DNA from: Algoriphagus halophilus
GTDB lineage: Bacteria; Bacteroidota; Bacteroidia; Cytophagales; Cyclobacteriaceae
NCBI RefSeq assembly: GCF_900129785.1
Contig: NZ_FSRC01000003.1
Location: 186,001-250,000 of the forward strand
Length of the DNA: 64,000 nucleotides
Direction of reading: 5' to 3'
The position numbers and the translations under genes were made by a program. The notes under the pieces are model-generated. The model worked only from the letters and a program-made list of their open reading frames with translations. It was not told where the DNA came from and did no database searches. Each line of letters starts with the position of its first letter. Positions within the stretch are counted from its first letter, which is position 1. Of this stretch, positions 1-64,000 are shown one piece after another.

Positions 1-936
1 TCCCTCCATGTTTTGGGGATGAATGCGATTGAAAGCCGTAGCAATAAGTTGATCCTTGGTAGGATTGGGAAGCAGGTCGCCTGCGAGTTGATCGGTAATG
101 AATTGATCGTAGGGTAGGTTGGAATTAAAGGCATTGATCACCCAATCCCGGTAAGGGGAAGCATCTCGATAGCGATCCACCGTATAGCCATGCGTATCTG
201 CAAATCGGGCGATATCCATCCAATGGAAGGCCATTTTCTCCCCGTAATGATCGGATTCAAGGAGTCGTTCTACCTGCTTTTGATAGGCATTTTCAGAATT
301 GTCAGCGAGAAAGGTTTCGATTTCAGATTTGCTGGGAGGCAACCCGATTAGATCCAGACTTAATCTTCTTAATAAAGTTTCTTTATCCGCCTCTGGAGAA
401 GGAGTAATTCCTTCTTCTTCAAGTTTGTAAAGGACAAATTGGTCGATAGGGTTTTTGACCCAGTTTTCATTTTTTACACTCGGTGGACTATGTTTCTCGG
501 GCTTGATAAATGCCCAATGTTCTTTATACACTGCGCCATCTTCGATCCACTTAATCAGGATTGCTTTTTCCTTTGCGGACAAAGTTAGATTGGATTCCAG
601 CGATGGCATTTTAAACTCATCATCCTCAGAAATAATCCGGTGAAATAGTTCGCTCTTTCGAAGATTCCCAGGCGTAATGGCTTTTTTGCCAGGGGAATTG
701 GGCAAGTCAACGAAAGCCATTTCTGGGGTATGAAGACTTAAACCTGCTTTTTGTGCGGCAAGGTCTGGGCCATGGCAAGCAAAGCACTTGTCCGATAAGA
801 TGGGTTTGACATGAATATTGAAATCCAAGGTTTCCGGCAATTCATCAAAGGCTACTTGCACTTCTTCCGGAAGATCAGGAGTGCAGGAATAAAAAAGTAT
901 TAGGGTTAAAAAAAGACTTAGAATCTTCAGGTTCAT
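1..936 (-). CDS. PSCyt1/DUF1549 haem-binding lipoprotein (C-terminus cut by window edge)
   Basis: The open frame runs from an ATG at 936 to the window edge, giving 312 residues with no stop, so the gene continues leftwards. The N-terminus is a lipoprotein signal (LFYSC, Cys18), suggesting an anchored envelope protein. A cytochrome-like CFACH motif (Cys51, Cys54, His55) opens a PSCyt1-type domain to about residue 130. A DUF1549 (PSCyt2) region follows, seen in stretches such as RRLSLDLIGLPPS and HWMDIARFADTHGY. In this family the missing part is normally a DUF1553 (PSD1) domain, giving 800-1100 residues. These proteins are common in Planctomycetes, Verrucomicrobia and Bacteroidota, often near sulfatases. 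Their chemistry is not settled; a redox role in sugar breakdown is usually assumed. It is one of four c-type haem lipoproteins in the window. Confidence 0.88.
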   Translation of the reverse strand, partial: MNLKILSLFLTLILFYSCTPDLPEEVQVAFDELPETLDFNIHVKPILSDKCFACHGPDLAAQKAGLSLHTPEMAFVDLPNSPGKKAITPGNLRKSELFHRIISEDDEFKMPSLESNLTLSAKEKAILIKWIEDGAVYKEHWAFIKPEKHSPPSVKNENWVKNPIDQFVLYKLEEEGITPSPEADKETLLRRLSLDLIGLPPSKSEIETFLADNSENAYQKQVERLLESDHYGEKMAFHWMDIARFADTHGYTVDRYRDASPYRDWVINAFNSNLPYDQFITDQLAGDLLPNPTKDQLIATAFNRIHPQNMEG

Positions 937-1050
937 TGTGAATTTTATCTATCTATTAAACTACTGGAAATTGGGGATTATCGGAAATGGTTTTGTAAGA
1001 AGTTGGGAAGTGAGAGGTTTGGAGGGTGGAAGTAGGGAGGTTGGAGGTTT

Positions 1051-1511
1051 TCGTACTTCGTCGATCGTCCTTCGTATTTCAAACTTATTGTTCTTGGAAG
1101 GGAGGTGTTAAAAAGTTGGAAATGTTGTCGTGCTTGTGGGTTGTTGGTTGTCGGTTCCTTCTTCGTTGTCCTGCTTCTCCAGAAGCCGGACTTTATCAGT
1201 TTTTGGAGACACTTGGAAAGTTTTGGGTTGTGAGTTTTTGGTTTTACCGTCATTGCGAGCCATTGCAGAGGTTTAGGGAAGGAAGGCGTGGCAATCTCGT
1301 TTTATTAAGTTGAAAATGTTGTGAGTTGTGTGTTGTCGGTTCTCGTACTTCGTCGCTCGTACTTCGTATTTCAAACTTATTGTTTTCTGAAACCTATATA
1401 AGTGAGTTATAAATGTTGTGGGTTGTCGGTTGTGGGTTTTCGTACCTCGTAACTCGCCAATTATATTTCTTCAATCGTACTTCTTATTTCCTCGATCGTA
1501 TTTCGTATTTA
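1051..1511. repeat. intergenic repeat island (TCGTACTTCGTATTTC-type units)
   Basis: The 617-base gap 937-1553 holds no convincing gene. A 43-base unit beginning TCGTACTTCGTCG and containing CTTCGTATTTCAAAC is at 1051-1093 and again, nearly unchanged, at 1343-1385. A looser run of TCGTA/TTCGTATTT words fills 1440-1511. GTTGTGGGTTGTCGGTT-like words recur near 1135, 1325 and 1417, and a G-rich tract lies at 1000-1050. The reverse complement of the TCGTA-type words reappears at 11444-11470. The small open frames here lie on repeats on both strands and look spurious. Confidence 0.75.
1248..1299 (+). repeat. CGTCATTGCGAG...GCAATCTCG intergenic element, copy 1
   Basis: A 52-base element starts CGTCATTGCGAG and ends GGCAATCTCG. 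A recognisable relative lies in the opposite orientation at 11528-11565. It is embedded among the TCGTACTTCG repeats, so both intergenic islands share the same two modules. No open frame or transposase accompanies it. Confidence 0.6.
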
Positions 1512-1553
1512 TCCCCGGGTTTTATAATTTGATCCTTCTTAAGCCCCAAGCCC

Positions 1554-3089
1554 ATGAACTTCTTGCGAAAACACTCTTTAGTATTCTCAGCTCTTTTTTT
1601 GATGTTAATTTCCTGTGACCCTAAGCCAGAGATCGCGGAGGAATCTACTCCGACAACGGAAAAGCCTCGAACGATTGTCACTACAGATGGAGAGATTGAC
1701 GACGTGGATTCATTTATCCGTATGCTTTTATACGCAAATGAATTTCAAATTGAAGGGTTGATTTATAGCAGTTCCATGTGGCATTATAAAGGCGATGGGA
1801 AAGGCACCTTGTTCACATCGGAAATGGAGATGACCAAAAATATATATGGAGCAAAAACGGATCTCCGGTGGCCAGGAGTGGAGTGGATGAACCCCTTGTT
1901 GGATGCTTATGAGGAGGTGTACCCAAAATTGAGTCAGCATGCAGCCGGTTTTCCTACAGCTGATTATTTGAGGAGCTTGGTCAAAGTGGGGAATATTGAT
2001 TTTGAAGGGGAAATGGAAAAGGATACTGAGGGGTCGGATTTTGTTAAAGCAAAATTATTGGATGATGAGATGGCCCCCATCTACCTACAGGTTTGGGGTG
2101 GTACAAATACCATTGCCCGAGCTTTGAAGTCCATAGAAGATGAATATAAAGGCACTCCGGAATGGGATGCCGTTTACCAAAAAGTAATCGATAAGGCCAT
2201 TATCTATGCAATTCTGGATCAGGATGCTACCTATAGAAAATACATTGCTCCCAATTGGCCAGATCTGAAGATTTTCTACAATGCCAGTCAGTTTTGGTGT
2301 TTTGCTTATGATTGGAAGAGGGCGGTTCCTGAATCCCAGCATTATCTTTTTGAAGGGGAATTTATGGGTAAAGAAATCATCAACAACCATGGTCCTTTAT
2401 TGAAGCAATATTACAGCTATGGAGATGGGCAAAAGCAGGAAGGAGATGATGAACATATCCATGGAGATCCTACCAAGTTGGAAAATGCACAATGGGGTAC
2501 GTTTGGGGTGTATGACTTTATTTCTGAAGGGGATTCACCGGCCTATTTGCATTTGATTAATGTGGGACTGAATAACCTTAATCATCCCGAATGGGGTGGC
2601 TGGGGAGGAAGATTGGTACAGTCTGATTCGTTACCCAACCGATGGGAAGATGGACAAAATGTATTGGATTACAATCCATTTACAGAGAAGCTAGATGCCA
2701 CCTATCCTCAGATCCGATGGGTAGAAGCAATTCAAAAGGATTTTGCTGCCAGAGCAGATTGGTGTGTGATGGATTATTCAGAGGCCAACCATTCACCTGT
2801 CGTCAAAGCTGTTGGACCCAATCAGGTAAAAGCCAACCCTGGAGAAAGTTTGACTCTGGAAATTGAAACTTCTGATCCGGATGGAGACGAATTGGAAGTT
2901 AAGTTCTGGATCTATCAGGAAGTGGGTACCTATCAGGGAGAAGCGATTCTTAAAGGGGAGGGAAATCAAGTGATCATTTCTTTAGATGATACTTCTCTCG
3001 GCCAACTTCATGTCATTGCCGAGGTAACAGATAATGCCGAACACCCTATGACTCGGTATCAGAGATTCGTAGTAGAGGTGGGAGAGTAG
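1554..3089 (+). CDS. DUF1593 (nucleoside-hydrolase-like) lipoprotein
   Basis: A 511-residue protein with a lipoprotein signal (LMLISC, Cys21). From about residue 40 it carries a DUF1593 domain, which has the inosine-uridine nucleoside hydrolase fold; the acidic stretch TDGEIDDVDS (44-53) corresponds to the family's metal/ribose-binding loop. The last ~90 residues (from PGESLTLEIETSDPDGDELE) form a beta-sandwich like the C-terminal domain of Saccharophagus Sde0182. Family members are found in polysaccharide-degrading bacteria and are thought to act on a glycosidic bond, but no substrate is firmly established. It stands alone on the plus strand just before a sulfatase. A second DUF1593 protein at 8838-10127 lacks a lipobox. 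Confidence 0.85.
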   Translation: MNFLRKHSLVFSALFLMLISCDPKPEIAEESTPTTEKPRTIVTTDGEIDDVDSFIRMLLYANEFQIEGLIYSSSMWHYKGDGKGTLFTSEMEMTKNIYGAKTDLRWPGVEWMNPLLDAYEEVYPKLSQHAAGFPTADYLRSLVKVGNIDFEGEMEKDTEGSDFVKAKLLDDEMAPIYLQVWGGTNTIARALKSIEDEYKGTPEWDAVYQKVIDKAIIYAILDQDATYRKYIAPNWPDLKIFYNASQFWCFAYDWKRAVPESQHYLFEGEFMGKEIINNHGPLLKQYYSYGDGQKQEGDDEHIHGDPTKLENAQWGTFGVYDFISEGDSPAYLHLINVGLNNLNHPEWGGWGGRLVQSDSLPNRWEDGQNVLDYNPFTEKLDATYPQIRWVEAIQKDFAARADWCVMDYSEANHSPVVKAVGPNQVKANPGESLTLEIETSDPDGDELEVKFWIYQEVGTYQGEAILKGEGNQVIISLDDTSLGQLHVIAEVTDNAEHPMTRYQRFVVEVGE

Positions 3090-3239
3090 GAAGAGGGGAA
3101 GTTAGAAGGTTGTAGCAAGGGAGTCTGAATGTTGGGAGGTATGAGGGATTAAACTTTTGGAAGAGGTATTGGTTTATTCCTTGTCGGATACGGATTGAGC
3201 AGGATAGGCTTTTTCATTTCTTTAATTTATTTTAATGCT

Positions 3240-4634
3240 ATGGGACAATCACGACTTTTTTTCGGAACAATCTTTTGTTTATGTTTTTTCTTCCACAATA
3301 CCTCTTTTGCACAAGAGGAGAAGCCAAATATAATTTTCATTCTTACAGATGATCAGCGCTGGGATGCATTAGGGTTTTCAGGCAATGGGATTATCCAGAC
3401 ACCTGAAATGGATCGATTAGCAGGGGAGGGTATTTACTTTCAAAATGCATTTGTTACCACTCCTATTTGTGCAGCTAGTAGAGCCAGTGTATTGACAGGG
3501 TTATATGAACGCACGCACGGGTATACCTTTGGGCAAACCCTTCAAGAAGCCTATGCGGAAAACTCCTATCCTTCTATCTTGAGAAAAAATGGGTATCAAA
3601 CAGGATTTTTTGGAAAATTTGGAGTCAATTATTCTCAGTTAGATCAATTATTTGATGTTTCAGATAGCTATGATAGAAACGGGAAGTTTGACGATCGACG
3701 TGGGTATTTTTATAAAACCATCAATGAAGATACCGTACATTTGACCAAGTATACCTCCCATCAAGCCCAGGAGTTTATTAAGAATTCATCCAAGGAAAAG
3801 CCTTTTATGCTCTCCTTGAGTTTCAGTGCTCCTCATGCCCATGATCCTGCGAAGGACCAATATTTCTGGTCAGATGATGTAGATGAATTATACGAGAAAC
3901 AGAAGTTTCCTAAAGCCCAAATCAGTAGTAAAAAATATTTTGAAGAACAGCCAGAATATGTGAAAACTGGCGAAAATCGTACTCGTTGGTATTGGAGGTA
4001 TGATACTCCGGAAAAATATCAACATAGTATGAAAGGCTACTACAGAATGATTTCTGAAGTGGATCTAGAAATTGGGAAAATCAGGAAAGTGTTGGAGGAC
4101 AAGGGAATTGCGGATAATACCATCATCATCTTGATGGGTGATAATGGGTATTTTCAAGGGGAACGACAACTCGCAGGAAAATGGCTGATGTATGATAATT
4201 CCATCCGGGTTCCAATGATTATTTATGATCCTAGAAACCCTGGGCATAGAACTGTTCCTGATATGACTTTAAACATTGACATTGCGCCTACAATTCTAGG
4301 TTTTGCCGAAACGGATATTCCTGAAGCGTGGCAAGGGAAAAATCTTTCCGGCTATGTGCATGGGGAAAATCCTGCCGAAGACCGCAAAGAATTTGTAGTC
4401 GAGCACCTCTGGAAAGTGAAAATTATTGCGGCTAGTGAAGGGATCCGAACCAAAAATTGGAAATATTTTAGGTATCAGGATGATATGGAGCATGAAGAGC
4501 TATATGATTTGGAAAAAGATCCCATGGAGAAAAACAACCTAGCTCAAAAGTCTAAATTTCAGGAAGTGCTATTAGAGTTGAGAGGAGTATTGCAACGACA
4601 AATAGATTTATTGGAAGAAGCTCAAGTGAAATAA
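3240..4634 (+). CDS. family S1 formylglycine-dependent sulfatase, secreted
   Basis: Sulfate-ester hydrolase of the alkaline phosphatase superfamily, 464 residues from the ATG at 3240. The open frame could extend to a TTG at 3195, but the ATG gives a clean signal peptide ending near TSFAQ. The N-terminal metal site is PNIIFILTDDQRWD (from residue 29). The maturation motif CAASR places the catalytic formylglycine precursor at Cys77. The C-terminal metal site is in IILMGDNGY, and the family's typical ending ELYDLEKDPMEKNNLA is present. Export implies action on extracellular sulfated glycans. It is convergent with a second sulfatase. No glycoside hydrolase, lyase or sulfatase-maturing enzyme is in the window, so the substrate is open; sulfated rhamnose polymers such as ulvan are only a guess from the rhamnose genes nearby. 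Confidence 0.92.
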   Translation: MGQSRLFFGTIFCLCFFFHNTSFAQEEKPNIIFILTDDQRWDALGFSGNGIIQTPEMDRLAGEGIYFQNAFVTTPICAASRASVLTGLYERTHGYTFGQTLQEAYAENSYPSILRKNGYQTGFFGKFGVNYSQLDQLFDVSDSYDRNGKFDDRRGYFYKTINEDTVHLTKYTSHQAQEFIKNSSKEKPFMLSLSFSAPHAHDPAKDQYFWSDDVDELYEKQKFPKAQISSKKYFEEQPEYVKTGENRTRWYWRYDTPEKYQHSMKGYYRMISEVDLEIGKIRKVLEDKGIADNTIIILMGDNGYFQGERQLAGKWLMYDNSIRVPMIIYDPRNPGHRTVPDMTLNIDIAPTILGFAETDIPEAWQGKNLSGYVHGENPAEDRKEFVVEHLWKVKIIAASEGIRTKNWKYFRYQDDMEHEELYDLEKDPMEKNNLAQKSKFQEVLLELRGVLQRQIDLLEEAQVK

Positions 4635-4657
4635 ATTTAGAATTGCCTGAAAAGTGA

Positions 4658-5974
4658 TTATCTCAATCCCTCGTATTTCTTTAAAGCGGATTGCAGGATC
4701 TTATAGGATTCTTTCCCTTTCCGGTCTAGCTCTTCATAAGAGATAGGGTTTTTTTCCAACCAGTCTTCTTGAATATTGTAAAATTCACCTGTGCGATACA
4801 GCTTAAATTCTTTGTCCCAAGCAAATTCTTTTAAACTCTCTAGATCTCCATTTCGAGTATACCAACTATACACCCAATTTCGTGAATTTCCTTTTTTACC
4901 TAATAATTGTGGTAGGAAACTGATGCCATCTAATGGAAGGTTTTTTGGAGTTTTGACTCCGGCTACTTCCATCAATGTAGGTAGGAAATCACTAAAGTCG
5001 ATTAAGTCATCACTTAGGGTTCCCGGTTTGATATGATTGTCCCATTTGACAACTAAAGGGACATGAATCCCATTTTCAGTGGTGTATTTTTTACCGCCAG
5101 GATATTCTTTCCATCTATACATGGAAACAACAGGCTCATCGGTTCCATTGTCACCCGTGAAAATGATAATAGTGTCTTCACCCAATCCCAATTCATCTAC
5201 TTTGGCAATGATTTTACCTACGATTTTATCCATATAGGCAACCATGTCTCCAAAATATTGAGGATCGCCTTTATAAGTTGGAGAGCCGGGACTAGCCGGA
5301 TCCCAATCTTTGGAATCTGGTGTTGGCACAAAAGGACAATGGGTGATGATCATGGGGTAATAGGCAAAAAATGGCTGATCCTGATTCTTTTCGATAAAGT
5401 CAATCAGGAAGTCACTTGTAATGTCAGTGGAAAATTGACCTCCGGTAAAGTGTTTGGGGACTCCATTGATTTCCAACACTGGATTAGCGTACCGGGTGTC
5501 AAATCCGTCTTTGTTGGTTGCTCCCAGCATATGCTGCCATAAACACGATTCATCAAAGCCAAAATGTTGAGGAGAATCCTGCTCTTTCCCTAATTGCCAT
5601 TTTCCTGCGATGGCAGTTTTATATCCTGCTTCTTTCAGCAAATTGGCAAAAGTGGTCTGATTGCGGTCTAGTTGACCAAAAACAGTATAGTTTCTGATAT
5701 TGTACTGTCCAGTCATGAGCTGAACTCTTGATGGGGTGCAAAGGGGCTGGGCAAAGGCATATTCGAATTTTGCTCCCTGGGCTGCCATGGCATCGATAAA
5801 GGGAGTGGAGTAGGAAGTTCCTCCATAAGAATTGATGATTTCTACACCAAGGTCATCGGCCATGATTAGGATGATATTTGGTTGCCTTTTCTGAGCTAGA
5901 ATGCCTTGATTAAAAGTAAAAATTCCAAGTATCAATATACAAAGTCTGATAGGTTGGATTTTACAATTAATCAT
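4658..5974 (-). CDS. family S1 formylglycine-dependent sulfatase, secreted
   Basis: A 438-residue sulfatase with a signal peptide ending near GILAQ (residue 28). The metal-binding start PNIILIMADDLG is at about 32-43 and the formylglycine motif CTPSR begins at Cys79. IIIFTGDNGTDE is the second metal/sulfate-binding stretch. The next residues of the active-site helix are VQLMTGQYN, as usual for the family. It ends 23 bases from the upstream sulfatase stop, tail to tail, with no obvious shared terminator. Subfamily and substrate cannot be fixed from sequence alone. Sequence divergence from its neighbour is large, so this is not a recent duplication. Confidence 0.92.
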   Translation of the reverse strand: MINCKIQPIRLCILILGIFTFNQGILAQKRQPNIILIMADDLGVEIINSYGGTSYSTPFIDAMAAQGAKFEYAFAQPLCTPSRVQLMTGQYNIRNYTVFGQLDRNQTTFANLLKEAGYKTAIAGKWQLGKEQDSPQHFGFDESCLWQHMLGATNKDGFDTRYANPVLEINGVPKHFTGGQFSTDITSDFLIDFIEKNQDQPFFAYYPMIITHCPFVPTPDSKDWDPASPGSPTYKGDPQYFGDMVAYMDKIVGKIIAKVDELGLGEDTIIIFTGDNGTDEPVVSMYRWKEYPGGKKYTTENGIHVPLVVKWDNHIKPGTLSDDLIDFSDFLPTLMEVAGVKTPKNLPLDGISFLPQLLGKKGNSRNWVYSWYTRNGDLESLKEFAWDKEFKLYRTGEFYNIQEDWLEKNPISYEELDRKGKESYKILQSALKKYEGLR

Positions 5975-6221
5975 CTGGGTTGGGTTATTTAGAAATTATA
6001 TTCAAATCTAGAAGATTATTTGAAATGCATTCTCAAATCCAGTTATTGCTTCTTTTGAGAGACTAATTTATTTGCTTGGAAATCTTTTTTTAACAAAAAA
6101 TAGCAGAGGGTAATATTCAAGGATTTTTCATCGAAACAATTACCTCTTGATGAAAAATCTATTATATCGTTTTGTTACAATAAATGTTTTACCTTATTTT
6201 TTGCCTAAATCCCCACTTGAT

Positions 6222-7073
6222 ATGAAGCATTCTTTCTTATTCCTTTTTCTTTTCGCATTTCTTTTTGTTAATGCTTATAGCAAAACAGATACAGTACAAA
6301 TAGCAAGTTCTAAAACAAATATTGTATACCAGGCTGTGGTGGTTACCCCAGCAAGTTATGAACAAGGAAATGAGCTTTTTCCGACGGTTTATTTATTACA
6401 TGGAGGCTATGGGAAATTTTCTGACTGGACAAAACAGATTTCCGATAAGTCTTTAATTCAAAGAATGTCGGACCAATATGGTTTTATCATAGTGATGCCA
6501 GAAGGAAAGGAATTTAGCTATTATCTGGATAGCCCAGTGGATTCTACTAGTCAATTTGAAAGTTATATTTCAAAGGATGTTATAGGCTACATAGATTCAA
6601 ATTTCAGAACTATTCCAAAAAAAGAAGGAAGAGCGATTACTGGTTTATCGATGGGGGGATTTGGCTCATTATACATTTCGGCTAGTCATCCAGAATTGTT
6701 TATAGCTGCTGGAAGTATGAGTGGAGCAGTCAATCCTGATATGAAAGAATGGAAGCTTCCCCAAGAAGTTGCCAAAAATATTGAAGATGCTTTTGCTGGT
6801 ATTCTGGGAAGTAAAGAGGAATTCCCTAAGCGCTACCAAGAGGTCAGCATCATCCATAAAATAAGGGAATATCAAAAGCATCATATCCGATTAATGATTG
6901 AATGTGGGGTGGATGATTTTTTAATTGAAGCAAACAGGGAATTACATAGGAGATTAGATTTCGAAGGAATCTCCCATGATTACAGTGAAAGGGATGGGGG
7001 ACATTCTTGGAAATATTGGGAAAACGCACTTCCTTATCATATGCTATTCTTTGCAAATATTCTTCAGAAATAA
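6222..7073 (+). CDS. secreted alpha/beta-hydrolase esterase (esterase D / CE1-like)
   Basis: Serine esterase of about 283 residues from the ATG at 6222. The frame is open back to 6147 (TTG) and 6150 (ATG), but the start at 6222 gives a classic signal peptide (MKHSFLFLFLF...NAYS). The nucleophile elbow is GLSMGG with Ser143. The oxyanion region is YLLHGGYGKFSDW, the probable acid is in ECGVDDFLIEANRELH, and the catalytic His is in DGGHSWKYWENALP. The fold family includes S-formylglutathione hydrolase and acetyl/feruloyl esterases. Export and the nearby sulfatases favour removal of ester groups from a glycan or a xenobiotic, but this is inference. It stands alone. Confidence 0.85.
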   Translation: MKHSFLFLFLFAFLFVNAYSKTDTVQIASSKTNIVYQAVVVTPASYEQGNELFPTVYLLHGGYGKFSDWTKQISDKSLIQRMSDQYGFIIVMPEGKEFSYYLDSPVDSTSQFESYISKDVIGYIDSNFRTIPKKEGRAITGLSMGGFGSLYISASHPELFIAAGSMSGAVNPDMKEWKLPQEVAKNIEDAFAGILGSKEEFPKRYQEVSIIHKIREYQKHHIRLMIECGVDDFLIEANRELHRRLDFEGISHDYSERDGGHSWKYWENALPYHMLFFANILQK

Positions 7074-7263
7074 ACCAAGGTTTCAAACCTCCCGACTCGA
7101 TTGTCAAAAAAAGTACCGGTATGGAGAATAGCGGATAAATAATAATTCATATCCCAGAAAAGTCTTTTTTTTGATGATTCACCTTGATCAGGATTAAATC
7201 AGGTCGAATACAGCATATGTTCTAGGTTGAAATGTTTAATTCATATCTAAGTTCGTGTACTGT

Positions 7264-7824
7264 CTACCTGTATTTGTCACTTAAGCCTTTGCCTTCCAAA
7301 ATCATAGGGATGATCTTTTCAAGACGATTCATTTTTGTGGCTTCTCTTTTTGCTCCAACGATGTATTCTATATGTTCTTTTTGCTTATAGGGAGTTAGTT
7401 CTAAGAAGGCACTTTTTAAATCTGGGTTCTCTTCTAATTTCTGCATTAGGAGTAATGGAATCTCTGGATTAGTTCTTTTTTCAGGCTTCCAGGACTTTCC
7501 CTCTTTTTCATTTTGAATTGCCTCCTGAAGGTATTCCAGAATTTTAGGTTCATCAATTTCTTCTATGGATTCAAACCGCCATTGACGCATGGCTTTCGTT
7601 TTCCCCTCCTGGGCATTGATCAATACCTGATAGGGATCTGAAAGAAAAACACCATTGTAAAACCAAAGTCCAAAGTGAGTTTTAAAGCCAGTATAACCAA
7701 CTACATTTTTATCATTGATGGTAAATACGGGCATACCCCATTTGGTAGTTTCTACCAATTCGGTTTTAGAAATTATTTGACTGAGTAAGCTTAAAGCTTC
7801 TTTCCATTGATTGTTTTTAGGCAT
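7264..7824 (-). CDS. DUF1801 plus YdeI/OmpD-associated domain protein
   Basis: A cytoplasmic protein of 186 residues. The N-terminal ~110 residues are a DUF1801 (YdhG-like) domain, with the typical TTKWGMPVFTINDKNVVGY and KTHFGLWFYNG stretches. The C-terminal ~60 residues match the YdeI/OmpD-associated (OmdA) domain, seen as PYKQKEHIEYIVGAKREATK. Relatives are widespread in Bacteroidota and have no proven biochemical role. It is transcribed alone on the minus strand; a terminator-like hairpin lies 27 bases upstream of the start, on the same strand. Confidence 0.82.
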   Translation of the reverse strand: MPKNNQWKEALSLLSQIISKTELVETTKWGMPVFTINDKNVVGYTGFKTHFGLWFYNGVFLSDPYQVLINAQEGKTKAMRQWRFESIEEIDEPKILEYLQEAIQNEKEGKSWKPEKRTNPEIPLLLMQKLEENPDLKSAFLELTPYKQKEHIEYIVGAKREATKMNRLEKIIPMILEGKGLSDKYR

Positions 7825-7850
7825 ATGGAAATCCGTTAAGACACTAATTT

Positions 7851-7892
7851 AAAAAATACCCTTACTGATTACAAAGAATAAGTAAGGGGTAT
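7851..7892 (-). terminator. terminator-like hairpin in the leader of the YdeI-like gene
   Basis: Read on the minus strand, an arm ATACCCCTTACT pairs with AGTAAGGGTAT (one bulged C) around a 14-base loop and is followed by six Ts. It sits upstream of the minus-strand gene starting at 7824, not downstream of a known gene. It therefore terminates an unknown transcript, or is a leader attenuator. Confidence 0.5.
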
Positions 7893-8074
7893 GTTTAGAG
7901 CTTAGGATTGATTAAAAGCCTATCCCGAAGTAAGCTATGTCCTAGTACTAGCCACAGTTTACCTAAATGGATTTTTAGGGCCTTTAAAAAAAAACTTAAC
8001 TATGGAAACTGACTTTGGAAACTTGGGGTTTAAAGATCTATTATGAATTTTCTTTTTGTATAAATTTTAGAATT

Positions 8075-8791
8075 ATGATTTCATTAAAAAATAAAACAGC
8101 CATCATTACCGGTGGAAGCCGTGGACTTGGTAAAGCCATGGCCTTGCTTATGGCTCAGGAAGGTGTGAATATTGGAATTACAGGCAGAAATGAGGAAAAA
8201 TTAAAAGCTGTGGCTGATGAGTTGAAGGGGTTAGGTGTAAAAGTTGCTTTTGCTGCTTTTGATGTTTCCAGTGAAACTGAAGTAAAGAAAGGAATCGATG
8301 CCTTGGTAACTGAGCTAGGTGGAGTGGATATTTTAATTAACAATGCTGGGATTGGAAAAATTGGAACTTTGGAAGAAATGTCCTCAGAGGATTGGCAGCA
8401 GGTGATCCAAACAAATTTGTTTGGGGTTTATTTTACAGCGATGGCCGTATATCCATACCTGAAAGAAAAAGGGGAGGGTGATATTATCAATGTTGCCTCT
8501 ACTGCCGGACTGAAGGGCGGAGCACATATGTCTGCTTATGCTGCTTCAAAAGCGGCAGTGATTTCACTTTCTCAATCCATGATGGCCGAGTGGAGAAAAC
8601 AAAATATTCGAGTTATAACCTTGACTCCTAGTACCATTGCTTCGGATATGAGTATTCAAGCTGGTTTGACCGATGGCAATCCGGATAAAGTACTTCAGCC
8701 GGAAGATTTTGCAGAATGGGTAAGAGATATTCTGAAAATGAACCGTCGTGCTTTAATTGCCAATGGTTCGATTTTTTCTACCAATCCTTGA
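8075..8791 (+). CDS. short-chain dehydrogenase/reductase, FabG-like
   Basis: NAD(P)-dependent oxidoreductase of 238 residues from the ATG at 8075. The open frame reaches back to 8015, but the upstream 20 residues do not resemble the family and the ATG precedes the canonical ISLKNKTAIITGG start. The nucleotide-binding GGSRGLGKA, the NNAGIGKIG loop, the catalytic Ser in VASTAG and the YAASK active site are all present. Closest to the 3-ketoacyl-ACP reductase-like/sepiapterin reductase-like group. It stands alone, so the substrate is unknown. The 180 bases upstream (7893-8074) show no further feature. Confidence 0.88.
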   Translation: MISLKNKTAIITGGSRGLGKAMALLMAQEGVNIGITGRNEEKLKAVADELKGLGVKVAFAAFDVSSETEVKKGIDALVTELGGVDILINNAGIGKIGTLEEMSSEDWQQVIQTNLFGVYFTAMAVYPYLKEKGEGDIINVASTAGLKGGAHMSAYAASKAAVISLSQSMMAEWRKQNIRVITLTPSTIASDMSIQAGLTDGNPDKVLQPEDFAEWVRDILKMNRRALIANGSIFSTNP

Positions 8792-8800
8792 TTGAATAGG

Positions 8801-8840
8801 TAGCAGGTGCAATTCATCTAGAATTGCGCTTGCTATTTTA
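8801..8840. terminator. bidirectional terminator between convergent genes
   Basis: TAGCAGGTGCAATTC (8801-8815) pairs with GAATTGCGCTTGCTA (8821-8835) over 15 bases with two G-U wobbles and a 5-base loop, followed by TTTTATTT. It lies between the SDR stop (8791) and the start of the minus-strand DUF1593 gene's 3' end (8838). Confidence 0.72.
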
Positions 8841-10127
8841 TTTCAACCAACTCCACCGTTCCGCCCAATCGGAAAGCACCTCATTTCTCCATTTAAAAAT
8901 TGTCTTTCCACCTTGCAATCTTCCATCAAAATCGCTGGGTTTAGTAGAGTCTGAAAACCAATTTTCTCCCAAAAGATAATCTTGGGGATTAGGTTTTCCT
9001 GGCCAAAGATTGGTAACTACAAGTTGTCCTTCTCCAGTTGGGAATCCTTGAATTTCTGAAGTGAATTTAAATTTCAATACCTCTGCTTGTTTGGGAGCAT
9101 ACCGAAGGCTATATAAGCCCTCACCTAAATAGTATCCTGGCCAGATTTGCTTGCTATCTCCATAGGGGACTTCCATTTGGAACACAGATGAATCTGCTGG
9201 AACATTGATTTTTGGTCCTTGGAAGCGATATTCCACAACTGTGCAAAAAGCTACAGTATCGGAAAGGGAAGTGTTTCTATCAACAACTACACGGGCGCTT
9301 CTTTTGATTTTTTCAAAATTTCCACCCCAGCTTTCTCCTGTTGGATCATTTGGGTTTCCATTCATTAGATAAAGGAGAGAAGGAGTGTCTCCCATTTTAA
9401 TTTCTCCCTTGTAATAGTCTTTAAAATCTTTTCCCAAATGTCCTGCTCCCTGAATACTCTTTTGGTAGTAGTCAGTGGTTTTGACGACATCGGGTGTCTG
9501 GTTGTTAGAGAAAAAGCCATAGTAACTGGAATTGACTTCAATCATCCAGAGGTCAGGGAAATTGGCAGCGATATAGGCATAGCTATTGGCAGACCATTTC
9601 TTATTAGGTCCTCCAATCCAATACACTCGGATGTTTTTTTGAATTTCAGGCGCATCATGAAGTGCTTGCGCCAAATCATCCAACCCTCCCCAAACCAAGA
9701 CCCAAAGAGGTCGGGTGTCTTTTTTTCTTGCTGCTTTTATTATCCAATTCGAACCCTCAGTGGAGGTAGAGTATCCTTTAAAAGGAGCTCCACCCTTCCT
9801 TCCTTGCTTGGTAATAGATCTTAAGAATGATGGTTCAGCAAACCCATCTTTATGTTTTTTTAAACGAGGTAAGTCTCGTTCATAAAGATTGATCATCCTA
9901 AAAATCTCCGCAGTACTTCCACTTCCATATGAAGGGGAGGATACTAATCCTTCCAAATCAAAAAGATCGTTGTACATCAGAAGATGTGACATACTCTGAT
10001 TGTCATCTGGATCGGTGCCACCAATGTCGGTACTGATTAATACACGTGGTTTTGTAATAGAAGTGGTTTGTCCAAAGAGCTGAACAGAAAACAGGTAAAT
10101 AATAGAAAAAAGGCTTATACGGATCAT
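8838..10127 (-). CDS. secreted DUF1593 (nucleoside-hydrolase-like) protein
   Basis: A 429-residue protein with a signal peptide ending near VQLFGQ (residue 20). The acidic loop STDIGGTDPDD (32-42) is a better match to the Asp-rich Ca2+/ribose site of inosine-uridine nucleoside hydrolases than in the paralogue at 1554. The core continues through VLVWGGLDDLAQAL and YWIGGPNKKW. The C-terminal ~100 residues are a separate beta-rich domain. Lack of a lipobox implies periplasmic or secreted location. Upstream, at 10178-10192, is a weak match to the rhamnose-locus repeat (TCCTG then TAGGT), which I do not count as a site. Activity is expected to be glycosidic bond cleavage, but the substrate is unknown. 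Confidence 0.85.
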   Translation of the reverse strand: MIRISLFSIIYLFSVQLFGQTTSITKPRVLISTDIGGTDPDDNQSMSHLLMYNDLFDLEGLVSSPSYGSGSTAEIFRMINLYERDLPRLKKHKDGFAEPSFLRSITKQGRKGGAPFKGYSTSTEGSNWIIKAARKKDTRPLWVLVWGGLDDLAQALHDAPEIQKNIRVYWIGGPNKKWSANSYAYIAANFPDLWMIEVNSSYYGFFSNNQTPDVVKTTDYYQKSIQGAGHLGKDFKDYYKGEIKMGDTPSLLYLMNGNPNDPTGESWGGNFEKIKRSARVVVDRNTSLSDTVAFCTVVEYRFQGPKINVPADSSVFQMEVPYGDSKQIWPGYYLGEGLYSLRYAPKQAEVLKFKFTSEIQGFPTGEGQLVVTNLWPGKPNPQDYLLGENWFSDSTKPSDFDGRLQGGKTIFKWRNEVLSDWAERWSWLK

Positions 10128-10196
10128 CTTAAGAATGCTAAGAAGTTCGAATATGTAATCTTCCGATTAAAAAAGTGTCCTGTGGTCTAGGTATAT

Positions 10197-10230
10197 AAAA
10201 AAGCATCTCTGATAAAAGATGCCTTTTTAA
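10197..10230 (-). terminator. terminator downstream of the VCBS-repeat gene
   Basis: AAAAAAGCATCT at 10197-10208 pairs with AGATGCCTTTTT at 10217-10228, with one unpaired C. On the minus strand it ends in a T-run, matching termination of the gene that stops at 10289. Confidence 0.68.
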
Positions 10231-10288
10231 TGTTTCCTGATGTTATTAAAGGTTAGTTAGAATTAGTAGAGGGGTTTAAATGTTCTAT

Positions 10289-11422
10289 TCACTTTTTTTC
10301 ATTCCCCAAATTATGGAATATCACCAATCCATCCTTTCCCGCCACCGCAATATCCTTCCATCCGTCTTTGTTGAGGTCAGCAACTGAAAAATACAACCCA
10401 CTTCCTTTGCCTTCTCCTGCCGGTCCATAGCTAATGATGTTTTTGCTAAAAGACTCCCCGTTCCATTTGAAATAGTATAATCCCACATAATCCTTGCCTC
10501 CTGGGTCTTTGCCATTATGTGCCCGGTGACGTTTTCCTGTCACTAGTTCATTTTGTCCATCATTATCTATGTCCACCCATTCCATGGTGTGGTATTGGGA
10601 TTGATAAGGGTCGATTTGATGCTTGACAAAATTGAGGGTATTTCCTGTTTTTTGTTGCTCCAACCAAAACAAGCCAAATGTATGGGCTTGTCCTACTATA
10701 ATGTCATTAAGCCCGTCTCCATTGACGTCTACAATGATCATAGGAATACTGGCATCACCTAAATTGAAGTCTTCATGCAATGTCCATTTTCCATTTTTCA
10801 AGTCATTGGGAGCTTCCAACCATCCTTCAGAAATCACTAAATCTTTTCTTCCATCTCCATTGATATCACCTAAGCCCAGTCCATGTCCATGCATGTCCGA
10901 AACAGGATACTTTTCAAACTGATCGGGACCCGTTTTCTTAAAAAAAGCGAGTGGTTTTCTAGGCGTATTTGGGAAAATTTCCAACACCCCATCTCCGTCG
11001 ATATCCCAACCCCTGGTGGTTTCTATATTACCGGTTTTTGCAATTTCATGAATGGGCCACTCAGACCCATCTCCTGGATTTTCTTTCCAGATCAATGTTC
11101 CTTCAAACCATCCTCCCGTTACAAAATCCATTTTCCCATCCTCATTGACATCCATAGGGATGGTGGAAAAATCTTCATAATATTCGCCATAGCGTTTCAC
11201 CTGTCCGATCAGAGATCGATCGATAAACTCGGGGCCTTTGTACCAAAAACTACCGGAGACCAAATCCAAAATCCCATCATTATTCACATCAAATACTCCC
11301 ACTGATTCTGTGCTTTCGAAAGCGATTACCTGTTTCTGGAACTTCACGGTTGTTTCCTGAGCAGAAACCAATAACGGTGTTGAAGCCAGCAAAACAGTTA
11401 GGATTGGTTTTAGAGTACTCAT
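10289..11422 (-). CDS. secreted FG-GAP/VCBS-repeat beta-propeller protein
   Basis: A 377-residue exported protein with a signal peptide ending near PLLVSAQ. At least seven Ca2+-binding DxDxDG-type loops recur: DVNNDGILDL, DVNEDGKMDF, DIDGDGVLEI, DINGDGRKDL, DVNGDGLNDI, DIDNDGQNEL and DLNKDGWKDI. This spacing is expected for a seven-bladed FG-GAP/VCBS propeller covering the whole mature protein. No catalytic domain or type IX sorting tail is evident. Such proteins occur beside haem lipoproteins and sulfatases in Bacteroidota and may bind glycans or protein partners; no function is proven. It has its own terminator downstream and a repeat island upstream. Confidence 0.88.
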   Translation of the reverse strand: MSTLKPILTVLLASTPLLVSAQETTVKFQKQVIAFESTESVGVFDVNNDGILDLVSGSFWYKGPEFIDRSLIGQVKRYGEYYEDFSTIPMDVNEDGKMDFVTGGWFEGTLIWKENPGDGSEWPIHEIAKTGNIETTRGWDIDGDGVLEIFPNTPRKPLAFFKKTGPDQFEKYPVSDMHGHGLGLGDINGDGRKDLVISEGWLEAPNDLKNGKWTLHEDFNLGDASIPMIIVDVNGDGLNDIIVGQAHTFGLFWLEQQKTGNTLNFVKHQIDPYQSQYHTMEWVDIDNDGQNELVTGKRHRAHNGKDPGGKDYVGLYYFKWNGESFSKNIISYGPAGEGKGSGLYFSVADLNKDGWKDIAVAGKDGLVIFHNLGNEKK

Positions 11423-11443
11423 GTTTTTGGGTTTAAGGGTATA

Positions 11444-11565
11444 AAGTACGATTTACGAAATACGAATTACGAGACTTTGGAAAGGTTTGAGATTAGAAGT
11501 CAAAAGTCTCAGATCAGAGGTCAGAAACGAGATTGCGACACTTCGTTCCTTACCTCACAATGATG
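11444..11565 (-). repeat. second intergenic repeat island, opposite orientation to 1051-1511
   Basis: At 11444-11470 a run of ACGATTTACGAAATACGAATTACGA is the reverse complement of the TCGTATTTCGTA words at 1051-1511. At 11528-11565 CGAGATTGC...CTCACAATGATG is the reverse complement of the CGTCATTGCGAG...GCAATCTCG element at 1248-1299. So the same two modules occur together at both places. The gap 11423-11608 has no gene. Confidence 0.62.
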
Positions 11566-11608
11566 TACTGATAAATCATAAATCAAATATCTGAAATCAT
11601 ATATCCCT

Positions 11609-14600
11609 TCACTTTTCCAAAGGATGCTCTTTGAGCAAATCTGCCGGCTTATAGAAGCCTTCCATATCCTTGATCTCTTCCCTTACCTTTTTGACCAATT
11701 CAGGTGAAATAGGTGAAGCTTGGTTCCCAAAGGAATTTCTTACATAGGTCAGAACAGCCGCTACTTCTGAATCATCTAACATGCCTTCAAATGGAGTCAT
11801 AGGAACCTGTCCTGGATAATCTTTACCCAGTACGGTGATTGGACCCAATAATCCTTTTAAGACAATTTTGATTAATCTTTCCTCATTCCCAGTAACCCAT
11901 GGAGTTCCTGCCAAAGGAGGGAATTGGGATGCAGATAATCCTCTTCCGTTTTCTTGGTGGCAAGTTTCACAGAATCCTTCTCTCGCATAAATTTCTTTAC
12001 CCAAGACAAATAATTCCCTGTCGGATCCTGTAAGAGATGATTTGATGTCCTCTTCTTTTTTCTCAGATACGGATAGTCCATTGATATGGGCGATGGCAGT
12101 TTCCAGGGTTCTTGGAATCCAGGTATTATCCTTTTCTTGTTTTTCTGCCTCTGCTAAAATCGGAACACCAATTTCTTTAGGTAACCAAGAAGCAGCTGCG
12201 ATGGCTTCCATTCTCACTCTACCATGCGGGTCTTTGACTGCGGCCATCAATAATTCCGGTTGGTCTTTCACCTGATGTCCAGTATACCTCAAAGCTCTCA
12301 CTGAGGCAGCTCTCACCCGGTAATCATCAGACTGTAAGAGTTGCCTTAATAAGTCTTGATTGATTTTATTAATTCCCCAGGTTACCCAAAGTGCTTCTAG
12401 TCTATGGTGTTCATATCTAGGATCAGAAGGATCCAGTTCAGAAAGCCACTTGCTTACGGCTTCATATACTTCATCTGCATTTCTACCTCTCAATTCTCTT
12501 CTGGTTCTGTATCGAGTTCTGTATTCAGGCAGTTTTAAATTTTCCAACAATTCAGGAATGCTTGCGCCATCGATTTTTGCAGGTTCTACCAAAGGTCTTG
12601 AAGGGTAGGTTACTCTATAAACTCTACCATGGACATGGTCACGGAATGGGTCTCTTGCATTGTGCTGCATATGCCCAATTAGGATATTGTGCCAATCCAC
12701 CACATACAATGAACCATCAGGCGCAATTTCCATATCTACTGGTCGAAAATTCCCATCCGTAGATTTGATTAAATCCTGAGCCCAATTGGTGGTAAATCCT
12801 ACCGTGTCTTCATGTACTTTATGTTGCTTGGTACCCAAGAAACCAATGGTATTATTGATGATCAAGTCCCCTTGCATTTCTTCTGGGAAATGTCGGCTAT
12901 AGATAAATTCCAGGCCTGAAGTAGGACGAACCATATGTTTCTGCTCAATCAAATTTGGGCCTTTGAAATTGGCATTTCCATAGCGAGGATACACGGAACC
13001 TGGAAGCATCCAGTTGACATTTGGTCCTGAGGTTTCTGCATAGAAGTTCTGTCCCCATTCATCAAAAGCAATTCCCCAAGGGTTTGGAATACTTACTTGG
13101 TTTACACGCTCCAACTTATGTCGTTTGGGCTCATACCGATAAAACCCTCCATTTGTACCTCTTACAGGTCCATAGGAAGTTTCCACATTGGTATGTAGAA
13201 ACACCCCTTCTGCCATATGAATCGCGCCACTTTCGTCGGTGGTAAAGGCAGAGATGGCATGGTGAGTGTCGTGATCATCAAATCCACTCAGCAAGATTTC
13301 TTTTACATCCGCTTTGTCATCTCCGTCGGTATCTTTCAATAAAACCAAATTTGGTGCTTGAGAAACATAAACACCTTCAGGCGCTATTTCAAACCCTACA
13401 GGAATGGATAATCCGTCTGCAAAAACTTTCACCTCATCTGCTTTGCCATCTTTATCTGTGTCTTCAAATATCAGCAGTTTGTCATTTGGTTTGGAGTCGC
13501 CTGGCTTGTAATGAGGGTAACTAGGCATGACTGCTACCCAGAGTCTACCCTTGTTATCAAAAGACATTTGAACCGGATTGGCTAGTTCAGGAAATTCATC
13601 TTCTGAGGCAAATAATTCGATTTTATATCCTTTAGGAACTGAAATCGTTTTTAACGCATCTTCTCCATATTTGTATTCCAAGTCTCCATTGGCATCTGGA
13701 TTGTAATTTGTTTTCACCTCTGGAAGTGATCGGGTCAATGCATCCGCTGCAGCCAAATCTTTCTTTTCTCCTTTGGTCGCCATCCAAATGGCCGTATCCC
13801 GAATTGCCGTCATTTGACGGATTTTTTCCAATTCAAATGGGTAGTTGTCAGGACCGAATGGATCATATCTACGACCGAAGACATGTACTCCATTTGGGAT
13901 TTTATAATCATTATGCCAGATCCAGTTTTTCTCCATGACAGCTTCATGGATCAGCTCCTCATTCTCTGGGACTTTTGGGGTTCCGCCGAAAATTTCATCA
14001 GCCAAAAACTCAGAAAACATGCGGTACCCTTTGTCATTCAATTGAGAGCCATCAATGGTTAGGGGTTCGTTTTCCAACGCGTACCATTTCTCGCTAGGAC
14101 CAAAAGCATCTACGAATAGTACGTTTTCATGCTTGGCTACCACTTCTTCCATGGCTTCGGTATAAAGCAATATGTTTTTGTTCTCTGCTTTTCCATCGGG
14201 TACATCTAGTTGATCCGATAAATCCTCGAATGCTATTGGGGAAACAATAGCTAATTGTGGAGCGGTGCTGTCGTTGTAGGTTTGTGCAAGTGTATGGCGG
14301 ATAAAAGCGTCTAGCTCCGCCTTAAAATTCTGTAGTCCTGCTTCTCCCTGGAAGCTTTCATTGAAACCGAAAAAACCAATGATCACATCTGCTTTTAATC
14401 GGGTCAGCCATTCATCAGGTTTCTCAAAAAAGCCAATACTTCCTGATGGCGTGGCATATTCTTCTTGAAAATCTTCAGCTCCAGGGAAAGCCCAAGGGTC
14501 ATTGATGGCAGATCTGGGTCTAAACCCAGGGGTATCCCCTGGGTCGGACATATTTCGAATGATGAGTTGATTGTCTGGGAACCTTTCGTAAAGTTCTGTT

Positions 14601-14761
14601 TCGAAATAGCCAAAATTCATCATTCTGGAGCCGAGATTATTTCCGACCATCATGATGTGACTGTCCTTTTTTACTTCAATTTTTTGATCAGGGGTACAGC
14701 TAAAAGCTAAAAGTCCAATTGCTGTTGCCAGCACTTGCGCAAAAGAATTAATTTTTCTCAT
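11609..14761 (-). CDS. SGNH-hydrolase / PVC-type propeller / HEAT / cytochrome c lipoprotein
   Basis: A 1050-residue multidomain lipoprotein from the ATG at 14761; a TTG at 14812 would only add a non-signal tail. The signal ends LLAFSC. Domains in order: an SGNH/GDSL-like region (about 35-270, with VGNNLGSRMMNFG and ADVIIGFFGFNES); a PVC-type membrane-bound dehydrogenase beta-propeller (about 350-730, from VPKGYKIELFASEDEFPELA), with DTDKDGKAD and DTDGDDKAD loops; HEAT-like repeats (about 770-900, YRVRAASVRALRYTGH); and a c-type cytochrome with CETCH starting at Cys931 and a later MTPFEGML Met ligand region. The architecture suggests surface binding or oxidation of a carbohydrate with electron transfer through haem. 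The SGNH domain may be degenerate: a clean GDSL serine is not visible. It is transcribed alone. Confidence 0.87.
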   Translation of the reverse strand: MRKINSFAQVLATAIGLLAFSCTPDQKIEVKKDSHIMMVGNNLGSRMMNFGYFETELYERFPDNQLIIRNMSDPGDTPGFRPRSAINDPWAFPGAEDFQEEYATPSGSIGFFEKPDEWLTRLKADVIIGFFGFNESFQGEAGLQNFKAELDAFIRHTLAQTYNDSTAPQLAIVSPIAFEDLSDQLDVPDGKAENKNILLYTEAMEEVVAKHENVLFVDAFGPSEKWYALENEPLTIDGSQLNDKGYRMFSEFLADEIFGGTPKVPENEELIHEAVMEKNWIWHNDYKIPNGVHVFGRRYDPFGPDNYPFELEKIRQMTAIRDTAIWMATKGEKKDLAAADALTRSLPEVKTNYNPDANGDLEYKYGEDALKTISVPKGYKIELFASEDEFPELANPVQMSFDNKGRLWVAVMPSYPHYKPGDSKPNDKLLIFEDTDKDGKADEVKVFADGLSIPVGFEIAPEGVYVSQAPNLVLLKDTDGDDKADVKEILLSGFDDHDTHHAISAFTTDESGAIHMAEGVFLHTNVETSYGPVRGTNGGFYRYEPKRHKLERVNQVSIPNPWGIAFDEWGQNFYAETSGPNVNWMLPGSVYPRYGNANFKGPNLIEQKHMVRPTSGLEFIYSRHFPEEMQGDLIINNTIGFLGTKQHKVHEDTVGFTTNWAQDLIKSTDGNFRPVDMEIAPDGSLYVVDWHNILIGHMQHNARDPFRDHVHGRVYRVTYPSRPLVEPAKIDGASIPELLENLKLPEYRTRYRTRRELRGRNADEVYEAVSKWLSELDPSDPRYEHHRLEALWVTWGINKINQDLLRQLLQSDDYRVRAASVRALRYTGHQVKDQPELLMAAVKDPHGRVRMEAIAAASWLPKEIGVPILAEAEKQEKDNTWIPRTLETAIAHINGLSVSEKKEEDIKSSLTGSDRELFVLGKEIYAREGFCETCHQENGRGLSASQFPPLAGTPWVTGNEERLIKIVLKGLLGPITVLGKDYPGQVPMTPFEGMLDDSEVAAVLTYVRNSFGNQASPISPELVKKVREEIKDMEGFYKPADLLKEHPLEK

Positions 14762-15108
14762 TATTGTGTATTCGTCCAATATAAGTTTAGCCAGAATTCG
14801 GAGCTTAAACAAGCTAAAAATGTCAATTGGATGCTATTTAGGTTTTAAGGGAAATTGTATTGCTAGGTAGCCAATCCATGAGAAATCCTATCCTGTACTA
14901 GGGGGTGTCTTTTTTGTTTTTTCCTAAAAATTTCATTGAAGGGAAAATGAACCTCTGGAAAAAGTTGGTCGATTACCGGGGTAAAAATTGACAGGTTGGA
15001 TTACTTAAAAAGGTATCAAAAAGGATGCAATTCCCAATATTCGGAGTTAAAAGAATGAAAAGACCTTCAAGGTTTTTAAAACCTCAAAGGTCCATGAATC
15101 AAGCAGGG
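14762..15108. other. gene-free stretch with a half-match to the rhamnose-locus repeat
   Basis: No gene or strong hairpin is visible in these 347 bases. TATCCTGTACTA at 14889-14900 repeats 12 bases of the site at 36581, but the second half is GGGGG instead of TCCTG, so it is at best a decayed or half site upstream of the gene starting at 14761. A+T-rich remainder unexplained. Confidence 0.4.
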
Positions 15109-15711
15109 TTAAAATACGCCTTTAAAACCCTCTATCTTTTGGTCTACCTGGGTATCTACTGGGAATGCAAACATGGTTTGATCCCAAACAAAGTGAATGC
15201 TTGCCACTTTATTGTCCTCTGCAGAAATCATAAACATCATTCTTTCATGAGGCATAGGTGGAGTCATGGTTTTTACCTTGAAAGCAACGGCGTCGTCAGC
15301 AGCCACTGCAGCTTCATCAATTTTGCCGTCTTTCATGTAGGCGAACACTGCATTTGCTTTTGGGTTCAAATGAACAGTCCATTCTCCGGATTCCATGGGA
15401 GTAATAAATAGTGAGTATTTTCCAGCGTTCAGGTTTTTTCCTGCCACACTTACTGGAGTGCTAAACTCGATGATGGTAGGATTATTGGCGCCAGCTCTCC
15501 AGGTAACCCCGAATTTTTCTAAGTCCCCAAATACTTTTCTGCCTTTCACAGCAGGAGAAGAGTAATCAATACTGATTTTAGTAAAACCAACGACTTGGGA
15601 AACATGGGCAGCAGGACTTGGTGCTGGAGCTTGTAATTGGGCGAAAGATTGGGTGGTAAATGCAAGGCAAATAAATAAGATCATTGCCAAGCAATAGGAT
15701 TTGTTGTTCAT
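15109..15711 (-). CDS. secreted DUF2911 protein
   Basis: A 200-residue protein with a signal peptide ending near TTQSFAQ. The longest frame starts at a TTG at 15786, but the ATG at 15711 gives the normal signal. The mature part is one DUF2911 domain, recognisable by HVSQVVGFTKISIDYSSPAVKGRKVFG, WRAGANNPTIIEFSTPV and GKYSLFITPMESGEWTV. The family is abundant in Bacteroidota and has no known function. It is 117 bases downstream of the TIM-barrel gene on the same strand, so it could be cotranscribed with it. Confidence 0.88.
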   Translation of the reverse strand: MNNKSYCLAMILFICLAFTTQSFAQLQAPAPSPAAHVSQVVGFTKISIDYSSPAVKGRKVFGDLEKFGVTWRAGANNPTIIEFSTPVSVAGKNLNAGKYSLFITPMESGEWTVHLNPKANAVFAYMKDGKIDEAAVAADDAVAFKVKTMTPPMPHERMMFMISAEDNKVASIHFVWDQTMFAFPVDTQVDQKIEGFKGVF

Positions 15712-15827
15712 GAGATTGATTTTGAATTTAAAATTGATGTATAAATTATGATGGAATTTAACCTTGGTTTTAATGGATTGTTTCAATCCTCATTTTTAAA
15801 AACTTATAGGTTAGATAATCAATGAGT

Positions 15828-16670
15828 TTATTTTTCTAATTGGGATTTAATAAAGGCAATACTCAATGGGATCTGACTCACGGACCTGCTACTTTCATCC
15901 TCAATGGTTAGGTATTCGGTGCCCTGCTTCTTAGCCTCTTTGATGATTCCAGCGATATCCACGTCTCCCGTTCCTAGTACCACATTCGTTTCCACGTCTC
16001 CATGACCATCATTGGATCCGGGTGTTCCGATTAACCGGTCTTTCAAATGTAGCATGGGGAATTTTCCTTTGTGTTTTTTCATGATTTTCAGAGGGTCTCC
16101 TCCACCCATTTTAACCCAAAAAACATCTATGTTGAATTCAAAATTTTTCGCGTTTTTCAACATGTAATCCATGATTACCCCATTTCCTTCCGGATTGGGA
16201 GCAAACTCATAACCATGTGGGTGGTATAAAAACACTAAGCCTTCTTTTTTCAATTCTTTTCCAGTCTGATTAAAAAGTGCAGTAGCCACTTTTATTTCGT
16301 CTAAGGAGATCGGTCCTTCTGCATGCGGAATCCAGTAGCAAGTCACATACTTTGCTCCAAACCGTTTGGCTTCTTGGATAATAGGTGTTAATGATTGAGT
16401 CAGTTGGTTATAGTCGGCACCAACTCCAACGAACTTTAAATTATTGTCCTCTAATAGTTTCTCATATTCCAAGTCTGTCATTCCATAGTTGCCACCTCCT
16501 TCGAGGTTTTCAATTCCCCACTCAGATATTAATTGATGGTATTTGACAGGGTCTTCCTTCATTTCATTTCTAAGGGAGTAGAGTTGAAGGGCTATTTCCT
16601 GAGAATAGCTTGATGAAAGCGGTAGGAAACCAAAAAATATCAAGGCAATAGTGTAAATCAGCTTTTTCAT
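15828..16670 (-). CDS. exported sugar-phosphate isomerase/epimerase-like TIM barrel
   Basis: A 280-residue AP-endonuclease-2/xylose-isomerase-like TIM barrel with an export signal (MKKLIYTIALIFFGF...SYSQ). EIALQLYSLRNEM is the usual first strand. Probable metal ligands lie in NLEGGGNYG, VFLYHPHGYEF, NFEFNIDVFWVKMGG, FPMLHLKDR and YLTIEDESS. These exported barrels occur in Bacteroidota sugar clusters, commonly with Gfo/Idh/MocA and DUF1080 partners, and are believed to act on ketosugars in the periplasm. Here there is no such partner next to it. The substrate is unknown. Confidence 0.86.
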   Translation of the reverse strand: MKKLIYTIALIFFGFLPLSSSYSQEIALQLYSLRNEMKEDPVKYHQLISEWGIENLEGGGNYGMTDLEYEKLLEDNNLKFVGVGADYNQLTQSLTPIIQEAKRFGAKYVTCYWIPHAEGPISLDEIKVATALFNQTGKELKKEGLVFLYHPHGYEFAPNPEGNGVIMDYMLKNAKNFEFNIDVFWVKMGGGDPLKIMKKHKGKFPMLHLKDRLIGTPGSNDGHGDVETNVVLGTGDVDIAGIIKEAKKQGTEYLTIEDESSRSVSQIPLSIAFIKSQLEK

Positions 16671-16755
16671 ATGGGTTTAATGTATTGATTCTCGTAAATT
16701 ACGAAGAATGTTCGGCTTTATGCGGATTCAAATTATTAAACAATAACCTAAAACT

Positions 16756-17799
16756 ATGAAAACAAGTCGAAGAGACTTTGTCAAACAAACCTCCCTTGCG
16801 GGATTAGCCATGAGTATTGCACCTTCATTTTCTTTCGGGTTCAATACAGATGAAATTATCGGACACGGTGATTTTCAATATAAAGTAGATCCTAAATGGG
16901 GCATGTTAGACCCTTCTAAGGTGCCTGTAGTGAATTGCCACGAGATGGTCATGGACCGAAAAGGGAGAATGATCATGTTAACTGATGAAGCAAAAAATAA
17001 TGTGATCATTTATGATCAATCCGGCAAGCTTTTAAAAACTTGGACCTTAGGCTTGGATCGGGCACACGGGTTGACCTTAGTGGATGAGGGAGATGCGGAA
17101 TATTTATGGATTTGTGATAATGGAGGCAGAGTGGTCAAAACCACGTTAGATGGAACCATCGTCAGTGAGATTGTTTCTCCTGTGAAAGAAGAGATTTATA
17201 CCGAAAAAATGTCATGGGTGCCTACAGAAACGACCATAGGCCCCAATGGAGATTTGTACATTGCAGATGGCTATGGCTCTCAATATTTCCTTCAATACGA
17301 TAGGGATGGGGTTTTTAAAAGAAAATTTGGAGGTCCTGGTTCTGGAGATTCTCAGTTTAGTACTGCCCATGGGATTACAGTAGACCAACGTGGCGGGAAA
17401 ACACCTACACTTCTATGTACTTCAAGGGGACATAATTCATTCAAGAGGTTCAGTTTAGAAGGAGAATACCAAGAGACTATATTCTTACCGGGGGCTTTTG
17501 TTTGCAGGCCTGTAATTCATGGAGATAACCTCTATGCTGGTGTATGTTGGTCAAGATTGAGGTATTTGGAGCAAACTCCAGATTCAGGTTTTGTGACCAT
17601 TCTCAATAAAGAGAATCAAGTGGTTTCAAATCCAGGAGGTACCGCTCCTGAATATCGGGATGGTAAATTACAGTTGATGGTTCAGTCTCAACCTATTTTC
17701 AAGCATTGCCATGATGTGTGCATTGATCAGGATGAAAATATCTATGTATGCCAGTGGAATGCTGGAAAAACCTATCCCATTAAATTGACAAGAGTTTAA
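16756..17799 (+). CDS. Tat-exported NHL-repeat beta-propeller
   Basis: A 347-residue protein beginning with a twin-arginine signal, SRRDFVK at 4-10, followed by a short hydrophobic stretch ending near FSFGF. The remainder is a six-bladed NHL-like propeller with repeats such as GRMIMLTDEAKNNVIIYDQ, GDLYIADGYGSQYFLQYD and HDVCIDQDENIYVCQWNAG. Tat export implies folding, perhaps with a cofactor, before transport. It resembles peptidylamidoglycolate lyase-like/6-bladed propeller proteins, but no catalytic assignment is safe. It is divergent from the TIM-barrel gene and 28 bases upstream of a VOC gene, probably in one transcript. Confidence 0.82.
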   Translation: MKTSRRDFVKQTSLAGLAMSIAPSFSFGFNTDEIIGHGDFQYKVDPKWGMLDPSKVPVVNCHEMVMDRKGRMIMLTDEAKNNVIIYDQSGKLLKTWTLGLDRAHGLTLVDEGDAEYLWICDNGGRVVKTTLDGTIVSEIVSPVKEEIYTEKMSWVPTETTIGPNGDLYIADGYGSQYFLQYDRDGVFKRKFGGPGSGDSQFSTAHGITVDQRGGKTPTLLCTSRGHNSFKRFSLEGEYQETIFLPGAFVCRPVIHGDNLYAGVCWSRLRYLEQTPDSGFVTILNKENQVVSNPGGTAPEYRDGKLQLMVQSQPIFKHCHDVCIDQDENIYVCQWNAGKTYPIKLTRV

Positions 17800-17827
17800 T
17801 ATATCCATAATTCTAAATCCAATTCCT

Positions 17828-18208
17828 ATGAAAAATGTAACTGTTGGTTGGTTTGAAATTCCTGTTGCTGACATGGACAGAGCCATTGCTTTTTATGAAA
17901 AAGTTTTTGATTGTAAGTTGAATAAGCAAGTCATGGGAGATTTTCAAATGGCCTGGTTTCCATGGGAGGATATGGAAAAAGGGGCAGGTGGCAGTTTGGT
18001 ATACCATAAGGAGTTTTATGCCATCAGCGATTTGGCTGGCCCATTAATTTATTTTTCATCAGAGGATTGTGATATCGAATTAGGAAGGGTAGAGGATGCG
18101 GGAGGAAAAGTTCAGATACCCAAGAGAATGATCGCTCCAGATATTGGATATATGGGAGTGTTTAGGGATTCTGAAGGGAATAGGATTGCGATTCACTCTA
18201 GAAGTTAA
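17828..18208 (+). CDS. VOC (glyoxalase/bleomycin-resistance fold) protein
   Basis: A 126-residue single-domain vicinal-oxygen-chelate protein. It opens VGWFEIPVADMDRAIAFYEKVF and ends IGYMGVFRDSEGNRIAIHSRS, the usual paired beta-alpha-beta-beta-beta modules. The terminal His/Glu metal ligands seem present in the second module (FRDSEGNRIAIHS). Relatives are annotated as glyoxalases but the substrate cannot be told. A rho-independent terminator follows at 18217, closing the transcript with the NHL gene. Confidence 0.85.
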   Translation: MKNVTVGWFEIPVADMDRAIAFYEKVFDCKLNKQVMGDFQMAWFPWEDMEKGAGGSLVYHKEFYAISDLAGPLIYFSSEDCDIELGRVEDAGGKVQIPKRMIAPDIGYMGVFRDSEGNRIAIHSRS

Positions 18209-18216
18209 AAATTGAC

Positions 18217-18250
18217 AAACCCCTGATTTTTTAAATTCAGGGGTTTTATT
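18217..18250 (+). terminator. rho-independent terminator after the VOC gene
   Basis: AAACCCCTGA (18217-18226) pairs with TCAGGGGTTT (18237-18246), followed by TTATTTT, nine bases after the VOC stop. Confidence 0.78.
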
Positions 18251-18290
18251 TTGCCTAAATGGAAATGAGTAAAGTTCAATAGATAGAATA

Positions 18291-18905
18291 ATGAGTTTGT
18301 TTGATTTAGATTTTGATCCAGCTAAGAATCTTCTTCCAGAAGGAGGTACGGTACATTATTATGGGAAGTTATTCAATCAAAAGGAGGCTGATCAATATTT
18401 CCAGATCTTATTAAATGAGATTGAATGGAGGAATGATGAGGCTATCATCTTTGGTAAAAAGATCATTACAAAAAGAAAGGTAGCCTGGTATGCTGAAAAT
18501 CCCTATGAATATACCTACTCAAATAGTACCAAGACTGCTTTACCTTGGACTAAGGCATTATTGGAGTTGAAAAATAAAGTGGAGGAGAAGACGGGAGAAA
18601 CTTTTAATTCCTGCTTGCTAAACCTCTACCATAACGGAGCAGAAGGGATGGCATGGCACAGTGATGGAGAAAAAGATTTAAAAAGGAATGGAGCGATCGG
18701 TTCCCTTAGCTTGGGAGCTGAAAGAAAATTTGCATTCAAACACAAAGAGACCAAGCAAAAGGTGGAAATGATGTTGGAGCATGGCAGTCTATTGGTGATG
18801 AAGGATAAAACACAGAGCAATTGGCTTCATCGATTGCCTCCAACCAAAAAGGTGTCTGAAGCCAGAATAAACCTGACTTTTCGAACCATCGTCGAAAACC
18901 CCTAA
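18291..18905 (+). CDS. alkB: AlkB-like 2-oxoglutarate/Fe(II) dioxygenase
   Basis: A 204-residue non-haem iron dioxygenase of the AlkB family, expected to repair alkylated bases by oxidative dealkylation. The Fe(II) triad is visible: HSD at His123/Asp125 and His180 (WLHRLPP). The 2-oxoglutarate and substrate arginines are in RINLTFR (Arg192, Arg198), the family signature. NLYHNGAEGMAWHSDGEKDL is the typical active-site loop. Length fits the compact AlkB2/3-type form. It ends one base from the tail of lutC on the other strand, so the two transcripts run into each other. Confidence 0.9.
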   Translation: MSLFDLDFDPAKNLLPEGGTVHYYGKLFNQKEADQYFQILLNEIEWRNDEAIIFGKKIITKRKVAWYAENPYEYTYSNSTKTALPWTKALLELKNKVEEKTGETFNSCLLNLYHNGAEGMAWHSDGEKDLKRNGAIGSLSLGAERKFAFKHKETKQKVEMMLEHGSLLVMKDKTQSNWLHRLPPTKKVSEARINLTFRTIVENP

Positions 18906-18906
18906 T

Positions 18907-19467
18907 CTAAACCAAAACGACTTTTAGGCTTTTAGCACCATGGGCACCAATTACAAGGGATTGTTCTATATCAGCAGTTTTGGAAGGTCCGGCGATAAAT
19001 ACTCCGAAACCTGAATAATGCAAACCAATGAGGGAGTAGGCCTCATGCATGTTTCCCACTAATTTAGATTTTTCCAGTACGATGACTAAGTGCTGGGTGA
19101 TAAAGGGAACTGCCCTTAAACCTAGGTTTTCATCTTCCAGCCATATTGCCGCATTTTCTGCAACACCCAATTGGCCATCAATAATGGCAAGGTCCAAATC
19201 ATTTAAATCTGTACCCTTTTCAGGTAGTTCAAAAGTTTTTAAATCAGGAATTAATTTAGAGCCTGAATAGACTTTTGGATAGGCTCCTGAATTTACTAAA
19301 TCCACCAATTCCAACTCGGAGATAAGAGTTCCCTTATTGTTTTTGACAGATTGCTGAAAGGTTTCTAAAATATTTTCTGCCGCATCAAATGAAGGGACAG
19401 CAGGTAGTGGCTGCTCTTCTTGCGAAAGCTTTTTAATGCTGGATAGTATCAATTCTTTACTGCTCAT
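18907..19467 (-). CDS. lutC: LutC-type LUD-domain protein of L-lactate oxidation
   Basis: A LUD-domain protein of 186 residues. The ATG at 19467 is chosen because it overlaps the lutB stop by four bases (ATGA); the longest frame begins at 19488. It has the family stretches DLAIIDGQLGVAENAAIWL, AVPFITQHLVIVL and GFGVFIAGPSKTADIEQSLVIGAHG. With LutA and LutB it forms the iron-sulfur L-lactate oxidase described in Bacillus and Campylobacter. Last gene of the rhamnose minus-strand transcript. The job here is probably to oxidise the L-lactate made from L-lactaldehyde. Confidence 0.9.
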   Translation of the reverse strand: MSSKELILSSIKKLSQEEQPLPAVPSFDAAENILETFQQSVKNNKGTLISELELVDLVNSGAYPKVYSGSKLIPDLKTFELPEKGTDLNDLDLAIIDGQLGVAENAAIWLEDENLGLRAVPFITQHLVIVLEKSKLVGNMHEAYSLIGLHYSGFGVFIAGPSKTADIEQSLVIGAHGAKSLKVVLV

Positions 19468-20822
19468 GATCTGTTTTTTTGATACCATTCTTTAAATGAT
19501 TCTTTGGGGACTTCAGGTAGATCCCGGTTTTTTCCCCAGGCATTCAGAGGATTATAGATCACTGAATTTGGAAGGGTTTTCAACGTGGATCGAAGCAATT
19601 TTCCTGATATTTTGTAAGCCAAAGGACTTTTAAATATGCCATTGGCCATTTTCATAGACATTCCTTTAGCGGTCCAACCCTGAGCTTTGGTGATTTCTTG
19701 CCTCCATTCATACAATTGCTCATGAATGTTGATTTTCACTGGGCAGACATCCGAACAGCTTCCACATAAGGTGGAGGCAAAAGGTAATGTACTGTATTTT
19801 TTTACATCAATTCCCGGCGAAAGTATAGACCCAATAGGACCAGGTACCGTACTGCCGTAACTATACCCCCCACTTCTTCTGTAAATGGGACATGTATTCA
19901 TACAGGCTCCACATCGAATGCACTTTAATGAATTTTTAAATTTCTCCCGAGCCAGTTGTTTGGTTCTTCCATTGTCCACTAAAATCAAATGGATTTCCTT
20001 GCCTGGAGCTGGACTTCTAAAGTGAGAATTATAATTGGTGATTGATTGTCCAGTAGCAGATCTGGCTAATAATCTCAAGAAAATACCTAAATCTGCTCTT
20101 CTTGGGATGATTTTTTCAATTCCCATACAGGCAATATGCACATCTGCTAAATGAACTCCCATGTCTGCATTTCCTTCATTGGTACAGACTACAAACTCCC
20201 CAGTTTCAGGAATGGCAAAATTCACTCCAGTGACAGCCACTTTAGCCGACATAAACTTGTCTCTTAAATGCTGTCTGGCTGCATGAGTTAAATATACAGG
20301 ATCCTCATTTCCTTTCTCTGTATGGAGTTTCTCATGGAAAATTTCAGAGATATCCCCCTTTTTTAAGTGAATGGCCGGGAGGACAATATGGCTTGGAGGT
20401 TGCTTTAAAAACTGAACAATCCGTTCTCCAAGGTCAGTATCCACCACTTCTACCCCATGTTCTTCCAAATAGGGGTTGAGGTGGCATTCCTCAGTCAATA
20501 TGGATTTACTTTTGACGATTGCCTTGCATTTCTTTTCTTTCAAAATGCTCAAAACAATCTCATTATGTTCCTTTGCATCTTTAGCCCAATGAACTTTAAT
20601 ACCATTGGCAGTTGCTTTTTCTTCAAGTTCCTCCAAATAGACATCTAATTTGGACAAAACATGGTTTTTGATTCCGGATGCAAGGTTTCTAAGCTCCTCC
20701 CATTCAGGGATATTTTTGCTTGCGAGATCTCTTTTCTCACGGACAAACCAAAGAGTTTCATCATGCCAATGGGCTCTTTTTTCGTCCTTCAAGAAATTTG
20801 CGGCTTGACTTGGATGGCTCAT
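19464..20822 (-). CDS. lutB: LutB-type iron-sulfur protein of L-lactate oxidation
   Basis: A 452-residue cytoplasmic protein. The N-terminal ~280 residues are a LUD domain (VVDTDLGERIVQFL, GVNFAIPETGEFVVCTNEGN). It is followed by two 4Fe-4S motifs, CIRCGACMNTCP and CGSCSDVCP, and an alpha-helical C-terminal region ending in an acidic/aromatic tail. It passes electrons in the LutABC complex. Its start overlaps the lutA stop and its stop overlaps the lutC start, both as ATGA, indicating translational coupling and a fixed stoichiometry. Confidence 0.93.
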   Translation of the reverse strand: MSHPSQAANFLKDEKRAHWHDETLWFVREKRDLASKNIPEWEELRNLASGIKNHVLSKLDVYLEELEEKATANGIKVHWAKDAKEHNEIVLSILKEKKCKAIVKSKSILTEECHLNPYLEEHGVEVVDTDLGERIVQFLKQPPSHIVLPAIHLKKGDISEIFHEKLHTEKGNEDPVYLTHAARQHLRDKFMSAKVAVTGVNFAIPETGEFVVCTNEGNADMGVHLADVHIACMGIEKIIPRRADLGIFLRLLARSATGQSITNYNSHFRSPAPGKEIHLILVDNGRTKQLAREKFKNSLKCIRCGACMNTCPIYRRSGGYSYGSTVPGPIGSILSPGIDVKKYSTLPFASTLCGSCSDVCPVKINIHEQLYEWRQEITKAQGWTAKGMSMKMANGIFKSPLAYKISGKLLRSTLKTLPNSVIYNPLNAWGKNRDLPEVPKESFKEWYQKNRS

Positions 20823-21562
20823 GAGATGGCTTGATTTAAAATTTCTGCCAAATGCATAAACTTGACAGGTTTATGATTTCTTTCTGCGATTCCTTGTAAA
20901 TGCATCAAACAAGAGGTGTCTCCTCCGCAAATGATTTCTACTTGATGTTCCAAATGATCCGAAAGCCTATCTTTTCCCATTTGAACAGACAATGCTTCTT
21001 CGGAGACGGCAAAGGTTCCGCCAAAACCACAGCATTCATCTTTTCTGGTAAGATTGACTACTTCCAGATCTTCAATTCCTGCAAATAGGTCCATTGCTTT
21101 GCTAAATGGAGTTTCATTCAATTCAGAGGAGGAACTTAACCTTAATCCTCTTTGCCCATGGCAAGAGGAATGAAAACCTATTCGGTGAGGGAAAGATCCT
21201 TTGATGGTGCCTACTTTTAATACATCAGTGAGAAACTCACTTAATTCAAAAATTTTGGATTGAACCTCCTTTTGGACTTTACTTAAATCCCCCATTTTGG
21301 GTTGGTGTTCTTTGATATGTAGCACACAACTTCCAGAAGGAGCCACGATGTAATCAAACCCCTTAAAGGTCTCTAGAAACTGCCTTGTTGTACCTTCGGT
21401 ATCTCTCTCAAATCCTGAATTGGCCATTGGCTGCCCACAACAAGTTTGATCCATTGGATAGGTGACAATACACCCCAATTTTTCCAATAATTCTAAAGTA
21501 GCCTTTCCTACGTGTGGATAGAACTGGTCAATGTAACAAGGTATAAAAAGGGCAACTTCCAT
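20819..21562 (-). CDS. lutA: LutA-type CCG-domain protein of L-lactate oxidation
   Basis: A 247-residue protein of the glycolate oxidase iron-sulfur subunit type. The ATG at 21562 opens the family's usual MEVALFIPCYIDQF; a TTG at 21583 is the only longer choice. Two cysteine-rich CCG motifs are visible, DQTCCGQPM and DECCGFGGTF, each with a preceding single Cys (IPCYID; SSCHGQRG) for iron-sulfur binding. It is 85 bases after the kinase gene, in the same direction, and overlaps lutB by four bases. Placement inside the rhamnose operon ties lactate oxidation to L-lactaldehyde produced by RhaEW. Confidence 0.92.
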   Translation of the reverse strand: MEVALFIPCYIDQFYPHVGKATLELLEKLGCIVTYPMDQTCCGQPMANSGFERDTEGTTRQFLETFKGFDYIVAPSGSCVLHIKEHQPKMGDLSKVQKEVQSKIFELSEFLTDVLKVGTIKGSFPHRIGFHSSCHGQRGLRLSSSSELNETPFSKAMDLFAGIEDLEVVNLTRKDECCGFGGTFAVSEEALSVQMGKDRLSDHLEHQVEIICGGDTSCLMHLQGIAERNHKPVKFMHLAEILNQAIS

Positions 21563-21647
21563 GGATTTTATTAATAGATTCAAACAATTTTGGAATTTAA
21601 GAATCGTAAAGAATGAAGTTAGGAGTATTTTTAAGGTTTGGGAAGAA

Positions 21648-22988
21648 TTAAATTACCGGTGGTTTAAAATCTGGCTGAACCAGTAAAGCTGCTCCCAAGG
21701 CAGTTCCTAAGGCAAAATCACTGGTCAGAATTTCTAATTCAGGTAATTTTTTTCTCAACATTCCTACGAATATTTCATTGGCATTAAACCCTCCATCTAT
21801 AAACATTCTTGAGACCGAAGAGTTTGCCCAAACTAATTTAAGTGCTGCAATCTGGAGGTCCGTCAACTCGTGAATAAAGCTGTAATAAGCATCTTCAAAA
21901 TCCTCGAATTCCTCAAAATTCATGGATTCGGCTTGCGTTAACCCATAGGCCTCAGGCTTTAGGTAATGGAACCGAACTCGGTTAGGTTTAGATTTAACCT
22001 GATTAAATCTATACTCTTCAAATGCCAATTTCTTATATGTACCCATTGGCTTTTGGAAGAATTCATACATCTTTTCTACTTGGTATTTATGCTCTTCGCC
22101 GATAAATAGTCGGCTGATTTTGATAGGATCACCCGTAATCCCAATAAACTGAAGGCAATCTTTCAATAATTCCGACTCAGTCAAAGGACTCTTATTGAAC
22201 GGGTTGATACTAATCGCCCAAGTTCCTGTGGACAAAAGCATAAATGGCTCATTTTCCCTTTTCAAATAGGGTAGAAGTGCTGAGGAAGAATCATGGACTC
22301 CAATTCCAGAAGGGATTTCACCAAACTCTGGTAAAGTTTTGAAAATAGAAGAACTATTCATTGCTGGAAGCAACAAATCCAGAACCTCATTTTCTTTCAA
22401 CCATTTATGATATTCTTGCTTTTTAAAATCCCAAAGGCCCGTATGACATCCAATGCTGGTGAAATCAGATACAAATTTCCCGGTAAAGATGGAACTCAGG
22501 TACTGAGGTAAATGGAACGTATGTTTGATTTTTTTGAATTGTTCAGGTTTTTCATTCTTTAGGAAATAAAGCTGAAGACCTGAATTCAGCATGGCCAAAG
22601 GAGGAGAGGCTGTGGTGGTACAAAACACCATTCTGCCCCCCTGTTCTTTGTAAAACTGATCTAAGAGTTCCTCTGGGTATGGTTTTAAATAATCATATAA
22701 AGGAGTGACAGGCTGCCCATTTTCATCTGTATGAACGAGGGTAGCCCCATAACTCGTGAAATTAATTCGAGTAATTTCGAACTCTTCCATTTGACGAGCT
22801 TTGTTGAATGTATCAATCATCCAGTCTTTCAACTCGTCAATTGGTTCAGATTGGAAACCATCTTCATCTACCCCTGGCTCCAGTCTGTGGTAAGTTTGAT
22901 ATACTACTTCTAAGTCTTGATCAAATAGAAAGAATTTTTTATTGGTCTTCCCAATATCGAAAATAGCGGTTACTGAAATTTTATTCAT
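21648..22988 (-). CDS. rhaB: FGGY-family sugar kinase, probable L-rhamnulokinase
   Basis: A 446-residue ASKHA-fold kinase. The first phosphate loop is IFDIGKTNKKFFLFD (10-24). The second domain has LSTGTWAISINPF and the adenosine region FIDGGFNANEIF. ATP-dependent phosphorylation of L-rhamnulose to L-rhamnulose-1-phosphate is inferred mostly from position between the regulator and the lactate genes, in a locus with the isomerase and aldolase. FGGY kinases for rhamnulose, fuculose and other sugars are not separable by motif alone. It lies 32 bases downstream of the GntR-type gene. Confidence 0.83.
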   Translation of the reverse strand: MNKISVTAIFDIGKTNKKFFLFDQDLEVVYQTYHRLEPGVDEDGFQSEPIDELKDWMIDTFNKARQMEEFEITRINFTSYGATLVHTDENGQPVTPLYDYLKPYPEELLDQFYKEQGGRMVFCTTTASPPLAMLNSGLQLYFLKNEKPEQFKKIKHTFHLPQYLSSIFTGKFVSDFTSIGCHTGLWDFKKQEYHKWLKENEVLDLLLPAMNSSSIFKTLPEFGEIPSGIGVHDSSSALLPYLKRENEPFMLLSTGTWAISINPFNKSPLTESELLKDCLQFIGITGDPIKISRLFIGEEHKYQVEKMYEFFQKPMGTYKKLAFEEYRFNQVKSKPNRVRFHYLKPEAYGLTQAESMNFEEFEDFEDAYYSFIHELTDLQIAALKLVWANSSVSRMFIDGGFNANEIFVGMLRKKLPELEILTSDFALGTALGAALLVQPDFKPPVI

Positions 22989-23020
22989 GAATGTTCAAGA
23001 CCCATTAAATTGAATAATTG

Positions 23021-24055
23021 TTAGAGAGATCTTCTGACGATAAGTCTAAAAGGATTTTTGATTGGCATTCGATCTTCTGTTCCTAAAATTTGGTTGGCAA
23101 TAGACCTTCCCATATGGATAAAATCTGTGGAAATGGTAGAAATTCCTTTGTCTAAAATCTCTTTTAAGGGAGTTTCATTGTATGAAATCAAACCAACATC
23201 CTGTCCCAGATTCAAGCCTTGTTCTCTGGACTTCTTGATGATATTCACCAGATCTGACTCAGCTAATACCAAGAAAAGATCACCTTCATAAAGAGGCTCA
23301 TCATCAATTCCATCCAAGATCAGGTTTTCAAAATCGTGGAAAAAACAAAAACGTTTGAATCCATCCACAATTTCCACAGGATACATATCCCCTTTTGGAA
23401 ACACCAAGATCATTCTTTTATACTTCCTTAAATGGCTTAGCCCAGATTCTAGTGCAGCGAAAATATCTTTTGCAAAATCCTGAAAAATCCCTGGGAATTC
23501 GTTTTCATGGCCTTTTACAGCTCGATCCATAATCAACATCCTATCCTTTGGGATTTTCTTTAAAAGCTCGTATCCAGTCACAGGGTGTGTGTCTTTGTCA
23601 AAGAAATGAGGGGCTACAACATAATAATTGTATTTCCCCATGCTTTGATGCAGCAAATCTTCCAGCAGGTTCACATTATAATGGTGAATATGCATATCTA
23701 CCGTAGCATTATCTCCAAGAGTCTCTATGATGGAATAGTAGATGATTTTCTTGTAAGAGCTTAATTTGTTGAACAAAAGGAGAACTTTTAGTTTATTCTC
23801 AACATTCGTGGAACTGACATAGAAGCCCTTGCCTCTCACCGATGTGATGATACCGCGGTCCTTTAGCTCATTATAAGCTTTCTCTACAGTATCTCGGGAG
23901 AGTAAGAAGTCAAAACTAGTTTCATTAATAGAAGGAATTCGATCCCCGATGTTTAGTTTTCCTTTTTCAATTTCATCGAGGATCAAATTCACTACTTGTA
24001 AATACTTAGGGGTCCTTGAATCCGTAAGGATTCTTTCCGATTTGTCGACAAGCAT
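23021..24055 (-). CDS. GntR-type regulator with a LacI/periplasmic-binding-like sensor
   Basis: A 344-residue transcription factor. Residues ~14-85 are a GntR winged helix (TPKYLQVVNLILDEIEKG, SRDTVEKAYNELKDRGII, VRGKGFYV). The remaining ~250 residues have a periplasmic-binding-protein fold, seen in VGLISYNETPLKEILDKGIS and the family-like ISTDFIHMGRSIANQIL. This chimeric design resembles AraR of Bacillus. It is the second gene of the rhamnose operon, 40 bases after rhaEW, so it probably autoregulates and senses L-rhamnose or an intermediate. It is the best candidate to bind the TCCTG-N5-TCCTG repeats upstream of both rhaEW copies, but GntR proteins usually prefer inverted repeats, so the pairing is unproven. 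Confidence 0.88.
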   Translation of the reverse strand: MLVDKSERILTDSRTPKYLQVVNLILDEIEKGKLNIGDRIPSINETSFDFLLSRDTVEKAYNELKDRGIITSVRGKGFYVSSTNVENKLKVLLLFNKLSSYKKIIYYSIIETLGDNATVDMHIHHYNVNLLEDLLHQSMGKYNYYVVAPHFFDKDTHPVTGYELLKKIPKDRMLIMDRAVKGHENEFPGIFQDFAKDIFAALESGLSHLRKYKRMILVFPKGDMYPVEIVDGFKRFCFFHDFENLILDGIDDEPLYEGDLFLVLAESDLVNIIKKSREQGLNLGQDVGLISYNETPLKEILDKGISTISTDFIHMGRSIANQILGTEDRMPIKNPFRLIVRRSL

Positions 24056-24095
24056 AGCGTTCTGGGTTATGTTGGGTTTGGGTACTCATTGTTTT

Positions 24096-26216
24096 CTATC
24101 TAGGAAAAGCCGGCGCCAATCCACCGTCCACGTTGATCATGTTTCCGGTTGATTTATTGAGCATTCCGGAAACGAAAGCAAAAGCTGCATCAGCGATGTC
24201 GGATGTTTTCACGGCTTCTTTGAGTAAGGTTCTGTTGGCATAATAAGCAGGAAGGTCCTTCACTTCAATTCCATAGGCCTTTGCCCGGTTTTCGGCCCAT
24301 CCACCTTCCCAGATGTTAGAGTTTTCGATGACTGCATCCGGGTTGACCACATTGACGCGGATCTTGTCCTCACCGAGTTCGGCTGCCATCAATCTGGACA
24401 TGTGCAGCTGTGCTGCCTTTGCGGTGCCATAAGCCACATTTTTAGGCCCTGCCACCAAAGCATTCTTGCTGACGATATTGACGATGTCCCCACCGAGTCC
24501 CTGCTGCTTGAGGATCTTGACTCCCTGCTGGGACACCTCAAACTGTCCCTTGACCAGGATGTCCAGCAGTTTGTTCCAGTCCTCCTCGGTATGTTCTTCC
24601 AAAGGCTTGGAGATGGAGATCCCTGCATTGTTGACGATGATGTCCAGTCCGCCGAACTTCAGGCAGATTTCCTGCATGGCTTTTTTGAGGCTTTCGGTAT
24701 CGGTGACATCCAGGGTAACTCCCAGGAATACATCCTTTCCGTATTTTTTCTGCATTTCCGCTTCGGTCTGTGCAAGTCTTTCCGCATTGATGTCGGTGAC
24801 CACCACACAGGCTCCTTCCTGTAAATATCGTTCGGCAATGCCTTTGCCGATTCCCCCTGCACTCCCTGTGATCAAAGCGATCCTTCTGGATAGGGGTTTT
24901 TCTTTAGGCATGCGCTGAAGCTTGGCCTCTTCAAGCAACCAGTATTCGATGTTGAATGCTTCCTGAAGGGGAAGGGAAACATAAGAGGAAACGGCCTCTG
25001 CCCCTCTCATTACGTTGATGGCGTTGATATAGAATTCGGAAGCTACCCTGGAAGTCTGCTTGTCCTTGGCAAAGGAGAAAAGACCTACACCCGGCCACAG
25101 AATGATGACCGGGTTGGGGTCACGCATGGCAGGGGAATTGGGATGCTTATGTTTTTCATAGTAATCGGCATACATCTCCCGGTACTTCTGGAATTCGACT
25201 TCCAGTTCAGCCTTCAAAGAAGCGGGATCGGAAAGGTCCACATCTGCGGGGATGTCGAGCACCAAAGGGGATATCTTGGTACGGAGGAAGTGATCCGGAC
25301 AGGAGGTGCCCATGGGTGCAAGTTTGTTCAGGTCGTTGGAATTGATGAACTGCAGTACTACCTCGGTATCGGAGAAGGTACCGACCATTTTCTTTTCGGA
25401 GGAAGCCAGTCCACGAAGCACTGGAGCCAGCAAGGCAGCCTGTGAGGCGCGCTGCTCGGCAGGAAGCGATGTGACTTTCTGTCCACCGAATACCGGTCTG
25501 TTTTTACCGTAATTGGCCTCCAGGTAAGCCGAGGCGGTTTCGATGACTTCCAAGCTGTTGATATAACACTCAAAAGACGTGTCTCCCCAGGTGAAGAGCC
25601 CATGTCCACCGAGCATGATTCCCCGGATCCCGGGATTGTCCTCCAAGGTCTGCTGCAACTGGAGTCCCAGATCGAATCCCGGCTTCTGCCAAGGTACCCA
25701 GGCGATCTGTCCGTTCCAGAGTTCCTGGGTGATCTTCTCACCTTCCTTGGAAGCGGCAATGGCAATGGCTGCATCAGGATGGAGGTGGTCAATGTGTTTG
25801 AAAGGTAAAAAAGCATGCAAAGGGGTGTCGATGGAAGGTGCTTTGGAGTCCAGATCGTAGATACAGTGGTTGAAAAGGCCCACCATTTCGTCTTCAAACT
25901 CAATGCCCCTGTAGATTCCCTGCAGTGCCCGGAGTTTGTCGACATATAGACCGGCCAGTCCGGCCTTGGTGAGTGTTCCGATGTCCCCGCCGGATCCTTT
26001 GACCCACATGATTTCCACAGACTCCTTGGTCAGCGGATCTTTTTCAAAAGTTTTGCAACTGGTATTGCCCCCACCGTAGTTGGTGATGCGGAGGTCGGCA
26101 CCCAGGATATTGGATCTATAAATTAATAGGTCAACTTCGTTTCCTTCCAAAGCGGCAGCCTTTTTATCATCCCATAAAAAGCTGACATGCTTGAATTCTT
26201 TTGTATTCGTAGTCAT
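24096..26216 (-). CDS. rhaEW: bifunctional L-rhamnulose-1-phosphate aldolase / L-lactaldehyde dehydrogenase, copy 1
   Basis: A 706-residue fusion. The N-terminal ~400 residues are a class II aldolase/adducin domain with metal-binding histidines around HIDHLHPDA (140-148) and GGHGLFTWGDT (His204). The C-terminal ~265 residues are a short-chain dehydrogenase: TGSAGGIGKG (449-458), NNAG (528-531), Tyr595-x3-Lys599. It cleaves L-rhamnulose-1-phosphate to DHAP and L-lactaldehyde and oxidises the latter to L-lactate. First gene of the six-gene minus-strand operon; no stop or frameshift. It is markedly richer in G+C than its surroundings (34/60 in line 25681 against 20/60 in line 23041). Residues 11-706 appear identical to the copy at 34093; only the first ten residues differ. 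Confidence 0.94.
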   Translation of the reverse strand: MTTNTKEFKHVSFLWDDKKAAALEGNEVDLLIYRSNILGADLRITNYGGGNTSCKTFEKDPLTKESVEIMWVKGSGGDIGTLTKAGLAGLYVDKLRALQGIYRGIEFEDEMVGLFNHCIYDLDSKAPSIDTPLHAFLPFKHIDHLHPDAAIAIAASKEGEKITQELWNGQIAWVPWQKPGFDLGLQLQQTLEDNPGIRGIMLGGHGLFTWGDTSFECYINSLEVIETASAYLEANYGKNRPVFGGQKVTSLPAEQRASQAALLAPVLRGLASSEKKMVGTFSDTEVVLQFINSNDLNKLAPMGTSCPDHFLRTKISPLVLDIPADVDLSDPASLKAELEVEFQKYREMYADYYEKHKHPNSPAMRDPNPVIILWPGVGLFSFAKDKQTSRVASEFYINAINVMRGAEAVSSYVSLPLQEAFNIEYWLLEEAKLQRMPKEKPLSRRIALITGSAGGIGKGIAERYLQEGACVVVTDINAERLAQTEAEMQKKYGKDVFLGVTLDVTDTESLKKAMQEICLKFGGLDIIVNNAGISISKPLEEHTEEDWNKLLDILVKGQFEVSQQGVKILKQQGLGGDIVNIVSKNALVAGPKNVAYGTAKAAQLHMSRLMAAELGEDKIRVNVVNPDAVIENSNIWEGGWAENRAKAYGIEVKDLPAYYANRTLLKEAVKTSDIADAAFAFVSGMLNKSTGNMINVDGGLAPAFPR
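24097..26189 (-). repeat. 2,093-bp direct duplication, left copy
   Basis: Matches 34094-36186 at a constant offset of 9,997 bases with no indel. By eye I found two differences: C at 24407 against T at 34404, and A at 26121 against G at 36118. Both are silent. Identity stops one base inside the stop codon at one end and inside codon 9-10 at the other, so only the coding sequence is shared, not the promoter or 3' flank. Confidence 0.93.
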
Positions 26217-26269
26217 TTACAATTTCAATTTTAATAGGTTGAATATGGGACAACCCAGGCTTTTTGGTG

Positions 26270-26284
26270 TCCTGTGCTGTCTTG
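26270..26284 (+). promoter_or_regulatory. candidate operator TCCTG-N5-TCTTG (site A)
   Basis: In the 254-base divergent region between rhaEW (start 26216) and the permease (start 26471). TCCTG TGCTG TCTTG, direct half-sites spaced by one helical turn, 54 bases from the rhaEW start. Same pattern as sites at 26418, 36279, 36581 and 36627. Confidence 0.5.
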
Positions 26285-26417
26285 AAATGGGTCATTTTTG
26301 TTACTTCAAGCCAATTTTAGCCCATTATTCTATTGTTAATTTTCGAAGGACAATTTAAGGAAATGAGGATGGAAGGGAAACAGCTTTTGGCTTTTATTCT
26401 ATCTTTTATCAAATTTC

Positions 26418-26432
26418 AAGGATGCAACAGGA
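26418..26432 (-). promoter_or_regulatory. candidate operator TCCTG-N5-TCCTT (site E)
   Basis: On the minus strand TCCTG TTGCA TCCTT, 38 bases upstream of the permease ATG. Shares CTATCCTGT-N-GCATCCT with the site at 36627. Position next to the start would suit repression of the transporter arm. Confidence 0.55.
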
Positions 26433-26470
26433 TAGTTGACAGGTTAATTTTGGATTTTTTACCCGCTGAT

Positions 26471-27877
26471 ATGAGTGATCAAAAATTATTTAAAAAGATA
26501 GTTAGCCAAACTAACGAATACGAGCGAACACCTGTGCCTACAAGTGAGCTTAAATCAGGAAAGAGCTTTCTTGGCATGTATGCTGGAGAGCACACAGCTG
26601 GTACCGAGTTTGTCATAGGCCCTTTATTTGTTGCACATGGGGTCGCTGCTACAGATCTTATTTTAGGTTTGTTTATAGGGAATCTTCTGGCAGTCCTGAG
26701 TTGGGGATTAATGACTGGTCCAATTGCTACCTCGAAAAGACTTACACTTTATTACCAACTAGAAAGGATTACTGGTAAATCAGTGGTTTCCCTATATAAT
26801 TTCATCAATGCATTGATGTTTTGTTTTTTGGCGGGATCCATGATTGCAGTGTCTGCTACTGCAGTGGGAATTCCATTTGGATTGGAAATGCCTACCTTGA
26901 CTGATTGGTATCCAAAAACCCCAGGCTGGATAGTCGCGGTGATGATTATGGGAGCGGTGATTACATTGATTGCGATCAGAGGGTATAATCAGGTAGCCAA
27001 GTTTGCCAATGTCATGGCACCTTGGATGATCTTGATTTTTATTTCTGCGGCATTTGCAGCCTTACCACAATTAGGAGTCCATTCCTTGGATGAGTTTGTT
27101 GTGGCAGCGAAAGAAGTAATATGGACTGGAGTTCCATTACCCGGAATTTCTAAATTTTCTGTCTGGCATGTCATATTTTTCTGTTGGTTCTGTAATATGG
27201 CCATGCACATCGGGATGTCTGATTTAACGATTTTGCGTTATGCTAAGTCCTGGAAATATGGGTTTTTATCTTTTGCGGGAATGTACATCGGTCACTTTGT
27301 TGCCTGGATAGCCTCTGGAATATTGTATGCTGTTTTCCTTCAAACCAATGCTAACTCCCAAGAATTTGCTCCAGGACCTATTGCTTTTCAAGCAGCAGGC
27401 GTAGCTGGGGCTGTTTGTGTGGTAGTAGCAGGATGGACCACAGCAAACCCAACTATTTATAGAGCGGGATTGGCTTTGCAAGGGATTTTTCCAAAAACCA
27501 AAACATGGAAAATCACCGCGATTGTAGGGGGAATTACCAGTCTGGCGGCCTGCTTCCCTGCTTTGGTGATGAAATTGTTAGATTTTGTGGCTTTGTATGG
27601 TTTGGTGTTGATGCCTATGGGAGCCGTCATCTTTGCAGATTTTTACTTCGCTGAAAAAATGGGTTTTCAGCCAGAACAAGCACTGAATAACAAAAAGGCA
27701 TTTACATGGCCAGCCTTAGCTGCTTGGCATATCACACTAGTTATTTGCTGGCTTTTGAATTACTTCTATGGACTGGAAATTTTCTTTTTGGGGCTTCCTG
27801 GATGGTTTATAGCCGTTACCTTATTTGTAATATTTTCCAAAATCCAGTTTCCAGCACTTCGAACGAAATTTGCATGA
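26471..27877 (+). CDS. NCS1-family cation symporter, probable sugar permease of the rhamnose locus
   Basis: A 468-residue polytopic membrane protein with about 12 hydrophobic segments. The ATG at 26471 is preferred over the frame's TTG at 26333, which would read through operator site E. SFLGMYAGEHTAGTEFVIGPLF and GLMTGPIATSKRL resemble the first helices of nucleobase:cation symporter-1 proteins. NCS1 members normally carry purines, pyrimidines, allantoin or hydantoin. Here the gene is coupled by ATGA overlaps to a 63-aa membrane protein and then rhaI, and there is no RhaT or major-facilitator carrier. Rhamnose uptake across the inner membrane is therefore inferred from context, not from family. 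Confidence 0.85.
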   Translation: MSDQKLFKKIVSQTNEYERTPVPTSELKSGKSFLGMYAGEHTAGTEFVIGPLFVAHGVAATDLILGLFIGNLLAVLSWGLMTGPIATSKRLTLYYQLERITGKSVVSLYNFINALMFCFLAGSMIAVSATAVGIPFGLEMPTLTDWYPKTPGWIVAVMIMGAVITLIAIRGYNQVAKFANVMAPWMILIFISAAFAALPQLGVHSLDEFVVAAKEVIWTGVPLPGISKFSVWHVIFFCWFCNMAMHIGMSDLTILRYAKSWKYGFLSFAGMYIGHFVAWIASGILYAVFLQTNANSQEFAPGPIAFQAAGVAGAVCVVVAGWTTANPTIYRAGLALQGIFPKTKTWKITAIVGGITSLAACFPALVMKLLDFVALYGLVLMPMGAVIFADFYFAEKMGFQPEQALNNKKAFTWPALAAWHITLVICWLLNYFYGLEIFFLGLPGWFIAVTLFVIFSKIQFPALRTKFA

Positions 27878-28065
27878 AAACCTTACTTAAAATAGCATCC
27901 TACCTAGCCCTTGTGCTGACCATAGTGCCACCTTTGATGTACTTTAAATCATTGATCTCACTTGATTCCAGCCATCTTTACATGACCATAGGGATGTTCC
28001 TCTGGTTTGGAACAGCACCTTTTTGGATCAATAAAAAGAAGGAGGATCAACCTAAAGAGTTATGA
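27874..28065 (+). CDS. 63-aa two-helix membrane protein, coupled to permease and isomerase
   Basis: A small protein starting at the ATG at 27874, which overlaps the permease stop by four bases; its own stop overlaps the rhaI ATG by four bases. Two hydrophobic segments are visible, ASYLALVLTIVPPLMYF and HLYMTIGMFLWFGTAPFWI, then a charged tail INKKKEDQPKEL. This two-helix pattern resembles small accessory subunits found beside some transporters in Bacteroidota. No family name is safe. Tight double coupling makes it very likely to be a real gene with a role in transport. Confidence 0.8.
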   Translation: MKTLLKIASYLALVLTIVPPLMYFKSLISLDSSHLYMTIGMFLWFGTAPFWINKKKEDQPKEL

Positions 28066-29342
28066 AATTAAGTTTAGAACAATTACAGGAATATAATCAA
28101 TCATTATTTTCCAGCCATCAGGAAGAGTTTGGATTTTTGGCCAATCAATTATCAAAAGAAGGGAATGATGTCAATGGGTTGGTTGAAAAAATCAAAGCTT
28201 TTCAAATTGCTGTCCCTAGTTGGGCTTTAGGAGCTGGAGGAACCCGGTTTGGGCGCTTTGGTATAGGGGGAGAGCCTAGAGATTTGGAAGAAAAACTCGA
28301 GGATATTGGTTTGTTGAAGGCTCTGACACAAAAAACAGATAGTGTTTCTTTACATATTCCTTGGGATATCCCAAGTGACTATGCGTCTATTCAATCGAAA
28401 GCAGAATCATTAGGGATCAGCTTTGATGCCATGAATAGTAACACTTTTCAAGATTATGGGCAGCCTCATAGTTACAAGCTAGGGTCACTCGGGAATGCAA
28501 AAAAATCAGTGAGAGACCAAGCTGTTGCGCATAATGTGGAAGTGATTGAAATTGGAAAAAAGTTAGGGAGTAAAGGGTTGACCGTTTGGTTGGCAGATGG
28601 TAGTAATTTTCCAGGACAAGCAAGCTTGAGAAATTCATTGCATTGGACACAAGAATCCTTGTCTGAAATCTACCAGGCCATGCCAGAAGACTGGAAGTTA
28701 TTAGTGGAATACAAACCGTATGAGCCTAACTTTTATCATACCATTATTCCAGACTGGGGTACCTCCTCCTTGCTATGTAAATCTGTGGGAGATCGGGCAA
28801 AGGTTTTAGTGGATTTAGGACACCATTTACCCAATACCAATATTGAACAAATTGTGGCTACGTTGGTGTATCAGGATATGTTAGCAGGTTTCCATTTTAA
28901 TGATAGTAAGTATGGAGATGATGACTTAACTACTGGTAGTATTAAGCCGTATCAGTTGTTCTTGATTTTTTGCGAACTGATTTCAGGTTCTGAGGATGGA
29001 GCCCAAGCATGGGAAAGTATTTCTTGGATGATTGATGCAAGCCATAATACCAAGGATCCCTTGGAAGATTTGATGCAAGCCCTTGAAATGATCAGTATCA
29101 GTTTTACCAAAGCTTTATTGGTCAATAGAGAGAAATTGACTGCTTGCCAGATGGAAGGCGATGTGGTAGGAGCGCAGGAATGCCTCCAAGAGGCATTTCA
29201 AAGAGATGTCCGTCCTTTGGTAAAAGAGGCTAGAATTCAATTAGGAGGTGCCGCAGACCCTATTGGGCACTATCGCAAAATGGATGTTCGAAAAAAATTG
29301 ATTCAGGAAAGAGGAGCAGAATCGAGATCCACTGGCTTGTAA
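28062..29342 (+). CDS. rhaI: L-rhamnose isomerase, RhaI (Pseudomonas stutzeri) type
   Basis: A 426-residue metal-dependent TIM-barrel isomerase converting L-rhamnose to L-rhamnulose. Hallmarks: VPSWALGAGGTRFGRF near the start, VWLADGSNFPGQ, and metal-ligand stretches VEYKPYEPNFYHT (Glu217), VDLGHHLPNTNIEQ (Asp251) and GFHFNDSKYGDDDL (His278). The C-terminal DPIGHYRKMDVRKKLIQERG is typical. This is the RhaI form, not the E. coli RhaA form. It follows the permease and small membrane protein in one transcript and feeds the kinase and aldolase encoded on the opposite arm. Confidence 0.93.
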   Translation: MKLSLEQLQEYNQSLFSSHQEEFGFLANQLSKEGNDVNGLVEKIKAFQIAVPSWALGAGGTRFGRFGIGGEPRDLEEKLEDIGLLKALTQKTDSVSLHIPWDIPSDYASIQSKAESLGISFDAMNSNTFQDYGQPHSYKLGSLGNAKKSVRDQAVAHNVEVIEIGKKLGSKGLTVWLADGSNFPGQASLRNSLHWTQESLSEIYQAMPEDWKLLVEYKPYEPNFYHTIIPDWGTSSLLCKSVGDRAKVLVDLGHHLPNTNIEQIVATLVYQDMLAGFHFNDSKYGDDDLTTGSIKPYQLFLIFCELISGSEDGAQAWESISWMIDASHNTKDPLEDLMQALEMISISFTKALLVNREKLTACQMEGDVVGAQECLQEAFQRDVRPLVKEARIQLGGAADPIGHYRKMDVRKKLIQERGAESRSTGL

Positions 29343-29432
29343 TTGTTTTTCATGGTTCTACCTTGGAAAGTCTCGTAATGACAATTCAAAAGGATTTAAT
29401 AAATTGGTGATTAGAACATTATCAATCGAGCC

Positions 29433-30464
29433 ATGAATAAGCCTCTGCCTATTATTTTTTTCTCTCTACTTGTGTTGTCTTGCAATTCGCCAGAAAAGAA
29501 GGCGGATTCTGAGGCAGGGGATTCTAAGGTTTCAAATTTTGAAACAACGGGTTCCATCGAAAGATTAAATGGGAGTATGGATATGTTAATCCCTCTTGAT
29601 TCTAAGATTGAGGTGATTGCATCAGGCTTTGATTGGTCTGAAGGACCTTTATGGCTAGAGGATCAGCAGGCATTGATATTTACAGATGTTCCAGAAAACA
29701 AGATTTGGAAATGGTCAGAATCAGATAGCTTACAGGTTTATTTGGAGCCATCTGGATACTTTGGAAGTGAGACAAATAAAAGAGAACCAGGAGCCAATGG
29801 GCTGATTTTGGATGAAGCCGGGAAGTTGATGCTATGCCAACATGGAGCCAGACAGGTTGCCAAAATGGTCAGTGATATTTCAGAGCCTAGTCCAGTTTTT
29901 GAGGTGTTGGCAGATACCTACGAGGGAAAGAAGTTTAATAGCCCCAATGATTTGGTGAAGAGTGAAAACGGAAATTTGTTTTTCACAGACCCACCTTATG
30001 GATTGGATGAATGGGATGTCAAGGAGCTGGAATTTCAGGGTGTTTATCAGCTTGATTTTATGGGGAATTTAACCCTACAGATAGACTCACTTTCCCGTCC
30101 AAATGGTATCGGATTAAGTCCTGATGAAAAAACCTTATATGTGGCCCAATCAGACCCCCTTAAAGCAAGATATTATGCTTTTAATTTGGATGAAAATCAA
30201 AATGTAAGTTCAGGGGAAATGATTTTGGATGTGAGTGAACTGGTTGGAGAGGCCAATCCTGGGCTTCCAGATGGAATGGCTGTGCATAGTAGTGGGAACT
30301 TGTTTGCAAGTGGACCTGGTGGAATTTTGATCATCAGTCCCAATGGAGAACACTTGGGGACGATTAAAACAGGAAGAGCAACCTCTAACTGTACTTTTGA
30401 TACCAATGAAGATTACCTATACATCACGGCTGATGGAGAGTTGTTGAGAGTGAGATTAAAATAG
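29433..30464 (+). CDS. SMP-30/gluconolactonase-like lipoprotein
   Basis: A 343-residue lipoprotein (LLVLSC signal, Cys17 region). The mature part is a six-bladed SMP-30/gluconolactonase propeller: SEGPLWLEDQQALIFTDVP, NGLILDEAGKLMLCQHGAR, NSPNDLVKSENGNLFFTDPPYGL and NGIGLSPDEKTLYVAQSD are the classic blades, including the metal-binding Glu, Asn and Asp positions. It likely hydrolyses a sugar lactone in the periplasm. It lies 90 bases after rhaI in the same direction and may be part of the same transcript, which would fit an oxidative side route for rhamnose (rhamnonolactone), though no rhamnose dehydrogenase is seen. Confidence 0.87.
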   Translation: MNKPLPIIFFSLLVLSCNSPEKKADSEAGDSKVSNFETTGSIERLNGSMDMLIPLDSKIEVIASGFDWSEGPLWLEDQQALIFTDVPENKIWKWSESDSLQVYLEPSGYFGSETNKREPGANGLILDEAGKLMLCQHGARQVAKMVSDISEPSPVFEVLADTYEGKKFNSPNDLVKSENGNLFFTDPPYGLDEWDVKELEFQGVYQLDFMGNLTLQIDSLSRPNGIGLSPDEKTLYVAQSDPLKARYYAFNLDENQNVSSGEMILDVSELVGEANPGLPDGMAVHSSGNLFASGPGGILIISPNGEHLGTIKTGRATSNCTFDTNEDYLYITADGELLRVRLK

Positions 30465-30466
30465 CG

Positions 30467-31024
30467 TTAATTTTTACTCCAATCCCAAACTACAATGGCC
30501 CAGGTTTCATACTCGTCTTTGAAGGTATGAATCACTTCAAACCCCACTTTTTGATGTGCTTTTAAAGATCTTGCATTTGAAATAGAAATTTCTGTGATCG
30601 CAAAATCATAGTCTTTTTCAAAGGCTTTTCGATAGGCTCCATAGCCACTAAAGAACAATCCTTGTCCTCGGTATTTTTTACCAACACAAACCTGTCCTAC
30701 GGCCATATAATTATACTCACTTACTTTTTTACCTAGGTAATAAAGTTCATCAAATTGCTCAAACATGGGCACCAACATAGGGACATCATTCCTGGATATT
30801 TTGGTCATCGCAAGAAAATAGGCAGCCACATGATCTCCATCTTTTGCGATGATATGAGGTTCGATAGAGTTTAGTGATCCCAACAACTCTAAATTGTGCT
30901 GAACTCTTACAAAGCCTTGTTCATTCTTCTCTGATTCTGAGATGTTTTGGATTAGGTTTTCTTCTTGAAGGTCTAAAATCCCTTGGAGATCAGCTTCAGT
31001 TTCTGCTTGGCAAACGGTTACCAT
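30467..31024 (-). CDS. GNAT-fold N-acetyltransferase
   Basis: A 185-residue single-domain acetyltransferase. The acetyl-CoA loop is VGQVCVGKKYRGQGLFFSG (Q/R-x2-G-x-G/A form as RGQGLF). The following ISISNARSLKAHQKVGFEVIHTF is the usual C-terminal helix-strand. Substrate is unknown. It is convergent with the SMP-30 gene, two bases apart, and is followed upstream by the MscS gene in the same direction (9 bases), so the two are probably cotranscribed. Confidence 0.84.
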   Translation of the reverse strand: MVTVCQAETEADLQGILDLQEENLIQNISESEKNEQGFVRVQHNLELLGSLNSIEPHIIAKDGDHVAAYFLAMTKISRNDVPMLVPMFEQFDELYYLGKKVSEYNYMAVGQVCVGKKYRGQGLFFSGYGAYRKAFEKDYDFAITEISISNARSLKAHQKVGFEVIHTFKDEYETWAIVVWDWSKN

Positions 31025-31033
31025 AAAAAGGAA

Positions 31034-32743
31034 TTAGCTATAGGTTGAGTCTTCTGGTTCTTCGCCCGCGTCTGAGGGTTTGATTTCCATGTTCTCAGGG
31101 TTAGAAGGGGCAGGAGGAGTAGTAGGTTCTGTTGGCGGAGTTTCCTCAGGAATATATTTTGGAGGAATTGTCAAATCATTTCCTTCTCTGTTAGCCCGGT
31201 AATGTGGAGACATGATTTCTACGCCAGCTTCTGTGAAGGCATCTTGAATACTGGCATGTAAATCAGAGTAACTTTTGGCTGCTTTTTTAGTCTCAATCGT
31301 GTAAGCATTGATCTGATAACTCACATAAAAATCATTCAAACTTGTCTGCAAAACAAAAGGTTTAGGCTCTTTGATAATTGTATCCACTTTTAATGCGGCA
31401 CCGATCAAGAGCTCATGAACTTTGCGCCAGGGTACATCATATCCTATGGTTACAGTACTATGTAAAATTAATCCAGAGCTATTTTCTTCTACGGTATAAT
31501 TGATAGTATTTCCATTTAAAATGGCAGAATTTGGGATGGTGACTTCTTCATTTTTGATGGTTCGAAGACGGGTGACCAACATTGTTTTTTCAATTACATC
31601 CCCAGTAGTATCTCCGATTTTTACACGATCTCCGATTTTAAATGCCCTCATGTAAATGATGACCAGGCCAGCAATTATATTACTGATTGCTGAAGAAGAA
31701 CCTAAGGAGATTAATAGGCCTAAAAAAACGCTGACCCCTTGGAAGGCAGGAGAATCTGAGCCAGGTAAATAAGGGAAAATCACAATGAATGCGAAGGCAT
31801 AAATAATGATTTTAATCAAATTGAAAGTAGGCTTTGCCCATTCTGGATAAAAACCTGGAATGCTTAAGTTACCCCTCCCAATTTCGCCCGAAATGAAATT
31901 CACAAATTGCCCTATGTAGTAGGTAATGACCACCACCACGATGATCATAAACATGTAGGGAATATATTGTAAGAAAGAGTTAATGATGGATTTTAAGGGG
32001 TTGGTGATGTAACCCAATAAGAGCCCTGCAAGATTTTTAGTAGCAGGGAATATACTGAATATAATAGGAAGAGTAAGGTACAGTAATATAATGATGAGGA
32101 TAATTTTGACGATCCTCATCAATGATTTTAGAAGGCTTTCTTCACGTTCTGCGGAGAGTAATTCAAAGTCTTTGATTTTGATTCCTTTGAAATATTTATG
32201 CCATTTGGATAGAATAAAATCAATGGTTTTATTGATGCCTTTATTGATTAAATACACCAATAAGACTACCACTAAAATCACCCCGATAAGCATTCCTGTT
32301 CTGGTGATAATCTGTATCAAGGAACGATCCTCATGATTTCTCCTGTAAGATTCTTTAATCGCTTCCAGATATTCCTGGGCCAGCACGCTTTGGTCTTTTT
32401 CAAAATAGGAAGCATCCTCTTTTGTGACACTTCCTAAAATCATTTCACCATGCCAAATTTCGATGGCAATATCATCTTGAGTAGTACTTAAAAGAGTGGT
32501 GTCAAATACCTCGGTTTCTAGAAGAAGATCTAGCTTGTTGCTGAAATTTTGGGCTCTTTCAGAGGGGGTGAATGGACCTATCTTATTGGCGATGAAGAAT
32601 AAAGTGTCATTAAAAAACAGTACAGGTTTTTGAATGCTATCAGGATAGTTAATAGAAGTTGAATCTTGATCTTGGGCAAAAACCAATCCCCAGTTCACAA
32701 CTAATAAAAGAAGTATAGAAATTCTCTTAAAAATTAATATCAT
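31034..32743 (-). CDS. MscS-family mechanosensitive channel with N-terminal extension
   Basis: A 569-residue protein starting at the ATG at 32743, which gives a signal peptide (ISILLLLVVNWGLVFAQ); a GTG at 32797 is the longer alternative. It has a ~120-residue periplasmic part, then five or so membrane helices. The last, pore-lining one is in LGLLISLGSSSAISNIIAGLVIIYMRAF, and the beta domain begins KIGDRVKIGDTTGDVIEKTML. The C-terminal cytoplasmic portion ends in a Pro/Glu-rich tail. It releases solutes on hypo-osmotic shock. A standard housekeeping-type gene in an otherwise catabolic region. Confidence 0.92.
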   Translation of the reverse strand: MILIFKRISILLLLVVNWGLVFAQDQDSTSINYPDSIQKPVLFFNDTLFFIANKIGPFTPSERAQNFSNKLDLLLETEVFDTTLLSTTQDDIAIEIWHGEMILGSVTKEDASYFEKDQSVLAQEYLEAIKESYRRNHEDRSLIQIITRTGMLIGVILVVVLLVYLINKGINKTIDFILSKWHKYFKGIKIKDFELLSAEREESLLKSLMRIVKIILIIILLYLTLPIIFSIFPATKNLAGLLLGYITNPLKSIINSFLQYIPYMFMIIVVVVITYYIGQFVNFISGEIGRGNLSIPGFYPEWAKPTFNLIKIIIYAFAFIVIFPYLPGSDSPAFQGVSVFLGLLISLGSSSAISNIIAGLVIIYMRAFKIGDRVKIGDTTGDVIEKTMLVTRLRTIKNEEVTIPNSAILNGNTINYTVEENSSGLILHSTVTIGYDVPWRKVHELLIGAALKVDTIIKEPKPFVLQTSLNDFYVSYQINAYTIETKKAAKSYSDLHASIQDAFTEAGVEIMSPHYRANREGNDLTIPPKYIPEETPPTEPTTPPAPSNPENMEIKPSDAGEEPEDSTYS

Positions 32744-32856
32744 AAGTAGGTAATAATTGTAGGTATATCCTTGCTTACTAATTTCTATACCATTCACAGG
32801 ATTAAATTAAATAAAATTCATCGTTTTCAGTAGATTTGATCAAAAACCATTTAATC

Positions 32857-33219
32857 ATGACTTTTAATAAAGTGTATTATGGACTTTGGGTAGTCCTTTT
32901 CGCCTTATTTGCCTTTTGGCAATTCAATGACCCAGACCCTGAAATTTGGGTAAGTATTTATGGGGTAGCAATTATTTTCTGTTTATTGGGTTTTAGGGGT
33001 ATATTCCCTAAAATACCTTTGACAGTGGTAGTTGCTGCCTGTCTTATCGGTGCGGCCTATTATTGGCAAGGCCATGTAGGAGATTGGGTTTCTCAAGAGG
33101 TAGAGCAGCATAATCTCAGTATGAAAAATGATTTCATGGAAGAATCCAGAGAATCATTTGGTCTTATGATTATTACTTTGGTGATGATCCCTGGTTTGAT
33201 AAAAGCCTGGAAAAAATAA
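32857..33219 (+). CDS. TMEM220-family small membrane protein
   Basis: A 120-residue protein from the ATG at 32857 (a TTG at 32836 would add seven residues). Three to four hydrophobic segments are visible, with the family's signature FWQFNDPDPEIWVSIYG after the first helix. The family (transmembrane protein 220) is widespread in Bacteroidota and eukaryotes and has no known function. It is divergent from MscS and 38 bases upstream of the NIPSNAP gene, probably the same transcript. Confidence 0.8.
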   Translation: MTFNKVYYGLWVVLFALFAFWQFNDPDPEIWVSIYGVAIIFCLLGFRGIFPKIPLTVVVAACLIGAAYYWQGHVGDWVSQEVEQHNLSMKNDFMEESRESFGLMIITLVMIPGLIKAWKK

Positions 33220-33257
33220 TCCCTTACCTTATCTTTTACTTTCTTACCAATGAACCC

Positions 33258-34010
33258 ATGAAAAAAATATCATTATTGACACTTTTAGGAGTGCTTTTCA
33301 GTTTGAGTGCATTTAGCCAGCAAGCAGCAAATTTGAAGTCTAATTATTTTGAAATCAGGAAATACTACGCTAATCCTGGGAAGTTGCCTGATTTGATCAA
33401 AAGATTTCAGGATCATACAGTAGCTTTATTTGAAAAAAGCGGGATGGAAAATGTGGCGTATTTTGTGCCAGTAGAAAATAATGATAATTCATTGACTTAT
33501 ATATTGGGCTATCCGGATGAGGAAGCGAGAGATAGAATGTGGAATCAGTTTTTGAATGACCCAGAATGGAAAAAGGCTTACCAAGAGTCTATTGTGGATG
33601 GGGCTTTGGTTTCCAAAATAGATCAAACCTTTATGACTTTAGCACCAGGCTTAAACGAAATGCCCATGCCAAGTAAAAGTGGTGTGTTCCAATTAAGGGT
33701 TTATACCTGTTTAGATGGGAAAATTGATAACCTCATCGCACGATTTAAAGACCATACCCAAGACCTTTTTGCACGTCAAGGTTTAAAGAATTATCCATAT
33801 TGGATTACTTCCGAAAAAGAGGGAGGCCAGCCCAAGCTTGTATATTTATTAGGTCATGAAGACAAAGCTAAATTTGAAGCTGCATTTCAGAATTTTCTAA
33901 AAGACCCAGATTGGGTTGCTGCTAGAGATGCTTCTGAAGCAAATGGAAAAATCGTAGAAAAAGTAGATGCTACCTTCTTTACCACACTACCATTTTCTCC
34001 TATGAAATAA
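33258..34010 (+). CDS. exported protein with two NIPSNAP domains
   Basis: A 250-residue protein with a signal peptide ending near LSAFSQ. Two tandem NIPSNAP (dimeric alpha/beta barrel) units follow: YFEIRKYYANPGKLPDLIKRFQDH...DDPEWKKAYQES-like, and FQLRVYTCLDGKIDNLIARFKDH...KDPDWVAARDAS. Internal duplication makes an intramolecular dimer of the ferredoxin-like fold. The biochemical role is not established; exported NIPSNAP proteins often lie in Bacteroidota sugar loci. A strong bidirectional terminator separates it from the second rhaEW copy. Confidence 0.88.
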   Translation: MKKISLLTLLGVLFSLSAFSQQAANLKSNYFEIRKYYANPGKLPDLIKRFQDHTVALFEKSGMENVAYFVPVENNDNSLTYILGYPDEEARDRMWNQFLNDPEWKKAYQESIVDGALVSKIDQTFMTLAPGLNEMPMPSKSGVFQLRVYTCLDGKIDNLIARFKDHTQDLFARQGLKNYPYWITSEKEGGQPKLVYLLGHEDKAKFEAAFQNFLKDPDWVAARDASEANGKIVEKVDATFFTTLPFSPMK

Positions 34011-34036
34011 AAGATGAAGATTTAATGGAGCAATAA

Positions 34037-34066
34037 AAAGGCATACATCAGAATGTATGCCTTTTT
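34037..34066. terminator. bidirectional terminator
   Basis: AAAGGCATACAT (34037-34048) pairs perfectly with ATGTATGCCTTT (34053-34064) around CAGA, with A-rich and T-rich flanks. It lies between the NIPSNAP stop at 34010 and the 3' end of rhaEW copy 2 at 34093, serving both strands. Confidence 0.85.
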
Positions 34067-34092
34067 TGATTTTCATAGTGGGGTCTATTTAA

Positions 34093-36213
34093 TTATCTAG
34101 GAAAAGCCGGCGCCAATCCACCGTCCACGTTGATCATGTTTCCGGTTGATTTATTGAGCATTCCGGAAACGAAAGCAAAAGCTGCATCAGCGATGTCGGA
34201 TGTTTTCACGGCTTCTTTGAGTAAGGTTCTGTTGGCATAATAAGCAGGAAGGTCCTTCACTTCAATTCCATAGGCCTTTGCCCGGTTTTCGGCCCATCCA
34301 CCTTCCCAGATGTTAGAGTTTTCGATGACTGCATCCGGGTTGACCACATTGACGCGGATCTTGTCCTCACCGAGTTCGGCTGCCATCAATCTGGACATGT
34401 GCAGTTGTGCTGCCTTTGCGGTGCCATAAGCCACATTTTTAGGCCCTGCCACCAAAGCATTCTTGCTGACGATATTGACGATGTCCCCACCGAGTCCCTG
34501 CTGCTTGAGGATCTTGACTCCCTGCTGGGACACCTCAAACTGTCCCTTGACCAGGATGTCCAGCAGTTTGTTCCAGTCCTCCTCGGTATGTTCTTCCAAA
34601 GGCTTGGAGATGGAGATCCCTGCATTGTTGACGATGATGTCCAGTCCGCCGAACTTCAGGCAGATTTCCTGCATGGCTTTTTTGAGGCTTTCGGTATCGG
34701 TGACATCCAGGGTAACTCCCAGGAATACATCCTTTCCGTATTTTTTCTGCATTTCCGCTTCGGTCTGTGCAAGTCTTTCCGCATTGATGTCGGTGACCAC
34801 CACACAGGCTCCTTCCTGTAAATATCGTTCGGCAATGCCTTTGCCGATTCCCCCTGCACTCCCTGTGATCAAAGCGATCCTTCTGGATAGGGGTTTTTCT
34901 TTAGGCATGCGCTGAAGCTTGGCCTCTTCAAGCAACCAGTATTCGATGTTGAATGCTTCCTGAAGGGGAAGGGAAACATAAGAGGAAACGGCCTCTGCCC
35001 CTCTCATTACGTTGATGGCGTTGATATAGAATTCGGAAGCTACCCTGGAAGTCTGCTTGTCCTTGGCAAAGGAGAAAAGACCTACACCCGGCCACAGAAT
35101 GATGACCGGGTTGGGGTCACGCATGGCAGGGGAATTGGGATGCTTATGTTTTTCATAGTAATCGGCATACATCTCCCGGTACTTCTGGAATTCGACTTCC
35201 AGTTCAGCCTTCAAAGAAGCGGGATCGGAAAGGTCCACATCTGCGGGGATGTCGAGCACCAAAGGGGATATCTTGGTACGGAGGAAGTGATCCGGACAGG
35301 AGGTGCCCATGGGTGCAAGTTTGTTCAGGTCGTTGGAATTGATGAACTGCAGTACTACCTCGGTATCGGAGAAGGTACCGACCATTTTCTTTTCGGAGGA
35401 AGCCAGTCCACGAAGCACTGGAGCCAGCAAGGCAGCCTGTGAGGCGCGCTGCTCGGCAGGAAGCGATGTGACTTTCTGTCCACCGAATACCGGTCTGTTT
35501 TTACCGTAATTGGCCTCCAGGTAAGCCGAGGCGGTTTCGATGACTTCCAAGCTGTTGATATAACACTCAAAAGACGTGTCTCCCCAGGTGAAGAGCCCAT
35601 GTCCACCGAGCATGATTCCCCGGATCCCGGGATTGTCCTCCAAGGTCTGCTGCAACTGGAGTCCCAGATCGAATCCCGGCTTCTGCCAAGGTACCCAGGC
35701 GATCTGTCCGTTCCAGAGTTCCTGGGTGATCTTCTCACCTTCCTTGGAAGCGGCAATGGCAATGGCTGCATCAGGATGGAGGTGGTCAATGTGTTTGAAA
35801 GGTAAAAAAGCATGCAAAGGGGTGTCGATGGAAGGTGCTTTGGAGTCCAGATCGTAGATACAGTGGTTGAAAAGGCCCACCATTTCGTCTTCAAACTCAA
35901 TGCCCCTGTAGATTCCCTGCAGTGCCCGGAGTTTGTCGACATATAGACCGGCCAGTCCGGCCTTGGTGAGTGTTCCGATGTCCCCGCCGGATCCTTTGAC
36001 CCACATGATTTCCACAGACTCCTTGGTCAGCGGATCTTTTTCAAAAGTTTTGCAACTGGTATTGCCCCCACCGTAGTTGGTGATGCGGAGGTCGGCACCC
36101 AGGATATTGGATCTATAGATTAATAGGTCAACTTCGTTTCCTTCCAAAGCGGCAGCCTTTTTATCATCCCATAAAAAGCTGACATGGTTAAATGATTTAT
36201 TTGTTGTTGCCAT
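34093..36213 (-). CDS. rhaEW: bifunctional L-rhamnulose-1-phosphate aldolase / L-lactaldehyde dehydrogenase, copy 2
   Basis: 706 residues, the same aldolase-SDR fusion as at 24096, with identical catalytic motifs. It differs only in the first ten residues (MATTNKSFNH against MTTNTKEFKH) and stops in TAA instead of TAG. It is a single-gene unit ended by the terminator at 34037, and divergent from susC with a 495-base shared control region carrying three candidate operators. So one copy sits at the head of the catabolic operon and one at the uptake operon. Two intact copies may raise dosage or allow separate control. Same foreign-looking, G+C-rich codon use as copy 1. Confidence 0.94.
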   Translation of the reverse strand: MATTNKSFNHVSFLWDDKKAAALEGNEVDLLIYRSNILGADLRITNYGGGNTSCKTFEKDPLTKESVEIMWVKGSGGDIGTLTKAGLAGLYVDKLRALQGIYRGIEFEDEMVGLFNHCIYDLDSKAPSIDTPLHAFLPFKHIDHLHPDAAIAIAASKEGEKITQELWNGQIAWVPWQKPGFDLGLQLQQTLEDNPGIRGIMLGGHGLFTWGDTSFECYINSLEVIETASAYLEANYGKNRPVFGGQKVTSLPAEQRASQAALLAPVLRGLASSEKKMVGTFSDTEVVLQFINSNDLNKLAPMGTSCPDHFLRTKISPLVLDIPADVDLSDPASLKAELEVEFQKYREMYADYYEKHKHPNSPAMRDPNPVIILWPGVGLFSFAKDKQTSRVASEFYINAINVMRGAEAVSSYVSLPLQEAFNIEYWLLEEAKLQRMPKEKPLSRRIALITGSAGGIGKGIAERYLQEGACVVVTDINAERLAQTEAEMQKKYGKDVFLGVTLDVTDTESLKKAMQEICLKFGGLDIIVNNAGISISKPLEEHTEEDWNKLLDILVKGQFEVSQQGVKILKQQGLGGDIVNIVSKNALVAGPKNVAYGTAKAAQLHMSRLMAAELGEDKIRVNVVNPDAVIENSNIWEGGWAENRAKAYGIEVKDLPAYYANRTLLKEAVKTSDIADAAFAFVSGMLNKSTGNMINVDGGLAPAFPR
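34094..36186 (-). repeat. 2,093-bp direct duplication, right copy
   Basis: Partner of 24097-26189, same orientation, start-to-start distance 9,997 bases. Two silent base differences seen. Homologous recombination between the copies would remove the permease, rhaI, SMP-30, GNAT, MscS, TMEM220 and NIPSNAP genes as a ~10-kb circle. Confidence 0.93.
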
Positions 36214-36278
36214 GTATTTTGGGTTTTGTCAATATTGTAACATGCAAAACAATTTAATATGGTATATATGGTATGCTG

Positions 36279-36293
36279 TCCTGTTCTATACTG
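36279..36293 (+). promoter_or_regulatory. candidate operator TCCTG-N5-TACTG (site B)
   Basis: TCCTG TTCTA TACTG, 66 bases upstream of rhaEW copy 2. As at site A it is on the plus strand and is followed by TTGAAA.GG-like bases (site A: TTGAAATGG; site B: TTGAAAGGG a few bases on), so the two rhaEW promoters share more than the core. Confidence 0.5.
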
Positions 36294-36580
36294 TATTGAA
36301 AGGGTTGAAAAAATGTTATATAAGGTATTTTTATTTTATAAAAGGTCCAAACCAGTCTTTGTTGGGTTTAGAAGAGGTATAATATGTTTGGGATTAATTT
36401 ATTAAGTGGATTAAAATTTAAAAAAATAAAATTTAAGCGCTGAAAAACAAAAGGTTGCAGAATTTACAGATCTTTTTATTTACTACTTATTATAGTTTTT
36501 ACATTGATAAGTATACTTTGTTGATAAATATTTAATGTTATTATGTAAATAAAAATAAAATTGTTTTTGTCATATTTCTA

Positions 36581-36595
36581 TCCTGTACTATCCTG
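36581..36595 (+). promoter_or_regulatory. candidate operator TCCTG-N5-TCCTG (site C), perfect repeat
   Basis: TCCTG TACTA TCCTG, two exact half-sites ten bases apart. Faces site D (36627-36641, minus strand), 46 bases away start to start, upstream of susC. Confidence 0.6.
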
Positions 36596-36626
36596 CTTGT
36601 TTTTTAATATAAAAATTTATTTTAAT

Positions 36627-36641
36627 CAGGATGCGACAGGA
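36627..36641 (-). promoter_or_regulatory. candidate operator TCCTG-N5-TCCTG (site D), perfect repeat
   Basis: Minus strand TCCTG TCGCA TCCTG, 68 bases upstream of susC. Shares CTATCCTGT and GCATCCT with site E at the permease gene. Two perfect copies facing each other in one A+T-rich region are unlikely by chance. Confidence 0.62.
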
Positions 36642-36708
36642 TAGGTTTGGGTGTTAATAGAAGTTAATTAGTAGAAATTACCGCTTGTTAACATAAAACC
36701 CAAGATCT

Positions 36709-39700
36709 ATGAAAAACAATTATTTATTAATAAAGAAGCGATTTTTACTGCTTCTTTTTATTATTCTTTCAACCAGCATTTCGGCCTTTTCTCAGGCTAC
36801 GAATGTGACCGGTACTGTGAAAGATGAAACAGGAGAAGTTGTACCGGGAGCCACCGTAATGATCAAAGGTACCCAGACAGGTACCGTAACTGATATTGAC
36901 GGTGTTTTTTCTATTCAAGCAGCCCCAGGAAGTATTTTGGTGATTAGTTTTATTGGATATACGCCTACTGAGGTGGCGGTCCAATCGGGACAAACCAATT
37001 ACGATGTTACGATTAACACTTCTATGTCGGATTTATCCGAAGTAGTTGTAGTGGGGTATGGTAGCCAAATTAAAAAGGAAGTGACTGGAGCTATTCAATC
37101 TATCAGTGAAGATGAATTGAAAGACATGCCAGTTACTACTACGGCACAGAAGTTACAAGGTAAATTAGCAGGGGTTCAAATCAACCAGACTACTGGTAAG
37201 CCTGGCCAAGGGATGAACGTAAGAATCCGTGGTCAGCTTTCCGTATCAGGAGGTAGTGATCCATTATACGTAGTGGATGGATTCCCTATTACAGGTGATA
37301 TTAATACCCTGAACCCTGATGAAATCCAAGATATAACCATATTGAAAGATGCGGCTTCTACCTCTTTATATGGGTCTAGAGCAGCCAATGGTGTGGTTTT
37401 GATTACAACTAAAAGAGGAAAAGTAGGGCAAACAAATGTAAACCTAAATGTCTATACAGGATTCCAGAAAGTTCCTGAAAATGGTAGGCTTGAAATGTTA
37501 AATGCAGAAGAGTTTGCCCAGTTTAAAAAGGAATATTATGAAGATGCGGGGCAACCTGTTCCGGCTATTTTCCAAAACCCATCTGATTTCAGAGGTAAAA
37601 CTAATGATTGGTATGGAGCCATGTTGGAAACTGCTCCAATTACCAACTATAACTTAACCATCACTTCAAATAAAGAGAGGGTAAATACGGCAATTGTAGC
37701 AGGTGTGTTTGATCAAAAAGGAGTGGTAAGAAATACAGATTACGAAAGGTATTCCTTAAGAATGAATACAGATTATACAGTTTCTGACAAGGTTTCCATC
37801 GGGTTGAATGTGGCTCCAAGCTATATCGTAGATAATACGCCTCAAACAGATGGTTCCAGGGGTACTGGTATTTTATTTAACGCTTTGCATACTTGGCCAG
37901 TGATGGACATTTATGATGAGAATGGAGATCTAACCTTCTTCAATAGATTCCCTTCTGAGACAGGAAATATCTTTGCTTACCCTAACTGGTTACGGTCTGC
38001 GGATGAAATTACCAATCAGACCAAGAGGGTAAATATCTTGGCTAATACCTATGCAGAATGGAGACCGATTAAAGGACTTTCTTTGAAGTCTACATTCAAT
38101 ACGGAGATTAGAAATTCAAATTATTTCTTCTTTAACCCTTCGACTGCAACGAATAGAATCAACGTTTCTATTCCGACGGTAGCGGTTTCTATTAGAGATA
38201 ATTTCCGTGATTTTTCATGGTTGAATGAAAATATTGCGACCTATACCAATAATATTGGAGATCATAATTTTGAGATTTTAGCTGGTTTTTCTAATCAACA
38301 GTTTAGAAGAGATCGTACCAGAGTACAAGCTGATACTTATGCTGATGATCGACTACCAACCATTCAAGGTGCGATCAATATAAACAGAGGTGGAACTATT
38401 TCTGACGTGGATGAATGGACGTTGACCTCCATTTTCTCAAGGTTGACCTATAATTTTAAAGGAAAGTACTTATTTACTGCTGCAGTAAGAGGGGATGGTT
38501 CTTCCAGATTCGGTGCTGACAATCGTTGGGGTGTATTCCCTTCTACTTCGGTAGGTTGGGTGATTTCTGACGAAGAGTTTTTAAACACAAGTTCATCTGT
38601 CTCCTTCCTGAAATTGAGAGCAAGTTACGGGGTAACCGGTAATAACAATATTGGTAATTACACCCAGTATGCTTTGGTGAATAATACTATTAATGCGGCA
38701 TTTGGCAGCAATGTAGTTCCAGGTGCGGCAGTTACTTCATTGAGTAACTCTAACCTAGGATGGGAGACCACTTCACAATTTGATATTGGAATGGATCTCG
38801 GTTTATGGGATGATCGAGTGACCTTTGGTTATGATTATTATACCAAAAACACTACTAATTTATTGTATGCGGTTCAGGTTCCTCAAGAATCTGGATTTAC
38901 AAACTTCAACGATAATATTGGTGAGATCAAGTTCTGGGGTCATGAATTTACTGTCAACGCAGTTATTGCTCCAGGAACGTTCAGATGGTCTGTCAATGCG
39001 AACTTATCCATTAATAGAAATGAAGTATTGGAATTAGCAGATGGAATTGACCGAGTTTATGGTTATGCACATATTACTCAAGTAGGACAGCCTTTCGGCC
39101 AGTTTTATGGGTTAAATAAACTAGGTAATTATGCTAACGCCGAGGACTTAGCAAATTCTCCAGTGATTCCAGGAAGATCTACAGTAGGAAGTATTAAACT
39201 GGAAGATATCAATGGAGATGGCGTAATTACCTATGGTGGAGATAACGATGATAGAACTATTATCGGCAATCCGTTCCCTGATTTTGTGTATGGTTTTACC
39301 AACAATTTCAAGTGGAAAAATTGGGATGCTAGCATTGTAGCTTCTGGTTCTCAAGGTAATCAGTTGTACATGAGACACCTTTATTCTACAGCCAATTTGG
39401 ATGGGGTATTCAACATGGTTGCGAAAGTTGCAGATCGCTTCAGATCTCCAGAAAACCCAGGTGAAGGAATTTTTGGAACTACTGTAGGTGGTGGTAACGT
39501 GACTGGTATCGAGAGAGACTGGCCAAACAGTAATTTCGTTTGGGATGCTTCTTACTTTACTATTAGAAACATCACAGTAGGCTATAACTTCACAAATCTA
39601 CCTAAGTCAATAAAGGCGGCACGTGTTTATGCTTCCGGACAAAATATGTGGGTTTTTACCAAATATTGGGGAGGGTCTAACCCAGAGGTTAGTATGCAGA

Positions 39701-39801
39701 ACAATGGTCAAGGAGATGGAGGAAACCTAAGTCCAGGAGTTGACTTAGCAGGTTACCCTGTTCCACGTACAATCACATTTGGTGTAAACATCACCTTTTG
39801 A
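36709..39801 (+). CDS. susC: SusC-family TonB-dependent outer-membrane receptor
   Basis: A 1030-residue outer-membrane transporter. Signal peptide ends near STSISAFSQ. A carboxypeptidase-regulatory-like domain (about 32-110, GTVKDETGEVVPGATVMIKG) precedes the TonB-box-like SEVVVVGYGSQ and the plug (VTTTAQKLQGKLAGVQI, NGVVLITTKRG). A ~800-residue barrel follows and ends in the aromatic TITFGVNITF. It imports an oligosaccharide with the SusD partner 40 bases downstream. Divergent from rhaEW copy 2 through a region with three TCCTG-repeat sites, which suggests a rhamnose-containing glycan as ligand. No anti-sigma factor or hybrid two-component system is adjacent. Confidence 0.96.
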   Translation: MKNNYLLIKKRFLLLLFIILSTSISAFSQATNVTGTVKDETGEVVPGATVMIKGTQTGTVTDIDGVFSIQAAPGSILVISFIGYTPTEVAVQSGQTNYDVTINTSMSDLSEVVVVGYGSQIKKEVTGAIQSISEDELKDMPVTTTAQKLQGKLAGVQINQTTGKPGQGMNVRIRGQLSVSGGSDPLYVVDGFPITGDINTLNPDEIQDITILKDAASTSLYGSRAANGVVLITTKRGKVGQTNVNLNVYTGFQKVPENGRLEMLNAEEFAQFKKEYYEDAGQPVPAIFQNPSDFRGKTNDWYGAMLETAPITNYNLTITSNKERVNTAIVAGVFDQKGVVRNTDYERYSLRMNTDYTVSDKVSIGLNVAPSYIVDNTPQTDGSRGTGILFNALHTWPVMDIYDENGDLTFFNRFPSETGNIFAYPNWLRSADEITNQTKRVNILANTYAEWRPIKGLSLKSTFNTEIRNSNYFFFNPSTATNRINVSIPTVAVSIRDNFRDFSWLNENIATYTNNIGDHNFEILAGFSNQQFRRDRTRVQADTYADDRLPTIQGAININRGGTISDVDEWTLTSIFSRLTYNFKGKYLFTAAVRGDGSSRFGADNRWGVFPSTSVGWVISDEEFLNTSSSVSFLKLRASYGVTGNNNIGNYTQYALVNNTINAAFGSNVVPGAAVTSLSNSNLGWETTSQFDIGMDLGLWDDRVTFGYDYYTKNTTNLLYAVQVPQESGFTNFNDNIGEIKFWGHEFTVNAVIAPGTFRWSVNANLSINRNEVLELADGIDRVYGYAHITQVGQPFGQFYGLNKLGNYANAEDLANSPVIPGRSTVGSIKLEDINGDGVITYGGDNDDRTIIGNPFPDFVYGFTNNFKWKNWDASIVASGSQGNQLYMRHLYSTANLDGVFNMVAKVADRFRSPENPGEGIFGTTVGGGNVTGIERDWPNSNFVWDASYFTIRNITVGYNFTNLPKSIKAARVYASGQNMWVFTKYWGGSNPEVSMQNNGQGDGGNLSPGVDLAGYPVPRTITFGVNITF

Positions 39802-39841
39802 TTGATCTCATCTCATTAGTAAAAATCAAACTGTAGAAAAA

Positions 39842-41353
39842 ATGAAAAAACATATATTAGGCTTTGCAGTAGCATGTATTTTATTGACCGGCTGCGAAGA
39901 TTTTCTAACGGTAGTTCCTGAAACAGAATTGAGTTCGGCTACCTTTTTTAAGAATCAAACTGATTTTGAGCAGGCTATTAATGCAGCCTATGTACCCCTA
40001 AGAACCATCACTAACAATAGAGCATGGTTGTTAGGAGAAATGCACTCTGATAACACGTATTATGCAAGAAATGTATTGTTTGGAGCAACGGATAATCAGG
40101 AAGATATTGCAGATTTCTCTATCCCTGAATCAAATGGAACGTCGGCAAATACACATGTTTTGAACCAATGGAGACAGGATTATCTAATTATTGCCAGAAC
40201 CAACCAAATTCTTGCTGTAATAGATGAAGTCGAATTTGACCAAGCTGCCAAAGACAATGTGAAAGGACAAGCGCTGTTTTTAAGAGCATATGCTTATTTT
40301 GAATTGGCTAGGTATTTTGGAAGTGTTCCATTACACCTTACTCCAGTAGCTACTAGAGAGGAAGCTGCATTGGATCTTTCCCCTGAAGCAGATGTTTATG
40401 CGCAGATAGAGCAAGATTTACAAGCAGCTGTTCCATTGTTGCCTAAGAAATCTGCTCAAGAGCCTGGAAGAGCGACTGAAGGTGCTGCTAGAACTTTGTT
40501 GGCCAATGTTTACATCAACCAAAAGAAATGGTCTGAAGCAGAGCAAATACTCACTCCTGTGGTAACAAGTGGTGAATATACTTTAATGGCTGATTATGCC
40601 ATGGCATTCCCAGGGAATTCATCAAATAAGAATAACTCTGAATCTGTATTTGAAGTCCAATTTATGGAAGGTGCAGCAGGTTTGAATGGTAACTTTATTT
40701 ACCAGTTTATGCCACGGCCAATTAGTGCTGATGAGCTTCAGCCGATAATGGGAACCAGCAATCCTCAAAATATTGATGGTGAAGGTAACAATATTCCTAC
40801 TCCGGATATCATTGCCGCCTACGAAGAGGGTGACTTGAGAGAAGATGCATCTATTGGTTATGTATTTTTATCTGGAAGTTTTAGAGATGATAAAACCTAT
40901 CCTTATATCAAAAAACACGCGAAGCAGCATTCACAGCATAATAATACCGGAACCAACTGGGTAGTCTATCGCTATGCAGAAGTTCTGTTGTTTATGGCTG
41001 AGATTCTCAACGAACAAGGCAAGCCAGGAGAAGCTAAAGTCTACCTAGATCAAATAAGAGATAGAGCAGGATTAGATCCAAGTACGGCTTCTGGCCAAGC
41101 TGAAATGAGAGAAGCTATCTTCAAAGAAAGAAGAGTGGAATTGGCCTTTGAAAACAAAAGATGGTTTGATATCCAGCGTACAGATAGAATAGAAGAGATT
41201 ATTAGACCTTATGGACAGCGAATAATTAACAATCCATTGGATTATTATTATCCACCAATTGAAGGTGCAGTTCCAAGATCTAATGCATTTACTAACTTGA
41301 GTAAGTTCTATGCTTATCCAGCTGCAGAATCCGACTTGAGTCCTTATTTCTAA
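39842..41353 (+). CDS. susD: SusD/RagB-family glycan-binding surface lipoprotein
   Basis: A 503-residue lipoprotein (LLTGC, Cys18) forming the lid of the SusCD complex. SusD-type start DFLTVVPETELSSATFFKNQ, TPR-like helices such as KGQALFLRAYAYFELARYFG, and the C-terminal RRVELAFENKRWFDIQRT and the ending YAYPAAESDLSPYF are typical. It binds glycan at the surface and passes it to SusC. Immediately follows susC (40 bases). A hairpin lies after it, before the cytochrome lipoprotein gene. Confidence 0.95.
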   Translation: MKKHILGFAVACILLTGCEDFLTVVPETELSSATFFKNQTDFEQAINAAYVPLRTITNNRAWLLGEMHSDNTYYARNVLFGATDNQEDIADFSIPESNGTSANTHVLNQWRQDYLIIARTNQILAVIDEVEFDQAAKDNVKGQALFLRAYAYFELARYFGSVPLHLTPVATREEAALDLSPEADVYAQIEQDLQAAVPLLPKKSAQEPGRATEGAARTLLANVYINQKKWSEAEQILTPVVTSGEYTLMADYAMAFPGNSSNKNNSESVFEVQFMEGAAGLNGNFIYQFMPRPISADELQPIMGTSNPQNIDGEGNNIPTPDIIAAYEEGDLREDASIGYVFLSGSFRDDKTYPYIKKHAKQHSQHNNTGTNWVVYRYAEVLLFMAEILNEQGKPGEAKVYLDQIRDRAGLDPSTASGQAEMREAIFKERRVELAFENKRWFDIQRTDRIEEIIRPYGQRIINNPLDYYYPPIEGAVPRSNAFTNLSKFYAYPAAESDLSPYF

Positions 41354-41371
41354 GAAATATTTATAGGAAAT

Positions 41372-41411
41372 CACCCTGTGTAAAGTAGAATTTTCTGCGT
41401 TGCACAGGGTG
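41372..41411 (+). other. intergenic hairpin after susD
   Basis: CACCCTGTG (41372-41380) pairs exactly with CACAGGGTG (41403-41411) around a 22-base loop. No T-run follows, so it is not a typical terminator. It could stabilise the susCD mRNA end or weaken read-through into 41522. Confidence 0.5.
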
Positions 41412-41521
41412 AAATCCAAAATAAAACCGCTCTTGTATTAATTCGTGCAAATTATTCTGGAATTGTGTTCATTGTTTCTTAAATACGATAAATGAAAGAC
41501 AATAATATTCCCTAATATCCT

Positions 41522-44197
41522 ATGAATCACAAAAAACATGTAGTTCGCATTTTGATCTTTTCCCTGATTGTTTTTGGGGCAATATCCTGTGCGAAAAAAG
41601 AAGAAAAAAAGCCCGTTCACCCGAAGGTTGCAAAATTAAAGTTACCAGCAGGGTTTGTAGCGGAACATATTTATAGCCCTGGAGAAAATGATCAAGGTTC
41701 TTGGGTAGCAATGACCTTTGATGATAAAGGGAGAATGATTACTGCGGATCAATATGGAGCGCTTTACAGGTTAGAAATCCCAGCTGTAGGTTCAGACTCT
41801 CTTGCTCCTAAAATTGAAAAATTGGTAGTCGGAGATCAAACGGATCAAAAACTGGGAATGGGGTATGCTCAAGGTTTGCTATACGCCTTTAACTCTGTCT
41901 ATGTGATGGTAAATCATAGAGGGAATGATGAATTCGAAAGGACTACAGGTATGTATAGAATTCAAGACCTAGATGGAGATGATCGCTATGAAACAGTTAC
42001 TTTAATTAAACTAATGGAGGGATCACCCGGAGAGCATGGTCCTCATAGCATGATTTTATCTCCTGATGGACAGTCTATTTACATCTCAGCAGGTAACCAT
42101 GTGGATGTTCCTGAAATGGACTCATACCGCTTACCAAAAGCTTGGGATAGAGATAATTTATTTCCTGAAATCAAAGACCCAAGAGGTCATGCCAACGATA
42201 GAATGGCTCCAGGAGGATGGATTGCCAAAACAGATCCTGAAGGCAAAACTTGGGAGTTGGTTGCAGCCGGATTCAGAAATGAGTTTGATATAGCTTTCAA
42301 CGAAAATGGGGATTTGTTTACCTATGATTCGGATATGGAATGGGATTTTGGTATGCCTTGGTATAGACCTACCAGAATTTGCTATGTTCCTAGTGGAGCA
42401 GAATTTGGATGGAGAACTGGAAACCAAAAATGGTCTCCAAACTATCCGGATAATTTACCTGCTGCTTTGAATATTGGACAAGGATCTCCAACCAATGTCA
42501 TGTTCGGTACCAATTCCAATTTTCCAGATAAATACAAGAAAGCATTATATACTTTTGATTGGAGTTTTGGAATTATTTATGCGACTACCTTAACTCCTGA
42601 AGGAGCTTCCTATGCTGCAAGTGGTGAGGAATTTATTTCTGGATCTCCTCTTCCTCTTACGGATGGAGAATTTGGCCCCGATGGTGCGATGTACTTTTTG
42701 ACAGGTGGTAGAAGATTGGAGTCGGATCTGTATAGAGTGTATTATGATGGAGATGAAGCTCCTGGTACTTCCACCAAACAGACCTTAACGGAAGAGCACG
42801 AAATCCGAAGAAAACTTGAAACGTATCATGCTGGTGGTCCAAAAGCTGGAGCTATTGATGAGGCTTGGCCTTATTTGGCACATGAAGATCGCTTCATTCA
42901 ATATGCAGCAAGAATCGCAGTGGAACATCAACCTGTTTCAGAATGGCAATCCATGGTATTTGCAGAGGAAAATCCAAATATCGCTATTCAAGCTGCTATC
43001 GCTTTGGCGAGACATGGTAGTCCAAGTGTAGCTACGCCTTTATTGAATAAACTTACTAGTATTAATTATTCTGATTTATCTGAAACTGGAAAACAGAATT
43101 TGTTAAGAGCGATTGAGCTGACACTTTTCAGATTTGAAAATTCTGCAAAAGCATCTTTCCCTAAAGTGATTGCTTACCTAGATCCTTACTATCCATCAGG
43201 AAATAATAATTTGGATCGTGAACTTGCAAAGCTTTTGACCTATACCGGTGCTGAGGATGCAGTAAGTAAAACCTTGGCGATTTTAGAAACAGCGAAGGAT
43301 GATGAGAATTTTCAGAAGACATTAACATCTTCTTCTGATTTGATCATGAGAAATCCTCAATACGGTATGGACATCGCAAATATGCTTGCCAATGTGCCAC
43401 CCGCTCAACAAACGTATTTGGCGGTAGTATTAGGAGGTGCTGAAAAAGGCTGGACTCCGGAATTACGGGATAAATATTTTACATGGATCAGAAATGCCTT
43501 TAATTACAAAGGAGGTAGAAGCTATGTTGGTTTCATAGATCGAGCTAGAAAAATGGCACTTTCTCATGTCGCTTCTTCCGAAAAAGCGAAATATGATGAA
43601 ATGTCTGGAGCTGCTTTATTGACTGGAAATGGCAATGACATTGTTCAGTCCGATGTTCAACCAGAAGGTCCAGGTAGAAGATGGACGTTGGAAGAAGCAG
43701 AACCTTTGGTAGAGAATTTATCCGGAAGGGATTATGTCAGAGGGAAAGCCATGTATGCTGCTACCCTATGTCAATCTTGCCATACCATGCAGGGAGAAGG
43801 AGGTATTATTGGTCCAGACCTTACCCAGCTAGGTACACGATTCTCTCCTAAGGATATTTTGAACTCCACCATTAATCCTAGTGATGTGATTTCCGATCAA
43901 TATGCAGCTACTGTATTAGTATTGAATGATGGAAACTCAGTAGTAGGAAGGGTGACAAATGAAGACGAGAGCAATTACTATGTTTCTCAAAATCCATTTG
44001 CCCCAGAAACCATTCGAACTGTACCTAAATCCAGTGTGGTAGAGACTAAACTTTCTGAAGTATCTATTATGCTTCCTGGTATGATCAATAGATTAAATGA
44101 GGAGGAATTGAAGGATCTGATGGCTTATTTGATCTCTGGAGGTAATCCTGATCACGAAGTCTTTAAAGGATCTGAAACCGCATCAAATACGGATTAA
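41522..44197 (+). CDS. PVC-type haem lipoprotein: propeller, HEAT-like region, cytochrome c
   Basis: An 891-residue lipoprotein (FGAISC, Cys23 region). The first ~400 residues are a membrane-bound dehydrogenase-type beta-propeller (LPAGFVAEHIYSPGENDQGSW, FDDKGRMITADQYGALYRL, AAGFRNEFDIAFNENGDLF). Alpha-helical HEAT-like sequence spans about 430-700. A c-type cytochrome domain holds CQSCH (Cys750-His754) with GPDLTQLG and the C-terminal LPGMINRL Met region, plus the GRVTNEDESNYYV domain usual in such proteins. Likely oxidises a sugar or glycan at the cell surface or periplasm and passes electrons to haem. 168 bases after susD and 2 bases before the DUF1080 gene, so it is cotranscribed with the latter. 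Confidence 0.87.
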   Translation: MNHKKHVVRILIFSLIVFGAISCAKKEEKKPVHPKVAKLKLPAGFVAEHIYSPGENDQGSWVAMTFDDKGRMITADQYGALYRLEIPAVGSDSLAPKIEKLVVGDQTDQKLGMGYAQGLLYAFNSVYVMVNHRGNDEFERTTGMYRIQDLDGDDRYETVTLIKLMEGSPGEHGPHSMILSPDGQSIYISAGNHVDVPEMDSYRLPKAWDRDNLFPEIKDPRGHANDRMAPGGWIAKTDPEGKTWELVAAGFRNEFDIAFNENGDLFTYDSDMEWDFGMPWYRPTRICYVPSGAEFGWRTGNQKWSPNYPDNLPAALNIGQGSPTNVMFGTNSNFPDKYKKALYTFDWSFGIIYATTLTPEGASYAASGEEFISGSPLPLTDGEFGPDGAMYFLTGGRRLESDLYRVYYDGDEAPGTSTKQTLTEEHEIRRKLETYHAGGPKAGAIDEAWPYLAHEDRFIQYAARIAVEHQPVSEWQSMVFAEENPNIAIQAAIALARHGSPSVATPLLNKLTSINYSDLSETGKQNLLRAIELTLFRFENSAKASFPKVIAYLDPYYPSGNNNLDRELAKLLTYTGAEDAVSKTLAILETAKDDENFQKTLTSSSDLIMRNPQYGMDIANMLANVPPAQQTYLAVVLGGAEKGWTPELRDKYFTWIRNAFNYKGGRSYVGFIDRARKMALSHVASSEKAKYDEMSGAALLTGNGNDIVQSDVQPEGPGRRWTLEEAEPLVENLSGRDYVRGKAMYAATLCQSCHTMQGEGGIIGPDLTQLGTRFSPKDILNSTINPSDVISDQYAATVLVLNDGNSVVGRVTNEDESNYYVSQNPFAPETIRTVPKSSVVETKLSEVSIMLPGMINRLNEEELKDLMAYLISGGNPDHEVFKGSETASNTD

Positions 44198-44199
44198 TC

Positions 44200-44982
44200 A
44201 TGAAAAAGATACATTATCTAATGATGGGAATATTATCAACAGTGGCCTTAGGATTACTGCTGAGCATGATTCCTGCAGATAAAACAGAACCAATCTCTTC
44301 TGAGTCCCAAAGTGAGTTTAAATCAATTTTTGATGGAAAAACCTTAACTGGATGGGAAGGCGACCCAACTTACTGGAAGGTGGAAGATGGGGCCATTACG
44401 GGGGTGATTACTCCTGAAACCTTACTGAAGGCCAATACATTTTTGATTTGGAAAGATGGTCAGCCTGGAGATTTTGAGTTGAAAGCTAAATTTAAGATTT
44501 CTGAAACAGGTAATTCAGGAATTAACTATAGAAGTGATATGGTTCCTGATGTTCCTTTTGCCTTAAAAGGTTACCAAGCCGATATCGATGGAAGGATCAA
44601 TTACACTGGTCAGAATTATGAAGAGAGAAAAAGAACCACTTTGGCTTATCGTGGACAAAAGACCAAGATTACTCCACAAGAAAACCCAACGGGAAATCTG
44701 AGGGATTATGTAGAAAGGAATGCTTGGAAAGGGTTGAATGTGATTGAGGAAATTGGAGATAGAGATGAGTTAAAGACTAAAATCAAAGCGAATGACTGGA
44801 ATGAAATTCATATTGTTGCGAAAGGCAATGTATTGAAGCATTATGTCAATGGCGTGCTGATGAGTGAAGTGCATGATGAGGATCCTGCCAATTTTTCTGC
44901 GAAAGGATACCTAGGAGTACAAGTTCATGTAGGGCCACCTATGAAAGTCCAGTACAAAGATTTGATGATAAAAATGAATTAA
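44200..44982 (+). CDS. DUF1080 (3-keto-disaccharide/glycoside hydrolase-like) exported protein
   Basis: A 260-residue protein with an N-terminal export signal or anchor (MMGILSTVALGLLLSMI). The DUF1080 domain follows: FKSIFDGKTLTGWEGDPTYWKVEDG, GNSGINYRSDMVP, NDWNEIHIVAKGNVLKHYVNGV. This concanavalin-like family includes 3-keto-disaccharide hydrolase and 3-keto-glucoside hydrolases, which cleave sugars already oxidised at C3. Two bases after the cytochrome lipoprotein gene, which could be its oxidising partner, and upstream of TIM-barrel and Gfo/Idh/MocA genes of the same pathway type. A terminator follows. Confidence 0.88.
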   Translation: MKKIHYLMMGILSTVALGLLLSMIPADKTEPISSESQSEFKSIFDGKTLTGWEGDPTYWKVEDGAITGVITPETLLKANTFLIWKDGQPGDFELKAKFKISETGNSGINYRSDMVPDVPFALKGYQADIDGRINYTGQNYEERKRTTLAYRGQKTKITPQENPTGNLRDYVERNAWKGLNVIEEIGDRDELKTKIKANDWNEIHIVAKGNVLKHYVNGVLMSEVHDEDPANFSAKGYLGVQVHVGPPMKVQYKDLMIKMN

Positions 44983-45017
44983 TTGGGTTGGGAATAGATT
45001 AATTGTAAATGTTAAAT

Positions 45018-45059
45018 GCACCGATTGGAATTACAGCATCCGATCGGTGCTTTTTTTTT
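45018..45059 (+). terminator. rho-independent terminator after the DUF1080 gene
   Basis: GCACCGAT (45018-45025) pairs with ATCGGTGC (45043-45050), extended by internal matches, and is followed by nine Ts. It separates the susC/D-cytochrome-DUF1080 unit from the DUF4432 unit. Confidence 0.9.
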
Positions 45060-45126
45060 AACTAAGTATTTGACCATTGATCAATCCCTTCTTGGTATAC
45101 CAGAAGGATACGATTAACTTTTAAAA

Positions 45127-45141
45127 CCTGACACTACAGGA
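45127..45141 (-). promoter_or_regulatory. weak candidate operator TCCTG-N5-TCAGG (site F)
   Basis: Minus strand TCCTG TAGTG TCAGG, 20 bases before the DUF4432 start. Only the first half-site matches fully; it also reads as the imperfect palindrome CCTG-N6-CAGG. Noted because it heads a sugar operon next to the rhamnose genes. Confidence 0.3.
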
Positions 45142-45160
45142 TGGAAAACAGACCTTTGAA

Positions 45161-46252
45161 ATGGAAATTAAGGTGTCAAATAATCCTATGAACTCACCCG
45201 AAATAGCTCAAATAGATAACTGGAAGCGGAAAATTTCTAATTCTCAGCAACTTGGAGGAATTGAAACTTCTGTATTGGACAATGGCCCTGGAAGAGGAGT
45301 GAGAATCGCATGGATTAATACAGGTTCCGGACTTCGATATAAAGTAATCTTGGACCGGGGAATGGATATTCTGGACTGCTTTTTTAATGAAAGTAGTTTG
45401 GCCTGGATAAGCCACTCGGGACATGTCTCACCGCAACCTTTTTCCAATAAGGGAATTGATTGGCTTCGGACTTTTGGAGGGGGATTATTAACAACTTGTG
45501 GTCTGTCCAATGCCGGACCTCCCAATTCGGATGAAAGTGGTGAAAGAGGACTACATGGAAACTTTAGTAATATCCCTGCGGAGTTGATATCCATCAAACA
45601 GCCTGATTTATATAGGAATGATCTTTCCTTTGAGATAGTAGGGAAAATTACAGAAACCAGCACTTTTGGTCCAAGCTTGGAATTGACCAGAACTATCTCA
45701 GGCGAATTGGGTTCTGCCGCGATACGGATCAGCGATACGGTACTTAATAGAGGGAATACTCCGGCGCCCCATATGGTATTATACCATATAAATTGCGGTT
45801 GGCCCTTGATAGATGATGGAACAAGGATTGTTTGGCAAGGAGATATAATTCCAAAAGCCAATGATATAAATAATACTGATTTTAATAAAAAACATCAATT
45901 TACCAGATGTGCTCCACCATTACAGGAGCATGATGGCTTTGGAGAAGATGTGGCATTTATTAAACCTTCTAGCGTAGATGCAGACCAAGTGGTTTGTGGA
46001 TATGCAAACGATGCGCTCCAACTAGGTTTGAAAATATCATTTTCGAAGAAACAACTGCCATGGTTAATCCATTGGCAACATTGGGGCGAAAATGAATACG
46101 TTACAGCTTTGGAACCAGCAACCAATCCGCCAATTGGGCAAGCTGAAGCAAGGAAAAATCAAACATTGATCATGTTGCAGCCTGGAGAATATAAGTCTTA
46201 TGAGTTGACCTTGGAGGCAATTACAGGAAAGGATGTAAACGATTTTAAATAA
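45161..46252 (+). CDS. DUF4432 (aldose-1-epimerase superfamily) protein
   Basis: A 363-residue cytoplasmic protein with no signal. DUF4432 stretches: GLRYKVILDRGMDILDCFF, GGGLLTTCGLSNAGPP, HGNFSNIPAE, MVLYHINCGWPLIDDG and the LEPATNPPIGQAEARK end. The fold is a galactose-mutarotase-like beta-sandwich; the conserved His and Glu that act in mutarotases seem present (HGNFSN, ALEPATN). No reaction is proven. First gene of a four-gene plus-strand unit with a cupin, a TIM barrel and an NAD-dependent dehydrogenase, closed by terminators at 45018 and 49877, so it is probably a sugar mutarotase or epimerase in that pathway. Confidence 0.85.
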   Translation: MEIKVSNNPMNSPEIAQIDNWKRKISNSQQLGGIETSVLDNGPGRGVRIAWINTGSGLRYKVILDRGMDILDCFFNESSLAWISHSGHVSPQPFSNKGIDWLRTFGGGLLTTCGLSNAGPPNSDESGERGLHGNFSNIPAELISIKQPDLYRNDLSFEIVGKITETSTFGPSLELTRTISGELGSAAIRISDTVLNRGNTPAPHMVLYHINCGWPLIDDGTRIVWQGDIIPKANDINNTDFNKKHQFTRCAPPLQEHDGFGEDVAFIKPSSVDADQVVCGYANDALQLGLKISFSKKQLPWLIHWQHWGENEYVTALEPATNPPIGQAEARKNQTLIMLQPGEYKSYELTLEAITGKDVNDFK

Positions 46253-46323
46253 GAGATTAAAATGGGGGTATTACCCTATTTTTAACATATAATTACTCAA
46301 TAACCCGTTAACCAATTATAAAA

Positions 46324-47535
46324 ATGAGTTTAGCAAATAAAGCGCTCGAACAAGGAGAAGGAATATTAAGATTGACTCCCACTTGGGTTCCTCGATCATT
46401 TTGTGTGCCAGGTAGAAGAATCAAATTGCACCCGGATGATTACTATGCCTTAGGTGGAGCTAGAGGGGGGATAGACGAGCGTTGGTTTTCGTCTACCACG
46501 CCTGCAGAGAATGGGCCGTTGACAAGCAAAAATGAGGGGTTGAGTCATATTGCATTTGAAGAAAATGGAAAAACAGAATTGATTCTGTTAAAAGACGCAA
46601 TCAATGATTTAGGAGGACAAATCATCGGGGATAGACTGTGGGATAAGTACAAGTCTTGGCCGATGTATTCCAAGTTTTTTGATAATATGGGGCCATTGCC
46701 GCACCATATTCACCCAAGTGATGAATTTGGGAAATTAACAGGGCAAAACGGAAAACCGGAGGCTTATTATTTCCCTCCCCAAGTCAATAATCATGGAGGT
46801 GATTTCCCTTACACATTCTTTGGTATAGCTCCGGGAACTTCCAAAGAGACTATTTTAGAATGTCTAAAGAACTTCAATAAAGGAGATAATAAAATCACGA
46901 ATTACTCTCAAGCATTTAAGTTAGAGCCGGGCACTGGATGGAATGTTCCTCCTGGAATGCTTCATGCGCCTGGAAGTTTGTGTACTTACGAACCTCAAAA
47001 AGCATCAGATATTTTTGCGATGTATCAATCGCTTGTAAATGAAGCAATTATACCTGATGAGTTGTTGTGGAATGCTACTCCAAAAGACAGATGGGGTGAT
47101 TATGATCTGCTAGTAGAGATGATCGATTGGGATTTGAATGTCAATCCTAATTTGATGGATAACCATTACATGGAGCCAATTCCTGTGAAGGACCGTGCTA
47201 CTATGAATGCTGAAGGCTATGATGATAAATGGATTTGTTACCGCTCTCATGATTATTCAGCCAAAGAATTGACCATCTTCCCTGGACAAACTGTGACCAT
47301 TAAAGATTCAGCGGCTTATGGAATGATTATGATGCAAGGATATGGTAAGATGAATAATTGGGATATTGAGACTCCTGCATTGATTCGATTTGGGCAGTTG
47401 ACCCATGATGAGTATTTTGTTTCAGAGAAGGCGGCTCAGGAAGGGGTGAAAATCACCAACCATTCCAAGACTGATCCGATCGTCATGCTAAAACATTTTG
47501 GACCAGATAATCCTGACCTTAAAGTAGTGGAATAA
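46324..47535 (+). CDS. cupin protein resembling class I mannose-6-phosphate isomerase
   Basis: A 403-residue protein without signal. Two cupin parts are visible. The first holds MGPLPHHIHPSDEFG with His127, His128, His130 and Glu134 as the metal site; the second region has PGTGWNVPPGMLHAPGSL, giving a further His ligand. RLTPTWVPRSFCVPGRRIKLHPDDYY at the start is characteristic of a sub-family annotated as mannose-6-phosphate isomerase-like. Real isomerase activity is uncertain. It sits between DUF4432 and the TIM-barrel gene with short gaps (71 and 58 bases). Confidence 0.78.
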   Translation: MSLANKALEQGEGILRLTPTWVPRSFCVPGRRIKLHPDDYYALGGARGGIDERWFSSTTPAENGPLTSKNEGLSHIAFEENGKTELILLKDAINDLGGQIIGDRLWDKYKSWPMYSKFFDNMGPLPHHIHPSDEFGKLTGQNGKPEAYYFPPQVNNHGGDFPYTFFGIAPGTSKETILECLKNFNKGDNKITNYSQAFKLEPGTGWNVPPGMLHAPGSLCTYEPQKASDIFAMYQSLVNEAIIPDELLWNATPKDRWGDYDLLVEMIDWDLNVNPNLMDNHYMEPIPVKDRATMNAEGYDDKWICYRSHDYSAKELTIFPGQTVTIKDSAAYGMIMMQGYGKMNNWDIETPALIRFGQLTHDEYFVSEKAAQEGVKITNHSKTDPIVMLKHFGPDNPDLKVVE

Positions 47536-47593
47536 TCCCATTAAAAGGTCGATTTAATAAACAAGTGCAATAACATAAAACCCACTTTTAACT

Positions 47594-48616
47594 ATGAATA
47601 ATTTCCCGAAATTACATAATGCAACGTGGCCTGGATTAGTAGGAAAAGGCCCAGACTCCGAACCTGTAATTCCTTTTGATTCGCTATTGGAGATGACAGC
47701 TGCAGCTGAAGTCAATGGGGTGAAATTTGATGGAGTGGATATTGGTTTACTTGAGCCACATATCAACTTAGATGCCCCTGATGAGGCAAAGAAAGTTGCA
47801 GATAAAGTGTCAAAATATAATTTGAATATAGGTTCGATGGTGGCTCCGATTTGGGCTGGGGCTGCAATGGGTACTGAAGAACAACGTAAAATATTTTTGG
47901 AGATGGTTCGCAAATCCTGCGAATTTGGAAAAGAGCTCAATGATTTAGGTGTCAGAAAGTATGGAGTGATCCGCATAGATTCAGCTTCTTCAGTGGAGGC
48001 TTGGTCAAAGGACCCTAAAGGGAACACCAAGCAAATTGCCGATACCTTTAGAGAAGCATGTGATATTGCTGCTGGGTTTGGTGAGAAGCTTGCTGCAGAA
48101 GGGGAGATTTGCTGGGGAGCCATGCACAGCTGGAAATACATGGTGGAATTGATGGAGATGGTGGATCGACCTAATATAGGTTTCCAGGCTGATATGTCTC
48201 ATACTTTCCTATACACCTTAGGATACAATGCTCCAGAACATAGGATTTTACCAAAGGATGTAGACTTGAAAGATAGAGGTGCCATAGAGGCTGCTTTGAA
48301 AACAGTGACCGATGCGTTAAGACCATGGACCATTGATTTCCATGTGGCTCAAAACGATGGAAGTGTTTTCGGTTCTGGATCACATGATAAGACAGGACGA
48401 CACTGTCAAGCCACCGATCCAAATGGACTGTTAGATATTGCCCATGATGCCGGGTACTGGTTGAGAGATGAAAATGGAAATCTGACAAAGGCCTTCAAAC
48501 ATATCTGCTGGGATGGTTGTATGTTCCCAAATTCAGTGATGGAAAACCAGCAGACATGGAATGATATTTTGGCAGCAATGATCAAAGTGAGAGAGGCTCA
48601 CGGATGGTCAGAATAA
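47594..48616 (+). CDS. sugar-phosphate isomerase/epimerase-like TIM barrel (AP endonuclease 2 superfamily)
   Basis: A 340-residue cytoplasmic barrel. Strand-end residues for metal binding appear in [37 protein letters not shown] and [26 protein letters not shown]. The end [23 protein letters not shown] is typical of a group found next to Gfo/Idh/MocA dehydrogenases in Bacteroidota and Planctomycetes. Such proteins act on keto-sugars, for example epimerising or isomerising 3-keto intermediates. 69 bases upstream of the dehydrogenase gene. Confidence 0.85.
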
Positions 48617-48685
48617 ATTAGAAGCCAATAATCAGGAGGTGTAGTTCACCCTCTTTTTCAATTTTCAATTTTAGATTTAAAAACA

Positions 48686-49849
48686 ATGAGCGAAAAAAAA
48701 TATATACGAATAGGATTAATCGGAACAGGTTTGATGGGGCGAATCCATACAAACGGCTATAAACGATTGGCAGACTTCTTCCCAGAATATGAGCATAGAC
48801 CAGTTTTACAGGCTGCTTGTTCCAGAAGAAAAGAAAAAGTGGAAGCATTTGCAGAGCAATGGGGATATAAGTCGGTAGAGACTGATTGGAGAAAATTACT
48901 GGAAAGAGACGATATCGATGCAGTAGATATTTGTACTCCCAATGATATGCATGCCGAAATTGCCATAGCAGCTGCTAAAGCGGGAAAAATGATCCTTTGT
49001 GAGAAGCCCTTGGCAAGAACAGTGGAAGAGGCTAAAAAAATGGTAGATGCCATTGAGGAAGCTGGAGTGCAAAATACGGTTTGGTACAATTACAGAAGAA
49101 TTCCAGCTGTTACCCTTGCAAAGCAGATCGTTGCTTCTGGGAAGCTTGGAAAAATTTTCCATTACAGAGCAAATTTCCTTCAAGATTGGACCATTAACCC
49201 CGATTTACCTCAGGGAGGGGATGCATTATGGAGATTGGATGCAGAAGCTGCAGGTTCGGGTGTGACCGGTGACTTATTGGCACACTGTGTTGATACAGCC
49301 ATGTGGATCAATGGAGGAATTAAAGATGTTTCTGCAATGACAGAAACTTTTATCAAAGAGCGAGTACATCAAGGAACTGGTGAGAAGAAAAAAGTAACCA
49401 TTGATGATGCTTGTATTTTCCATTGTCATTTTGATAATGGTTCTTTAGGGCTGTTTGAAGCTACTCGATATGCAAGAGGACATAAAGCGCTTTATACATT
49501 TGAAATCAACGGAGAGCATGCCTCAATCCGATGGGATCTTCATGATTTGACCAGATTGGAATATTTTGATCATGATGATGAAGGAAAAGTAAGGGGTTGG
49601 AGATCTATTCACGTAACTGATGGGGATCATCCTTACATGGATAGATGGTGGATCCCAGGGACTTCCATTGGATACGAACATTCCTTTATACATCAAGTAG
49701 CGGATTTCTTTAAAAGCTTAGATGAGGGCACAGCATGTCATCCTACTTTTAAAGATGCTTTTGAAACTCAAAAAGTATGTGAGGCAGTGATTAATTCTGC
49801 GAATGAGAAAGCATGGAAAGACACAGGTGTTGAATGGACTGAAAAATAA
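48686..49849 (+). CDS. Gfo/Idh/MocA-family NAD(P)-dependent sugar dehydrogenase
   Basis: A 387-residue two-domain oxidoreductase. The Rossmann fold begins [19 protein letters not shown]; the strongly conserved catalytic Lys is in [15 protein letters not shown]. The C-terminal domain carries the substrate motif [16 protein letters not shown], with the Asp/His pair. Cytoplasmic, as no signal is present. It probably oxidises or reduces a sugar hydroxyl (C3 in relatives that make 3-keto sugars). It ends the DUF4432-cupin-TIM barrel-dehydrogenase unit and is followed by a terminator. Confidence 0.92.
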
Positions 49850-49876
49850 TTTTCTTAAATTCGATTAATATCTATT

Positions 49877-49911
49877 AGCTCAATCAAGTTGACCTTGGTT
49901 GAGCTTTTTTA
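49877..49911 (+). terminator. rho-independent terminator after the dehydrogenase gene
   Basis: AGCTCAATCAAG (49877-49888) pairs with CTTGGTTGAGCT (49894-49905) with one wobble pair and a 5-base loop, followed by a run of Ts to about 49911. Confidence 0.85.
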
Positions 49912-49933
49912 TAGAAAATAAAATTACCCGCCC

Positions 49934-51424
49934 ATGACTAAGAAACTCTCTTTTACCACCAAGTTGGCTTTTTTATTACCGATTCTTTCCCTGCTTTTTT
50001 ACGGATGCGAGTCTCCAAAGAACAAGGATGAGGCAGTAACTGAAAAAAAAACAAATATCATTTTTATCCTTGCTGATGATTTAGGGTATGGAGATTTGGG
50101 CTTTTTGGGTCAACAATACATTGAAACTCCAAATATTGACCGACTGGCAAAAGAAGGTATGTTCTTTTCTGATTTTTATTCAGGGTCCACAGTTTGTGCT
50201 CCTTCGAGATCTTCTTTTTTGACTGGCTTACATACTGGGCATACACCGATTAGAGGAAATTCAGAGGTGCAGCCAGAAGGTCAGTTTCCAATGCCGGATT
50301 CTGTAATGACCGTGGGTAAGGCCATGCAACAAGCAGGGTATGTTACTGGGGCATTTGGCAAATGGGGGCTAGGATTTATAGGTTCGACTGGAGAGCCTGT
50401 TAATCAAGGGTTTGAAGAGTTTTTTGGATACAACTGTCAACGGTATGCGCATCGTTATTATCCCGCTTATTTATGGCATAATGATCAAAAGGTTGATTTG
50501 CCAGGAAATGATTGGACTACTACTGGGGATTATGCTCCTGATATCATTCAGGAGAAGACCCTTGAGTTTATAGATCAAAATGCTGAGAAACCCTTTTTTC
50601 TATTTATGCCTATCGTAACTCCTCATGCAGAACTCGCTGCTCCTGATGATGAGTTAATGGCTAAATACAAAAAGATGTTTCCAAATGAACAACCTTATGT
50701 AGGAGGGAAAGGAGCTGATTATGGTCCTGATATGCGTATTCCAGGGTATCAGTCTCAACCTTATCCACATGCGACTTTTGCAGCAATGGTAGAAAGGATT
50801 GACCGGTATGTGGGTGAGGTCTTGGATAAGTTGGAAGAGAATGGACTTTCAGAAAATACGCTAATAATTTTCAGTTCGGATAATGGAGCACATCAAGAAG
50901 GAGGAGCAGATCCCGAGTTTTTTGATAGTAATGGACAATTCAGAGGTTTTAAGAGAGATTTATATGAAGGAGGAGTACGTGCTCCAATGATTGCTTGGTG
51001 GCCCAATAAGATAAAAGCAGGGACTACTACGGATCATGTGGCCGCCTTTTGGGATTTGCTACCCACATTTGCTGAGGTAGCAGGACAGAAGATATCGTCT
51101 GCAATCGATGGGATTTCGTTCTATCCTACTTTGGTGGGAGAAGGAGAACAACAAGAGCATGAGTATTTGTATTGGGAGTTTCATGAGCAGGGAGGCAAAC
51201 AAGCAGTGAGGCAAGGCAATTGGAAAGCTGTGAAACTGGATGTATTTAAAAGCGAAGAGCCGGTATTGGAATTATATGACCTAAGTAAGGACCCTGGAGA
51301 AACTAACAACATTGCAAATGATTTCCCTGAAAAAGCGCAAGAGTTAGAAAGCTTGATGAGTTCTTCCCATATCCAAAATCCGCGATTTTCTTTTTACAGA
51401 AGTGAGAAGGAGTCTTCTGAATAA
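49934..51424 (+). CDS. family S1 sulfatase, lipoprotein (arylsulfatase-like)
   Basis: A 496-residue sulfatase with a lipoprotein signal (LLFYGC, Cys25). NIIFILADDLGYGDLG (41-56) is the metal site; the formylglycine motif CAPSR begins at Cys88; HTGHTPIRGN contains the conserved basic residues; IIFSSDNGAHQEGG is the second metal site. The GYGDLG and HTPIRG features resemble the arylsulfatase/galactosamine-6-sulfatase-like group. Outer-membrane anchoring makes it a surface or periplasmic enzyme, unlike the two soluble sulfatases at the left. Its own transcript: terminator before it, ebo cluster after a 222-base gap (51425-51646) in which I see no feature. Confidence 0.93.
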   Translation: MTKKLSFTTKLAFLLPILSLLFYGCESPKNKDEAVTEKKTNIIFILADDLGYGDLGFLGQQYIETPNIDRLAKEGMFFSDFYSGSTVCAPSRSSFLTGLHTGHTPIRGNSEVQPEGQFPMPDSVMTVGKAMQQAGYVTGAFGKWGLGFIGSTGEPVNQGFEEFFGYNCQRYAHRYYPAYLWHNDQKVDLPGNDWTTTGDYAPDIIQEKTLEFIDQNAEKPFFLFMPIVTPHAELAAPDDELMAKYKKMFPNEQPYVGGKGADYGPDMRIPGYQSQPYPHATFAAMVERIDRYVGEVLDKLEENGLSENTLIIFSSDNGAHQEGGADPEFFDSNGQFRGFKRDLYEGGVRAPMIAWWPNKIKAGTTTDHVAAFWDLLPTFAEVAGQKISSAIDGISFYPTLVGEGEQQEHEYLYWEFHEQGGKQAVRQGNWKAVKLDVFKSEEPVLELYDLSKDPGETNNIANDFPEKAQELESLMSSSHIQNPRFSFYRSEKESSE

Positions 51425-51646
51425 GGTTGAATAAATTTTTAAAGGATGTAGTTTTCATATCGTTTAAAGGTAAATAGAAGAGGAGGTGATTCATTTGAAA
51501 TTGCGGCTTCAAGAAATATGATTTTTCTCATTTTCCACTGAAAAACAGCCCTTTTTTGACCGCTGGTGTTATTCCTTCCTCAAAAAATTAGAATATTGCC
51601 TTACCTTTATTGACCTCGATTAACCGTTCGAAATATACCATTCGAT

Positions 51647-52543
51647 ATGTCTATCCCAAATCAAGTAAACCCAATTACCACCATCATTCTATCGGCTCTA
51701 AGCGAACAGGTTGCTGAGAAATCGATTGTATGGTTAGCTCAAAAAAGAGAGAAGATTCTATTATCCGAAAAGGAAATGGATTTCTTTATGGCTTTTAGCC
51801 AAGCTTCTAGATATTTTAAAAGTATTCCTTTAAAACTTAGCGTAGATCAATTTCATGAGTCCCAAGCATTGTGCGTGGGTCTCAGGATGGATTTATGGAG
51901 CCAGTTACAGGCAGCAAGAGTTTATTTACTACTTCAATACCCAGCAGCTGATTCGGCTTCTTGGAAAAGCACCCTTCAAAAACTATTTGAAACGGGAGAT
52001 ATGCTTGAAATAGAAGCCTTGTATTCTGCCTTGCCGATTATGCCTTTTGCAGAAGAAATGGTTGGTAGGGCCAGGGAAGGTTTGAGGACCAATATCACTT
52101 CCGTGTTTGATGCAGTGGCATTAAATAATCCTTATCCATCTACCTACTTCGATGAAAGTGCTTGGAATCAGATGGTCGTGAAAGCCATTTTTATGCAACG
52201 TCCTCTTTTCAAAATCCAGCATGCAGAAGCCAGAGCCAACCAAGAGCTGGCGGATATAATCATTGATTTTGCTCATGAAAGATGGTCAGCAGGTAGAAAT
52301 GTAATCCCTGAATTGTGGAGGTTTGTAGGCCCTTTTATTAGTTCAAAAAACATAGAGGACCTTAAAAAAGTTGTAGAAGAAGGCAGTGAATTAGAGAAAA
52401 GGGCAGCCTTACTGGCATGTAGTATGTCTGATTTTCCGGAAGCCAAGAGCCTTTTGGAAAAGAATAGCGAAATTGCAAAAGAAATTGAATCAGGAAAACT
52501 TAACTGGGATTGGATAGGCGAAGAAGCTTTGGCTTTAGCTTAA
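51647..52543 (+). CDS. eboA: EboA, ebo cluster metabolite-traffic protein
   Basis: A 298-residue, mostly helical soluble protein with no signal. Its placement as the first gene of a collinear set whose other five members match EboB-F identifies it as EboA; helix-rich sequence (ALSEQVAEKSIVWLAQKREKIL, PEAKSLLEKNSEIAKEIES) fits. EboA has no known fold-based activity. In cyanobacteria and Pseudomonas the ebo (EDB) genes are needed to move a secondary-metabolite precursor to the periplasm or for metabolite production. The start is the ATG at 51647. Confidence 0.85.
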   Translation: MSIPNQVNPITTIILSALSEQVAEKSIVWLAQKREKILLSEKEMDFFMAFSQASRYFKSIPLKLSVDQFHESQALCVGLRMDLWSQLQAARVYLLLQYPAADSASWKSTLQKLFETGDMLEIEALYSALPIMPFAEEMVGRAREGLRTNITSVFDAVALNNPYPSTYFDESAWNQMVVKAIFMQRPLFKIQHAEARANQELADIIIDFAHERWSAGRNVIPELWRFVGPFISSKNIEDLKKVVEEGSELEKRAALLACSMSDFPEAKSLLEKNSEIAKEIESGKLNWDWIGEEALALA

Positions 52544-52594
52544 TTCCCATCGAGAAGCATAAAAATTAAGTAGAGAACCCCAAATTTACCAGAC

Positions 52595-53506
52595 ATGGAA
52601 ATGTTTATTGATCCACATATACACGTAACATCCAGAACAACTGATGACTATGAAGCGATGCGTAAAGCAGGCATTGTGGCGATTATTGAACCTGCCTTTT
52701 GGTTAGGCCAACCCCGGACTGAGGCAGCTAGCTTTAAAGATTATTTCAGCAGTTTGGTAGGATGGGAACGCTTCCGGGCCAAGCAATTTGGAATTGTACA
52801 TTACTGTACGATCGGATTAAATTCCAAAGAGGCCAATAATGAGCCTTTAGCGGAGCAAGTGATGGAGTTACTTCCACTTTATGCGGGCAAGCAAGGGGTA
52901 GTAGCAATTGGAGAGATAGGATATGATGACCAAACCGCTGCAGAAGACAAGTTTTATAGACTGCAATTAGAACTTGCCAAAGAAATGGATCTTCCAGTGA
53001 TGATTCATACTCCACATAGAGATAAGAAAAAAGGAACTTCCAAAAGCATGGATGTCAGTGAGGAGCATGGTTTGGCTCCTAACATGGTGATCGTGGATCA
53101 TAATAATGAGGAGACTGTCAAAGAAGTGTTGGATCGTGGCTATTGGGCTGCTTTTACCATATATCCTCATACCAAGATGGGAAGCGAGCGAATGGTGGAC
53201 ATTGTAAAACAATATGGACCAGAACGGATTATTGTAGATTCTGCTGCTGATTGGGGAATATCAGATCCATTGGCAGTTCCAAAAACTGCCGCGTTGATGC
53301 GTAAAATGGGAGTGCCCGAAGAACACATTCGATTGACTTGTTATCAAAATGCATTGACAGCCTATTCTCAAAGTGGTCAAATGGATGAATTGGATTGGTT
53401 GAATGCTGAGCCAATTGACCAAACCAAAAAAATGTCAGGAAATTCAGTGTTGAGAGGAGGCCAGGTTCCCCGTGTAGATGGGCCGGCCGATCGTGTGGAG
53501 AATTAA
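52595..53506 (+). CDS. eboB: EboB, TatD-like metal-dependent hydrolase
   Basis: A 303-residue TIM-barrel hydrolase. Metal ligands are evident: DPHIH (His8, His10), AIGEIGYD (Glu), PVMIHTPHRD (His), VIVDHNNEE (His) and IIVDSAADWG (Asp), the full TatD/amidohydrolase set. The substrate is unknown; DNase activity of TatD should not be assumed. Fifty-one bases after eboA and three bases before eboC. Confidence 0.9.
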   Translation: MEMFIDPHIHVTSRTTDDYEAMRKAGIVAIIEPAFWLGQPRTEAASFKDYFSSLVGWERFRAKQFGIVHYCTIGLNSKEANNEPLAEQVMELLPLYAGKQGVVAIGEIGYDDQTAAEDKFYRLQLELAKEMDLPVMIHTPHRDKKKGTSKSMDVSEEHGLAPNMVIVDHNNEETVKEVLDRGYWAAFTIYPHTKMGSERMVDIVKQYGPERIIVDSAADWGISDPLAVPKTAALMRKMGVPEEHIRLTCYQNALTAYSQSGQMDELDWLNAEPIDQTKKMSGNSVLRGGQVPRVDGPADRVEN

Positions 53507-53509
53507 TTC

Positions 53510-54418
53510 ATGAATACATCGAAGGTATTTGCCCATTTGCAGCTAACCAGGCCAGCCAATGTGGTCACCGCCATAGCAGATATTATTGCGGGCTTTGCTA
53601 TAGCTGGAATGGGTGTTTATTTAACTTCTTTTTCCAATGAAAGTGGCCATTTAATAGATTTAGCCTGGCTGGTGTTGTCTACCATTGGGCTTTATGCTGG
53701 TGGGGTAGCTTTCAATGACGTATTTGATGCCGATATAGATGCAGTAGAAAGACCAGAGCGTCCCATCCCTAGTGGAAGAGCCTCTATAAGAAGTGCTTCT
53801 ACCATGGCATTTCTGCTTCTTGTGTTAGGGGTACTAGCCGCTGCAATGGTCAGTATGACTTCAGCAATCATTGCATTTGCTGTTGCCTTGTGTGCCGTAT
53901 TGTATGATTATTGGGGGAAGCACCAGCATTTTTTTGGCCCAATCAATATGGGGCTTTGCCGTACCGGAAACCTGTTATTAGGAGTCAGTGTGGTTCCAGA
54001 ATTAATATCTGAATATGCCTTTATAGGATTGATTCCATTGGTATTTGTGGCAGCTATCACCATGATCAGTAGGGGAGAAGTTCATGGGAAAAATAGAAAA
54101 GCATTATTTGGTGGTTTGTTGATGTATATCACGATAGTAGCAGGTATACTTCTTTTGGCTTATAGCTTTGGAGGAAAGCTAATAGAAGTGATTCCTTTTG
54201 TGGTGCTATTTGTGTACATGGTGTTTCCACCCCTGGTGAAAGCCATTCAAAAACAGGATCCAAAATTGATAGGGAAAGCAGTCAAAGCTGCAGTGATTTC
54301 GTTGATAATAGTAAATGCTTCACTGTCGGCAGCATTTGCAGGATGGTTATATGGCTTAATGGTATTAATCTTATTGCCAATTTCTCTTTGGCTGGCCAGA
54401 AAATTTGCAGTGACCTAA
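53510..54418 (+). CDS. eboC: EboC, UbiA-type membrane prenyltransferase
   Basis: A 302-residue integral membrane protein with about eight to nine hydrophobic helices. The Asp-rich prenyl-diphosphate motif is NDVFDADIDAVERPERPIPSGR (Asn69, Asp70, Asp73, Asp77; a UbiA signature). A second acidic region is less clear than in UbiA. It is expected to attach a polyprenyl group to an acceptor, plausibly the cyclitol or sugar from EboD, but this is unproven. Starts three bases after the eboB stop. Confidence 0.9.
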   Translation: MNTSKVFAHLQLTRPANVVTAIADIIAGFAIAGMGVYLTSFSNESGHLIDLAWLVLSTIGLYAGGVAFNDVFDADIDAVERPERPIPSGRASIRSASTMAFLLLVLGVLAAAMVSMTSAIIAFAVALCAVLYDYWGKHQHFFGPINMGLCRTGNLLLGVSVVPELISEYAFIGLIPLVFVAAITMISRGEVHGKNRKALFGGLLMYITIVAGILLLAYSFGGKLIEVIPFVVLFVYMVFPPLVKAIQKQDPKLIGKAVKAAVISLIIVNASLSAAFAGWLYGLMVLILLPISLWLARKFAVT

Positions 54419-54492
54419 GCTAAAAAATATGCTTAAAGCAATAAATTGCAGGCCGAAAGAACCTTTTGCCCCTGTTTTAGATTGAGTAATTG

Positions 54493-55644
54493 ATGAAAAG
54501 AATAATAGAACAATCATTTGCGGTACCATATACCTATCCGGTGATTTTCTCTCAAAACATTTTTGATGAGGGAGATGATACTTTGGCTGGTTTGCTTGAC
54601 AATGGCAAAGGAGGGAAAGCCTATTTTGTGATTGATAGTGGAGTTGCGGTAGCTCATCCTAGCTTATTGGAGCAAATCAAGGAATATGCCGATGCACATG
54701 CTGCTCAGTTTAAGTTATGTGCCGAACCTCTGATTGTTCCAGGGGGCGAGGCTTCCAAAAATGACCCTCAGTACTATGAGAAAATAGTGGAGGCAACCCA
54801 TCTATATGGTATTGACCGACATTCCTATATCGTTGCGATAGGAGGAGGGGCTGTATTGGACATGGTTGGTTTTGCTGCAGCCATCTCTCATAGAGGCATT
54901 CGACTAATCAGAATTCCTACCACCGTTCTTTCCCAAAATGACTCTGCAGTTGGGGTTAAAAATGGGATAAACTCATTTGGTAAAAAGAACTACTTAGGCA
55001 CTTTTGCGCCACCTTTTGCAGTATTGAATGATTTCAATTTCCTACAGACATTGGATGAAAGAGATTGGAGATCCGGGATTTCTGAAGCGATCAAAGTAGC
55101 TTTGATTAAGGATTTGGATTTTTTTGAATGGATCGAAGACCATGCGATTTCTCTTGCAAATAGAGAAATGGAGCCCATGCAAGAATTGATTGTGAGATGT
55201 GCACAAATGCATTTGGATCATATTGCAGGAAAAGATCCTTTTGAAATGGGATCTTCCAGACCTTTGGATTTTGGCCACTGGGCTGCTCATAAAATGGAAC
55301 ACCTTTCGGGTTATGAAATACGACATGGTGAGGCTGTTGCTATGGGGATTGCTTTGGATTCTACCTATTCCTACTTAAAGGGGATGATTTCTGAAGAAGA
55401 ACTTCAAAGGATTGTCTCTGTAATTTCAAGGTTAGGATTCCATCTTTACAATGAAGTACTTTCAGGAGATATGTTGTTGAAGGGATTGGAAGAGTTTAGA
55501 GAGCATTTGGGAGGAGAATTGACTATTATGTTATTGTCCAAGCTGGGACTAGGAAAAGAGGTTCATGAAATGGATCAAACGCTTATTGTTGCGGCTGTGG
55601 AAAAATTAAAAGCCTTCCAAGCAGATCGGTTGATTACTAATTGA
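54493..55644 (+). CDS. eboD: EboD, sugar-phosphate cyclase / 3-dehydroquinate-synthase-like
   Basis: A 383-residue member of the dehydroquinate-synthase fold family. ATG at 54493 is chosen over the TTG at 54490. NAD site GGGAVLDMVGFAAA (117-130); PTTVLSQNDSAVGVKNGIN (142-160), where DHQ synthases have the D-S-S-V-G-G-K-T-G form; metal ligands Glu198 (SEAIK), His262 (DFGH) and His278 (RHGEA). So metal and NAD sites are intact. The GV-for-GG change and the HWAAHKME helix separate it from housekeeping AroB and place it near 2-epi-5-epi-valiolone synthase-like cyclases. The product is probably a cyclitol; identity unknown. Confidence 0.9.
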   Translation: MKRIIEQSFAVPYTYPVIFSQNIFDEGDDTLAGLLDNGKGGKAYFVIDSGVAVAHPSLLEQIKEYADAHAAQFKLCAEPLIVPGGEASKNDPQYYEKIVEATHLYGIDRHSYIVAIGGGAVLDMVGFAAAISHRGIRLIRIPTTVLSQNDSAVGVKNGINSFGKKNYLGTFAPPFAVLNDFNFLQTLDERDWRSGISEAIKVALIKDLDFFEWIEDHAISLANREMEPMQELIVRCAQMHLDHIAGKDPFEMGSSRPLDFGHWAAHKMEHLSGYEIRHGEAVAMGIALDSTYSYLKGMISEEELQRIVSVISRLGFHLYNEVLSGDMLLKGLEEFREHLGGELTIMLLSKLGLGKEVHEMDQTLIVAAVEKLKAFQADRLITN

Positions 55645-55678
55645 TTTTGCATTTTATTCCAAAAAATTCTTAAAAATA

Positions 55679-56896
55679 ATGATTGTAAAAGAAGGAACTC
55701 ACCTGACTTATTGTACCAATATTCATCCTGGGGAAAGCTGGAAAGAAACCTTCGATAATCTTAAAAAATATATCCCTAAAATTAAAGAAGAACTTTCTTC
55801 TACTCAACCATTTGGGATAGGGTTAAGACTCTCCAACGAAGCTAGTTTAGTTTTACAAAAACAAGAAGAGCTACAACTGTTTAAATCTTGGTTGAAAGAA
55901 AACGACTGCTATGTTTTTACCATGAATGGATTTCCCTATGGGGGCTTTCATGGTCAGGTGGTAAAAGACAAGGTCCATGATCCAGATTGGACCACCAAAG
56001 ATAGAAGAGATTATACTATTCGACTTTTTGAAATACTCGCAGAATTACTTCCTAATCAAATGGAGGGAGGGATTTCTACTTCTCCATTATCCTATCGGTT
56101 TTGGTTTAATACCCAACATGATTTAGAACGGGCGATTACCAAGTCTACTACCCATTTGGTTCAGGTGGTTGCTAAATTGATTGAGATTAGGCAGAAGTCC
56201 GGAAAAGTTTTGCATCTTGATATTGAGCCAGAGCCGGATGGAATTTTAGAAAATACCGCAGAAATGCTTGCCTATTTTCAGGATTGGTTGATTCCAATGG
56301 GGACCAGAGACTTGATGGATTCCCTTCAAATGAGTAAACAAGATGCGGAATCTGCAATTAGAGAGCATATAAGATTATGCTATGATGTTTGTCATTTTGC
56401 GCTGGTTTATGAAAAGCCAGCTGAAGTATTCAAGGCAATGGAAGGAGCGGGAATTAAGATTGGAAAGATTCAAATTTCAGCAGCATTGAAAATCAATATT
56501 CCAGATTCAGAATCTGGAAGATCATTGATCAAAGAAACCCTTTCGCCATTTGCTGAATCCACGTATTTACATCAGGTAATAGGAAGAGATCAAAATGGCC
56601 ATATAGAATCTTACAGAGATTTAGATCAAGCTTTGGATTTGCTTTCTGATACCTCACAAAATGAATGGAGGATTCACTTCCATGTTCCTGTGTTTTTATC
56701 GGATTATGGAAAGGTTTCATCTACTCAGTCAGATATTTCGGAAGTGCTAGAATTGGTTCAGGAAAAAGATGTATCAAAGCATCTTGAGGTGGAAACCTAC
56801 ACATGGGATGTATTACCCGAAGGGATGAACATAGATATTCAAAATTCTATCATTCGAGAACTTTCCTGGGTGACTGAAAATATGAAGAAGAAATGA
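55679..56896 (+). CDS. eboE: EboE, xylose-isomerase-like TIM-barrel protein
   Basis: A 405-residue soluble protein of the sugar-isomerase/AP-endonuclease-2 barrel type. It opens EGTHLTYCTNIHPGESWKET, typical of EboE. Likely metal-site stretches are FTMNGFPYGGFHGQ, LHLDIEPEPDG (Glu/Asp), LCYDVCHFAL and RIHFHVPVFLS. The stop overlaps the eboF ATG by four bases. Reaction unknown; isomerisation or epimerisation of the EboD product is a guess. Confidence 0.9.
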   Translation: MIVKEGTHLTYCTNIHPGESWKETFDNLKKYIPKIKEELSSTQPFGIGLRLSNEASLVLQKQEELQLFKSWLKENDCYVFTMNGFPYGGFHGQVVKDKVHDPDWTTKDRRDYTIRLFEILAELLPNQMEGGISTSPLSYRFWFNTQHDLERAITKSTTHLVQVVAKLIEIRQKSGKVLHLDIEPEPDGILENTAEMLAYFQDWLIPMGTRDLMDSLQMSKQDAESAIREHIRLCYDVCHFALVYEKPAEVFKAMEGAGIKIGKIQISAALKINIPDSESGRSLIKETLSPFAESTYLHQVIGRDQNGHIESYRDLDQALDLLSDTSQNEWRIHFHVPVFLSDYGKVSSTQSDISEVLELVQEKDVSKHLEVETYTWDVLPEGMNIDIQNSIIRELSWVTENMKKK

Positions 56897-58266
56897 AAAA
56901 AACGGTTGTCATAGATGTGGTGGCCTTGTCCAAAAGATTAATAGGCGAACACACCCCATTCTTAAAAAAGTGGACTTCAGAAAAACTTCAAGCTACTATT
57001 GATCCGGTTCTTCCGGCTGTTACTACCTCTGCTCAAACAACCTACCTAACTGGAAAATGGCCTACAGAACATGGGATCGTTGGGAACGGATGGTATTTTC
57101 AAGACGAGTGTGAGATCAAATTTTGGAGACAATCCAATAAGCTGATTCAAGCAAAAAACATTTGGGATATTGCCAAGGAGAAAAATCCTAATTTCACCGT
57201 TTCCAATATGTTCTGGTGGTATAATATGTATTCTACCGCTGATTACCAGGTAACACCTAGGCCGTTGTACCCCTCTGATGGTAGAAAAATACCTGACTGC
57301 CATTCTCATCCTATGGATTTAAGAGATAGGCTTCAAGAAGAGTTGGGACAATTCCCTTTATTTTCTTTTTGGGGACCTAATGCCAATATAGAATCTACTC
57401 AATGGATAGCAAATGCTTCTAAGAAAGTAGATGAATGGAAGAATCCTACGCTCACCTTAATCTACCTTCCACACTTGGATTATGGACTTCAGAAATATGG
57501 GATAGATTTTTCCAATATTTCTAAAGATTTGAGAGAAATAGATGCGGTTTGTGAAGACTTGATTACCTACTATGAAAATCAAGGAGCGGAAGTGATTTTA
57601 CTTTCTGAATATGGGATCACTTCGGTATCGAATCCTGTTCACCTCAACCGGGTTTTTAGAAAGGCGGGACTCATTCAGGTCAAAAATGAGCTGGGTTTAG
57701 AAACCTTAGATGCCGGGACTAGCAGGGCATTTGCTGTGGTGGACCACCAATTGGCGCATATTCATGTCAAAGATAAAGCTGATTTACCTCTCGTTAAAAA
57801 GCTATTGGAAGAGACTCCGGGAGTGGACCTGATTTTGGATGAGGAGGAGAAAAAGAAGTATCATTTAGATCATGAGCGTTCTGGGGATTTGGTGGTCGTT
57901 GCGGATAAAGACTCATGGTTTACCTATTATTTCTGGTTGGATGACTCAAAAGCACCTGATTATGCCCGATGTGTAGCTATCCATCAAAAACCAGGATATG
58001 ACCCTGTGGAATTATTTATGAACCCAGAATTCGCTTTACCCATGGTCAAAGTGGGTTTAAAAGTTCTAAAGAAGAAATTAGGGTTCCGTTATTTGATGGA
58101 TGTAATTCCACTAGATGCTACTTTGGTAAAAGGTGCTCACGGTAGAATTCCAGAGGAAAGTTTAGATCATCCGGTGTTTTTTACTTCTAATAAATCTTTA
58201 ACCCAGCAAAAGCATATCGCTCCGGTGGATGTTCAGGGCTTGATTTTGAAAAAGATTTTTGAGTAA
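56893..58266 (+). CDS. eboF: EboF, alkaline-phosphatase-superfamily nucleotide pyrophosphatase/phosphodiesterase-like
   Basis: A 457-residue enzyme. PAVTTSAQTTYLTGKWPTEHG is the NPP/phosphodiesterase active-site region with the Thr nucleophile in the VTTSAQTTYL stretch. LIYLPHLDYGLQKYG and ILLSEYGITSVSNPVHLNR give further metal ligands (Asp, His), and GAHGRIPEES carries the last His. No signal peptide is evident, as for other EboF proteins. Likely removes a nucleotide or phosphate from an intermediate. Last gene of the cluster; starts inside the eboE stop. A strong bidirectional terminator follows. Confidence 0.9.
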   Translation: MKKTVVIDVVALSKRLIGEHTPFLKKWTSEKLQATIDPVLPAVTTSAQTTYLTGKWPTEHGIVGNGWYFQDECEIKFWRQSNKLIQAKNIWDIAKEKNPNFTVSNMFWWYNMYSTADYQVTPRPLYPSDGRKIPDCHSHPMDLRDRLQEELGQFPLFSFWGPNANIESTQWIANASKKVDEWKNPTLTLIYLPHLDYGLQKYGIDFSNISKDLREIDAVCEDLITYYENQGAEVILLSEYGITSVSNPVHLNRVFRKAGLIQVKNELGLETLDAGTSRAFAVVDHQLAHIHVKDKADLPLVKKLLEETPGVDLILDEEEKKKYHLDHERSGDLVVVADKDSWFTYYFWLDDSKAPDYARCVAIHQKPGYDPVELFMNPEFALPMVKVGLKVLKKKLGFRYLMDVIPLDATLVKGAHGRIPEESLDHPVFFTSNKSLTQQKHIAPVDVQGLILKKIFE

Positions 58267-58321
58267 ATAGATCAAGGTGATTCACACCTCCAATTTTTTA
58301 AATAAAATTTTAAAGGAAATG

Positions 58322-58356
58322 AAAAAGCCATCCCCAATTTGGAGATGGCTTTTTGG
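58322..58356. terminator. bidirectional terminator after eboF
   Basis: AAAAAGCCATC (58322-58332) pairs perfectly with GATGGCTTTTT (58344-58354) around an 11-base loop, serving eboF on the plus strand and the haem lipoprotein gene (3' end 58374) on the minus strand. Confidence 0.88.
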
Positions 58357-58373
58357 TTGATTATAAGGTTGGT

Positions 58374-61300
58374 TTATTTGGCATTGAAGGTCATTCCTGA
58401 TACTACAAAAGTACCGGATCCTCCATCATTTTTAGGTTTGGTAACTACAAATAGCTTATGAAGCTGTCCATCTGCATTTCCTGTAATTGGGATAGTAAAT
58501 GGACCAAAGTTTGGAGCTCCTTCAGGCCCGCTGGATGGTTTTTGAACAAATGTAGAAGACCCAACCAATTCGCCAGTTGGAGAATCTAATCTAAGTTCGA
58601 AATCAAACTCATCTCCAAGGCTTCCCATGGTTACAGCGATTGCAGTTACGGATCCAACACCTGTCAGATCAATTCCACCTATGGAGAAAGAAGCCTCATT
58701 TTTTGGAACCATTAGTAGGTTATTTCCATCATAGCTCATACTGCTATACCCGCCAGTATAATCTCCTGTGTTCCCCATATCCACCGTGTTGCTCTTCAGC
58801 AATCTTGTGGTAGAGCCAGTCAAAGGTTTCACATTTTCCCCTCCTTGATCTGTATAGGATGCATTTAGCATTAAAACACCATTAGGGCTAGGAGTTTTTC
58901 CTGTTGTCGCATCTACGCTACCAGATGCAGGTAAAGATGGAGTAGTTACTTGATCCAAAGAAAGAATATAGGCTACCAAAGCATTCAGGTCAGAATCCTT
59001 TAAATCCGGGTTCGCAGGCATTGCTGTTTCTCCCCAGACTCCTCCGCCTCCATTTTTAATTTTGTTTTTTAGGTAATCTATATCTCTCTGATTGTATTTC
59101 TTAGCTACATCCACATAAGAAGGCCCAACCGAAGCTTCAGCCTCTTTGTGACATGTTTTACAGGTCAAAGTGGTAAATAAAGATTTTCCCATCATGGCTT
59201 CAGTCATCACTTTGTGTCCCATATCGGACTCTGCCTGATCAAGACCTTCGATGTAATCCGCAGAAACATACAAGGTACTCATATCTGTCGCTGATTCAGG
59301 ATTATCTGGATCTTCCACAGAAACGCTGTATGCTACCTTCTTGCCTGGGAAATAGAAAGACTGATTTCCATCAATTGAAATGGTCACAATAGGAGCAATA
59401 TTTCCAGAATAAACACTTTCAATTCCACTGATTCCAGTTAACCCATCAGGATCCTTAGCGGTAACTCTCACTTCATATTCTCCAATCGCATTGAAGGTAT
59501 GCGTAAGGGTAGGAACATCCGTTGTCTTGGTTTCGCCATTTCCTAGATCCCAAGAATAAGTCAAAGGATCATTTTCAGGATCAGAGGAAGTAGCAGTGAA
59601 TGTAACAGTCAATGGATTGGTACCTGAAGTTTTATCTGCAGAAATGGTAGTCACTACAGGAGCTCTATTACCTCCATTGAAATCTATTCTAGAAAGTCCT
59701 GAATCTGGGTTCTTGGAGAACCATCCATTTCCATATTCCAAAATATAAATTCTGCCATCAGGCCCCATTTCCATGTCGATCAAAGCATTGAATTTAGTGC
59801 TAGGCATAAACGGCTCCATCTTATCGAAATCGCCGTTTTCCTTCATGGTTACCACTTTGATCCAGCCTCTGATCCAATCATAGATAAAGACCTTTCCATC
59901 GAAATAATCAGGGAATTTGGTGTCTGCTGTGAACATATCAGAATAATACACAGGTCCTGCCATTGCATTTCTTCCTCCAGAACCCACTTGTGGGAACTCT
60001 TTGGATTCACCATATGGATACCAAATGAATGCAGGGGCAAATTCAGGAAGCTGAGTAATGCCAGTATTATTTACAGAAGTGTTTTTCGGTCCATTAGGAT
60101 CAAATGCTGGTCCTGACTCCCCGGTCTCATAATTATATTCACGGTAAGGATAATTGTTTCCTACTGCAAATGGCCATCCGAAATTCCCGGCTTTTCTGGC
60201 TTGATTGACTTCATCATATCCTCTAGGTCCTCGAGTAGCCATGCTGTCTGCATTGGCATCTGGTCCCACTTCGCCCCAATACAGGAAGCCATTTTTCTGG
60301 TCTACTGAAATTCTATAAGGGTTTCTATTTCCTTGTACATAGATTTCAGGTCTAGTACCCTCAGTTCCTACAGGATATAAGTTCCCTTCAGGAATGTCGT
60401 AAGAACCGTCTTCATTTACTTTTATTCTAAGGATCTTCCCTCTTAAATCATTGGCATTTCCAGAAGATCTTCTGGCGTCATATTGTTCATATCCAGGTCT
60501 TTGGTCTAATGGAGCGAAACCATTGTTTCTATATTTTGAATCAGCCTGGTTGAATGGAGTAGAATTATCACCCAATGATAGGAATAAGTTTCCGTCTTTG
60601 TCAAATGCAATGGAACCTCCCGTATGGCAGCAAATATCTCTATCAGAATGAATATCCAAAATAACCACTTCGGAACTCATGTCCCAAGTATCATTTTTGA
60701 AAGTAAATCTGGATAGTCTATTGATCTCTTCCTCACCTGAAGGAGCATAGTAAACAAATACATATCCATTTTCAGCATAATTCGGATCTTTCTGGATTCC
60801 CATCAACCCTTCTTCTGCATTCACTCCTCTAACCTCAGTTTTCCAATAAACATCCAATTTGGCAACCTCTTTCAATTCCTCAGTCTCATTGTCGAAGAAT
60901 AGAATTTCACCCCTTCTTTGCGCCACAAGAATATCCAAATTTGGAAGAATGGTCATCTCTGTTGGCTCTGTAAATACGCCATAAGCCAAAGGAGTTTTAG
61001 TAAATCTGTTTTCTTCCGGTACTCTTTTGCTTGTTGCTTTCGAATAATTCAATTCGAGATTATCTCCAATCGCATACTTGATTCCCTCTAAAAGGTGTTT
61101 TAAGTATAAATCTTCAGAATAAGACTCATTGGTATGTCCGCCTCCTGTATAGAAAGCTCTTCCGCCATCATAATCATGATACCAAGCGATGGGATGGTCT
61201 CCCATGTCAAATCCACCTTTGTAGGAATTTTCATCCAATTCCAAAAGTACATTCACCTCAGGGTTCATGTTTTTATAGCTATACCATTCGTCTGTTCTTG

Positions 61301-61820
61301 CCCAAGGGCTTGGAAGAAATGAAGTAGCAGGATTATTCGCATCTACTACAGTAATTTCTCCAGGTTGAACGTTAGGGTTTGGATCATTTATTCCTGGGTG
61401 ATCGGTAAAATAACCACCTACCAGGCGACCGTACCAGCCCCAACCATATTCGGTGTCTGCAGCAGCGTGTATCCCCACATATCCTCCGCCTGCCTGAATA
61501 TATCTTTCAAAGTCTGCTTCTTGGTAATTATTTAACACATCACCAGTAGTGCTCAAAAATATGACAGCGGAATATTGAGCTAAATTTTCTTCGTTGAATT
61601 TTTCTGCCTGAGTAGTGGTGTCCACTTCAAAGCCATTTTCGGAACCGAGCTTTTGTATGGCTGCAATTCCATTGGGAATGGATTCATGATAATACCCTGC
61701 TGTTTTGCTAAATACAAGCACTTTTGGAGAACCGGATCGTTTATTTTTACAGCTCCAGGTCCCAAGGCTTATAAGTAGAGCCAAAAGCAGCAGGCTACGT
61801 AGGTTTTTCGGGAATTTCAT
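58374..61820 (-). CDS. ThuA / sorbosone-dehydrogenase / PKD / cytochrome c lipoprotein
   Basis: A 1148-residue lipoprotein from the ATG at 61820 (GTWSC, Cys24; a TTG at 61859 is discounted). Domains in order: ThuA-like, about 32-260 (VLVFSKTAGYYHESI, GGGYVGIHAAADTEYGWGWYG); glucose/sorbosone dehydrogenase-type propeller, about 280-690 (GLMGIQKDPNYAENGYVFVYY, GNLFLSLGDNSTPF, RNPYRISVDQKNGFLYWGEVG); a PKD domain, about 705-790; a cytochrome c domain with CKTCH at Cys887 and MPANP as Met ligand; and a C-terminal beta-sandwich, about 960-1148, of the CBM6/PPC-like type. It fits periplasmic or surface oxidation of a sugar with electrons passed to its own haem. Single transcript. Confidence 0.9.
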   Translation of the reverse strand: MKFPKNLRSLLLLALLISLGTWSCKNKRSGSPKVLVFSKTAGYYHESIPNGIAAIQKLGSENGFEVDTTTQAEKFNEENLAQYSAVIFLSTTGDVLNNYQEADFERYIQAGGGYVGIHAAADTEYGWGWYGRLVGGYFTDHPGINDPNPNVQPGEITVVDANNPATSFLPSPWARTDEWYSYKNMNPEVNVLLELDENSYKGGFDMGDHPIAWYHDYDGGRAFYTGGGHTNESYSEDLYLKHLLEGIKYAIGDNLELNYSKATSKRVPEENRFTKTPLAYGVFTEPTEMTILPNLDILVAQRRGEILFFDNETEELKEVAKLDVYWKTEVRGVNAEEGLMGIQKDPNYAENGYVFVYYAPSGEEEINRLSRFTFKNDTWDMSSEVVILDIHSDRDICCHTGGSIAFDKDGNLFLSLGDNSTPFNQADSKYRNNGFAPLDQRPGYEQYDARRSSGNANDLRGKILRIKVNEDGSYDIPEGNLYPVGTEGTRPEIYVQGNRNPYRISVDQKNGFLYWGEVGPDANADSMATRGPRGYDEVNQARKAGNFGWPFAVGNNYPYREYNYETGESGPAFDPNGPKNTSVNNTGITQLPEFAPAFIWYPYGESKEFPQVGSGGRNAMAGPVYYSDMFTADTKFPDYFDGKVFIYDWIRGWIKVVTMKENGDFDKMEPFMPSTKFNALIDMEMGPDGRIYILEYGNGWFSKNPDSGLSRIDFNGGNRAPVVTTISADKTSGTNPLTVTFTATSSDPENDPLTYSWDLGNGETKTTDVPTLTHTFNAIGEYEVRVTAKDPDGLTGISGIESVYSGNIAPIVTISIDGNQSFYFPGKKVAYSVSVEDPDNPESATDMSTLYVSADYIEGLDQAESDMGHKVMTEAMMGKSLFTTLTCKTCHKEAEASVGPSYVDVAKKYNQRDIDYLKNKIKNGGGGVWGETAMPANPDLKDSDLNALVAYILSLDQVTTPSLPASGSVDATTGKTPSPNGVLMLNASYTDQGGENVKPLTGSTTRLLKSNTVDMGNTGDYTGGYSSMSYDGNNLLMVPKNEASFSIGGIDLTGVGSVTAIAVTMGSLGDEFDFELRLDSPTGELVGSSTFVQKPSSGPEGAPNFGPFTIPITGNADGQLHKLFVVTKPKNDGGSGTFVVSGMTFNAK

Positions 61821-61960
61821 ATTTGTCAAATTTTTGGGAAAATAGCTATTATTAGCCAAAATCGACGTAATTAACTGAATTTAGTCGAATTTTCAGTCAG
61901 ATTTGACAATTTTTTCTTTTTGATACAATAGAAGGAATTCTTTTGAATTCTAAGGTGTTA

Positions 61961-63106
61961 TCATAAAATTCCTGCTCCTTCAGATGGAGTGACAGGGATA
62001 AATTCGGGATGGATACCAAATTTTTTGAAATACGCTTTTTCTAAAGAATTTTGAAACTTTTCTATAGAGTTAGTTTTCAGTAAGTTAATGGTACAACCGC
62101 CAAAACCACCTCCCATCATTCTTGATCCCAAAACAAAATCCATTTTCCAGGATTCTTCCGCCAAAAAGTCAAGTTCGGCGCAACTCACCTCGTAATCTTT
62201 GCTTAAGCTTTCGTGTGAAGCTTTCATCAACTTTCCAAAATTGATTAAATCCCCATTCTTAAGGTATGTACCTGCTTCACGAACCCGGGAATCTTCCATA
62301 ATCACATGTTTGGCTTTAGGAAAAAGTTCTGAAGGGAGCAATTTTTCTACTTCAGGCAGTTGATCAGTAGAAATGTCCCTTAAGGTTTTGATCCCGTGGA
62401 AATTACTTGAAAGAATTCTTACACTTTCTTCGCAGGCTGCTCTTCTTTTGTTGTAGGCTGAATCCGCGAGTTTATGTTTTACTTTGGTATTGACTAAAAG
62501 CAGACTAAAGTCTTTTAAATTAATTGGGATTTCTTCATGGGTATTGCTCCTACAGTCTAATAATAAGGCATGATTTTCTTTCCCAAAGGCTGAGGCATAG
62601 GGATCCATGATTCCACAGTTTAGCCCTTCAAAAAGATGTTCGGATTTTTGAGCATAAATAGCAATGGATCGTTTTGGGATTTTGAATGAAAATAATCCTG
62701 ATAGTGCAGTTCCTATGCCTACTGATAGTGCAGCGGAAGAGGAAAGTCCAGATCCCACCGGGATATTTCCTCCAAATACCATGTTAAAGCCTTTTACGGG
62801 ATATCCCGCTTGTTTCAGCTGGGCTACCATCCCCATGATGTAATTTGCCCAATGACCCTTTTTCGGTGAGAATGATTTGACATCAAATACAAAATCCTCC
62901 TTAAAATCAAATGAATGGACCCTAGCCGAATTTGAATCATTTTCTTGGACGGCTACCCAAATTCCCTGAGAAACTGCAGCGGGGAATACAAATCCTTCTT
63001 GATAATCCGTATGTTCACCGATCAGGTTAATTCTACCAGGTGCAAAGGCAAGAAGAGGCTCTTGAGAAAAAATCTCAACAAAGGACTTGGCTATACGTTC
63101 GCGCAT
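61961..63106 (-). CDS. galK: galactokinase
   Basis: A 381-residue GHMP kinase. Galactokinase signature PGRINLIGEHTDY (23-35), ATP loop VGSGLSSSAALSVG (117-130), third motif GSRMMGGGFGGCTINL. The catalytic Asp lies in CGIMDPYASAFG (Asp168); most galactokinases have Asp-Gln there, here Asp-Pro. It phosphorylates galactose at C1 in the Leloir pathway. Directly follows the LacI-type regulator (TAA immediately before ATG), so the regulator probably controls it. No galactose-1-phosphate uridylyltransferase or epimerase is visible in the window. Confidence 0.94.
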   Translation of the reverse strand: MRERIAKSFVEIFSQEPLLAFAPGRINLIGEHTDYQEGFVFPAAVSQGIWVAVQENDSNSARVHSFDFKEDFVFDVKSFSPKKGHWANYIMGMVAQLKQAGYPVKGFNMVFGGNIPVGSGLSSSAALSVGIGTALSGLFSFKIPKRSIAIYAQKSEHLFEGLNCGIMDPYASAFGKENHALLLDCRSNTHEEIPINLKDFSLLLVNTKVKHKLADSAYNKRRAACEESVRILSSNFHGIKTLRDISTDQLPEVEKLLPSELFPKAKHVIMEDSRVREAGTYLKNGDLINFGKLMKASHESLSKDYEVSCAELDFLAEESWKMDFVLGSRMMGGGFGGCTINLLKTNSIEKFQNSLEKAYFKKFGIHPEFIPVTPSEGAGIL

Positions 63107-64000
63107 TTATTTACTGATTTGCGTGGATTGTCTTGGAATAAGGGTTGTTTCCAATACGATTGAAATAGGATCATCTGAAGCGATCCCATCCAATTGGTCT
63201 AACAGGTGACTTACTGCAAGTTTACCCATTTCGTAACCTGGTTGAGAAACGGTGGTCAATGGGGGTTCAATCACTGCTGAAGTTGGGTTATTTGTAAAAC
63301 CTGCTAACGCAATGTCTTGAGGGATTTTAATTCCTTGGCTTTTCCAATGAATTAATACCTCGACAGCTACGGGATCAATCATGCAAAACACTCCATCAGG
63401 TCTTTCCTTCATTTGCAGGATTTCTTCCGCTACAGCTATATTGCCTTCAGAGGTCAAATCAGTCACTTTGATCAAACTTGGGTCTTCAGCCACCCCAAAT
63501 TCTGCTAAGGCCTTTAAATACCCTTCTTTTCTTTTTTTACTGATATATAAATCTTCAGGGCCAGATATATACATAACCCGCTTACATCCCACTTCCAAGA
63601 GATGTTTGGTTACTTGATAAGCTCCACCGACATCATTAAATGTAACTTTGGAGACAGGAATGTCTTCTTGCACCCTGTCAAAAAGTACAAATGGAATCTC
63701 TCGATTATAAAGTTCAAAAAGGTGCTCGTAATGGTTGGTCTCTCTGCTCAATGAGATTAATAGTGCATCTACTTGGCTGGCTACCAAGGTTTTGATATTG
63801 GCAATTTCCAACTCAAGATGTTCATTGGACTGACAAATCATTACATTGTATCCACGGACATTTGCTTGATCTTGAATACCACTGATACAGGATGCAAAGA
63901 AATGGGAAGTGATTTCAGGCACTATGACACCAAGGGTCTTGGTTCTGCTAATCCTTAAACTTTGGGCCAAAAGATTAGGTTGGTAATTCATCTCTTTCGC
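63107..64000 (-). CDS. LacI-family transcriptional regulator (N-terminus cut by window edge)
   Basis: The frame remains open to the window edge: upstream of the apparent Met at 63991 it continues with A-K-E, giving AKEMNYQPNLLAQSLR, the classic end of the LacI headpiece and hinge. So the helix-turn-helix lies beyond 64000 and 63991 is not the true start. The sensor domain is complete: KTLGVIVPEITSHFFASCISGI, ALLISLSRETNHYEHLF, VLFDRVQEDIPVSKVTFND, YISGPEDLYISKKRKEGYLKAL, GFTNNPTSAVIEPPLTTVSQPGYEMG. Adjacent galK suggests galactose or a related inducer. Confidence 0.93.
   Translation of the reverse strand, partial: AKEMNYQPNLLAQSLRISRTKTLGVIVPEITSHFFASCISGIQDQANVRGYNVMICQSNEHLELEIANIKTLVASQVDALLISLSRETNHYEHLFELYNREIPFVLFDRVQEDIPVSKVTFNDVGGAYQVTKHLLEVGCKRVMYISGPEDLYISKKRKEGYLKALAEFGVAEDPSLIKVTDLTSEGNIAVAEEILQMKERPDGVFCMIDPVAVEVLIHWKSQGIKIPQDIALAGFTNNPTSAVIEPPLTTVSQPGYEMGKLAVSHLLDQLDGIASDDPISIVLETTLIPRQSTQISK

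Follow-up and report, generated by a model that had tools for sequence, protein, structure and literature searches.

A rhaEW gene pair in Algoriphagus, very probably homogenized by gene conversion and raised in GC content at third codon positions

Two nearly identical copies of rhaEW, which is predicted to encode a bifunctional enzyme of rhamnose catabolism, lie 10 kb apart in direct orientation in the genome of Algoriphagus halophilus, and comparison with relatives makes us highly confident that they are an old duplicate whose copies have been overwritten within each species by gene conversion. The window, meaning the whole 64-kb stretch of DNA that was analyzed, comes from an assembly of 4.98 Mb in 8 contigs and contains both copies. 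The pair also stands out by a high GC content at third codon positions (GC3). GC-biased conversion is the likeliest cause of this rise, unproven and in our judgement close to an even call. The copies and their parts are as follows.

24096-26216, minus strand: rhaEW copy a, bifunctional rhamnulose-1-phosphate aldolase / lactaldehyde dehydrogenase, 706 aa (ORF and profile scans)
34093-36213, minus strand: rhaEW copy b, 706 aa, identical to copy a except at residues 2, 4, 5, 7 and 9 (comparison with copy a)
24097-26189, no strand assigned: apparently homogenized stretch in copy a (2,093 bases, 2 of them different)
34094-36186, no strand assigned: apparently homogenized stretch in copy b (base-by-base comparison)
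26190-26216, minus strand: apparently unconverted codons 1-9 of copy a (grouping with copy a of two other species)
36187-36213, minus strand: apparently unconverted codons 1-9 of copy b (codon comparison)

Base-by-base comparison places the two stretches at a fixed offset of 9,997, with two mismatches, both silent: CAG/CAA in codon 603 (24408/34405) and ATT/ATC in codon 32 (26121/36118). The first-pass annotation had described this match of about 2.1 kb at the same offset with two silent differences; the match is real and the second position was correct, while the first had been put at 24407/34404, off by one. It had also bounded the match by the first ten codons and the stop codon, and indeed one end falls within codons 2-9 and the other at the stop codon, which is TAG in copy a and TAA in copy b (base 24096/34093). 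Codons 2-9 of the copies are unlike, yet recognizable as one N-terminus (MTTNTKEFKHVSF and MATTNKSFNHVSF), and the flanks share 12-46% identity in 50-base windows. Both ORFs are intact, and their 706-aa proteins are five residues apart. Copy a, the copy that was scanned, scores above the NCBIfam cut-offs for TIGR02632 and NF006191 (bifunctional aldolase/short-chain dehydrogenase) and has class II aldolase and short-chain dehydrogenase domains; on these profiles it is RhaEW, a predicted fusion of rhamnulose-1-phosphate aldolase and lactaldehyde dehydrogenase. The same bifunctional enzyme is described by Rodionova et al. 2013 (PMC3870299), where RhaEW activity was shown for Chloroflexus and Bacillus proteins; the main text of that paper does not contain the strings ‘paralog’ or ‘duplicat’.

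A Pfam scan of six genes between the copies (all but two small ORFs) found no transposase domain, and a search of the 64-kb window for repeats of at least 60 nt found no inverted repeats, so the earlier statement that transposase and inverted repeats are lacking holds for these genes and this repeat length. Two of the in-between genes, 26333-27877 and 30467-31024, have no Pfam match. The repeat search gave one further direct repeat, an unrelated 60-nt pair at 1040-1099 and 1332-1391 that is 87% identical with starts 292 bases apart.

The two copies have different surroundings. Copy a comes first in a run that also contains a GntR-type regulator, an FGGY kinase and genes of LutABC-type lactate oxidation, and its other side faces a permease and a RhaI-like gene; the permease, isomerase, kinase and SusD names come from NCBIfam matches below cut-off or from Pfam domains. 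Copy b is solitary, with a terminator-like hairpin behind it and with susC and a SusD-like gene on its divergent side. Comparable hairpins lie 3' of copy b in two relatives. In some genomes, lactate dehydrogenase genes belong to the rhamnose regulon (PMC3870299).

18907-21583, minus strand: three LutABC-type lactate oxidation genes (CCG, LUD/Fe-S and LUD domains)
21648-22988, minus strand: FGGY sugar kinase, candidate rhamnulokinase (Pfam above cut-off; NCBIfam rhamnulokinase far below cut-off)
23021-24055, minus strand: GntR-type regulator with periplasmic-binding-like domain, candidate rhamnose regulator (Pfam)
26471-27877, plus strand: permease (weak NCS1 match, below cut-off)
28062-29342, plus strand: L-rhamnose isomerase-like gene (461 bits to TIGR02629, below the cut-off of 646.75)
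34035-34067, minus strand: terminator-like hairpin and T-run directly 3' of copy b (identified by eye)
36709-41353, plus strand: susC (above cut-off) and SusD-like gene (below cut-offs), divergent from copy b (NCBIfam)

We searched the genus for further copies and found a match in 59 of 72 genomes (E <= 1e-60). Two full, alike copies are present in our genome and in G213, an Algoriphagus genome in one contig with the same gene order (kinase, regulator, copy a, permease, rhaI, SGL, a homologue of the gene at 30467, MscS, NIPSNAP, copy b, susC) and a copy-to-copy offset of 10,003 (9,997 here). Two drafts complete this two-copy clade. In A. iocasae DSM 102044 (G263, with which the matches of G208 coincide), three gene pieces lie at contig ends: one contig carries copy b and susC, one runs from NIPSNAP to copy a, and one has the tail of copy a with regulator and kinase, the break falling inside the gene. 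Assemblies often break at near-identical repeats, and the broken gene suggests that draft assemblies can hide such pairs. In the metagenome-assembled genome Ww129 (G264, with which the match of G238 coincides), copy b is present and the contig begins within the promoter of copy a, just short of that gene, which we infer for this genome. The genes from permease to NIPSNAP are common to all four genomes, and so is the NIPSNAP–copy b–susC junction, whose two sides are on separate contigs in A. iocasae. Among 19 loci (L039-L057), the regulator adjoins the gene in 14, and the permease is on the opposite side in 10 of these 14.

The other genomes with two full copies (G169, G182, G007 and G230) have them on different contigs and diverged in all four cases, at 67-92% protein identity with saturated synonymous sites; conversion is thus not automatic for rhaEW. 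G230 was rejected as a single-genome pair: it is a metagenome bin with two diverged rha loci and their neighbours (L153 and L154), probably a mixed bin of two species. G246 was likewise set aside as a two-copy genome, as its two contig ends overlap by 77 residues and are one base apart there, and were taken as one split gene. A search of the order for adjacent pairs gave a match in 174 of 390 genomes (E <= 1e-180) and two matches in nine, including our own; among the matches listed, both places are given for six of these nine genomes, and they are adjacent only in ours. In 223 plasmid records, the best-covering place is 65% identical over 91% of the gene.

Within genomes, the copies are far closer to each other than to their counterparts in other species. 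Over codons 10-707, stop codon included, they are apart at 3 of 2,094 bases here (one of them in the stop codon) and at 12 of 2,094 in G213, and at 41 of 1,104 readable bases (3.7%) in the incomplete copies of A. iocasae, while rhaEW differs between species at 15-20% of bases; the G213 gene is 81% identical to ours. Synonymous distances (NG86 dS) are 0.004, 0.026 and 0.166 within our genome, G213 and A. iocasae, respectively, and 0.95-1.49 between species. In a maximum-likelihood tree of 20 sequences, the gene bodies pair by genome (100/100), and the AU test rejects both a clade of the three a copies (p 2.6e-49) and a clade of the four b copies (p 5.8e-8). The first nine codons of copy a and the flanks group by position instead. 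In these codons, copy a of A. iocasae is 2 of 27 bases away from ours and that of G213 4 of 27, whereas our own copy b is 11 of 27 away. For copy b, differences between species (7-12 of 27) overlap with those between copies a and b within a genome (7-11 of 27), so grouping of the N-terminus by position is clear for copy a only, and the orthology of the b copies rests on junction synteny, leader and operator-like site, since their N-terminus does not discriminate. All 12 differences in G213 are silent and lie beyond base 1,346, leaving an identical tract of 1,322 nt (permutation p 1e-4); the corresponding test in A. iocasae, on incomplete copies, gave p 0.11. Over codons 10-377 of the A. iocasae copies, 36 differing codons are silent and 3 non-silent, a ratio that suggests purifying selection on both.

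These data strongly favour the following history. An ancestral rhaEW was probably duplicated once, before the four Algoriphagus lineages split; copy a would have remained in the rhamnose operon, and copy b would have come to lie 10 kb off, divergent from a susCD-like locus for glycan uptake. Since then, recombination between the direct copies, presumably by RecA-dependent exchange, would repeatedly have overwritten one with the other inside each genome, as far as the limits of shared homology at about codon 9 and the stop codon. Conversion would halt there because the flanks no longer match, and nothing beyond this lost flank homology is needed to explain the coding-only boundary. The pair may supply extra enzyme within one regulon, with a benefit of dosage.

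It is very unlikely that each species instead made a fresh copy recently, with no long-term conversion. Such copying would account for copies that are almost identical in two genomes and 96% identical in the third, but in four genomes copy b sits at one and the same junction and shares its leader and operator-like site, and independent copying would have to strike identical bases each time, from about codon 9 to the stop. The first-pass annotation had offered gene conversion and a very recent copy into a second promoter as alternatives. The latter is contradicted by a locus, leader and operator-like site common to four genomes near synonymous saturation; the former is borne out, with between-copy identity above between-species identity in the three genomes with both copies readable, A. 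iocasae being read in part, out of the four genomes of this one clade. An assembly artefact that placed one gene twice is more improbable still: our assembly has 8 contigs and only two bases differ inside the match, but the one-contig relative G213 also carries two copies, with differences and flanks private to it, and each locus here has its own flanks and N-terminus.

Both promoters share a candidate operator. The direct repeat CAGGAYAG-NN-CAGGAYAG, near variants included, precedes copy a in 13 of 13 aligned regions (three from the two-copy clade and ten single-copy), and it is likewise found ahead of copy b and of susC in 4 of 4 genomes.

26267-26284, minus strand: operator-like direct repeat before copy a (CAAGACAGCACAGGACAC; all 13 aligned intergenic regions retain the core)
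26418-26435, plus strand: operator-like direct repeat before the permease (pattern matched with 3 mismatches; counterparts in three relatives)
36276-36293, minus strand: operator-like direct repeat before copy b (CAGTATAGAACAGGACAG; alignment and pattern search; relatives)
36578-36595, minus strand: operator-like direct repeat between copy b and susC (no mismatches to the pattern; relatives)
36627-36644, plus strand: operator-like direct repeat before susC (2 mismatches; relatives)

We place the permease start at the ATG at 26471 and not at the listed TTG at 26333, because this ATG is conserved and in-frame stops lie upstream of it in two relatives; the site at 26418-26435 therefore sits in the permease promoter. 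With up to three mismatches, the pattern has six matches in the window against 1.08 expected (none of 100 shuffles reached six), five of them within the intervals between rhaEW and the permease and between rhaEW and susC. Allowing up to two mismatches, our whole genome has seven matches, and the reversed control has none. Four of the seven are in the two rhaEW intervals and one is inside the 5' end of an ORF; a further match (L166:1501-1518, G000:C1:305545-305562) lies 70 bases before a gene for a GH106 alpha-L-rhamnosidase, and another about 100 bases before another SusC-like gene. G213, G208 and G238 each have five matches at the same five places (totals 9, 14 and 9; controls 2, 2 and 0). 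As the motif is shared by both rhaEW promoters, permease, susC and the GH106 gene, both copies seem to be members of a single rhamnose regulon, and from these sites they probably answer to the same rhamnose regulator; the repeat before the GH106 gene suggests that the regulon is wider. That the repeats are bound by the GntR protein is conjecture; sites of that family are not usually direct repeats. The two genes had initially been described as separately controlled: their promoter sequences do differ, but with a common operator-like motif their control is not clearly separate.

The pair would add a catabolic enzyme, both copies of which seem to respond to one and the same sugar signal, to the bacterial genes that evolve in concert. 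Concerted evolution of bacterial genes is already known, with 19 genes reported by Wang and Chen 2018 (PMC6053082), and rhaEW is not among the 26 genes in the paper's two tables; the paper counted genes seen in at least five species, and the pair described here is in four genomes. As in its set of recurrent cases, the paralogs here are closer than orthologs and are anchored by synteny. A close parallel is tufA/tufB (PMC5485169, PMC6053082), likewise two nearly identical coding sequences in unlike contexts. The Salmonella tuf copies are 762 kb apart, inverted, and encode a translation factor, whereas the rhaEW copies are 10 kb apart, direct, encode a sugar-catabolic enzyme and show a jump in GC3. 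We found no earlier report of gene conversion in Algoriphagus or of rhamnulose genes, nor, among the papers listed, a recognized case of biased conversion between paralogs (tufA included) or duplicates within a bacterial genome; these literature negatives are weak evidence of absence because most subscription journals were outside coverage.

The GC3 of copies a and b is 0.596 and 0.593 here and 0.528 and 0.524 in G213; it is 0.555 in copy b of Ww129, and 0.563 and 0.549 in the partial copies b and a of A. iocasae. Our 13 neighbouring genes give a pooled 0.348, and 115 ORFs of at least 200 codons from ten 20-kb stretches of our genome a mean of 0.377 (sd 0.046, maximum 0.507). Among the 41 window ORFs of at least 200 codons, the rhaEW pair ranks as the top two. 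The difference between gene and neighbours is +0.14 to +0.26 in the two-copy clade and −0.022 (sd 0.027, range −0.102 to 0.024) at 41 distinct single-copy loci whose neighbours supply 150 codons or more; these loci include the two diverged loci of G230 and three loci from other genera. GC3 is thus raised in the converting pair while single-copy orthologs track their neighbours, a comparison that rests on one clade and counts as one evolutionary event. The six copies in three genomes with unconverted pairs have no consistent GC3 excess, but this control is not clean because two of the six exceed both flanking ORFs (L157, 0.731 versus 0.618 and 0.674; L159, 0.402 versus 0.390 and 0.333).

Several features of the rise fit GC-biased conversion. 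The excess is lower at the gene ends, with 0.111 in 60-codon ends and 0.201 in the middle (bootstrap P 0.008; 0.016 for 80-codon and 0.07 for 40-codon ends; three full-length sequences against 12 low-GC single-copy sequences), and is about zero in codons 1-9. Among polarized third-position changes, seven control genes have S-to-W rates of 0.19-0.26 and rhaEW has 0.09-0.11, with p 0.002, 0.0003 and 0.06 for three lineages. W-to-S rates in rhaEW are not above those of controls in our own lineage (17/74 versus 108/536, p 0.54), which means that the force remains active and works through the sparing of G and C. Three observations speak against GC-biased conversion. The codon shift is uneven, with Gln CAG at 0.93 and Ile ATC at 0.81; CNG codons and most C-ending codons are up, while Glu GAG, all Gly and AGN codons barely move or fall. 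In addition, the S>W:W>S ratio does not differ between unfixed and fixed changes (15:13 versus 34:34, p 0.82, under relaxed calling; 11:4 among unfixed changes under strict calling, p 0.15). The third is the GC3 of the two unconverted copies, L157 and L159, that lies above both flanking ORFs. Words rich in CCG, CGG or CCGG are enriched in the pair, as are CCTG/CAGG words. A Chi-like or restriction motif was considered as a possible source of the codon shift: CCWGG and CTAG counts lean the same way, but we saw no single motif behind it. For the full statement, that copy-to-copy conversion within the chromosome is GC-biased and, in a span long enough to bring synonymous sites near saturation, raised GC3 about 0.2 above the genome in all four pair-carrying genomes, with single-copy orthologs tracking their neighbours, our support is tentative and falls a little short of even.

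Selection on codon usage in a highly expressed duplicated gene is a real but lesser possibility. The uneven shift, in which Gln CAG and Ile ATC rise and Glu and Gly stay static, is unlike a uniform drive towards GC and would suit such selection, as would the alike ratios for unfixed and fixed changes. Against it, the 28 ORFs around rplN, a ribosomal-protein stretch, have a mean GC3 of 0.356 and tuf has 0.337, with other codons preferred, and the rhaEW shift correlates at 0.19-0.28 with the ribosomal shift, compared to 0.66 with GC-ending and 0.74 with the shift from low-GC to high-GC members of the genus. Permease, isomerase and kinase of the same pathway are unshifted (0.36-0.38), and a smaller excess at the gene ends is likewise at odds with codon selection. 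Acquisition from a GC-rich donor, to which a GC3 out of line with the genome might point, is improbable: protein trees of rhaEW and of gntR, the kinase and lutAB both place the clade (three genomes used) within Algoriphagus, and neither joins it to the GC-rich L043 and L044, the rhaEW tree leaving the exact sister ambiguous; a foreign signal should have faded because synonymous sites are near saturation between species; and the polarized changes show fewer S-to-W losses than in control genes.

If GC-biased copy-to-copy conversion is indeed the cause, the pair would demonstrate the process within a single bacterial genome, and the single-copy sister species would serve as internal controls. A similar argument was once made for mammalian histone paralogs. 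Recombination as a driver of bacterial GC content is a disputed question, with the debate set out by Weissman 2019. Lassalle et al. 2015 (PMC4450053) argue that recombination drives GC content and report that recombining bacterial genes are GC-richer, independent of codon selection, whereas, according to Ely 2021, such an effect has yet to be observed, though some data are conceded to fit it. PMC4450053 relates gene GC content to evidence of intragenic recombination, and the present case concerns conversion between copies in one genome; the strings ‘paralog’ and ‘duplicat’ are absent from its text, as are the terms ‘GC content’ and ‘GC-biased’ from that of PMC6053082. Because one clade has a duplicated, self-converting rhaEW whereas its sisters have a single copy, recombination can be separated from species, pathway and genome background, which makes the question directly testable.

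Further observations concern other parts of the window. Downstream of susCD, 41522-51424 encodes a heme-binding c-type protein, a 3-keto-disaccharide hydrolase, a DUF4432 protein, a sugar isomerase-like TIM barrel, a Gfo/Idh/MocA oxidoreductase and a sulfatase, a set that suggests an oxidative (3-keto) glycoside route instead of plain hydrolysis. The ORF at 55679-56896 has a strong match to the EboE ‘metabolite traffic protein’ (522 bits, cut-off 250), and the ORFs surrounding it may form an ebo cluster.
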